32,557 nt of DNA from a virus, in the IMG/VR virus record IMGVR_UViG_3300010370_003319, positions 1 to 32,557 of that record; one strand, 5' to 3'. Under the pieces are notes generated by a model. The model worked only from the letters and a program-made list of their open reading frames with translations, had not been told where the DNA came from and searched no databases. This document shows positions 1-32,557 of the stretch, one piece after another (the first letter of the stretch is position 1; every line of letters begins with the position of its first letter). The position numbers and the translations under genes are program-made.

Positions 1-420
1 AAAATGCTGCTCAATCATTCCCTCAAACTTTTCACGCACATGCTCATCCAGATCATTGGTTGAGTTCTGACGGTTCTTCTCATCTTGCCTACGAAGTTCA
101 GGAACTTCAGGAAGATCAGTTAGAAGTTTTGTGTCTGCATAACGTTGTGAAAATTCTTGATATGTAAAGGACCTGTGACGAAGCACCTGAGCTGCGATGC
201 CACGAGTAGTATTAATCTCAAGAGTCATATCTGCTTGCTCAAAGATAGACCAATGGTTTTGTTTAATACAATACCGAAGAAGTCCAGCAGCAGTATCAAA
301 TTTAAGTTGATTGCCTGGATTACTCACACGAGCAGTATATGTAATCACCTCTTGTGCAGATTTTCCTGCAAGTTCTCCCGCACCTTGAGTGACAGAAATT
401 AGTTTGACCAATTGTGACAT
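1..420 (-). CDS. thyX: Flavin-dependent thymidylate synthase ThyX, N-terminal 140 residues (cut by window edge)
   Basis: ThyX makes dTMP from dUMP using FADH2/NADPH and methylene-tetrahydrofolate, supplying thymidylate for phage DNA synthesis in the cytoplasm. The minus-strand frame from the ATG at 420 is open to the left edge, giving 140 residues. It carries the diagnostic ThyX signature RHRx7S: R81-H82-R83 and S91, followed by R93 and Y94. Upstream residues such as EVITYTARVSNP also fit the family N-terminus. The complete enzyme is usually about 210-250 residues, so roughly the C-terminal third is outside the window. The ATG directly follows the stop (421-423) of the upstream oxygenase-like gene, with a GGAG 8 nt before it, so the two are probably translated from one message. 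ThyX is common in T4-like cyanophages. Confidence 0.95.
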   Translation of the reverse strand, partial: MSQLVKLISVTQGAGELAGKSAQEVITYTARVSNPGNQLKFDTAAGLLRYCIKQNHWSIFEQADMTLEINTTRGIAAQVLRHRSFTYQEFSQRYADTKLLTDLPEVPELRRQDEKNRQNSTNDLDEHVREKFEGMIEQHF

Positions 421-990
421 TTAAATCTCCAAATAATTTTTAAAAATTTCCAATGCAGAATCCCAGTGAATAAATTGACCCGCTTGATTAACTGGTACAA
501 AACAAAGAGTCCATCTCCCATGTGGTGTTGGATTGTTTGTGCCGTGAAGAATACCAACATTAACTAGACTTGGACGATTGGTATTTGCTTCATAAAGAAG
601 TTCACAATCTTCTTCTTCTGCCCACAGATTATCGTGATATTCGCTCGTGTTATCTTGATGCCCGTTCAATTGCATCCTTTTAACTTTATCACTCTTCCAC
701 CATTGTATCACACCTTCATCTGGTCCCCAAGTCATATTAATCTTAGCATGGTTTGTATAGTGCCCATGATCAGTATGAATCGGAATTTTAGAGAATGGTG
801 GTGTATAAAAAACTTCCTTAAGATGCAGTATTAATCCCAAATCACTGAATAATTCTTCCATTGGATAAAATGGATAATCATTAATGTAAAAATGTTTTAT
901 CTGATTATCACAATGCTTAAATATGTCCAGTGGTCCAATAGTGAATGGGAGATTCAAATACCTATGGTAAATATTAATCGCAGTATCCAT
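421..990 (-). CDS. Putative 2OG-Fe(II)/aspartyl-hydroxylase-like oxygenase
   Basis: A 189-residue protein with a plausible non-heme iron site: H72-T-D74 (IHTDHGHY), then H149 (ILHGTNN) and R159 (GRWTL), in the order used by 2-oxoglutarate dioxygenases (HxD...H...R). The segment RPSLVNVGILHGTNN resembles the second-histidine strand of aspartyl/asparaginyl hydroxylase-like proteins. Assignment is by motif only; the substrate is unknown. Three consecutive ATGs lie at 990-998 right after a GAGG; the third (990) has the best spacing. The reading frame is open further upstream to 1047 but would then overlap the 54-residue small gene much more. It overlaps that gene by 17 nt and directly precedes thyX, so the three likely form one unit behind the promoter at 1161-1189. 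Confidence 0.6.
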   Translation of the reverse strand: MDTAINIYHRYLNLPFTIGPLDIFKHCDNQIKHFYINDYPFYPMEELFSDLGLILHLKEVFYTPPFSKIPIHTDHGHYTNHAKINMTWGPDEGVIQWWKSDKVKRMQLNGHQDNTSEYHDNLWAEEEDCELLYEANTNRPSLVNVGILHGTNNPTPHGRWTLCFVPVNQAGQFIHWDSALEIFKNYLEI

Positions 991-1138
991 CATCATCCTC
1001 AAATACTTCGTCATAATCAGTAATACCGTAATTATATTCAGAAACATAACTATCAGTATCTGAAAATACTTCTGATTCTATTTCTTCAACAATTCTTTTA
1101 AGATCACGGACCAATGCTTTTAATTTATCCCTTTCCAT
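974..1138 (-). CDS. Small acidic hypothetical protein (54 aa)
   Basis: A 54-codon frame starting at the ATG at 1138. The N-terminal half is a charged, probably helical segment (KLKALVRDLKRIVEEIESE). The C-terminal half is strongly acidic, with EVFEDDDGYCD at the end. It is the first gene downstream of the sigma70-like promoter at 1161-1189 and overlaps the oxygenase-like gene by 17 nt, an arrangement typical of phage operons. I recognise no family; small acidic proteins of this kind are frequent in cyanophage early regions. No function is proposed. Confidence 0.6.
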   Translation of the reverse strand: MERDKLKALVRDLKRIVEEIESEVFSDTDSYVSEYNYGITDYDEVFEDDDGYCD

Positions 1139-1160
1139 TTTAGATGAAGAACTCTTTTAA

Positions 1161-1189
1161 ATTATACTATAAAAAAAGGAGGGGATCAA
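1161..1189 (-). promoter_or_regulatory. Sigma70-like promoter partly inside a terminator
   Basis: On the minus strand a perfect -10, TATAAT (1161-1166), is preceded at exactly 17 nt by TTGATC (1184-1189; 4 of 6 to TTGACA). The -35 lies in the loop of the hairpin at 1175-1199. The predicted start is near 1154, about 16 nt before the small gene at 1138. It would drive the 54-aa gene, the oxygenase-like gene and thyX. Confidence 0.6.
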
Positions 1190-1199
1190 CCCCTCCTTT
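1171..1199 (-). terminator. Rho-independent terminator for leftward transcription
   Basis: A perfect 10-bp inverted repeat, AAAGGAGGGG (1175-1184) and CCCCTCCTTT (1190-1199), with a 5-nt loop. On the minus strand it is followed by seven T residues (1171-1177, partly within the stem). It sits just after the stop of the 33-residue gene and should end the small-gene transcript that begins at the promoter near 1933-1961. Confidence 0.85.
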
Positions 1200-1202
1200 A
1201 CA

Positions 1203-1304
1203 TTAAGCAACTTGTGGTTGCTTTGCCATATTCAGTTGTGCGTTGTGAAGGAGTTTTTCCTTCTTTGCTTTGAGTTTGAGATAGCGAACGAAGTAAGTAT
1301 TCAT
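1203..1304 (-). CDS. Very small basic hypothetical protein (33 aa)
   Basis: Thirty-three codons from the ATG at 1304, with a strong ribosome binding site (GGGAGGTGC) ending a few bases before it. The protein is basic and probably helical (VRYLKLKAKKEKLLHNAQ) with a short hydrophilic tail. Its ATG overlaps the TGA of the upstream DUF4278-like gene (ATGA), so the two are probably translationally coupled. The terminator begins 4 nt beyond the stop. I recognise no family. The strong ribosome site, coupling and terminator position argue that it is a real gene despite its size. Confidence 0.65.
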   Translation of the reverse strand: MNTYFVRYLKLKAKKEKLLHNAQLNMAKQPQVA

Positions 1305-1465
1305 TTTGCACCTCCCTTAGATCTTTCCATAGAGAGTTTGTTTCCGTTTTCGTCTACCCAGAACATTGTTCCACGATAGATTTCTACATGAGGTTCTCTT
1401 TTGAAGGTTTGATTTGGGCGGTCGTTGGTGTCATATTCGACACCACGATATACGACTTTAGACAT
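1301..1465 (-). CDS. DUF4278-like small protein (54 aa)
   Basis: The N-terminus MSKVVYRGVEYDT matches the YRG-x-x-Y pattern that defines DUF4278, a small domain widespread in cyanobacteria and also seen in their phages, of unknown function. The second half contains EIYRGTMFWVDENG, a second YRG-containing strand-turn-strand segment. It starts at the ATG at 1465, with AGGAG about 6 nt upstream, and ends at the TGA overlapping the next gene's ATG. It belongs to a short leftward operon with the genes at 1203-1304 and 1504-1656. The family name is from memory of the motif, not a database search. Confidence 0.7.
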   Translation of the reverse strand: MSKVVYRGVEYDTNDRPNQTFKREPHVEIYRGTMFWVDENGNKLSMERSKGGAK

Positions 1466-1503
1466 TAGGTTTCTCCTTAATTTTGAGGCTAAAGAGCGTT
1501 CCT

Positions 1504-1656
1504 TCAGTCGGCTTTTGCGTCTATTTTACACTCCTTTGGAGAGATCTGTTTAATCTCCCAAATTAAATCATTCTTTGCTTGTTTGGGAATGTTCTGTTGA
1601 TGAACTCTCCCAGCAATTAATTGTGCCTGTAAACATGTAAGAATGAGTGTCTCCAT
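1504..1656 (-). CDS. Small hypothetical protein (50 aa)
   Basis: A 50-codon frame from the ATG at 1656 to the TGA at 1504-1506. The N-terminus METLILTCLQAQLIAGRV is hydrophobic enough for a short helix but not a convincing signal peptide; the rest is polar and basic, with two Cys (residues 8 and 43). The frame stays open upstream of the ATG into the neighbouring gene, but no better start is apparent. There is no strong ribosome site, so the call is less secure than its neighbours. Its place between two likely real small genes on the same strand supports it. Function unknown. Confidence 0.5.
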   Translation of the reverse strand: METLILTCLQAQLIAGRVHQQNIPKQAKNDLIWEIKQISPKECKIDAKAD

Positions 1657-1705
1657 AGATGAACGATCCGTTCCGAGTCGGCTTACTTCCGTCCTATTTA
1701 ATTGT

Positions 1706-1912
1706 TCAGCACTTGAGTTTCACAACATCCTTTCGGAGTTCTGATAGCAATCGGTCTTCTTTTCTTTGGTCTACTACATCGTCGTTTTTAACGATGTCCA
1801 TTAGTTCCCACGCTGCGTCGCAACTTATCGTCACTTGATTAGATTTGGCAAGTTGAGGCGTAGAAATAGAAAGAAGTGGAACCCATGCCAAGAGCAAAAG
1901 TGCCTTAGTCAT
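1706..1912 (-). CDS. Small secreted/periplasmic-type protein (68 aa)
   Basis: The N-terminus has a lysine followed by a hydrophobic stretch (ALLLLAWVPLLSIS) and a polar AKS region near residues 22-24, which reads as a signal peptide. The mature part is highly charged (KNDDVVDQRKEDRLLSELRKDVV) and carries only two Cys, C31 and the C-terminal C68, which could form one disulfide outside the cytoplasm. It is the first gene behind the promoter at 1933-1961, with a very short leader and no clear Shine-Dalgarno site. I know of small signal-peptide proteins in cyanophages but no function for this one. A single-pass membrane protein is the alternative. Confidence 0.65.
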   Translation of the reverse strand: MTKALLLLAWVPLLSISTPQLAKSNQVTISCDAAWELMDIVKNDDVVDQRKEDRLLSELRKDVVKLKC

Positions 1913-1932
1913 AGGATGAACGTTAGGGGATT

Positions 1933-1961
1933 ATTATACCCCTAGTTACTTTATATAGCAA
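1933..1961 (-). promoter_or_regulatory. Sigma70-like promoter for the small-gene operon
   Basis: Minus strand: TTGCTA (1956-1961), a 17-nt spacer, and a perfect TATAAT (1933-1938). The start point would be about 14 nt before the ATG at 1912, leaving a near-leaderless message. The -10 lies in the loop of a 5-bp inverted repeat (AGGGG 1925-1929 / CCCCT 1939-1943). Expected targets are the genes at 1912, 1656, 1465 and 1304, ending at the terminator at 1171-1199. Confidence 0.7.
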
Positions 1962-1998
1962 GATTTGTGTGTATTTCCTGATACAGTTTTACTTTTCT

Positions 1999-2472
1999 TC
2001 ACTCACCCAGAGTATGGATTACTGGTTTCTCATGAGCAAGAATATGATACAGTTCAGTATTTTTTGCTGCTGATACGGGGACAAACTCAGTCTCAGGATC
2101 AAACTCTTCATCACGAATTGCCTGGTTGATCACAATAGAACCATCGGCACCAGAATATGAACGATGGAAGGTCATCTTGGGAATTACCAGAGCACCAGAG
2201 GAACGATTTAGGTGTACGATGTGATATGGATATCTCCACTCAGGATTCACCAGTTCAAATGTACGAAGTCCAGACAGAACACGGTTGTGGTCTATCTGGT
2301 GATAGTGAATATAAAACTGCTTCGCACCTACAATATCATCTGGTGGTGAAATTGCGGCACCAGTATGACACACAAGATCTTGTGCATTAGAACCATCTAC
2401 AGAGATATCGTAGAAGACAACTGCTTCGGTCTCACGGAATACTCTGTGTTTCTTAAAAGTTACTTCGCTCAT
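1999..2472 (-). CDS. Conserved hypothetical protein, possibly cupin-like (157 aa)
   Basis: A 157-residue protein beginning MSEVTFKK at the ATG at 2472, which overlaps the TAA of the upstream gene by one base (TAATG). The frame's earlier TTG at 2490 is less likely. The protein is rich in predicted beta strands and histidines (HYHQIDHNRV, YPYHIVHLNR, MTFHRSYSG). The pattern of a beta-rich middle followed by TFHRSYSGADGSIVINQAIRD is reminiscent of cupin-type sugar ketoisomerases, but this is a weak resemblance. It ends 38 nt before the -35 of the next leftward promoter. I recall similar proteins in T4-like cyanophages as conserved hypotheticals. Function not assigned. Confidence 0.6.
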   Translation of the reverse strand: MSEVTFKKHRVFRETEAVVFYDISVDGSNAQDLVCHTGAAISPPDDIVGAKQFYIHYHQIDHNRVLSGLRTFELVNPEWRYPYHIVHLNRSSGALVIPKMTFHRSYSGADGSIVINQAIRDEEFDPETEFVPVSAAKNTELYHILAHEKPVIHTLGE

Positions 2473-2798
2473 TAGTCTCTTTGTCTCCAATCTTCTGGTT
2501 TGTCTCTTCCCTCAGTCCACCAATCAATCATATCATCAACACTATCAAATCCACGTTTACCAAAACGATCAAATCCAGTGCCACCAATATCAAGTTGGTT
2601 TAAAAAATCATCCATATCTCCTTCTTGCATATCAGGATTCTCTGCGGTCCTTCTTGCTTGTCTAAGAATGGTAGCAGCAGAACGATTAGACTTAGCTAAC
2701 TTTTCTGCCCAAATCATATCCTCCAAACTCACCTCTTCATGCTTGGCAATCTTGCTGCAGATACCTTCCAAGCGTAGGCGATATTGTGTAGAGAGCAT
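2472..2798 (-). CDS. Conserved hypothetical cyanophage protein (108 aa)
   Basis: The protein has an N-terminal helical, basic half (YRLRLEGICSKIAKHEEVSLEDMIWAEK, split by a short turn) and an acidic, glycine-containing C-terminal half (DMDDFLNQLDIGG, then DDMIDWWTEGRDKPEDW). The ATG at 2798 is preceded by TGGAG at about 8 nt, making it a better start than the TTG at 2804. A CTAAATA late-promoter-like motif lies 20 nt upstream at 2819-2825. The stop overlaps the next start. No catalytic motif is visible; a nucleic-acid or protein-binding role is possible but unsupported. Confidence 0.65.
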   Translation of the reverse strand: MLSTQYRLRLEGICSKIAKHEEVSLEDMIWAEKLAKSNRSAATILRQARRTAENPDMQEGDMDDFLNQLDIGGTGFDRFGKRGFDSVDDMIDWWTEGRDKPEDWRQRD

Positions 2799-2817
2799 AT
2801 GCAATCTCCATATAGGG

Positions 2818-3021
2818 TTATTTAGTATTAATCATTGCTTCCAAATCATTAATCCTACTGAATTCTTCATAAGCTCGTTCAGAACGTTCAGATAGAATAT
2901 CAGTGATATCTCCAAGGATTGTTTTATTATCAATATATTCATCCAAATACTTGTCCAACGCTTCTTTTAGATAGCGTTTGCGATGCCACTCAGGAGAATA
3001 AGGTTTGTAATCCATAACCAT
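2818..3021 (-). CDS. Conserved hypothetical protein (67 aa)
   Basis: A 67-residue hydrophilic, mostly helical protein (SPEWHRKRYLKEALDKYLDEY near the N-terminus; SERSERAYEEFSRINDLEAM near the C-terminus) with balanced charges and no Cys. ATGs at 3021 and 3015 are both possible starts. A TATAAT lies at 3023-3028 directly before the first ATG, but no -35 at proper spacing was found. The gene ends 20 nt before the next start. I recall similar small proteins in cyanomyoviruses without known function. It may bind nucleic acid or protein, but nothing in the sequence proves this. Confidence 0.6.
   Translation of the reverse strand: MVMDYKPYSPEWHRKRYLKEALDKYLDEYIDNKTILGDITDILSERSERAYEEFSRINDLEAMINTK
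2819..2825 (-). promoter_or_regulatory. Late-promoter-like motif CTAAATA
   Basis: CTAAATA on the minus strand, 20 nt before the ATG at 2798, the same spacing as the copy upstream of speD. It overlaps the end of the preceding gene. This matches the T4/cyanophage late -10 type, but such 7-mers are not rare in AT-rich DNA. Confidence 0.4.
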
Positions 3022-3067
3022 AACATTATATGTTTTGTATTTTAAAACAAAAGTTAGTATCTGTCAA

Positions 3068-3199
3068 CTACTTGTGATTATATTTGTCTGGGTTTTTTGC
3101 TGAATCATAGATAAAAAAAGCAAAAGGAAACAGTAAAAGAGTTCCCAGTATTGAAGCAACTAAAACAGGATCAACAATACTAAAAAGTTTATGTATCAT
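3068..3199 (-). CDS. Tiny single-pass membrane protein downstream of speD (43 aa)
   Basis: Forty-three codons from the ATG at 3199. The central stretch VLVASILGTLLLFPFAFFIY is a clear transmembrane helix, followed by a polar tail (DSAKNPDKYNHK). The start codon overlaps the speD stop (ATGA), indicating translational coupling. It resembles in build the very small one-helix proteins of thylakoid complexes, but no specific photosystem or cytochrome subunit can be named. A role in the cytoplasmic or thylakoid membrane late in infection is a guess based only on coupling to speD. Confidence 0.6.
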   Translation of the reverse strand: MIHKLFSIVDPVLVASILGTLLLFPFAFFIYDSAKNPDKYNHK

Positions 3200-3522
3200 C
3201 TTTCAATGTAACTAAGTGTGTGATTTGATGCATATAATTGTTCTATAATCATATCACAACCCAACTTAGGATTGCAATCTCCGCAAGTAAATAAATCTAC
3301 TGCAGCTTCTCCCTTCTCAGGCCAAGTATGAATACTAATATGACTCTCTGAAAGTAAAGTTAAAACCGTTACTCCTTGTGGATCAAACTTTTTGAATATT
3401 GTATTAACTACTGTTGCTCCACTTAAAGAGGCAGCAGATTCTAATAACTTAATTAGATATTCTTGATCGTCTAATAATACAAAAGAACATCCATACAAAT
3501 TCAATAAGTAATGCTTTCCCAT
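3196..3522 (-). CDS. speD: S-adenosylmethionine decarboxylase proenzyme SpeD
   Basis: SpeD decarboxylates S-adenosylmethionine to provide the aminopropyl donor for spermidine synthesis. The 108-residue protein starts at MGKHYLL (ATG at 3522). It has the self-processing motif LSESHISIHTWPE: cleavage is expected between E59 and S60, with S60 becoming the pyruvoyl group. H65 and C80 match the processing histidine and catalytic cysteine with the spacing of bacterial class 1B enzymes (S63/H68/C83 in the Thermotoga enzyme). The frame is open to an ATG at 3585, but that would overlap the sulfotransferase gene. A CTAAATA late-promoter-like motif lies 20 nt upstream. SpeD is a known auxiliary gene of cyanophages; polyamines may help DNA packaging or photosystem function. 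Confidence 0.95.
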   Translation of the reverse strand: MGKHYLLNLYGCSFVLLDDQEYLIKLLESAASLSGATVVNTIFKKFDPQGVTVLTLLSESHISIHTWPEKGEAAVDLFTCGDCNPKLGCDMIIEQLYASNHTLSYIER

Positions 3523-3541
3523 CGTTAAAAAATAAGTATTT

Positions 3542-4261
3542 CTATTTAGAATTTTTATAAAGGTTATAATCTTCTTTGTACGCATTTATAAACTGTTGTT
3601 GTCGCATACAATAATCATTAAAAATTTTGTGACACACCTCATGATTTTGTATCTTTAAGTGTTCTTTTTCCATTAAATTTTTTTCTTTTATTTTAAAGTC
3701 CTCACCAATAAAATCAACCAACTTACTCTCAAAGTTATGATCCATTCTTATTAAATTAATATCAAAATTAATATCAGAAGATTGAAAACAATAATCAATA
3801 AATCTTAACTGAGGTAGCGTATGCCCATCAAATATAAATTTTTTATTCTTCAGTTCCAGTAATACATCCTTTGCATCTGAAGTGGACAGATATATTCCAA
3901 CATCACTAAGAAATTGATTAAATCCAGATATCCAACGTTCCTTTGGATGCCTAACAATAACCAATATCTTATATTCTTTTTTATATTTTTCTGGTATTTC
4001 TAAATCAAACTTACGATGTCTATTTGGTACTTGATATACTGGTTCAAAATCGAGTGAATTCTTCAATGAAGTAGAAGCGTTTTTAGATATTGGAATATAT
4101 AAAATCTTATGTTTTTTAGATACATAAAAAGCATCAAACCCTTCGTCAATGACTGAAGGGTTATAATCTAAAAAGTATTTTTTAGAGACGCAGATATCTA
4201 TATCTTTTTTATATTTTTCCCAGTCAAAGTTTAATAGATCAAGTGAGTTCATCATCACCAT
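3542..4261 (-). CDS. Sulfotransferase family protein (PAPS-dependent)
   Basis: A 239-residue protein with both PAPS-binding signatures of the sulfotransferase fold. The 5'-phosphosulfate loop is YIPISKNASTSLK (residues 55-67, with K60 and the N/S/T residues). The 3'-phosphate-binding segment is VIVRHPKERWISGF (101-114), with R104, R109 and S112 in the expected pattern. Such enzymes move sulfate from PAPS to sugar hydroxyls or proteins; the family-2 type usually acts on glycans. It starts at the ATG at 4261 or 4252, overlapping the end of the previous gene by up to 23 nt. The sugar-modifying block downstream suggests a glycan substrate, but this is inference. The C-terminal half is lysine-rich and not recognised. 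Confidence 0.8.
   Translation of the reverse strand: MVMMNSLDLLNFDWEKYKKDIDICVSKKYFLDYNPSVIDEGFDAFYVSKKHKILYIPISKNASTSLKNSLDFEPVYQVPNRHRKFDLEIPEKYKKEYKILVIVRHPKERWISGFNQFLSDVGIYLSTSDAKDVLLELKNKKFIFDGHTLPQLRFIDYCFQSSDINFDINLIRMDHNFESKLVDFIGEDFKIKEKNLMEKEHLKIQNHEVCHKIFNDYCMRQQQFINAYKEDYNLYKNSK
3543..3549 (-). promoter_or_regulatory. Late-promoter-like motif CTAAATA upstream of speD
   Basis: Minus-strand CTAAATA, 20 nt before the speD ATG and overlapping the last codons of the preceding gene. Spacing agrees with other copies of the motif in this window. It would drive speD and the coupled membrane protein gene. Confidence 0.5.
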
Positions 4262-4445
4262 ATTCTTCCAAAAGATTCTTTACAGTCTCTTCTGTACCAT
4301 CCATAACTTTAACTTTATACAAAGAAGATTTCATATACTTTTTAAGTTTTTTATATTCTTTTAAAAGTTTAGAAACCTCATCAGTATGAATTGTTACGAC
4401 TGCTTTACCATCTTTAATTTTTTCAGCACCAAATCCACTGGACAT
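4239..4445 (-). CDS. Small lysine-rich hypothetical protein (68 aa)
   Basis: A 68-residue protein with a helical, lysine-rich core (EVSKLLKEYKKLKKYMKSS) between a short beta-like N-terminus (KAVVTIHTD) and an acidic C-terminus (LLEEYGDDELT). It starts at the ATG at 4445 with GAGG about 9 nt upstream, which overlaps the stop of the preceding gene, and its own end overlaps the sulfotransferase start. Tight packing on both sides supports it as real. I do not recognise a family. Confidence 0.6.
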   Translation of the reverse strand: MSSGFGAEKIKDGKAVVTIHTDEVSKLLKEYKKLKKYMKSSLYKVKVMDGTEETVKNLLEEYGDDELT

Positions 4446-4454
4446 AATGTTGCC

Positions 4455-4715
4455 TCACTTTTTGTTTTTATTTTCTTTTGGATTTACTCCCCAAAGTTTA
4501 GGATTAGTTCTCCCCTCAGATTGTTTGAACCATTTGAGACCTTCTCTATATTTGTCCCAATAGTAATCAAAGGTGTCTATTTTTTTATTGGAAATAATAA
4601 GATCATAACATAGTTCCCCATCAACTTCATAATGAACCAGATAGGAATTGTATGGAAGAGATCTATCTTTTGCTACTTCTGGATCACAATTTTGCTGAAG
4701 GATTTTAATATTCAA
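4455..4715 (-). CDS. Conserved hypothetical cyanophage protein (86 aa, TTG start proposed)
   Basis: The conserved-looking part begins NIKILQQNCDPEVAKDRSLP and ends in a lysine-rich tail. No ATG exists near the 5' end. The best candidate is a TTG at 4715 overlapping the upstream TGA (TTGA), with a GGGGTGG sequence about 6-12 nt before it; the alternative is GTG at 4730, giving 91 residues. The middle contains beta-like YLVHYEVDGELCYDLIIS and an aromatic helix FDYYWDKYREGLKWF. I recall homologues in many cyanomyoviruses as conserved hypotheticals. No function can be read from the sequence. Confidence 0.65.
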   Translation of the reverse strand: MNIKILQQNCDPEVAKDRSLPYNSYLVHYEVDGELCYDLIISNKKIDTFDYYWDKYREGLKWFKQSEGRTNPKLWGVNPKENKNKK

Positions 4716-5281
4716 GAGCGACCACCCCACTGAATATCAGGGTATGCTTCAGACACATTATCTTTAGTAATTTTATATCTCTCTTGAAGCTTTTTATCTT
4801 TCACAAGAACCATGATTTCAGCTTCCCTAGGGTGAAGACCTTCAAGCATTTGAATGAACATAGTCTCTCTACGAAGACTAGTCAGAGATGGATTACCACC
4901 TTGGAGATAGTTGTAAAAGTTTTCCCATTCTTTGCGAATAGAAGTTGCTCTGTTACGAACAAACTCATCAGCATTAGAAAGACCTTGTACCTTATTTAAT
5001 TTTTCTACAGATGCAGATAAAGTATCGTTAAATGCAGATTGCTCTTCAACTCTTGAATAAGGTACATCTCCTGCTGGTAAAAGAGAGATTGCAGTATCGT
5101 CAAAGTTCCAAATCAATAAAGCAACAAGTCCTTCATTTCTATACTTCTGAAGGACTTCTGCCTTTTTAGAACTTGATCTTTGCTTTGAAACTAAATCTAA
5201 AATTTCAAATTGAAAAGGATTCGGTTGCAGTTCTTCAACTGCTTCACTCTTCGTCTCCTTCTTCGTCTTCGTAGTAGTCAT
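4712..5281 (-). CDS. Conserved T4-like cyanophage protein (189 aa)
   Basis: A 189-residue cytoplasmic protein starting MTTTKTKKETK at the ATG at 5281; the TTG at 5293 is less likely. After a charged N-terminal tail it has NPFQFEILDLVSKQRSS, KKAEVLQKYRNEGLVALLIWNF and a C-terminal region with LEGLHPREAEIMVLVKDKK, all predicted helical. The residues around LLIWNFDDTAISLLPAGDVPY recall a family found across T4-like cyanophages (I believe DUF6433, unverified). Its 5' end overlaps the acidic membrane protein gene by 38 nt and its 3' end overlaps the next start. Its function is unknown; a DNA-replication-associated role would be a guess. Confidence 0.7.
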   Translation of the reverse strand: MTTTKTKKETKSEAVEELQPNPFQFEILDLVSKQRSSSKKAEVLQKYRNEGLVALLIWNFDDTAISLLPAGDVPYSRVEEQSAFNDTLSASVEKLNKVQGLSNADEFVRNRATSIRKEWENFYNYLQGGNPSLTSLRRETMFIQMLEGLHPREAEIMVLVKDKKLQERYKITKDNVSEAYPDIQWGGRS

Positions 5282-5474
5282 TTGCGTTTTCAAATCGTAC
5301 AGCTAATATTTCATCGGGAATAACATTCCCATTTTCGTCAAACATTTCGGGATGTGTATAAGCGATTGCAGTTCCTTCATAGAAGTGTTGCTTTGCGATC
5401 CATCCGATTACTCCACCCAAAAACAAAAACATTATTGAGAATAGGGCAGAGAATGTGAGAGTTACTGCTAACAT
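5244..5474 (-). CDS. Small membrane protein with acidic tail (76 aa)
   Basis: The first 27 residues form one transmembrane helix (VTLTFSALFSIMFLFLGGVIG). This is followed by a soluble region with EMFDENGNVIPDEILAVRFENAN and a very acidic end (DYYEDEEGDEE). The ATG at 5474 has GGGAG about 7 nt upstream. With the helix as an uncleaved anchor, the acidic tail is expected in the cytoplasm, though the topology is not certain. Similar small membrane proteins occur in cyanomyoviruses. It overlaps the next gene by 38 nt. Function unknown. Confidence 0.65.
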   Translation of the reverse strand: MLAVTLTFSALFSIMFLFLGGVIGWIAKQHFYEGTAIAYTHPEMFDENGNVIPDEILAVRFENANDYYEDEEGDEE

Positions 5475-5491
5475 TGGACTTCTCCCGAGAG

Positions 5492-5710
5492 TTATGGTTT
5501 TTTAATAATATCAAGTGAAATTTCAAATCGGAAGTGTATCTCTCGTTTAAAGAGAGAGATTACCTTCCCAAACATTATACCAAATGTTTTAGGTTCTGGC
5601 GTTTTCTCCCTCCTGCTACGATGTCGCAACATTAACTCAAATCCACGATTAATATCAGAGGATTCTGTTTTATTTATTTGACTTTTTCCTTCTTCCTGGT
5701 CGTTTGTCAT
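5492..5710 (-). CDS. Small basic hypothetical protein (72 aa)
   Basis: The likely start is the ATG at 5710 (MTNDQEEGKSQ), which has TGGAG about 9 nt upstream; the longer frame from 5743 overlaps the previous gene further. The N-terminal third is polar, the middle is arginine-rich (LMLRHRSRREKTPEPK) and the end is amphipathic (FKREIHFRFEISLDIIKK). It overlaps the preceding gene by 41 nt. It could be nucleic-acid binding given its charge, but no known motif is present and I do not recognise it. Confidence 0.55.
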   Translation of the reverse strand: MTNDQEEGKSQINKTESSDINRGFELMLRHRSRREKTPEPKTFGIMFGKVISLFKREIHFRFEISLDIIKKP

Positions 5711-6047
5711 GACTATATCTCCAGGCATCTTCAAGAATACCATGAAGATATTCTTTTATTTTTCTTGCTTGTGGTTTTGGGATGTGTCCATATGCTTCAC
5801 GAAGAAGTTTATGTTCAGAGTCCTGACCACCTTTTAGATATTCATCTAATTCTAAAATCATACAATTAATACTTTCAGCAGTCGCACTACCGATAAAATT
5901 TTCGGCATGGCGGCGTTTAGCATTATTTGTTTTAAGATATTGGTAAAAGTTCAAAATGAACTTCCCTTGAAAGGCAAAGTCTACTGCCTTCTCTACATCG
6001 TAGTGAAGTGTGACAATCTCCTCTTCCATGAAAACGGTTGCTCCCAT
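5670..6047 (-). CDS. Conserved hypothetical cyanophage protein (125 aa)
   Basis: A helical protein with a conserved-looking core (YDVEKAVDFAFQGKFILNFY, then FIGSATAESINCMILELDEYL) and a very basic C-terminus (HDKRPGRRKKSNK). Starts are uncertain: ATG at 6047 (MGATVFMEEE) or ATG at 6029 (MEEEIVTLHYD), which has GGGAG 11 nt upstream; a TTG at 6065 overlaps the stop of the carbamoyltransferase gene. I recall similar proteins in T4-like cyanophages. The basic tail would suit nucleic-acid contact. Function not assigned. Confidence 0.6.
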   Translation of the reverse strand: MGATVFMEEEIVTLHYDVEKAVDFAFQGKFILNFYQYLKTNNAKRRHAENFIGSATAESINCMILELDEYLKGGQDSEHKLLREAYGHIPKPQARKIKEYLHGILEDAWRYSHDKRPGRRKKSNK

Positions 6048-6061
6048 TTGTAAATTATATA

Positions 6062-7681
6062 TCAAAAATTAGATTTAAACAACTTTTTTGTTTCATAAAA
6101 CCAAAGATAATCAAGAGAAGAAGAATTTAAAGTCCTAAATGCATCCTGTGGGGTTTCGACTAAAGGTTCTCCTGCCAAATTAAAACTGGTATTTAATAGG
6201 ATACCATGTCCTGTCAAGTTTTTAAACTCTTTTAAGATGGAATATAAATGACCAGAGTTTACAGTCTGTATTCTGCACGTATTATCAACGTGAGTTACTC
6301 CAGGTATAAGATTTGTCTTAACTGGAAAACAAACGGTCATGTGTGGATTTGGAATCGCGTTGTGAAAATAAAGGTGAGCATCCTCCTCAAGCACTATAGC
6401 AGCAAATGGGCGATACCACTCTCTTTTTTTAATTTGATTAACAATTTCTCTGGCATCTGGATTGAGTGCATTAAACAGTATAGAACGGTTCCCCAATGCC
6501 CTCTGACCCGCTTCTGCTAATCCATTGTATACTGCAACAGATTTATTCTCATATAACAGTCTTGCAACCCGTTTTTCATCAACATATTCATCTGGTATCT
6601 GATCAACTTTATATTGCTGTCCATGAAAAAAAGTGTTGTTAAGAGGAAGTATTTGTGTATCTTCAGAAAATCTGCGGTAGGTATACATAGCAGCTCCAAT
6701 TGACAATCCACTATCATCACAAATAGGATCAAAATAAAACTCAACGTTTGGAAATTTAGTTAGTAGATCATAATTTGTAATAATGTTCATGGCGTAACCA
6801 CCAGTTATACAAACAGATTTTATTCCAGTTTCATTGATATATTTTTTTACTAATCCACAAACTTGTTCTTGGCATTGTCTCTGCACTTCGTAACAATAGT
6901 TGGCAAAAAATTGATAGTTATCTTTTGTGATTTCCATAGAATAGTTTGCATTATCGTCAAAATCTATCACGTAATCTAATAACTTTTGTTGTCCTTTAAA
7001 ATATTTTTTAATAGAATCTACTGCAGATGTTTTATCTCCAAAAAATTTTAATCCATCATTTGGACAACCATAAGAAGATAACCCCATCGCCTTCCCACAA
7101 TCATCTACTGTCTGCCCTATTGCAAGAGCAGCACTGTTGTAAAGATTCCCAATATTAATCTCATCTATTATATGTTTACTAACATGTCTACAATTATTTG
7201 CAACCTTATCAAATCTTTTTTGTAGATTTGCTGTCCAATATCTTTTGTATATTGGTTTAAATTTTGCTGGATATTCTGCAATATACACAGATTCAGATTC
7301 AAACACCTCTGGATCTACTGGATAACCGCCAGCAGAATCTATACAGATTACTAATGCTTTATCAAATCCACTGCTATAAAATGCTCCCGCAGAGTGAAAT
7401 AAATGGTGTTGATATTTTGGATCAACAAATTTTATTTTTGGATTTATAGAATGTATTAAATGATCCGTTTTATCCTTTACCTCCTGACTATCTTTAGAAG
7501 AAAAAATAATATAATCAATGTCTTCTAAAAGACCATTCATTATTATATCAAGAATAAATTTATATCCAGACGCATGTTTTATCTTGCCGTACCTTTCTTC
7601 TTTAAAATAATGTTCTACTACACCATCTTTCAAAATAGTTGCAGAGGCATCATGCCCAGATAAGATGGTTAGAACTTTCAT
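6062..7681 (-). CDS. Carbamoyltransferase, NodU/CmcH/TobZ family (full length, paralogue 1)
   Basis: These enzymes join carbamoyl phosphate and ATP in the C-terminal YrdC-like domain to make carbamoyl-adenylate, then the N-terminal Kae1-like domain passes the carbamoyl group to a hydroxyl of a sugar or natural product. The 539 residues contain both: N-terminal LSGHDASATILKDG (8-20), metal-binding HHLFH (92-96) and ITGGYAMN (292-299); C-terminal EAGQRALGNRS (390-400), KREWYRPFA (419-427) and a final NTSFNLAGEPLVETP element. The usual EAGPRALGNRS has Q for P here. The ATG is at 7681, divergent from the bilin reductase gene with only 29 nt between. Substrate unknown; the nearby heptose and halogenase genes suggest a sugar or tailored small molecule. 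Confidence 0.93.
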   Translation of the reverse strand: MKVLTILSGHDASATILKDGVVEHYFKEERYGKIKHASGYKFILDIIMNGLLEDIDYIIFSSKDSQEVKDKTDHLIHSINPKIKFVDPKYQHHLFHSAGAFYSSGFDKALVICIDSAGGYPVDPEVFESESVYIAEYPAKFKPIYKRYWTANLQKRFDKVANNCRHVSKHIIDEINIGNLYNSAALAIGQTVDDCGKAMGLSSYGCPNDGLKFFGDKTSAVDSIKKYFKGQQKLLDYVIDFDDNANYSMEITKDNYQFFANYCYEVQRQCQEQVCGLVKKYINETGIKSVCITGGYAMNIITNYDLLTKFPNVEFYFDPICDDSGLSIGAAMYTYRRFSEDTQILPLNNTFFHGQQYKVDQIPDEYVDEKRVARLLYENKSVAVYNGLAEAGQRALGNRSILFNALNPDAREIVNQIKKREWYRPFAAIVLEEDAHLYFHNAIPNPHMTVCFPVKTNLIPGVTHVDNTCRIQTVNSGHLYSILKEFKNLTGHGILLNTSFNLAGEPLVETPQDAFRTLNSSSLDYLWFYETKKLFKSNF

Positions 7682-7689
7682 AATAAATA
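7682..7689 (+). promoter_or_regulatory. Late-promoter-like motif AATAAATA for the inverted bilin reductase
   Basis: Plus-strand AATAAATA (7 of 8 to T4 late TATAAATA) in the 29-nt divergent gap, 21 nt before the ATG at 7711. It matches the spacing of the minus-strand copies upstream of structural genes. Confidence 0.45.
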
Positions 7690-7710
7690 CAGAATAATAG
7701 TGCTTTCGTA

Positions 7711-8355
7711 ATGAGCGTAAAGAATATATTATTTAATAAGTATTCAGATCTAATTGATGTAGAATTACCTCATTGGTTAGATCAAGAAATTAAAGATGAT
7801 AACTCAACAATAAAGTCATATGTATGGAAAACAGAAAAGTTAAGAAGAATTAGATTAAGCGAATTAAATATTAAAAATAAATTTATTGCAGAGTCTCTTG
7901 TTATATATCCAGACTTCCAATATCTAAATCCAATTTTTGGTACAGAATTTGTAGCGTGTTCAGATAAAAAATATTTTGGTACTATAGATTTCCATCCACT
8001 AAAAATGGATAAGGAATATGAGAATGAATATATTCTACCATATCTTAGCGACCAACCAGATAGAGTAAAAAATGTATCTAAAGTATATGATCTAGACAAA
8101 TATTTTTCAAAAAAATTATGGTTAAAAAATACTGATAATAATTTTTATGAAGAGTATTTAACCAAACTAGATTTGTACTTAGAACGTTATAATGATTGCA
8201 TAAAAAAATGTGGGACTGGTCAATCCCACATATTTCAAATAGGTTACGATCATCACCTATCATATACAGATCCTGCATATGGAATTCTTAAATCATATTA
8301 TGATAAAGAATTTGCTAGAAAATATATCAACAACTTCTTATTTGATCTTGCTTAA
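7711..8355 (+). CDS. Ferredoxin-dependent bilin reductase, PebB/PebS-like
   Basis: This family reduces biliverdin or dihydrobiliverdin with electrons from ferredoxin to make phycobilins. The 214-residue protein matches the family order. WKTEKLRRIRLSEL (39-52) is followed by LVIYPDFQYLNPIFGTEF (63-80), IDFHPL (92-97), YFSKKLWLK (131-139), LYLERY (155-160), TDPAYG (186-191) and a C-terminal KYINNFLFD. D93 and D187 correspond to the two catalytic aspartates of PebS/PebB. The YP...FG block and xDFxPL read closest to PebB, then PebS; PcyA or PcyX cannot be excluded. It is 20-40 residues shorter than most relatives, mainly at the N-terminus. It is inverted relative to its neighbours, and no heme oxygenase gene lies nearby. 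Its end overlaps the glutaredoxin gene by 4 bp. Confidence 0.85.
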   Translation: MSVKNILFNKYSDLIDVELPHWLDQEIKDDNSTIKSYVWKTEKLRRIRLSELNIKNKFIAESLVIYPDFQYLNPIFGTEFVACSDKKYFGTIDFHPLKMDKEYENEYILPYLSDQPDRVKNVSKVYDLDKYFSKKLWLKNTDNNFYEEYLTKLDLYLERYNDCIKKCGTGQSHIFQIGYDHHLSYTDPAYGILKSYYDKEFARKYINNFLFDLA

Positions 8356-8594
8356 GCAATAATATTATTTTCTTTTAAATAACGTGCTGTATCCGTGCAT
8401 CCACCCAAATGCTGATCATTTAGAACAACCTGTGGGAAAGTTGACCCAGGTCCAAACTCAGAGTAAAACTCTTCACGAGTAAAATCTCTTCCAAGTTTAT
8501 AAATTACATGTTGAAGTTCTGCAACTTGAAGTAGTTGTTCAATCTTGCTGCAATATGGACAACCGTCCTTAGAATATACTGTAAATTTCATCAT
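8352..8594 (-). CDS. Glutaredoxin
   Basis: An 80-residue thioredoxin-fold protein with the dithiol active site C12-P-Y-C15 (SKDGCPYCSKIEQLL), the cis-proline segment STFPQVVL around residue 51 and the glutathione-contact GGCTDT near 64. Glutaredoxins reduce ribonucleotide reductase and mixed disulfides using glutathione, and T4-like phages commonly carry one. The ATG at 8594 overlaps the TGA of the upstream structural-type gene (ATGA); a second ATG follows at once. Its stop overlaps the convergent bilin reductase gene by 4 bp. Confidence 0.93.
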   Translation of the reverse strand: MMKFTVYSKDGCPYCSKIEQLLQVAELQHVIYKLGRDFTREEFYSEFGPGSTFPQVVLNDQHLGGCTDTARYLKENNIIA

Positions 8595-9247
8595 CTATGA
8601 GTTGTTTTTCCTAATGCTACAATGTTTACATTTGTTGAAGTAGACTTGGCAAAAATAATTTCTCCTGCACCCAATTTAATATCGTCTTGACAGAAAAAGT
8701 GACCAGGTTCTACTCTTTGATTATACACCAGATAATGATTGGAGCCAATCGTAGTTCCAATGCCAACACTTACTTCAACATAATCTGGAGAAGTGTTTGT
8801 AATATAAAGGTTTGCATCTGTTTCTACCATTGATGCTGGTAAATTAAATACAGTTTGCCCCGCTCCTATCTTTAGACTTGTTGACGGACTGAACGCGGAT
8901 ATAATTCCACAAAGAGATGTTGTTAATCCTACCTCAGACCCACGAAAACTAAATTTTACACCTGGTACATCTGCACGTACTACGACAGATTCTCCATCCT
9001 TTAAAAATATTTTATCCGTTACAAACCTATCACCAATTTGAATCGAATGGTTATATATAATGTAATCAGATATTGCTAGGTCATCTATATTAGCGGTTCC
9101 CAGAACTGCAATTCTAATTTTTACTGGAACAGATCCCATATTAACAGCGTAAACTCTACCTTCAACAAAATTAGATGAAGGTGATGTGTAAAGTATATGA
9201 GCAAAATTATCTGTAGTTGGGTATGATGCTAGAGATCCAAACGCCAT
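8591..9247 (-). CDS. Putative virion structural protein with internal duplication (218 aa)
   Basis: A beta-rich protein built from two similar halves, roughly residues 14-103 and 130-214. The pairs YIIYNHSIQIGDRFVTDKIFL / YLVYNQRVEPGHFFCQDDIKL and GESVVVRADVPGVKFSFRG / GEIIFAKSTSTNVNIVALG align without major gaps. Such tandem beta domains, and the IGTT-like turns, are typical of cyanophage tail and fibre components. A CATAAATA late-promoter-like motif 29 nt upstream of the ATG at 9247 also fits a structural gene. It sits away from the main structural block and between two inverted genes. The exact virion location is unknown; a host-interaction accessory protein is possible. Confidence 0.6.
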   Translation of the reverse strand: MAFGSLASYPTTDNFAHILYTSPSSNFVEGRVYAVNMGSVPVKIRIAVLGTANIDDLAISDYIIYNHSIQIGDRFVTDKIFLKDGESVVVRADVPGVKFSFRGSEVGLTTSLCGIISAFSPSTSLKIGAGQTVFNLPASMVETDANLYITNTSPDYVEVSVGIGTTIGSNHYLVYNQRVEPGHFFCQDDIKLGAGEIIFAKSTSTNVNIVALGKTTHR

Positions 9248-9276
9248 GGATATACTTTTAGACTTTTTTATGTTAT

Positions 9277-9284
9277 TATTTATG
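9277..9284 (-). promoter_or_regulatory. Late-promoter-like motif CATAAATA
   Basis: Minus strand, 29 nt before the ATG at 9247, in the 51-bp divergent gap shared with hldD. It is 7 of 8 to the T4 late consensus TATAAATA. Confidence 0.5.
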
Positions 9285-9298
9285 ATAATAGGAAAATT

Positions 9299-10108
9299 AT
9301 GATCATACTTACTGGTTCATCTGGATTCATTGGAAGTCATTTTGCAAACAAGATTACTACTGGAGAAGATATTTTATTAATAGGTCAAGAAGATTCTTGG
9401 AGACTATTAAGAGAATTTGATCAATGGGAAAAAGTATCTTTGATACTACATCAAGGAGCAATATCATCAACCACAGAAAAGGATTTACATAAGCTTTGGC
9501 ACTATAATGTTGCATTCTCATGTGCCCTTTTGAATATTGCAATTCAATATGAAATTCCAATTAAATATGCATCATCAGCATCAGTTTACGGCAATCAAAA
9601 TATACATCAAAAAAAGAGTACAATAAATCCACTAAATCAATACGCAATATCTAAATTGCAAGTTGATTATACTGTTCTGGATAATATAGATAAATTTTCC
9701 CTCGTTCAAGGATTTAGATACTTTAATGTTTATGGAAGTGGAGAAGAAAATAAAGGAAATCAAGCAAGTCCTGTAAGTAAATTTACCAAAGAAATTAAGG
9801 AAACTGGTTCTTTAAATCTCTTTGAAGGTTCCGATAGATTCTTGAGAGATTTTATATGTGTAGATGATGTTATTGATATTGTCCTTAATAACAACTCCCC
9901 AAGTGGCATATATGACCTTGGAACAGGGTCTCCAGTATCATTTCAACATGTAGCAGAGTTAGTTGCAAAAAAAGAGAACGGTACTATTAATACCATTCCC
10001 TTCCCAGAGCATTTACGAGGTAAGTACCAAACATACACATGTGCAGATATGAAGTGGATTGGTAATTATAAATTTAAGACTGTTGCGGAGTATTTACAAG
10101 TAAATTAA
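9299..10108 (+). CDS. hldD: ADP-L-glycero-D-manno-heptose 6-epimerase, HldD/RfaD-like
   Basis: HldD epimerises ADP-D-glycero-beta-D-manno-heptose at C6, the last step of ADP-heptose synthesis. The 269-residue extended SDR protein has the NAD(P)-binding loop TGSSGFIGSH (5-14) and the HldD-specific HQGAISSTTEKD (51-62). It also has ASSASVYG (91-98), catalytic Y115xxxK119, and the late family blocks FRYFNVYG, LFEGSDRFLRDFICVDDV, YDLGTGSPVSFQ and PFPEHLRGKYQTYT. The match to the HldD consensus is close, with a shorter chain than the usual about 310 residues. It is on the plus strand, inverted with respect to hldC and hldA about 3 kb away. Its 3' end overlaps the convergent oxygenase-like gene by 35 bp. 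GGA lies 6 nt before the ATG. Confidence 0.93.
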   Translation: MIILTGSSGFIGSHFANKITTGEDILLIGQEDSWRLLREFDQWEKVSLILHQGAISSTTEKDLHKLWHYNVAFSCALLNIAIQYEIPIKYASSASVYGNQNIHQKKSTINPLNQYAISKLQVDYTVLDNIDKFSLVQGFRYFNVYGSGEENKGNQASPVSKFTKEIKETGSLNLFEGSDRFLRDFICVDDVIDIVLNNNSPSGIYDLGTGSPVSFQHVAELVAKKENGTINTIPFPEHLRGKYQTYTCADMKWIGNYKFKTVAEYLQVN

Positions 10109-10688
10109 AACTTACTGTTCTTCTTTCTAAAAGACTTTTTTGTTTTACAACCCAATGCATAAGAGTACTGGGAAACAAAAAAGTCTTTCCAACTTCTTGA
10201 TCTGGTCTATGATGTTCATTATTCCAAATAAATTCTAAGTTGTGCAAATCATACCAATCAGAATCTTTGGGAAGATCCAATATTGTTATTCCAGATATAT
10301 GTCCCTTATGATCATGCGGTGGCGTATAATCTCCAACGAAATAACGATTAACCCAAACATCAACAAATATATCTGAAAAATGTGCGGGAGTAAAAAATAT
10401 TTCAGCACTATTAATTCCAAATGTTTTAAGATATTCTGGCGTAACATCGGCAATAAATTTAGAAAATCCAATTTCTTCGCATTGATTGGAAGTCAAGTAT
10501 ATAATTTCAAATCCACGTTCCAATAGATCAGGAAATCCATCGACTTTACTATATCTGGAAGAACACAATTCCTTTGTTTCTTGATCCATATCATCAACGA
10601 AAGAATTAAAATTTTTTAATATATTTTTAGGACACATACATTCTAAAATACACGGTCCAAATGGTTTAGTAATATTAGTATTATACAT
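10074..10688 (-). CDS. Putative 2OG-Fe(II) oxygenase
   Basis: A 204-residue protein with a cupin-like iron site pattern: PPHDHKGHISG (H125, H127), then FPSTLMHWV (H178), and ERRTVSFNL (R189/R190) as the likely 2-oxoglutarate contact. This layout resembles the putative oxygenases grouped as TIGR02466, where HxH rather than HxD is common. The substrate is unknown. The ATG at 10688 overlaps the stop of the upstream oxygenase by 8 nt, so the two are likely coupled. The 3' end overlaps hldD on the opposite strand by 35 bp. It may hydroxylate a sugar, protein side chain or small molecule; motif evidence only. Confidence 0.65.
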   Translation of the reverse strand: MYNTNITKPFGPCILECMCPKNILKNFNSFVDDMDQETKELCSSRYSKVDGFPDLLERGFEIIYLTSNQCEEIGFSKFIADVTPEYLKTFGINSAEIFFTPAHFSDIFVDVWVNRYFVGDYTPPHDHKGHISGITILDLPKDSDWYDLHNLEFIWNNEHHRPDQEVGKTFLFPSTLMHWVVKQKSLLERRTVSFNLLVNTPQQS

Positions 10689-11265
10689 CTGCAAAATTAA
10701 TAAAAGCGGTTACAATATATTTGTCATCTGAGATAGGAATATTTCCTTGATGGCGATAAAGATAATTACAAGGGAATATAAGTAATTTTCCAGCTTCTGG
10801 TTTTATCTTTAAATTATAATCTAAGAAATCTGTTTCTCCACCATCATCCACAGTATTAAGATATAAAATTACACCAAAAATTCTCGTGACATTTGGACCA
10901 GCAGATTGATCAACGTGTTCTAAAAACTTTCCTTCACCCTTGCGATATACTCGTATCGAATATGTAGTAGTGCATAATGGTTGTCCTTGTGGTACTGGTA
11001 ATTTAGAAGCATATTCATCATAACCAGAAAAAATAATTTTAGTTATAGTATCTGAAATTGGATCTTCTGGTTTTGGATATGCTTGGGTTGTATTTTTTCT
11101 ATCTAAATTTACAGTATTACTTAAAGATGACGCATCTACTCCACCATAAACTTTTCCTTGAACATGCAAATCAGTATTACTCCAAAACCATTTTATAAAT
11201 TCTGCACATTCTTGTTTTGTTATTGCATCCTGCTTTTCATATATTAAATCTTTGAACATCAACAT
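10681..11265 (-). CDS. Prolyl-4-hydroxylase-like 2OG-Fe(II) oxygenase
   Basis: The 194-residue protein carries a classical P4Hc-type site: H117-V-D119 (GKFLEHVDQSAGP), H172 (CNYLYRHQG) and K182 as the expected 2-oxoglutarate lysine (SDDKYIVTAFI). Between them is the family segment GVILYLNTVDDGGETDF. The double-stranded beta-helix core is complete. The ATG at 11265 with GAGGTGA 6 nt upstream is the best start; a TTG at 11271 would overlap the cupin gene's stop. Prolyl hydroxylase-like proteins are common in cyanophages. It is one of five oxygenase-like genes in this block. Confidence 0.85.
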   Translation of the reverse strand: MLMFKDLIYEKQDAITKQECAEFIKWFWSNTDLHVQGKVYGGVDASSLSNTVNLDRKNTTQAYPKPEDPISDTITKIIFSGYDEYASKLPVPQGQPLCTTTYSIRVYRKGEGKFLEHVDQSAGPNVTRIFGVILYLNTVDDGGETDFLDYNLKIKPEAGKLLIFPCNYLYRHQGNIPISDDKYIVTAFINFADV

Positions 11266-11267
11266 TA

Positions 11268-11621
11268 TCAATCACCTCGTATCAACCTATAACTATCATC
11301 ATCAAAATGTTCTGTGGAAAATTCAAACAATTCAGAGTCTTCCAAAGCAATCATCTGATGCTTTAATCCGATTGGAACATGAAATGCATCACCTGGTTCC
11401 ATTATTTTCATTTTAGCTTTTGCAAGATCTTCATCCCATCCATACCACAAATATATTTTACCACTATGCAAGTAAAAAGTTTCTTCTTTTACTTTATGAT
11501 AATGCCAAGAACATCTTTTATTTCTTTCAAAGAATAAAAGTTTACCGCAATACTTTTCGTTATTGACTATCCACTTTTCATATCCCCATCCTTTAGGGAC
11601 AAATTTATTTAAAGAAGTCAT
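11268..11621 (-). CDS. Cupin-domain protein (sugar-isomerase-like)
   Basis: A single small cupin of 117 residues with complete metal-binding motifs: H40 and H42 in SWHYHKVKEETFYL, E46 or E47, then GDAFHVPIGLKHQM with H88. Motif 1 (G-x5-HxHx3-4E) and motif 2 (PxG...H) are both readable. Similar stand-alone cupins sit in sugar-nucleotide clusters and are often annotated as mannose-6-phosphate isomerase type II-like or as glucose-6-phosphate isomerase-like. It overlaps the HAD gene by 17 nt. It may isomerise a sugar phosphate or only bind a metal and ligand; the call beyond cupin is uncertain. Confidence 0.8.
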   Translation of the reverse strand: MTSLNKFVPKGWGYEKWIVNNEKYCGKLLFFERNKRCSWHYHKVKEETFYLHSGKIYLWYGWDEDLAKAKMKIMEPGDAFHVPIGLKHQMIALEDSELFEFSTEHFDDDSYRLIRGD

Positions 11622-11937
11622 CTGAATTTATTGCTTTATCATCTATATAGTAGTCCGCAGATGGCTTACCCATAATAAGTTGATGATATTTACATCCCCA
11701 AATTCTTAATTGGAGTTCAGTAAGTTCTTTCCATCTTGCAGAAGCAAGGTTACCATCGTCTTGATATGTTCCCATGCCTCTTGCAGTAAAATATTTTATT
11801 ATATTTCCCTCATCATATAGTTTGTTTATCCTTTCAATATTCTCTTTTATGGGAAGAGATGACTCATATTTACAAGTTTTACATATACCAAGTGGCTTAG
11901 CAATAACACCGTCAATATCAACACAATAAGTTTTCAT
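11605..11937 (-). CDS. HAD-superfamily phosphatase-like protein (110 aa)
   Basis: HAD motifs are all visible: motif I DIDGVIA (D7, D9), motif II TARG (T50), motif III MGKP (K90) and motif IV YIDDKA (D97-D98). The small cap-less form with FTARG and LIMGKPSADYYIDDKA is common in capsule and sugar-nucleotide clusters, where it is thought to dephosphorylate a sugar phosphate. GmhB, which removes the 7-phosphate of heptose bisphosphate, is also a HAD enzyme but is longer (about 180-190 aa), so identity with GmhB is unlikely though the role is conceivable here. The ATG overlaps the stop of the truncated carbamoyltransferase gene (ATGA). Confidence 0.85.
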   Translation of the reverse strand: MKTYCVDIDGVIAKPLGICKTCKYESSLPIKENIERINKLYDEGNIIKYFTARGMGTYQDDGNLASARWKELTELQLRIWGCKYHQLIMGKPSADYYIDDKAINSDDFFK

Positions 11938-13010
11938 TGTTCTAATCCCAGATATAAAGTTTTAAGTGGTTTTGGATCCATAGATTGTGTTTGTTGATGG
12001 TACTGTAATTTAGCAAGACCGATTGCAGTACCAGCATCAGTAGAAATTGGTTCCACATATAATTTTACACCTTTTGGTAAAATATCCAAGTACTTATAAT
12101 TTGCAACACAATTTAGAGCACACCCACCAGTCAAGACAATATTTCTTGCTCCAGTTATTTGAATGGTGTACATTATTAAATTACTCATATAATCTTCAAA
12201 ATCTTTTTGAACCCTATATGCAAGATTATAAAGATTTTGTATCTTCGGATTGTTTTTATCAACAGAAAAACCTTTAAAATTTACATAATCATATGGTATA
12301 AAATTAATTCCATATTTAGTTCTATAGAATTGACTAGAATCCAATTTACCATCAATAATAAAAGATTTTATATTTTTATCTTCTTTCCCATACGCAGACA
12401 TACCCATAACCTTACCTGATCCCAAAGATCCAAATCCAAGGTAGTCTGATATTGCACTATAAATCATGCCAATACCTATTGGTTGCCTGTCAAAGGGATG
12501 TTTATCAGATTTCATAAATGAATTTGTTACATTAACATGGTAACATTTGCACTTATTTGGATATTGAAATTTATATATTGATTCAACTTCATGATAATCA
12601 TCGTTAATATAATTTCCCATGCCATCAACGACTAATACTGCAGCATCTTTGAATCCAGAATTGTAAAAACCACAAGCCGCATGATAAACATGATGTTCTA
12701 AAAATAAATCATAGGTTACTTTCTTTTTGTTACTGCAGTTTTGTCTATTAAAAAACTTTTGGACTAAAGTAGAAAATTGTCTGGCAGATTCCTCCATTTT
12801 TCTTTTATCCCAAATTTCATAAAGACCTGATATTTGCAATGGATACAACTCTTCACTATAATCTAAAAAAGGAATAGGAGATAACGGCAATTCAAGTTGT
12901 TTATCTCTCGCGTATCTTTCTTCCTCAACAAACCAATCAATTTCTCCGTCATCATTCAACTGACAAATGGATCCATCATGAGATAAATTTACCCCCCAAT
13001 AAACAGACAT
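11934..13010 (-). CDS. Carbamoyltransferase N-terminal domain only (paralogue 2, no YrdC-like domain)
   Basis: The 358 residues match only the Kae1-like N-terminal domain of NodU/CmcH/TobZ enzymes: NLSHDGSICQL (8-18), metal-binding HHVYH (106-110), VLVVDGMGN (125-133) and TGGCALNCVANYKYL. It stops at LKTLYLGLEQ, the point where paralogue 3 continues into its C-terminal YrdC-like domain. So about 200 residues holding EAGPRALGNRS and RE.FRPFA are absent. The stop overlaps a complete HAD gene's ATG, so this is not a fresh frameshift: no remnant follows. AGGAG precedes the ATG by 9 nt. It may use carbamoyl-adenylate made by a paralogue, or have lost enzyme activity. Confidence 0.88.
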   Translation of the reverse strand: MSVYWGVNLSHDGSICQLNDDGEIDWFVEEERYARDKQLELPLSPIPFLDYSEELYPLQISGLYEIWDKRKMEESARQFSTLVQKFFNRQNCSNKKKVTYDLFLEHHVYHAACGFYNSGFKDAAVLVVDGMGNYINDDYHEVESIYKFQYPNKCKCYHVNVTNSFMKSDKHPFDRQPIGIGMIYSAISDYLGFGSLGSGKVMGMSAYGKEDKNIKSFIIDGKLDSSQFYRTKYGINFIPYDYVNFKGFSVDKNNPKIQNLYNLAYRVQKDFEDYMSNLIMYTIQITGARNIVLTGGCALNCVANYKYLDILPKGVKLYVEPISTDAGTAIGLAKLQYHQQTQSMDPKPLKTLYLGLEQ

Positions 13011-13011
13011 T

Positions 13012-13791
13012 TTAAATACTCCTAATATCTTCTTGTGTTAAAATATAACATCCATAATGTTGGACAGATATCGCAGCTGCTTTATTAGCAAATCTAATAG
13101 AAGAATCTAATCTTGCCTCATGATTTTCATATTGTAAAAATGCATAAACGAATGCTGCAAGGAATGTGTCCCCCGCACCAACAACATCAAACACATTAAC
13201 TTTATCAACTGGATATAATAATTTACAATACTCAACTCCAGACGATCCTTTTGTAACAATTAAATGCTGTGGTTCTGGTTTTGTAATAAGATTGTTATAC
13301 TCTCTCTGATTGATTTTAAATATTACATTCGGTTCAGTAAACAAATCTCTTTTCTTAGTGTCAATGAATACTGGACCTTTAAAATTTTGACAGAATACTT
13401 TAAGATCTTGAGTTGTTAAAAATCCTTTATCATAATCAGAAATAACTACAGCATCATAATTTAAATGAAGAAAGGCACTTCTAACCTCAGATGGTTTTAT
13501 TGGATCAACAAAATTATCTTCATCAACTCTTAATATTTGTTGATTAGATCCGCTATGAACAAATCTTTTTTTCTTAATAAGTTTTTTATTTGTAATATGA
13601 TTTACAAATACTCCAAAAGATTCAAGATTATTCTTAACGTTAGCAGACATTCCTAAAGAAGTTTCTGTTCGTTCATAATTTAAAATTGGTATAGGAGCTT
13701 CTGGACTTATTCTATCTACTGTTCCGTAGATATAACTATCCTCACAGGTTTCCCCTATTAATAATACTGTGTATTGTTTTTGTGGTTGCAT
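13012..13791 (-). CDS. hldA: D-glycero-beta-D-manno-heptose-7-phosphate kinase, HldA/HldE-kinase-like
   Basis: A PfkB/ribokinase-family kinase of 259 residues. The N-terminus has LLIGETCEDSYIYGTVDRISPEAP, split as residues 10-33, of the HldE kinase type, where RISPEAP is the characteristic block. The C-terminus has NQREYNN (161-167), FDVVGAGDTF (201-210, catalytic D208) and a following helix. It adds a 1-phosphate to heptose 7-phosphate. The usual GGAANV is GMSANV here, and the chain is shorter than the HldE kinase domain (about 318). The ATG at 13791 lies 50 nt inside the end of hldC, so the two HldE halves are separate genes in reversed order and probably coupled. Confidence 0.88.
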   Translation of the reverse strand: MQPQKQYTVLLIGETCEDSYIYGTVDRISPEAPIPILNYERTETSLGMSANVKNNLESFGVFVNHITNKKLIKKKRFVHSGSNQQILRVDEDNFVDPIKPSEVRSAFLHLNYDAVVISDYDKGFLTTQDLKVFCQNFKGPVFIDTKKRDLFTEPNVIFKINQREYNNLITKPEPQHLIVTKGSSGVEYCKLLYPVDKVNVFDVVGAGDTFLAAFVYAFLQYENHEARLDSSIRFANKAAAISVQHYGCYILTQEDIRSI

Positions 13792-14149
13792 AGTCACTTA
13801 TTCTATCAAAAAAAATTAATCTTTTTGCATATTGAGAACCAATTACTGGTTTATTTTTCCAATCAGATCCTACAATCATTATATCAGGATTAAATCCTTT
13901 TATCAATTTTTCTAATTCTTCATCACTAGAAAATAACTCAACCTGATTAACAGGTTTTAACATATTTAAAAAAAATTTTCTATCGTCTTGATTATATATT
14001 GGTCTAGTTAACCCTTTTTTTTCTCTTACTCGTTCATCAGTATCAATGGCAACTATCAAGTAATCACCATAAGACTTAGCAAAATTTAAAAGTTCAAGAT
14101 GTCCTTTATGAAGGAGATCAAACGTTCCATTTACAAAAACTTTTTTCAC
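13742..14149 (-). CDS. hldC: Heptose-1-phosphate adenylyltransferase, HldC/HldE-C-like
   Basis: This nucleotidyltransferase of 135 residues matches the C-terminal half of HldE: NGTFDLLHKGHLELL, with the H14-x-G-H17 active site, then ATDTDERVREKKG-like IDTDERVREKKG, DRKFFLNML, VGSDW and the final ISDYATTKTIHSI resembling the family STTxIIxKI. It makes ADP-D-glycero-beta-D-manno-heptose from heptose 1-phosphate and ATP. Related cytidylyltransferases share the fold, but the adjacent HldA and nearby HldD favour ADP-heptose. The start is a GTG at 14149 overlapping the upstream TGA (GTGA). Confidence 0.88.
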   Translation of the reverse strand: MKKVFVNGTFDLLHKGHLELLNFAKSYGDYLIVAIDTDERVREKKGLTRPIYNQDDRKFFLNMLKPVNQVELFSSDEELEKLIKGFNPDIMIVGSDWKNKPVIGSQYAKRLIFFDRISDYATTKTIHSIINRGNL

Positions 14150-14772
14150 GAAAATATCCTCTCAGTATCTTTTTCAGACAACATAAAACTGAATACCCAA
14201 AGTATTCTTTCTTTAGTACCTATAATCTCATCAACTTTATGTTCAGCTTTTGATACAATATATGACAATAAATCAGTTTCTTCAACTTCCCATGGTTGAT
14301 TTTCAATATATGTTATTCCCCCAGACAAAGGTTTTTGTGTTATGAAATTAAAATGAACTGTTTGTGTTCCGTCAAACCAAACTGGATCAACATGTGGATG
14401 CACAGTTCCTCCTTCAAAACTTATCTCACTAACAATTCCATCTTTACCAACTGGAGATAATCCAAAATCTTCAAATTCAAACGTCAATGCTATTCTTTTT
14501 TGTATATCATAAGCAACTTGAGGATAAACAAAATTTGGATTAGAAGAAACTACAAAATTTATATGATCATGAGAAGAAGAATCTAAAAGAGGATTGCCAT
14601 AATTAACTAAAGGGTTAGCAAATCTTGTAGTTAATTTTGTATTTTCAAGTTTTCTTGAATCCATTTTTGGATCTATAAAATAATTCTTTTTATAATTCGA
14701 TAGGGTCCAAGTATTAAGAATATTTTTTTCTTCTTCACTGATAAAATTTTTGTAAGCTTTAACTAAATCCAT
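14146..14772 (-). CDS. 2OG-Fe(II) oxygenase next to the halogenase
   Basis: A 208-residue protein with H127-V-D129 (TVHPHVDPVW), H178 (SKAEHKVDEI) and R189 (KERILWVFSF), the order expected for 2-oxoglutarate dioxygenases, in a beta-rich second half. The N-terminal half (ISEEEKNILNTW, then KKNYFIDPKMDSRKL) is less characteristic. The ATG at 14772 overlaps the halogenase stop by one base (TGATG). Such oxygenases next to flavin halogenases are seen in natural-product clusters, where they hydroxylate a substrate carrier or amino acid. In a phage the substrate is unknown. Confidence 0.72.
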   Translation of the reverse strand: MDLVKAYKNFISEEEKNILNTWTLSNYKKNYFIDPKMDSRKLENTKLTTRFANPLVNYGNPLLDSSSHDHINFVVSSNPNFVYPQVAYDIQKRIALTFEFEDFGLSPVGKDGIVSEISFEGGTVHPHVDPVWFDGTQTVHFNFITQKPLSGGITYIENQPWEVEETDLLSYIVSKAEHKVDEIIGTKERILWVFSFMLSEKDTERIFS

Positions 14773-16292
14773 CACATCTTAACGGGACTAGACGAGTTAA
14801 AAGGAATATTTGCTGGTTCTCCTCTATCAATTCTAGATAAAAGATCATCAACAAATTTTTTATGTAAAATAGATTTTTTATGTTTTTCAATTTCATTTTT
14901 ATAGAAGTCTTCGGATAAGATCAATGCTTGATCAGAAGTTATTCCATTATTTTTTGGTTCAATATTATTTTTATTTAATAATTGGCACAATAAAACACTC
15001 CAATTTTCTCCAACAAACATATAATCCCCATCTGAAGGTAACTCATATGGATTGTTTTGAACCTCATTTTCAAAAAACTTTTGTGTCTCAGTAATATTAT
15101 AAGTGTCTTGAACAAATTTCCAAAACTTACCCGTTGTTCTTTGATTATGTGAATAATGCATACTTACATAATCAACACAATTTTCAAAAAACGCTTTCAT
15201 TTTTTTATTGTAAACAAGAGTATCTATTACATTGTAGTAATTTCCTTTAAGTCCTTCTGCAAGTTCAATAATACCAGCACATATTAATGCAACTCCAGTG
15301 CTTTCTAAAGGTTCAATAAATCCTGCGGATAATCCAATGCAAACAACATTATCTTCCCAAAAATTATTATGATAATATGGAGTCCAATCCAATAATTTTA
15401 AATCATTTTTACTTATCCTATTATTCCAATGTCTGACAAAGTATTCTTTTGCTTCTTCTGGATCGGTTATATCACGATTAAATACTAATCCAGATCCAAT
15501 TCTTGATTGTGTTGGAATTTTCCATATCCATCCATGATCAACAGCGCAACATTTTGTATAAGGGGTTAACTCTTGTTCAATATCATCATAGGGAACATGT
15601 CCTGCAACTGCAGTATCACAAAACAATCTGTCCCTACAATTAACAGTATCTGGTTTAGATCCTAATAGTCTTTTCCATCCAGTACAATCAACAAATAAAT
15701 CTGATTCAATTTCTTCTCCAGATTCTAAGACGATGCACTGTATTCCACCGTTAGAATTTCTTTTAACCTCTACAACTTCTTGACTTACAAAAGTTATTTT
15801 ATTCGATATTTTTGTTTTAATATATTGAACCAACCTACCACAGTCAATATGATTGGCATATGTTCCTAAGTTTGTTGGATCAATTTTATTTTCAGTTACC
15901 GCTGGATTGTACAATGCACAACCATGAGTAAAAAAATCTTTATCCTTATTTAATGTCCAAAGATTTAAAAGATTTGTTTTGAGGTGTTTGAACTCGGGAT
16001 AGGCAAATGGATGCCAAAGATCTGCTCCTTCTTTTTGCCAGTCAGTAAACAAGATTCCACTTTTAAAAGTCGCATCTATAGCTGGAACCCATTCTTCAGC
16101 ATCAAAACCACAAAAATTCATAAACTGTTTAAATGAAAGCACAGTTGCCTCACCAACACCAACAGTTTCTGATTGTGTCTTATCAACAACTACAATCTCA
16201 CAATAAGATCTTACTTTTTTAAGTAAAAAAGCAGCGGTTAACCATCCAGAGGTTCCGCCGCCAACGATTACAATTCTACGAAGGGGTTTCAT
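14772..16292 (-). CDS. Flavin-dependent tryptophan-type halogenase
   Basis: The 506-residue protein has every hallmark of the family. The FAD loop is VIVGGGTSGWLTA (8-20). The halogenase signature WxWxIP is WIWKIP (255-260). The catalytic lysine that carries hypohalous acid is K77 in TFKSGILFTDW. The segment GLSAGFIEPLESTGVAL (320-336) has E330 matching the active-site glutamate. The length fits family members (about 500-550). It uses FADH2, O2 and halide to halogenate tryptophan-like or other electron-rich aromatics; whether free Trp, a peptide or a phage protein is the substrate cannot be read. The ATG at 16292 overlaps the carbamoyltransferase end by 17 nt. Related genes occur in some T4-like cyanophages. 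Confidence 0.92.
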   Translation of the reverse strand: MKPLRRIVIVGGGTSGWLTAAFLLKKVRSYCEIVVVDKTQSETVGVGEATVLSFKQFMNFCGFDAEEWVPAIDATFKSGILFTDWQKEGADLWHPFAYPEFKHLKTNLLNLWTLNKDKDFFTHGCALYNPAVTENKIDPTNLGTYANHIDCGRLVQYIKTKISNKITFVSQEVVEVKRNSNGGIQCIVLESGEEIESDLFVDCTGWKRLLGSKPDTVNCRDRLFCDTAVAGHVPYDDIEQELTPYTKCCAVDHGWIWKIPTQSRIGSGLVFNRDITDPEEAKEYFVRHWNNRISKNDLKLLDWTPYYHNNFWEDNVVCIGLSAGFIEPLESTGVALICAGIIELAEGLKGNYYNVIDTLVYNKKMKAFFENCVDYVSMHYSHNQRTTGKFWKFVQDTYNITETQKFFENEVQNNPYELPSDGDYMFVGENWSVLLCQLLNKNNIEPKNNGITSDQALILSEDFYKNEIEKHKKSILHKKFVDDLLSRIDRGEPANIPFNSSSPVKM

Positions 16293-18078
16293 TTTTAATA
16301 GTAATTAGTGTTTGATATTCAGGTAGATAGAGATATTCAATTAAACTGTTAGCAAGAGTTCTACAAGCATCGTCTAAAGTTTCAACAAGAGGTTCCCCAC
16401 CAAGATTAAATGATGTATTAAAAATTATAGGACAACCAGTTCTCTCATAAAAAGTATTAATTAGATTATAATAATGCTTATTTTGTTCTTGAGTTACCGT
16501 TTGAATTCTACAAGTTCCATCAACATGAATAATTGCTGGAATTTTTTCTTCTATACCATCTCGACAATTTACAGCATACATCATAAATGGAGTCTCATCC
16601 ATTCCACGAAGATCAAACCACTCATGAACATAATCTTTAAGAATAGATCCAGCAAAAGGTCTAAAATATTCTCTACGTTTGATTCTATTTACATGATCTT
16701 TTCCATCTGGATCACGAGGATCATAAAGAATAGAACGATTACCAAGAGCACGAGGACCTGCTTCAGATCTTCCTTGGAACAAAGCAACAATATTTTTATC
16801 CGTAATCAAATCAATTACATCTTCATAGGAAGATTGAGTAACAGAATTTGCATTATATTTTGAAGCAACTTCTTGTATTTGTTGTTCAGTGTACATATAA
16901 GATGGTCCAGTATAAAGATTATCAATTTGTTTTTTAATTTTTTTACTGTTTGTAATTCTATGGTAAGTCAGTAGAGCAGCACCTATTGCAGTGCCAGCAT
17001 CATTACTTACTGGTTCCACAAACAAGTTAATATTCTCATCCTTTAACTGATCAAGATACCAATAATTTGCAACACAGTTAAGTCCATATCCACCAGAAAG
17101 AACTACATTATTATTACCAGACATCTCAACTGCTTTACGAATTAAATCCAATACCATTTGTTGAGATTCTACTTGAATTGCATATGCCATATCTCTGCGA
17201 TTTTCAAGCAATGTCAAGTCTTTACAATCTTCTGGTGTATACAAAAATTCATATCTACCTTCATTAACAACTGCTCCATTTGGATAAGTTGGAACAATTA
17301 CATTTCTATCTGAAGTTTTCCACAATCCTCCACCACCATCAGTATAAATTTTAGGTACTTTTTTATTTGGTTTTCCATATGGGAATAATCCCATAGTTTT
17401 ACCAGCTTCAATAGGAGGCCATCCACAATACTGAGTAACTGCTTCATATGCTTTAGTAATACCAGCACTCTCATCCAAAATTAATTCATGAGTGCCAGTC
17501 TCATCTTCACCAGAACTATCAACCTGAGGAATTAATGCAGATCCCCAAGGTCCTTTTCCTGCTTGATGTTTGTACAAAGTTTTGATATTTGCTGGATATT
17601 CACAAGAAAATATAGATTCAAGTTCCCAACTCATCTCTTGAGATCTTCCAATATTCATTGGAATAAATGTACCTGCACCATCCACAACAACAGATACTGC
17701 AGATTTAAATCCAGACCTATAAAAGGCACATGCAGCATGAAGTTTATGGTGAGTTCTACTCAAGTCTATAACTTGAGGATGATCATATGGGTCTTGATTC
17801 CTATCAATTAACCCAAGTTTTCTTGCCATACCAGTGTAAATATCATCACCAGTAAAATCAATTGTTCCTGCTGACCCTAAAGGTTGAGTATGTGCGATTA
17901 CAAGATAATCAAGTTTTTTAGTATACTCAAGTATCTTAACCATGGACGCTAGAGGTCCACCATCATACTTATGTCTAGAAAGTCTTTCCTCTTCAATAGA
18001 TAAAACAATTTCTCCATTATGTAAAAGACAAACACCAGAGTTATGTCCTCTGGCAATAGCTGCGATCCATTCTGCCAT
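16276..18078 (-). CDS. Carbamoyltransferase, NodU/CmcH/TobZ family (full length, paralogue 3)
   Basis: Six hundred residues with both domains intact: ARGHNSGVCLLHNG (9-22), metal-binding HHKLH (110-114), VVDGAGTF (131-138), LSGGYGLNCVANYWYL (327-342), then the YrdC-like domain with GRSEAGPRALGNRS (436-449), KRREYFRPFA and a closing NTSFNLGGEPLVET. All consensus residues of the C-terminal domain are present, making this the most canonical of the three paralogues. It starts at the ATG at 18078 with TGAGG at about 8 nt. It is more like paralogue 2 than 1 by eye at LNCVANY and EP.S.DAGTAIG. Carbamoylates a hydroxyl of an unknown acceptor. Confidence 0.94.
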   Translation of the reverse strand: MAEWIAAIARGHNSGVCLLHNGEIVLSIEEERLSRHKYDGGPLASMVKILEYTKKLDYLVIAHTQPLGSAGTIDFTGDDIYTGMARKLGLIDRNQDPYDHPQVIDLSRTHHKLHAACAFYRSGFKSAVSVVVDGAGTFIPMNIGRSQEMSWELESIFSCEYPANIKTLYKHQAGKGPWGSALIPQVDSSGEDETGTHELILDESAGITKAYEAVTQYCGWPPIEAGKTMGLFPYGKPNKKVPKIYTDGGGGLWKTSDRNVIVPTYPNGAVVNEGRYEFLYTPEDCKDLTLLENRRDMAYAIQVESQQMVLDLIRKAVEMSGNNNVVLSGGYGLNCVANYWYLDQLKDENINLFVEPVSNDAGTAIGAALLTYHRITNSKKIKKQIDNLYTGPSYMYTEQQIQEVASKYNANSVTQSSYEDVIDLITDKNIVALFQGRSEAGPRALGNRSILYDPRDPDGKDHVNRIKRREYFRPFAGSILKDYVHEWFDLRGMDETPFMMYAVNCRDGIEEKIPAIIHVDGTCRIQTVTQEQNKHYYNLINTFYERTGCPIIFNTSFNLGGEPLVETLDDACRTLANSLIEYLYLPEYQTLITIKNETPS

Positions 18079-18086
18079 AATTTACC

Positions 18087-19199
18087 TCACTTAAGTTTTT
18101 GAAGGATATTTTCTGTTTCTTTATCTAAAAGTGGTTTACCAAACCCCTTTGAATTTTTTGTTGGATCAAATTTAAAGGTTTGTCTTTTTTCTGTTGTAGG
18201 GCAACATTCATTTGAAGCAATATCTTTTTGTGGAAGTGTTAAGGATCCCGTGTAAGCAGCAGGTTTTCCCATTCTTTTTTTCACAGAATCAATAATTTCC
18301 TTAACTTGAGATTGACTCAACTCCATTGATTCATCATTAAGACGATCCGAAACTTCATCTATTGCAATTCGGATTGGTGAATATACTCGTCTACCTTCAC
18401 CAACATCAATCACATCAAAATCAGCATGATCTGGATAAGAAATATTAATTGGATAGGTAGAACCAGTAACAACTGTAGCAGTCTTGTCTAGTGCCCTAGC
18501 AATATGTTGACCCATACTATCACAACCCAAGAAGTGATCTGCAGCAGCAATCACTCCTGACCAAATTCTCATATCTTGAATTTGTGGTCTAGCAACTTTA
18601 TAATTTGACTTGTCTTCATTTTCTTCTAAAGGAAAATGAATTTCACTCATTATAATGATTGCATAATCTTTTTTAAGTTCATTAATAATATTAACAATAT
18701 TATTTAAAGAAAAACTTCTAGAAGTAGTATCAATAATAAAGTCAGATCCCAATTGTTCAACTGACCTACCAAAAGGTTGAACAACTAAAACCTTGTCTTT
18801 GCCCGTTCCTGCTTTTACCTCTTCAACAATATTAAAACCCTGAACAATCTCTGCTTTACTCAATACAATATTAGGTTTAGGAAGATCTCTAGGAGAATCC
18901 AATTCATTGATTATAATATCAAATGACTGTGCTAAACTGCATTTTTGATTGTAATAATGCCAATCTCGATATGGTTCTGGAGATACACAATCCCTGTGTT
19001 TAATCTCGTTTTCAAATAATCCTTTATGCCAATTATCAAATGCCTTTCCATGTAAAGTAGGATGACCCTTGTAAAAATCTGTCCCCCCTTCACAAACGAT
19101 AATAAAATCGTCGTGAGTTTCTGCATATTTTTCAAGCGCAGGGATAGAGCAAATTACACGCCCCGCTCCGCCGTTAATAAAAAACGCCTTTGACCTCAT
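18087..19199 (-). CDS. GT9/heptosyltransferase-like glycosyltransferase
   Basis: The 370-residue protein has the two-domain GT-B outline of GT9 heptosyltransferases. It has an N-terminal INGGAGRVICSIPALEKY (8-25), a mid-chain VLVVQPFGRS (137-146), and C-terminal ADHFLGCDSMGQHIARAL (220-237) plus VVTGSTYP. The D227-S228...H motif matches the donor-site D(S)GxxH of ADP-heptose:LPS heptosyltransferases. It probably moves heptose or a related sugar to a glycan or protein, from ADP-heptose made by HldA/C/D. The last 70 residues (TFKFDPTKNSKGFGKP, with CC near NECC) are unlike standard GT9 enzymes. It starts at the ATG at 19199 with a GAGG upstream. Sequence divergence leaves acceptor and donor open. 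Confidence 0.7.
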   Translation of the reverse strand: MRSKAFFINGGAGRVICSIPALEKYAETHDDFIIVCEGGTDFYKGHPTLHGKAFDNWHKGLFENEIKHRDCVSPEPYRDWHYYNQKCSLAQSFDIIINELDSPRDLPKPNIVLSKAEIVQGFNIVEEVKAGTGKDKVLVVQPFGRSVEQLGSDFIIDTTSRSFSLNNIVNIINELKKDYAIIIMSEIHFPLEENEDKSNYKVARPQIQDMRIWSGVIAAADHFLGCDSMGQHIARALDKTATVVTGSTYPINISYPDHADFDVIDVGEGRRVYSPIRIAIDEVSDRLNDESMELSQSQVKEIIDSVKKRMGKPAAYTGSLTLPQKDIASNECCPTTEKRQTFKFDPTKNSKGFGKPLLDKETENILQKLK

Positions 19200-19226
19200 T
19201 GTTCAACCTCAGAGTTAAATTAATAT

Positions 19227-19242
19227 TGCTATTATAATAGCA
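19227..19242. repeat. Perfect 16-bp palindrome TGCTATTATAATAGCA
   Basis: In the 66-bp gap between the oxygenase gene (ending 19266) and the GT9-like gene (starting 19199). It contains a minus-strand TATAAT at 19231-19236 but no -35 at normal spacing. It could be an operator, a weak hairpin or a processing site. Confidence 0.5.
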
Positions 19243-19265
19243 TGATTTACAAATATTTAGATCAA

Positions 19266-19970
19266 TTAAAAGAACATGATTTGAGTAAGTCTATCATAGT
19301 CTTTATACATATCAGTCTCCATGATTGCACCATGGATCATGTTAGCATCATACAATACTGCCCTATTATACTTCATTGGGCAAACATATTGCAACTTTGG
19401 TTTATTTATTTTTCCATCCGCTTCTGGTTGAACTACAGAATAAAAACCAGTTCCAGGAGTAGATTCTTCTTCTCCATATTCTTCTGGAGTATTTAAATAA
19501 ACTAAAGATGCCCATTTATTGTACGGACCATCAATATGACAAATGCTATCCCAATCTCTACCAGAATCAATAATTTCTTGATTATTTGTCACATTAACAA
19601 CGAACCTCATAGCATCCCATTTAGTATAATGATGTTGTTTATCAAATTCCAAATGCCAATCTTCATGTTGACATAACTGCTCAAATACATGACACATTTG
19701 ATGTGCCATTTCATACATCAATTCTGGTTCTTCTCTCCAAACCCTTCTACCTATTGCACCAGCTAGTCGATCTTTATCAGTATATACTTCAGATTCTTTT
19801 GTCAGTTCGCGTATTTCATCTGGATTTTGATAAAAATCATCAATAATAAAAATCATTTTTTCTACAATTACATCTGAATTGAAAGTAACCAATCCAGTAT
19901 CTGTAGCAGACCAATATATATCATCTATTTTTTGAATCTTTACTTTTAAATCAGTATTAATTTCAAACAT
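19266..19970 (-). CDS. 2OG-Fe(II) oxygenase (DUF6445-like)
   Basis: The 234-residue protein has SICHIDGPYNKWASLVYLN with H145-I-D147, then PGTGFYSVV, NRAVLYDANMIHGA with H213, and R227 in DRLTQIMFF, giving HxD...H...R. The pattern CHxDGP..KWA..VYLN and the ending YDAxMIHGA recall DUF6445 proteins (from memory, unverified) that are related to prolyl hydroxylases. An N-terminal region of about 110 residues precedes the iron-binding core. The ATG overlaps the upstream TAA (TAATG), so it is coupled to the next oxygenase-like gene. Substrate unknown. Confidence 0.78.
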   Translation of the reverse strand: MFEINTDLKVKIQKIDDIYWSATDTGLVTFNSDVIVEKMIFIIDDFYQNPDEIRELTKESEVYTDKDRLAGAIGRRVWREEPELMYEMAHQMCHVFEQLCQHEDWHLEFDKQHHYTKWDAMRFVVNVTNNQEIIDSGRDWDSICHIDGPYNKWASLVYLNTPEEYGEEESTPGTGFYSVVQPEADGKINKPKLQYVCPMKYNRAVLYDANMIHGAIMETDMYKDYDRLTQIMFF

Positions 19971-20503
19971 TATAATAATGGAATTGCTCCAAAGTTTTCC
20001 GTTGGGGATGCCTCTCCAGTATAATCACTTGCAAATATAATGTCAAATCCAAGTGTAATTCTTTTTCCTTTATACTTTCTTTGGTTGACTACTCTATGTT
20101 TATGCTTTCCTGGTCCAAAGTAAATATTTCCACATTCGTTATCTATTGTCCAATTCTCAAATTCAGTTACCGTATCTTGTGGTTCTATAGATATATACCC
20201 ATGCCAACTGGCACTATGATTATGCCAACCTAAAACCTCATCATAATTATGATAATTTAACCAAGATTGAATCCAAAGTATTTCATTTGGAAATTTACTT
20301 CTTACAATCTCTCTAACTTTTTGATAAACTCTATACATGTGTATAGATGGAGAAGATACCCCAAAAATATTATAGTAAATATAAGCCTTTGTAGTATCAA
20401 AGACTCCATATTTTACTATATTATCGTGGGATATCTTCAGTTCTTTTATCAATTCTAACTGATTATCTTTAATATAATCAAATTTGTATAAAATATAATC
20501 CAT
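19970..20503 (-). CDS. Putative 2OG-Fe(II) oxygenase with HxH site
   Basis: The 177-residue protein has LGWHNHSASWHGYISIE (H94, H96), GPGKHKHRVV (H136) and R148 in KGKRITLGFDI. This is the same arrangement as the oxygenase at 10074-10688 and resembles TIGR02466-type proteins, in which HxH replaces HxD. The region IQSWLNYHNYDEVLGWHNH matches the usual start of that beta-helix core. It is the first gene of the leftward tailoring block after the tail genes. No ribosome site is evident before the ATG at 20503. The identity of the substrate is unknown, and activity rests on motif resemblance only. Confidence 0.65.
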   Translation of the reverse strand: MDYILYKFDYIKDNQLELIKELKISHDNIVKYGVFDTTKAYIYYNIFGVSSPSIHMYRVYQKVREIVRSKFPNEILWIQSWLNYHNYDEVLGWHNHSASWHGYISIEPQDTVTEFENWTIDNECGNIYFGPGKHKHRVVNQRKYKGKRITLGFDIIFASDYTGEASPTENFGAIPLL

Positions 20504-20530
20504 GTATTATATAAAAATCAAATATTAATA

Positions 20531-21289
20531 TTACCCGTTATTTGCTGCCTCTGCTTGCAATCTTTGCTGTTCAATTAACAATTGCAGTTCTGCATTTGAA
20601 GTTGCTGATTTTGGTGTTTCTGGGAACATGTAGAAAGCAAGGTTAAAATCGATTCCAGCTTCTTCAATTACTGCAGGAAAATCTCTTAGTGTTTGACGAT
20701 ATGCTTTCCACTCTTCAATTAATTCAGTTGGCATATCAGGAGCAACTTGCCCATCACTATTTGATAATAGTTGATTTCTTTGCTTTTTAAGATCAAGTTC
20801 AGTGATAGTATGCTCATCACCATGAATTGCTTCAAGTGTAGAGAGTTTTCTTACAGACAGTGAACCATCTTCTTCTTTCTTAATTCCAGTTACAGCATCA
20901 TAGATATCACAAGGTTTTGGAGGACCATAAACCATCATTTGACTAGTTCCTGGAAGAACTGGAGAATTTGGATGGGGATATGGAGTCTCATCATACATCT
21001 CCTGAAGTTCATTAACTACAGGTCCTCTGAGTTGACAAACCAATGGATTGGTTTCACAATCAACCTCATACCATTCTACAACATCAGCTGGCATTGGTCT
21101 GCCATCCATGATTTCATCTGCAGTTAATGGTCCATATTTTTCTTTTCCATCTTCGCCAAGTTGAAGATAGATTTTATCTGGTCCGTGATAAGTAAACTTA
21201 CGGGTCTTACCTTCAGACTGAGAGTGATCTACCATATATTCATTTGGTAGACCAAGATCGAATTCTACTGAAATAATTTTTACTGCCAT
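20531..21289 (-). CDS. Putative tail-fibre assembly chaperone-like protein (252 aa)
   Basis: The C-terminal part has LIEEWKAYRQTLRDFPAVIEE, which contains the W..YR..LRD pattern of phage tail-fibre assembly chaperones (Phage_tail_APC type), near residues 196-212. The N-terminal 90 residues are strand-rich (KIISVEFDLG, FTYHGPDKIYLQLG, EWYEVDCETNPLVCQLRG), and the middle is proline-rich and acidic. This bipartite layout suggests a chaperone or adaptor for the adjacent fibre and adhesin genes. The start is the ATG at 21289, behind a perfect TATAAATA late motif at 21322-21329. A structural rather than chaperone role is possible. Confidence 0.6.
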   Translation of the reverse strand: MAVKIISVEFDLGLPNEYMVDHSQSEGKTRKFTYHGPDKIYLQLGEDGKEKYGPLTADEIMDGRPMPADVVEWYEVDCETNPLVCQLRGPVVNELQEMYDETPYPHPNSPVLPGTSQMMVYGPPKPCDIYDAVTGIKKEEDGSLSVRKLSTLEAIHGDEHTITELDLKKQRNQLLSNSDGQVAPDMPTELIEEWKAYRQTLRDFPAVIEEAGIDFNLAFYMFPETPKSATSNAELQLLIEQQRLQAEAANNG

Positions 21290-21321
21290 GGTTATTTGTT
21301 CAGGTTAACTCCTTCGATTAA

Positions 21322-21329
21322 TATTTATA
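21322..21329 (-). promoter_or_regulatory. Late promoter motif TATAAATA (perfect)
   Basis: Minus strand, 32 nt upstream of the ATG at 21289 and overlapping the stop of the preceding adhesin gene. It is an exact copy of the T4 late -10 consensus, the best of the series in this window. Confidence 0.65.
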
Positions 21330-22116
21330 AGAAACTGATCTTAACTAATCCTGGACCTCCAGTAGATCCAGTTCCGCAGCAGTTACCACCACCACAGTAC
21401 GTTGTCATTGCACCTTGACCACCATGACCATATGGTGATGTCCAGCATCCACAACGCATCCAACATTCATGAATTTGAGTTTGAACTTGAGTTCCAATAA
21501 AAGGAGCTGCCGTTGGTGAAGATCCTTGACATTGACAATGGCATTGTGCCTGATGAATAAAGAAAGCACCTCTATGATTACTCATTCCAAAATCACCACC
21601 CCATGCCCCAGGACTCATGCAGCAATATCCCCAATCAGAGAAGCAAGCTTCGTTCCATGATCCATTTGCACATCCAGCATCTCCTCCTGCAGCACAAAAA
21701 TTACTTAAATTGCATCCATTAACATAAGATGCACATCCACGACAAGATACGCATTCTATAGATTCACAAGGGAATACACCGCCAGCACAGATAGTATATT
21801 GCCATCCTGGGCAGACTGTTAACATTTTTGTATTATAAAATCCACCTTGAGCACCAGCATAATGTTGACATCTAGAGGTTGAACACATTCCATGTCCATT
21901 TCCGCCAGCACCCCAGAGTTCAAAATAAACTCTTCTCACACCAGTTGGAACAGTCCAAAGACAGCAACAACCACCAGAACATCTATCTGGATTTCCATAA
22001 AAATATCTAACATTCCAAGTACAAAATACTCCAGATGCTACCGCAGTTGTGGGAAGAGATCCATCATCTAATTGCACTGAAGCGTCAATTTTTTTATAGC
22101 TTGCGTATGATGCCAT
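21325..22116 (-). CDS. Cysteine- and glycine-rich adhesin-like protein, copy 1
   Basis: The 263-residue protein starts MASYASYKKI and contains about 28 Cys, over 10%. A strand-rich segment WTVPTGVRRVYFELWGAGGNG matches the glycine-rich domain found in phage adhesins. Clusters such as GGCCCLW, CHCQC, HECWMRCGCW and TYCGGGNCCG are spread through it, with YVNGCNLSNFC in the middle. There is no signal peptide and no catalytic motif. Cysteines may form disulfides in the mature virion or bind metal. It is one of three tandem paralogues with almost the same plan. A late-type motif is 20 nt upstream. A role as receptor-binding tip is inferred from location and glycine-rich composition. Confidence 0.65.
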   Translation of the reverse strand: MASYASYKKIDASVQLDDGSLPTTAVASGVFCTWNVRYFYGNPDRCSGGCCCLWTVPTGVRRVYFELWGAGGNGHGMCSTSRCQHYAGAQGGFYNTKMLTVCPGWQYTICAGGVFPCESIECVSCRGCASYVNGCNLSNFCAAGGDAGCANGSWNEACFSDWGYCCMSPGAWGGDFGMSNHRGAFFIHQAQCHCQCQGSSPTAAPFIGTQVQTQIHECWMRCGCWTSPYGHGGQGAMTTYCGGGNCCGTGSTGGPGLVKISFL

Positions 22117-22136
22117 CTTTGCAAATCCTTTTTTTT

Positions 22137-22144
22137 TATTTATT
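22137..22144 (-). promoter_or_regulatory. Late-promoter-like motif AATAAATA
   Basis: Minus strand, 20 nt before the ATG at 22116, overlapping the stop of the second paralogue. It is followed by an A-rich leader and a GGA ribosome site. Confidence 0.5.
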
Positions 22145-22943
22145 AGTAATAGGTAATACGGACTAATCCTGGACCTCCCATATTTCCTTGTCCGCAGCAG
22201 TTACCACCACCACAGTAAGAGGACATACCACTTTGTCCACCATGACCATATGGAACTGTCCAACAAGCACAACGCATCCAACAATAATTAATTGACATTT
22301 GAACTTCTGTTCCAATTAATGGTGCAGAAGTTGATCTTGTTTGTTGAAGATGACAATGACAGAATCCAACACCAAACCACCATTCAACACCACCAAAAGC
22401 ACCAGAGTGATTAATATACCCAAAATCGCCACCATTGTTTCCTGGTCCAACACAACACTCCCAGAATGAGTGACATGGAGTTGCCCAATCAGTGTTTGCA
22501 CAAGCAGCAGATCCACCAATTGCACAGAAGTTACTTAAATTACATCCAGTAACATAAGAGGAACATCCAAAGCATCCAATACATTCAAATCTACAACATG
22601 GTCCATTGCCAGCAGCACAAATAGTATATTGCCAACCAGAAGCAACATCTATGGTTCTAGTATTATATGCTCCACCACCTGCACCTCTATAGTGGTGGCA
22701 TCTGCTAGTGGAACATGCACCAGATCCACTTCCACCAGATCCCCACAATTCAAATTGAACTTTAGTTACACCCGAAGGAACTGTCCAAAGGCAACAACAA
22801 CCACCAGAACATGCATTTGGTGATCCATAAAACCATTGAACTCCAAATGTTTTTCTGGTGTCAATATTAAATTTTTCTGCAGTTACTGATCCTGCATCAA
22901 GAGATACTCCATTAATTTTTTTATAGCTTGCGTATGATGCCAT
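22143..22943 (-). CDS. Cysteine- and glycine-rich adhesin-like protein, copy 2
   Basis: Second member of the tandem set, 266 residues with about 26 Cys. It shares the N-terminus MASYASYKK, the WTVPSGVTKVQFELWGSGG block, NGC/TGCNLSNFC, NYCWMRCACW and SYCGGGNCCG with its neighbours. Differences are concentrated in the middle: around residues 105-125 (CCRFECIGCFGC) and the WWFGVGFCHCHLQQT stretch near 195. The strong AAGGAG ribosome site is 9 nt before the ATG at 22943. There is no separate late motif, so it is probably cotranscribed with the paralogue at 22958. Divergence in the middle and conservation of the ends would suit recombination or selection at a binding surface. Confidence 0.65.
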   Translation of the reverse strand: MASYASYKKINGVSLDAGSVTAEKFNIDTRKTFGVQWFYGSPNACSGGCCCLWTVPSGVTKVQFELWGSGGSGSGACSTSRCHHYRGAGGGAYNTRTIDVASGWQYTICAAGNGPCCRFECIGCFGCSSYVTGCNLSNFCAIGGSAACANTDWATPCHSFWECCVGPGNNGGDFGYINHSGAFGGVEWWFGVGFCHCHLQQTRSTSAPLIGTEVQMSINYCWMRCACWTVPYGHGGQSGMSSYCGGGNCCGQGNMGGPGLVRITYY

Positions 22944-22957
22944 CGCCTTTGTACTCC

Positions 22958-23752
22958 TTAGAAATAAGTAATTTTAACAACACCAGAACCACCAGTTGAT
23001 CCTCTACCGCAACAGCTACCACCACCGCAGTAAGTGGTCATTGCACCTTGACCACCAGATCCATAAGGAACGGGCCAGCATCCACAACGCATCCAACATT
23101 CAGTAAGTTCACCACTTACAAATCCAGATCCTAGGAAAGGAGCACCAGAAGAACATTCAATATGACGATAGCAGTGACATGCAAAAGATCCAGAGAATGA
23201 TCCAGCATGATTACCCATCGCAAAATCACCACCCCATACACTTCCACTAGGAGTTACACAACATCTACCCCAATCAGAGTTGCACATTGTATTCCAATCA
23301 GTGTTAGAGCATCCACCCTTACCACCAATTGAACAGAAGTTACTTAAGTTACATCCATTAACATAAGATGAGCATCCATCGCAAGCATAACATTCAACAC
23401 TAGAGCAAGGATGAACTCCAGCAGCACAAATAGTATATTGCCATCCATCCTGAACATCAATAGTTTTTATATTATAGTATCCACCTTGAGCACCAGCATA
23501 GTGATGGCATCTAGAGGTTGAACACATTCCATGCCCATTTCCACCAGATCCCCAGAGTTCAAAAGTAACCCTTCTTACACCAGTTGGAACAGTCCAAAGA
23601 CAGCAACAACCACATGTGCAGTCACCCAAAAATCCACGAATCCACTGCACATTATAATTTTTAAATGCAGTTGCTGATAATTTAGCATCAGTAACAGTAC
23701 CGTCAATCAGACTAGTTCCAGATACTTTTTTGTAACTTGCGTATGATGCCAT
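22958..23752 (-). CDS. Cysteine- and glycine-rich adhesin-like protein, copy 3
   Basis: Third member, 264 residues with about 27 Cys, first in transcription order. It has WTVPTGVRRVTFELWGSGGNG, CSTSRCHHYAGAQGG, YVNGCNLSNFC, LTECWMRCGCW and TYCGGGSCCGRG. It resembles copy 1 more than copy 2 in the central part (MCSTSRC, AGAQGG, GWQYTICAAGV). Its late-type motif (23774-23781) and the preceding hairpin isolate it from the long fibre gene. Adhesin or fibre-tip function is inferred; alternatives are an internal virion protein or a metal-binding protein, given the cysteine content. Confidence 0.65.
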   Translation of the reverse strand: MASYASYKKVSGTSLIDGTVTDAKLSATAFKNYNVQWIRGFLGDCTCGCCCLWTVPTGVRRVTFELWGSGGNGHGMCSTSRCHHYAGAQGGYYNIKTIDVQDGWQYTICAAGVHPCSSVECYACDGCSSYVNGCNLSNFCSIGGKGGCSNTDWNTMCNSDWGRCCVTPSGSVWGGDFAMGNHAGSFSGSFACHCYRHIECSSGAPFLGSGFVSGELTECWMRCGCWPVPYGSGGQGAMTTYCGGGSCCGRGSTGGSGVVKITYF

Positions 23753-23773
23753 TTTTGCAATACTCTTTAAAGT

Positions 23774-23781
23774 TATTTATT
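23774..23781 (-). promoter_or_regulatory. Late-promoter-like motif AATAAATA
   Basis: Minus strand, 21 nt before the ATG at 23752 and just after the hairpin at 23787-23808. It should drive the three cysteine-rich paralogues. Confidence 0.55.
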
Positions 23782-23786
23782 AATTA

Positions 23787-23808
23787 GGGGAGAGATTTCT
23801 CTCTCCCC
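23787..23808 (-). terminator. Strong hairpin ending the long fibre gene (terminator or processing site)
   Basis: A perfect 9-bp stem, GGGGAGAGA / TCTCTCCCC, with a GAAA loop on the minus strand, 20 nt after the stop of the 1269-residue fibre gene. There is no T-run after it on the minus strand, so it may stabilise or process the message rather than fully terminate. Confidence 0.55.
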
Positions 23809-23828
23809 AGTCTTCGTTTTATTTAAAA

Positions 23829-26800
23829 TTAGATCGAGAAGATTCTCCATCCATAAGTGTTACCAGAGAAGATCAACTCAAGTGCAGCACTTTCAGTGCT
23901 AACTGTTAAGTTATCTGCATCACCCTGAATCAGTTTTCCATTACGAGCAATTGTTAATGCATTAGTATCAAATGTCTTAGCAATATCATAGAATCTAATC
24001 TTATCACCAACGTTTGGCGATGCAGGAAGAGTAAGAGTAACGGCACCACCAGAGGTGTTTACAAAGTATGTTGCCCAAGCCACAACATTACCACTTGATG
24101 AAGTTGATGTTGGAGTTACTTCTCCTGTAGGAATCCAAGAAGTACCATTGTAATACTCCATGGTCTTAAGATCAGAGTTATAACGGAACTGACCTTCAAG
24201 TAAAACTACTGGTCTTTCTGCAGTAGTTCCTGTTGGAGGAATCATTGCCTCAACACCCATCTTATCTCTTGTGAGATATCCACGAACAGCAAACTCAGTT
24301 GGGCAGGCACTGTTAGAGTTGCCACTCATTGTCTCATCAGATGAGAACTCGTTAATTGCCTCACCAATTTGTCCACCAAGAGAACCGAGTCTCAGTTCTG
24401 TCAGACCAGACAGGTTGAATGCAGAAGCATCAAGAGTTGCAGCACCAGTTAACTGGTTAACAGCGAAGAGATCGCCAACACGGAAGTTACCACCTTGGTC
24501 AGTAGATACGTAGAATACTTTAGCAGGACCAAAAGTATTAACTTCGTTACCCTGAGCAACGTTAGCCTCATCAACGTTTGGATAATTAGTCTCAACCTTG
24601 TTACCAACACCAATTGAGAGGAAGTCGTGACCTGTTAAACGAGCGTTGGAGAATCTGGTTCTAATCTCAGTAAATGAACCACCGTCTGTAGTTGTAGTTC
24701 CAAGACCAGCACGAGTATCAGGAGTTGCAGTTCCTTTCTCTGGAGAGATGGTTACAGTTACTCTATTCCTATAGGTAACAGGTGCCAATCCAGTATTACC
24801 ATAACCACGATACTGAGTATAAGATGTAGTAAATCCAGTTACATTATTAATGATGTAGAATCTTGGTGCATTATTAACTCTATCACTACCAATACCTGTT
24901 GTAGTAAATCCGATTGCATCTCCAATAAGTGGAAGATTATTAGGATCAACATCTGACAGTTCAATAATAACACCTTTTTGACCACTTACAGATCCAGCAG
25001 CAGTTGCAACTCTGATTGCACCAGTAGTTCCAGCACCGATAAAGGTAATCCATTCACCATTTACGAATGAAGTAGTGCCAATTCCAGCAGCACCATAACC
25101 TGGATAATACTTAAAGTAAATTCTATCAGCACTGGTTTGATCATTAATAAATGTTGCTCTTGCACCAGAAGTTTCACCGATCATGGTCATACCAATACCA
25201 ACGGTTCCACTTAAAGTACCAACGACAGTATCTAATCTGTCACCAAATACTCTAGCAGTTCTTGCAGTCTCAGCAGTAGAGAATCCAGAAGAAATAACAC
25301 CATAATCACCATAAGAGTTGTTACCACCAACACCACGAATTCTTGATCCGCCGCCAGAATAGTAACCCCATCTGCAGTAATATGTGAAGGAGGATACGAT
25401 TTCAGCACCAGCATCCTTATCCAGAATAAATCCAGCACCATCACTAAGAACGTTGGTATATGCATCAAATACCATTGTCTTAAATCCACTGGAGTGAACT
25501 CCACCATCAAGGAACGCTCCAACACCAGCACCACCATATCCAGCAGGATCAGGACTACCGAATGAGGTACAATCCTTAACATAAGGAGATTTATTCAGAA
25601 TTGGAGAACTTGGATTAAATGCAAAGTATACACCACAAGCAGTAGTTCCAACTCCAGCTCTTACAGTTGTTGCATCTAACTCATAAGGTCTTACTGGATC
25701 ATAATCAAATCCAACCATTCCATCAACGTTAATACCTTGAATTGTAGTCGCATCCGACAATCTAAACATTGTCTGACGATTGTTTGGAGTAACACCATCG
25801 GTTGATAAACCTACAGCAGGTCTAACTTTAGAAGATCTTAGAGTTGAACCAACAACAGAGGTAAAAGGTGGAACTGTAATTGGAAGTTGCTCAGCAAATT
25901 CAGATGCAGATAATTTGACAACCGCAGGAGAAAGGTTAATTACTTGACCACCTCCTACGTAATCATGATCAATTGTTGATACGCCAACATTAACTCTAAA
26001 TGTATTATTATCAATAACATCAAGAACGTTATAATATGAGGTCAATATATTTCTTGGGAATACTGTAGTATCAACGCCAACAAATGCTGTACCACCACTT
26101 ACATAAATGTGATTAATTGTAGAAACACCAACGTTAACCACAAAAGAAGTTGGACTATTTACTGTAGTTACGGTAAAGTTATAATTGTCTGGTCTCGTTC
26201 CATCTGGGAATATAGTTGTAGTAATTCCAGAACCACCTGTACAAGTAAATTCAAGATTTTTTAATCTAATAACTGTACCATTAGTAATTCCAGTAGCAGC
26301 AGCTCCAACAGTTACTGTACCGATACCAGATGTTTTATCATACTGGAATCCAGTAACGTTATATGATCTACCACCACTAAGACATTCAAACTCAATACCA
26401 TTTAATCTAATTGTAATATTTGGATATAAGATACCATGTGATGGAGCAGTTACAGTAGCAATACCAGTTACATTATTATAATGGAAATTTGTAATGTTTG
26501 TAATGGCACTTGCATTATCACAAGCATACTTCAATGTTCTGAACGCCATATCTGGCGTACTACCATTATAAGTATCAGAACCAAGTTCTGGGTCAACATA
26601 ATAGATTCTAGTGGAATCTCCAAGGGTCATCCAAGTAGGAACCCTGTCCGTACCAACTCCTAAAGCTTGATATGTAAATCCAATACCAAGTCTTGCTGGA
26701 GCAGAAGCATCTCTGATTAAAATATCACCTTTGGTTGTTAACAGAGCATTAGAATCTCCAAGAGCGAGTGCTCCCCATTTTGTCGCGTCTGTTCCAGGAG

Positions 26801-27638
26801 TAATGTTCTTAAATGAAGTCGAACCGAGACCAACGTAGGAAGATGATGCATATTCTACTACATCATTAATAAAATATTCTGTAGTTGTAGAATATGCACC
26901 AGCATATCTCAGTCCACTATTAAATAGTTCCCAAGCTGTAACTGCAACGCCAACAACGGTCGTTCCAACACCAACAGTTAATCCTTTTGTTGGATGAACA
27001 TTCTCGACAGACGTGGCGGTTAGTTGATATGTATTACCACCAACTCTTACTAACTCACCCTTATAATAAGTTGCACCTGCTTGCCAGGTTGTAATGCCAA
27101 CAGAATTAAAACCTTCAGAAAGAACATTCCATTCTGTTTCTAATTGTGTTGGTGGAATTTGACCAGGAGTTGACGTTTGAATTGCAACGTATGCAGTCCC
27201 TCTATACACAACAACGTCGCCGCCCTGGTAAGTAGCTCCAGGATCCCACGCACCTTCGCCGTTGAATCCAGTTACATATGGAACAACATTAGGATTAGCT
27301 GGTCCACTAGTACCAATACCAGCAAAAACTAATCCAGCAGTTGTACCAATACCTGCGGTAACTCTGTATTGAGTATTGCCGTAGAGTACAACATCGTTCT
27401 TTTTATAAAAAGTTCCACCACTAAATACGCCAACATTTCTGATTCCTTCAACGTGTAAGGACCAGTATGCTTCGTCAGTAGCGTACCAATTGACTTCATT
27501 TGCTACTGAAGTATGATTGGTAGTACAAACGTAAGTATTAGCACCGAATTTTACGATATCATCAATGACGTAAGCGGTGCTAGGAGTCCAATTGCTTCTC
27601 CAATTGAATTTTAGTCTTCCTAATCTAAAATCAGCCAT
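23829..27638 (-). CDS. Long tail-fibre protein with carbohydrate-binding-like repeats (1269 aa)
   Basis: The first 290 residues hold five tandem units of about 45-65 residues (near 17, 70, 129, 184 and 246). Each has the pattern of CBM5/12-like modules (for example YVIDDIVKFGANTYVCTT and YFINDVVEYASSSYVGLG). Next comes YYVDPELGSDTYNGS followed by RTLKYACDNA near 345-370, the usual entry of a right-handed beta-helix, then a long Gly/Thr/Val-rich region with many IGTT or VGVST turns. The C-terminus ends in a small beta domain (DKIRFYDIAKTF). This fits a distal tail-fibre or baseplate-attached fibre that binds host surface sugars. The start is the ATG at 27638 with AAGGA about 11 nt upstream. 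Confidence 0.8.
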   Translation of the reverse strand: MADFRLGRLKFNWRSNWTPSTAYVIDDIVKFGANTYVCTTNHTSVANEVNWYATDEAYWSLHVEGIRNVGVFSGGTFYKKNDVVLYGNTQYRVTAGIGTTAGLVFAGIGTSGPANPNVVPYVTGFNGEGAWDPGATYQGGDVVVYRGTAYVAIQTSTPGQIPPTQLETEWNVLSEGFNSVGITTWQAGATYYKGELVRVGGNTYQLTATSVENVHPTKGLTVGVGTTVVGVAVTAWELFNSGLRYAGAYSTTTEYFINDVVEYASSSYVGLGSTSFKNITPGTDATKWGALALGDSNALLTTKGDILIRDASAPARLGIGFTYQALGVGTDRVPTWMTLGDSTRIYYVDPELGSDTYNGSTPDMAFRTLKYACDNASAITNITNFHYNNVTGIATVTAPSHGILYPNITIRLNGIEFECLSGGRSYNVTGFQYDKTSGIGTVTVGAAATGITNGTVIRLKNLEFTCTGGSGITTTIFPDGTRPDNYNFTVTTVNSPTSFVVNVGVSTINHIYVSGGTAFVGVDTTVFPRNILTSYYNVLDVIDNNTFRVNVGVSTIDHDYVGGGQVINLSPAVVKLSASEFAEQLPITVPPFTSVVGSTLRSSKVRPAVGLSTDGVTPNNRQTMFRLSDATTIQGINVDGMVGFDYDPVRPYELDATTVRAGVGTTACGVYFAFNPSSPILNKSPYVKDCTSFGSPDPAGYGGAGVGAFLDGGVHSSGFKTMVFDAYTNVLSDGAGFILDKDAGAEIVSSFTYYCRWGYYSGGGSRIRGVGGNNSYGDYGVISSGFSTAETARTARVFGDRLDTVVGTLSGTVGIGMTMIGETSGARATFINDQTSADRIYFKYYPGYGAAGIGTTSFVNGEWITFIGAGTTGAIRVATAAGSVSGQKGVIIELSDVDPNNLPLIGDAIGFTTTGIGSDRVNNAPRFYIINNVTGFTTSYTQYRGYGNTGLAPVTYRNRVTVTISPEKGTATPDTRAGLGTTTTDGGSFTEIRTRFSNARLTGHDFLSIGVGNKVETNYPNVDEANVAQGNEVNTFGPAKVFYVSTDQGGNFRVGDLFAVNQLTGAATLDASAFNLSGLTELRLGSLGGQIGEAINEFSSDETMSGNSNSACPTEFAVRGYLTRDKMGVEAMIPPTGTTAERPVVLLEGQFRYNSDLKTMEYYNGTSWIPTGEVTPTSTSSSGNVVAWATYFVNTSGGAVTLTLPASPNVGDKIRFYDIAKTFDTNALTIARNGKLIQGDADNLTVSTESAALELIFSGNTYGWRIFSI

Positions 27639-27656
27639 CGTTTTTAAATTCCTTTT

Positions 27657-28013
27657 TTACTTAGGTCCTTGAGTTACATGATCATAACTGCCATTAATTC
27701 TGGCAACTAAATATCCATCGTCATCAATAAAATAGTTTAGATTTCTAAAATCAAACCTATACTGTTGGTATTTATCATGTGGATGATTCTTATAAGATTT
27801 CTCTTCTGTAGTTTCATCAACATAATCAACACCATCTAGGAACCCTGGATATTGAGTTCCATCTGTTCTATGAAAATCTCCAATTTCTGTGCTTCCAGCA
27901 CCAACCTTCGTATAGCGCAACATGCCATCCGCATCTCTACGGAGGGCATGAACGATAAAATCGTTTGAGTCTGCCACCGATTTGGTGGAATTATCCATTC
28001 TACTTAGATTCAT
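27657..28013 (-). CDS. Putative virion structural protein (118 aa)
   Basis: Starts at the ATG at 28013 (MNLSRMDN), which overlaps the TGA of the upstream gene (ATGA); the longer frame from 28043 is less likely. The protein has ADSNDFIVHALRRDADGMLRY, a GxG turn (VGAGSTEIGDF) and a C-terminal NYFIDDDGYLVARINGSYDH. The composition and the position between two tail-fibre genes suggest a small tail or fibre component. I recall similar proteins in cyanomyovirus structural regions. Function beyond that is unknown. Confidence 0.6.
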   Translation of the reverse strand: MNLSRMDNSTKSVADSNDFIVHALRRDADGMLRYTKVGAGSTEIGDFHRTDGTQYPGFLDGVDYVDETTEEKSYKNHPHDKYQQYRFDFRNLNYFIDDDGYLVARINGSYDHVTQGPK

Positions 28014-28468
28014 GTGAACAGTCTCCAGTAAGTTCCTTCCCAAATTAACTCAACGTATGCACCAGCCAAATCACAATTCAAAAATGTATCAATGAACCCA
28101 GTGCCATCTTTAATTAAGTCGCCACCTTGAGCATTTACTGTAAGATTATTTATATTCCAAGTGTATTTGGAGTCTGCTATGTGAATAGTATCCCCAACAA
28201 ATCGGAGGGTGGGTAAATTTACTGTAAAAGGACCGCTTGATGTATCAGAAAAATACTTAATATTTGTTCTCAATGTATCGCCATTGTTACTGATGCTGAG
28301 ATTAGTTAATCTCGACTTTTGAACCTCAACACCAGACAATGTAAGTCCATCATGGACTCTGATTGTTCCTTTATCAGTGTCAAAAGTTACTTCAGCTAAT
28401 GCACCAGTAAATGTCGAATGTTCAAGCTCCGTCCCTTTACGTAGTTGTACCCGTTTGGTATTAGCCAT
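28010..28468 (-). CDS. Tail-fibre protein with Mtd-N-like domain (152 aa)
   Basis: The first 40 residues, VQLRKGTELEHSTFTGALAE followed by VTFDTDKGTIRVHDG, match the RKGT...LAE..D.....DG pattern of the major tropism determinant N-terminal domain and similar phage fibre attachment domains. A beta-rich C-terminal domain follows (PFTVNLPTLRFVGDTIHIAD, ending GAYVELIWEGTYWRLFT). It is thus probably a short trimeric tail-fibre or connector protein. The late-type motif GATAAATA lies 24 nt before its ATG at 28468. The next gene's ATG overlaps its stop. Confidence 0.72.
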   Translation of the reverse strand: MANTKRVQLRKGTELEHSTFTGALAEVTFDTDKGTIRVHDGLTLSGVEVQKSRLTNLSISNNGDTLRTNIKYFSDTSSGPFTVNLPTLRFVGDTIHIADSKYTWNINNLTVNAQGGDLIKDGTGFIDTFLNCDLAGAYVELIWEGTYWRLFT

Positions 28469-28492
28469 TAAAGAGATATTTGCACTTATCTT

Positions 28493-28500
28493 TATTTATC
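28493..28500 (-). promoter_or_regulatory. Late-promoter-like motif GATAAATA
   Basis: Minus strand, 24 nt before the ATG at 28468 and just after the second stop (28504-28506) of the large fibre reading frame. It is 7 of 8 to TATAAATA. Confidence 0.5.
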
Positions 28501-28503
28501 AGT

Positions 28504-28620
28504 TTAAATAACTACAATTCTAGTAGGTTGTGGTCTCTGGTACTCAACATACTTGGACTTGGTATTTGCGGCAAGAATATCAACATTACCTTCAGCAATA
28601 TGAGGTGCAGGAGTAAAGGA
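28504..28620 (-). pseudogene. In-frame continuation of the large fibre gene after a TAA stop (38 codons)
   Basis: Directly after the TAA at 28621-28623 the same reading frame stays open for 38 codons to the TAA at 28504-28506. It begins SFTPAPHIAEGNVDILAA and ends QRPQPTRIVVI. Its start aligns with repeat units earlier in the same protein, where ESFTPWIPPGSG and ESFSPWIKPGSG occur, and with SPAPHVGKG. The simplest reading is that one codon, probably GAA (Glu), became TAA and cut off the last repeat and C-terminus. Stop readthrough, genuine truncation or a sequencing error are the alternatives. There is no separate start codon in this piece. Confidence 0.6.
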
Positions 28621-31600
28621 TTACTTCTTGGTTCCAGAGAATTTAACAACTGGACCTTGTGGGAATGTTCTGAGTCTGAAGACTGTGATACCTCTGGAAA
28701 GATCTCCTGGAAGTCCTGGGTTGCTGAGACCAACTCTGATCTGACCAACTGCAACATTTGACAATGCAACCTTGACAATTGGAGTGCCTGTGACAGTAAA
28801 GAGGGTGGTCTTGACTTCCGTATTTGATTTGCTCTCGGAAGCACCAACAAATCCAAAGATGGATCCAGATCCAGTTCTTGGAACTGTAATTGAATCTTTT
28901 GCTGCACCGCGAACAGTAAACAGGTTCTGAAGATTTGGTGGAACAATAACTCTCGCTTCTGTTGTGCTGGAGAATCCAAAGAGAGAACCTGTTCCGCGAT
29001 ATGCATTTGTCTTTCTCTGAACAACCGATCCATTGATATCCAGACCAGGAGTTCCAAATCCAATATAAGATTTTGCTTTTCTTTCTTGAAGTTTTCCAGC
29101 AAATCTGAAGAGAAGTGTTTTGTCTGGTGGATTAACAACTCTAGATTCAGTTGCACTAGAGAATCCAAAGAGGAATCCTTTTCCAACATGAGGTGCTGGT
29201 GATACTCTTTCTCTGAGATTTCCAGAGAATTCAAAGAGGACATTCTTACTACGTTCAGATACGAGTGTTGTTTCAGTATCCGATACATATGTGAATAGAG
29301 ATCCCTTACCAACCTCAACATTAACATCCTTCTCTTTAGCATTACCAGTGAAGCTAAAGAGAGTTGTTTGATCTGGTGGGTTAATAACTCTGGTCTCAGT
29401 CTTGCTACCAAATCCAAATATTCTTCCACTTCCAGTATAATTGCCCTTGGTAAGGGATTCTGTTGCGCGACCATGAATTTCAACTGGTTGCAATCCAACA
29501 GGATCAGCACTAAGGGTGAATCTAATAAGATTACCATTGTCACCAAGAATTCTAGTCTGTACAAACTTAACTTCAGATGCAGTAGATTTAAGATTTGTAA
29601 CTTGACCACTGATGTTAAACAGAGTTGTAATGTCTGGTGGATTAGAACCAACTGCATTTGCACCAGATCCAAATCCAAACAGTTTACCGCTTCCTGGTTT
29701 GATCCATGGAGAGAATGATTCTGGTGCAATTCTAACTCCAGAATTACGAACAAAGATAGATCCACTTCCAAGATGTTTTGGAAGAACATATACTGCAGCA
29801 TTGCCAACAATTCTGAGTTGCGAATCTTTGGTTGTCTCCCAATCAGATGTAAATTTAAGACCAGATACTTGTTGTTTAACAGAACTGAGTACCAGTCCAC
29901 CACCAATCTTAAAGAGTTCACTACTAAACTCAGATGCAGATCTTTTTTCTGTGTTAGATACACCCTCAAATGTAAATATTCTTCCAGATCCAGGTGGAAT
30001 CCATGGAGTGAAGGATTCTGGTTCAATTCTAAGACCAGAATTGCGAATAAAGATACATCCACTTCCAGTCTCTTCTTGACCAGTTGCCTCTCCAGATCCA
30101 TCAAATCCAAAGAGTCTACCTTCTGCCAACCAAGACGCAGTGAATTTGAGGTCAGATACCTGCTCATTAACAGAACTGAGAACAAGACCACCACCGATAT
30201 CAAAGAGAGGATCTGCTTTACCTGGAGTAAATGCAACCGTCTCGGTAAAGGAGACATAACTGAAGAGAGATCCAGATCCAATTTCTGTTGCAGGAGTTGT
30301 GGACTCCGTACCATTTCCTGTAAATCTGAATAGATTTATTGGAGGTACAGGAACAACTGCGATTGCCTCTGCCGTGCCACTGACGCCAAAGATGCGACCA
30401 CTACCAACAAATACATTAGTACGGGATTCAATAACACCGTCTCTAAAGGTAAATGCACCTTGAGGTTCAAGACAATCATCTGGATAAAGAGTTCCATAAT
30501 CTTCATGATTGTATTGTTCAAACTCACCAAGTACACCAAAGTCAATCGCATTTAGATTTCTTCCATACTCAGATACAACTTCATTGGCAAGAGCACTGAT
30601 AGGAGTGCTAAGGAATCCAGCAAGTTGTGGAGACTCTTCAACATTATATACAGATTCAGATATGAGACCATAATCATCTCCATCACATGCACCAAATGAA
30701 GAGTCTTCATTGTAAGAGAATGTGAAGGATTCACTTGCTCCGTCAAATCCAAAGAGAGAACCTGTTCCAACTTCACTGAATATAGACTTCTCAACCAATT
30801 CACCAGTGATAGTGAATAGACTTCCAAATCCATCTTTAACCAGAGTTGATTCTGTAGTACTGGAGAATCCAAAGAGGGTTCCAGTTCCATCATAATTACC
30901 CTTACCAAACTTCTCTGTTGCATTACCAGCAAAGGTAAAGATACGTTGTTGAGTATCATCAATTGGTGGTTGAACAAGAGTTGCATCTGTTGTGCTTGAG
31001 AATCCAAACAGAGATCCAGTTCCAACCTCATCATTAGATCTAGATTCAGTGGTCGATGAAGTAATGTTAATAAGATCACCCTTAGAGGTGAACTTAGGAA
31101 GAACATAAATCTTGGCACTACCAACAAAGCGAAGATGAGTTTCTTCAAGATTACCAATAAAGGTTCTAGATCTTGGAGTCTCAGTAGTGCTATAGAATCT
31201 AGCAAGACCAAATGGAGTTCTGGTCTCTCTAGGATCAAGAATACCAAAGTCTTCAACTTCCCATGGGAATTCTAGATCTTGATTACCAACAAATCCATAA
31301 TCTTCAGATAGTGTTACAGTGTCAGTAATGTATCCATAATCAATTCCTTCAACATTAACGATTGAAGATTCATTATATGCATATGCCCTTCTATTAATTT
31401 CAACGTTACGGAAGGTGAATACTCTATCAACTGGATTAAAGATGACTGTGTAGACTGCTCCACCTCTAACCAAGATATCATTTTCACTGACTCCGACTTC
31501 ACTACGTCCAGCATTGAATGTTGTTCCACTATTAATACTGAATAGTTTAGCGGTTGCAGATTCACTAGAGACAGATGTTTCTGCAGAACTATCAAATCCA

Positions 31601-32557
31601 AATAGCGATCCACCACGGAATCTATTTGGATAGAAGTCCCATCCACCATCTGCCTTATAGTGCATCCTGATTTGGACACGAGGCGTACCTTCAAGACTAA
31701 TTTTACCAACACCATTAATTTTTGGTGTTGCATAATCTTTTGCAGTACCAAGCAATCTTGGTTGCTTATTACCAACCGATCCATCATAATTTGCAAATAT
31801 AAAGCTTTCTTCTGCACTACCAGCAAATCTAGATCTACCATAGACTTTGTTGGTAACGTTCTCTGTAATGAGACCCCAATCTTCAATGTTGGAGTAATCC
31901 CATACAGGAACATCTTGAAGGTCTGTGATTAGACCATAATTTTCACTTCTAAGAACTGGTTCTGTAAGGAATCCCCAATCATCAGAACCAAAGTCTACAT
32001 CATCACTTTGATCGTATTGGTAAGTTCTACTCTCTGTTGCCTCACCAATAAAGTTAAAGACTCTATCTTGTGGGTTGAATATTACTTGTTCTACACCTTC
32101 TCCAGATATTTTTAAGCGGAGGGTAGATGTTGCTGGAGAAGCTCCAACAGCATCAAGTCCCTCCGACTCAACAGTGGACATATTGCCCCTTCCCAACCAG
32201 GAAGAGACAATAGTGTTGTATGCTTCACCTTCAAACTCAAAGACCCTATTAACTGGGTTGAAGAATACTGTTGTTACTGCTCTACCATACAGGGCAAATT
32301 CAACACCACCAACACTTACCCTTGTAGTGCTATCATTTGCTGCAAGATGAATACCAAATTTACCCATTGGTACTCTTGCAGTATCCAATGTAATGGTTCC
32401 AAAGTCTTGAATCTGATAGTATTGCTCAATAGTAGCAGTGATCTCTCCGTAATCTTCTGCTTCTATTACAGCATCAACAATACTACCATAATCAAGTTCT
32501 TCATAATTAACAATAGAAAATTGGGTATACGAATATACCGCACTTTGAGAACTTAAT
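28621..32557 (-). CDS. Very large repetitive tail-fibre protein (5' end outside window, at least 1311 aa)
   Basis: The minus-strand frame is open from the right edge (32557) to the TAA at 28621-28623; the internal ATG/TTG near 32388 is not the real start, because the frame continues upstream with NYEELDYGSIVDAVIEAEDYG-type sequence. The protein consists of many imperfect repeats: LFGFSS.TE..., LF.F.GN..E..., GSGSLFGF and, in the N-terminal half, D/E-Y/W-G-x-I/L motifs such as NYGLITD and DWGLITE. Two long related units (GGGLVLSSV...GLKFTS and SGxRIxPESFxPWI) occur twice. This is a beta-repeat fibre, probably a long tail or distal fibre. Gly/Ser/Thr/Phe-rich repeats create long out-of-frame open stretches that are not genes. 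See the adjacent 38-codon continuation. Confidence 0.8.
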   Translation of the reverse strand, partial: LSSQSAVYSYTQFSIVNYEELDYGSIVDAVIEAEDYGEITATIEQYYQIQDFGTITLDTARVPMGKFGIHLAANDSTTRVSVGGVEFALYGRAVTTVFFNPVNRVFEFEGEAYNTIVSSWLGRGNMSTVESEGLDAVGASPATSTLRLKISGEGVEQVIFNPQDRVFNFIGEATESRTYQYDQSDDVDFGSDDWGFLTEPVLRSENYGLITDLQDVPVWDYSNIEDWGLITENVTNKVYGRSRFAGSAEESFIFANYDGSVGNKQPRLLGTAKDYATPKINGVGKISLEGTPRVQIRMHYKADGGWDFYPNRFRGGSLFGFDSSAETSVSSESATAKLFSINSGTTFNAGRSEVGVSENDILVRGGAVYTVIFNPVDRVFTFRNVEINRRAYAYNESSIVNVEGIDYGYITDTVTLSEDYGFVGNQDLEFPWEVEDFGILDPRETRTPFGLARFYSTTETPRSRTFIGNLEETHLRFVGSAKIYVLPKFTSKGDLINITSSTTESRSNDEVGTGSLFGFSSTTDATLVQPPIDDTQQRIFTFAGNATEKFGKGNYDGTGTLFGFSSTTESTLVKDGFGSLFTITGELVEKSIFSEVGTGSLFGFDGASESFTFSYNEDSSFGACDGDDYGLISESVYNVEESPQLAGFLSTPISALANEVVSEYGRNLNAIDFGVLGEFEQYNHEDYGTLYPDDCLEPQGAFTFRDGVIESRTNVFVGSGRIFGVSGTAEAIAVVPVPPINLFRFTGNGTESTTPATEIGSGSLFSYVSFTETVAFTPGKADPLFDIGGGLVLSSVNEQVSDLKFTASWLAEGRLFGFDGSGEATGQEETGSGCIFIRNSGLRIEPESFTPWIPPGSGRIFTFEGVSNTEKRSASEFSSELFKIGGGLVLSSVKQQVSGLKFTSDWETTKDSQLRIVGNAAVYVLPKHLGSGSIFVRNSGVRIAPESFSPWIKPGSGKLFGFGSGANAVGSNPPDITTLFNISGQVTNLKSTASEVKFVQTRILGDNGNLIRFTLSADPVGLQPVEIHGRATESLTKGNYTGSGRIFGFGSKTETRVINPPDQTTLFSFTGNAKEKDVNVEVGKGSLFTYVSDTETTLVSERSKNVLFEFSGNLRERVSPAPHVGKGFLFGFSSATESRVVNPPDKTLLFRFAGKLQERKAKSYIGFGTPGLDINGSVVQRKTNAYRGTGSLFGFSSTTEARVIVPPNLQNLFTVRGAAKDSITVPRTGSGSIFGFVGASESKSNTEVKTTLFTVTGTPIVKVALSNVAVGQIRVGLSNPGLPGDLSRGITVFRLRTFPQGPVVKFSGTKK

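Follow-up and report, generated by a model that had tools for sequence, protein, structure and literature searches.

The closest described counterparts of the gene examined here are giant hypothetical proteins of Kyanoviridae belonging to phrog_11522, namely SXBG_00232 of S-CAM1 (2130 aa) and S250808_094 of S-CAM3 (2558 aa). Both carry LFxFxG...E and GSGSLF repeats, both are followed by genes for a 152-aa tail protein, a ~130-aa protein and a large tail fibre, and both end in RTYGWII. The same place in the gene order is held by SSSM7_110 in S-SSM7 (1529 aa, ending RTYVVII), SfFS3_93 in Sf-FS3 (1505 aa, RVYVTII) and SSCSM2R_111 in S-SCSM2R (1369 aa, RTFTIIV), all of which have aliphatic ends. 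Our literature search returned nothing on this giant gene or on a similar truncation.

We analyzed a viral record of 32,557 bases (IMGVR_UViG_3300010370_003319; the window is this whole stretch), which we judge from gene order and relatives to be a T4-like cyanophage. Its giant protein matches the profile of phrog_11522, a family of unknown function, in four stretches (E 5.5e-56), and the gene lies just upstream of the 152-aa tail protein and large tail fibre genes, as it does in that family. The repeats and this place among tail genes suggest a fibre or fibre-like structural protein. The window shares with S-CAM1 and S-CAM3 both repeat types, the order of the downstream genes and an aliphatic end, here encoded past a stop codon; the S-CAM proteins differ in that they are longer and untruncated and share ~30% identity with it in the repeats. 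The S-SSM7, Sf-FS3 and S-SCSM2R proteins also differ in that their end is intact, and they are not matched by the window’s C-terminal 299 residues (tblastn, 1e-5). The closest relatives found, IMG/VR 3300020200_001135 (L005) and 3300042881_004112 (L006), share ~79% amino-acid identity over the gene and have the same neighbours, but their proteins end in PTRIVVI.

An in-frame stop near the end of the giant gene

The giant gene is open on the minus strand for 1311 codons from the window edge to a TAA; since the protein begins MALFQYEGIGSLRSLGNK in relatives, the first ~18 codons lie beyond that edge. The frame reads ...VVKFSGTKK and then TAA (28623-28621), and the product as read ends in FSGTKK. 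The 38 codons past the stop (28620-28507) encode SFTPAPHIAEGNVDILAANTKSKYVEYQRPQPTRIVVI and run to a second TAA, an arrangement that the sequence-only reading had described with every coordinate correct. The features are as follows.

28621..32556, minus strand: giant repeat-bearing fibre-like gene (open frame; phrog_11522 match)
29161..29238, minus strand: internal repeat unit closest to the interrupted one, LFEFSGNLRERVSPAPHVGKGFLFGF; its codon at the stop position is GAA
28624..28626, minus strand: AAG (Lys) codon preceding the stop, GCA in close relatives (alignment with relatives)
28621..28623, minus strand: in-frame TAA where relatives have a conserved glutamate codon (frame reading; alignment)
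28507..28620, minus strand: 38 in-frame codons past the stop, homologue of the relatives’ conserved C-terminal half-repeat
28507..28530, minus strand: QPTRIVVI, the C-terminal signature P-x-R-I-x-[IV]-I-stop, kept family-wide at the protein level
28504..28506, minus strand: second TAA, where relatives terminate (frame reading; relatives)
28493..28500, minus strand: GATAAATA, late-promoter-like, just past the terminal stop (consensus match; similar sites in relatives)
28010..28468, minus strand: downstream neighbour, 152-aa tail protein with an Mtd_N domain, intact and 95% identical in the related contig L043

With the local base composition, 38 open codons arise by chance with a probability of 0.073, and a few other genes in the window have in-frame extensions of equal or greater length. 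At a chance of ~7%, openness of the tail alone is thus weak, non-significant evidence. Similarity to the repeats, unlike openness, exceeds chance: the 26-residue stretch spanning the stop scores 43 (BLOSUM62) against the internal unit at 29161-29238, above the maximum of 35 reached in 200 shuffled controls, and it aligns without gaps to L006. The proposal that the stop falls on a Glu (GAA) of the repeat therefore stands for this unit, which is a closer counterpart than the two originally cited; those align less well in register (scores 15-17).

The glutamate codon and the carboxy terminus in relatives

A search of viral contigs using the region 5′ of the stop identified six loci at 80-86% identity, all of which read GTK-A-E-SFTPAPH...QPTRIVVI-stop and carry GAA where the window has TAA. 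Pattern scans with SFTPAPHIA and with PTRIVVI-stop brought in additional, more distant members. Each of the 14 viral contigs with a PTRIVVI end (~11 distinct sequences) has GAA or GAG in place of the stop and continues past the Glu as SFTPAPH...PTRIVVI-stop, confirming that the TAA stands for a Glu codon, as first supposed. When 28 members are aligned over their last 215 residues, mean column identity is 36%, while conservation of the Glu column reaches at least 90%.

An independent scan anchored on the neighbouring 152-aa tail protein gene was blind to the tail sequence and so could not favour intact tails. Over the stretch fetched, it revealed no truncated relative among the giant family genes upstream of that gene, and only this contig has TAA at the stop position among all relatives checked, in collections from which records very close to the window’s own may be missing. 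The comparison with relatives went against the opposing case set out in the sequence-only reading, in which homologues end at the same KK or continue into unrelated sequence. A scan for FSGTKK-stop as a natural alternative end returned chance matches only, in stop-riddled frames. Neither megablast of the stop region against phage records nor tblastn with the 38-residue tail (a short query) produced a match, and no relative was found in species-genome contigs.

All 33 giant-protein termini that we compared, a set that contains near-duplicates and also S-CAM1, S-CAM3, S-SSM7, Sf-FS3 and S-SCSM2R, have I or V as the last residue and I, V or L before it. The most common form is P-x-R-I-(Y/V/F)-(I/V)-I, and the S-CAM-type end is R-T-Y-G-W-I-I. 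The lost terminus had been called conserved-looking from the window itself; its conservation extends further than could have been known from there. Codons at the conserved terminal residues vary freely (ATA, ATC or ATT for Ile; TAT or TAC for Tyr), indicating that the constraint acts on the protein, and the signature is absent from the ends of neighbouring genes. In the window it is encoded only past the stop, and the product as read lacks an aliphatic C-terminus. The consensus of cyanophage late promoters is NATAAATA (PMC2984593). We considered the signature as a by-product of overlapping promoter DNA and rejected this, because the codons are free and the NATAAATA-like motif lies 3′ of the stop.

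The C-terminal signature is described here and falls outside the published phrog_11522 family definition. Since the C-terminus never disappears while the length of the proteins spans about 1321 to 2558 aa, we infer that its extreme end is a site of defined contact, serving either to cap the repeat stack or to dock with a partner. Retention of the last few residues across wide relatives, in a fast-changing and unannotated cyanophage structural gene, points to such a contact. For the C-terminal 215 residues of one relative (L044), AlphaFold2 run on a single chain gives a model with a pLDDT of 29. A bolder generalization would be that a short signature for docking or capping, P-x-R-[IV]-[YVF]-[IV]-[IV]-COOH or R-T-Y-G-W-I-I-COOH, outlasts a body diverged almost beyond recognition, and that this contig is a natural truncation in which a viable phage has lost it; we consider this combined claim unlikely. 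One metagenomic contig with a premature stop is nothing unusual, and the family-wide signature is a more useful result than an ordinary nonsense allele.

Age and origin of the stop

The dN/dS of the tail is 0.15 between the window and L006 and 0.31 between the window and L005, and that of the upstream part is 0.27 and 0.17, respectively. The tail thus resembles the rest of the gene, which argues for its translation through nearly the whole period since the lineages diverged, and in the window it still has the invariant residues of its close family. Residue changes found only in the window affect 5 of 38 positions in the tail versus 8 of 170 upstream (Fisher p 0.065), a weak hint of relaxed constraint. 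Taken together, the sense codon in relatives and the past purifying selection indicate that the stop is either young and lineage-specific or an error of the metagenomic consensus.

Around the stop, the window reads AAG TAA where L005 and L006 read GCA GAA, a run of four differing bases. We dropped this GCAG/AAGT difference as a special event, as mismatch runs of at least four bases are common between these genes at their divergence of 20% of bases. The preceding codon is itself variable in the wider family (A, D, Q, R, N, K or F), so that one G-to-T change at the Glu codon suffices and is the simplest origin of the stop.

We favour, at slightly better than even chances, a conserved Glu codon that recently became TAA in the contig’s lineage and left a product 39 residues shorter. 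The sense codon in every relative, the constraint on the tail and the failure of the 152-aa-gene scan to recover a truncated relative all support a recent, real stop. The consensus also looks clean, since no second clearly disrupted gene was seen in the window (the 1311 upstream codons and the neighbours are open); its small genes match their families mostly full-length. Against a real stop, one wrong consensus base would look identical, the preserved invariant residues are expected too under continued translation, a lytic phage without a universally conserved end should be counter-selected, and this contig is the sole example.

If the stop is real, the ancestral giant gene would have continued to PTRIVVI-stop, and the Glu codon opening the last half-repeat would have become TAA, most simply by that single change. 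The product would then end 39 residues early (the Glu and the 38 that follow), without the final half-repeat and the C-terminal signature. The lost end may be a capping or docking element of the tail fibre; with such a contact missing, the truncated form would assemble poorly, and the stop-bearing phage might be impaired or a minority variant. In the sequence-only reading, this tail was put forward as a possible attachment, trimerisation or tip-binding segment.

Nearly as likely, and a serious possibility that we place somewhat short of even, is that the TAA is a consensus error or an unrepresentative minority base, and that the actual population has a sense codon there, for Glu or another residue, and encodes the full-length protein. 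The TAA is unique among all relatives compared, the tail has been under purifying selection with its invariant residues intact, and the record itself is a viral fragment of 32.6 kb from a metagenome. Consensus errors are, however, rare in deep short-read assemblies, no other lesion is seen in the window, and the slight surplus of window-specific tail residues also speaks against an error. An allele seen in no relative and a tail still intact point either to a very young mutation or to an error. Automatic annotation of the contig would enter a false C-terminus as the natural one.

Adaptive truncation, in which a shorter fibre is functional and favoured, for instance through altered host contact, is very improbable. 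Phage fibre genes change quickly, and the relatives’ proteins vary widely in length, but across all that variation the C-terminus is never lost. Least probable of all is the programmed or tolerated readthrough raised in the sequence-only reading, which would yield a little full-length protein in addition to a predominant short form, for although the frame past the stop is open and conserved, the stop is absent from every relative at that position, all comparable termini are reached without an intervening stop, the stop lies in a UAA-U context, which is a strong terminator, and no RNA structure was detected downstream (fold z-score 0.12, no better than shuffles).

Other features of the window

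Downstream of the 152-aa tail protein gene, a 128-aa gene (27657-28043) ends in TAA, after which its frame runs without another stop into a 1269-aa tail fibre gene (23829-27638). The arrangement recurs in S-CAM1 and S-CAM3, where the two genes are distinct and lie 15 bases apart, so 23829-28043 is an ordinary gene pair and no second readthrough case. Adjacent to the tail fibre gene, at 21325-23752, three genes lie in tandem, each 263-266 aa long and starting MASYASYKK. The two that were scanned both match phrog_4205, and together with the shared start this makes the three genes probable tandem duplicates.

Within the giant gene, another frame contains a 600-codon ORF (28512-30314) rich in Leu and Ser, which is probably an artefact of repeats and codon use. 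Among relatives, three loci upstream of the tail protein gene (L074-L076) have a true frame ending in RTYGWIV, and in L074 and L075 a second frame is likewise open for all 489 codons fetched.

A cluster at 6062-18078 combines three carbamoyltransferase-like genes (6062-7681, 11934-13010 and 16276-18078), two 2OG-Fe(II) oxygenase-like genes (10074-11271) and one resembling a tryptophan halogenase (14772-16292). The cluster is a putative small-molecule or glycan modification gene set, unusual in a cyanophage. The window also carries an S-adenosylmethionine decarboxylase gene at 3196-3585 (Pfam AdoMet_dc, E 8.9e-35).
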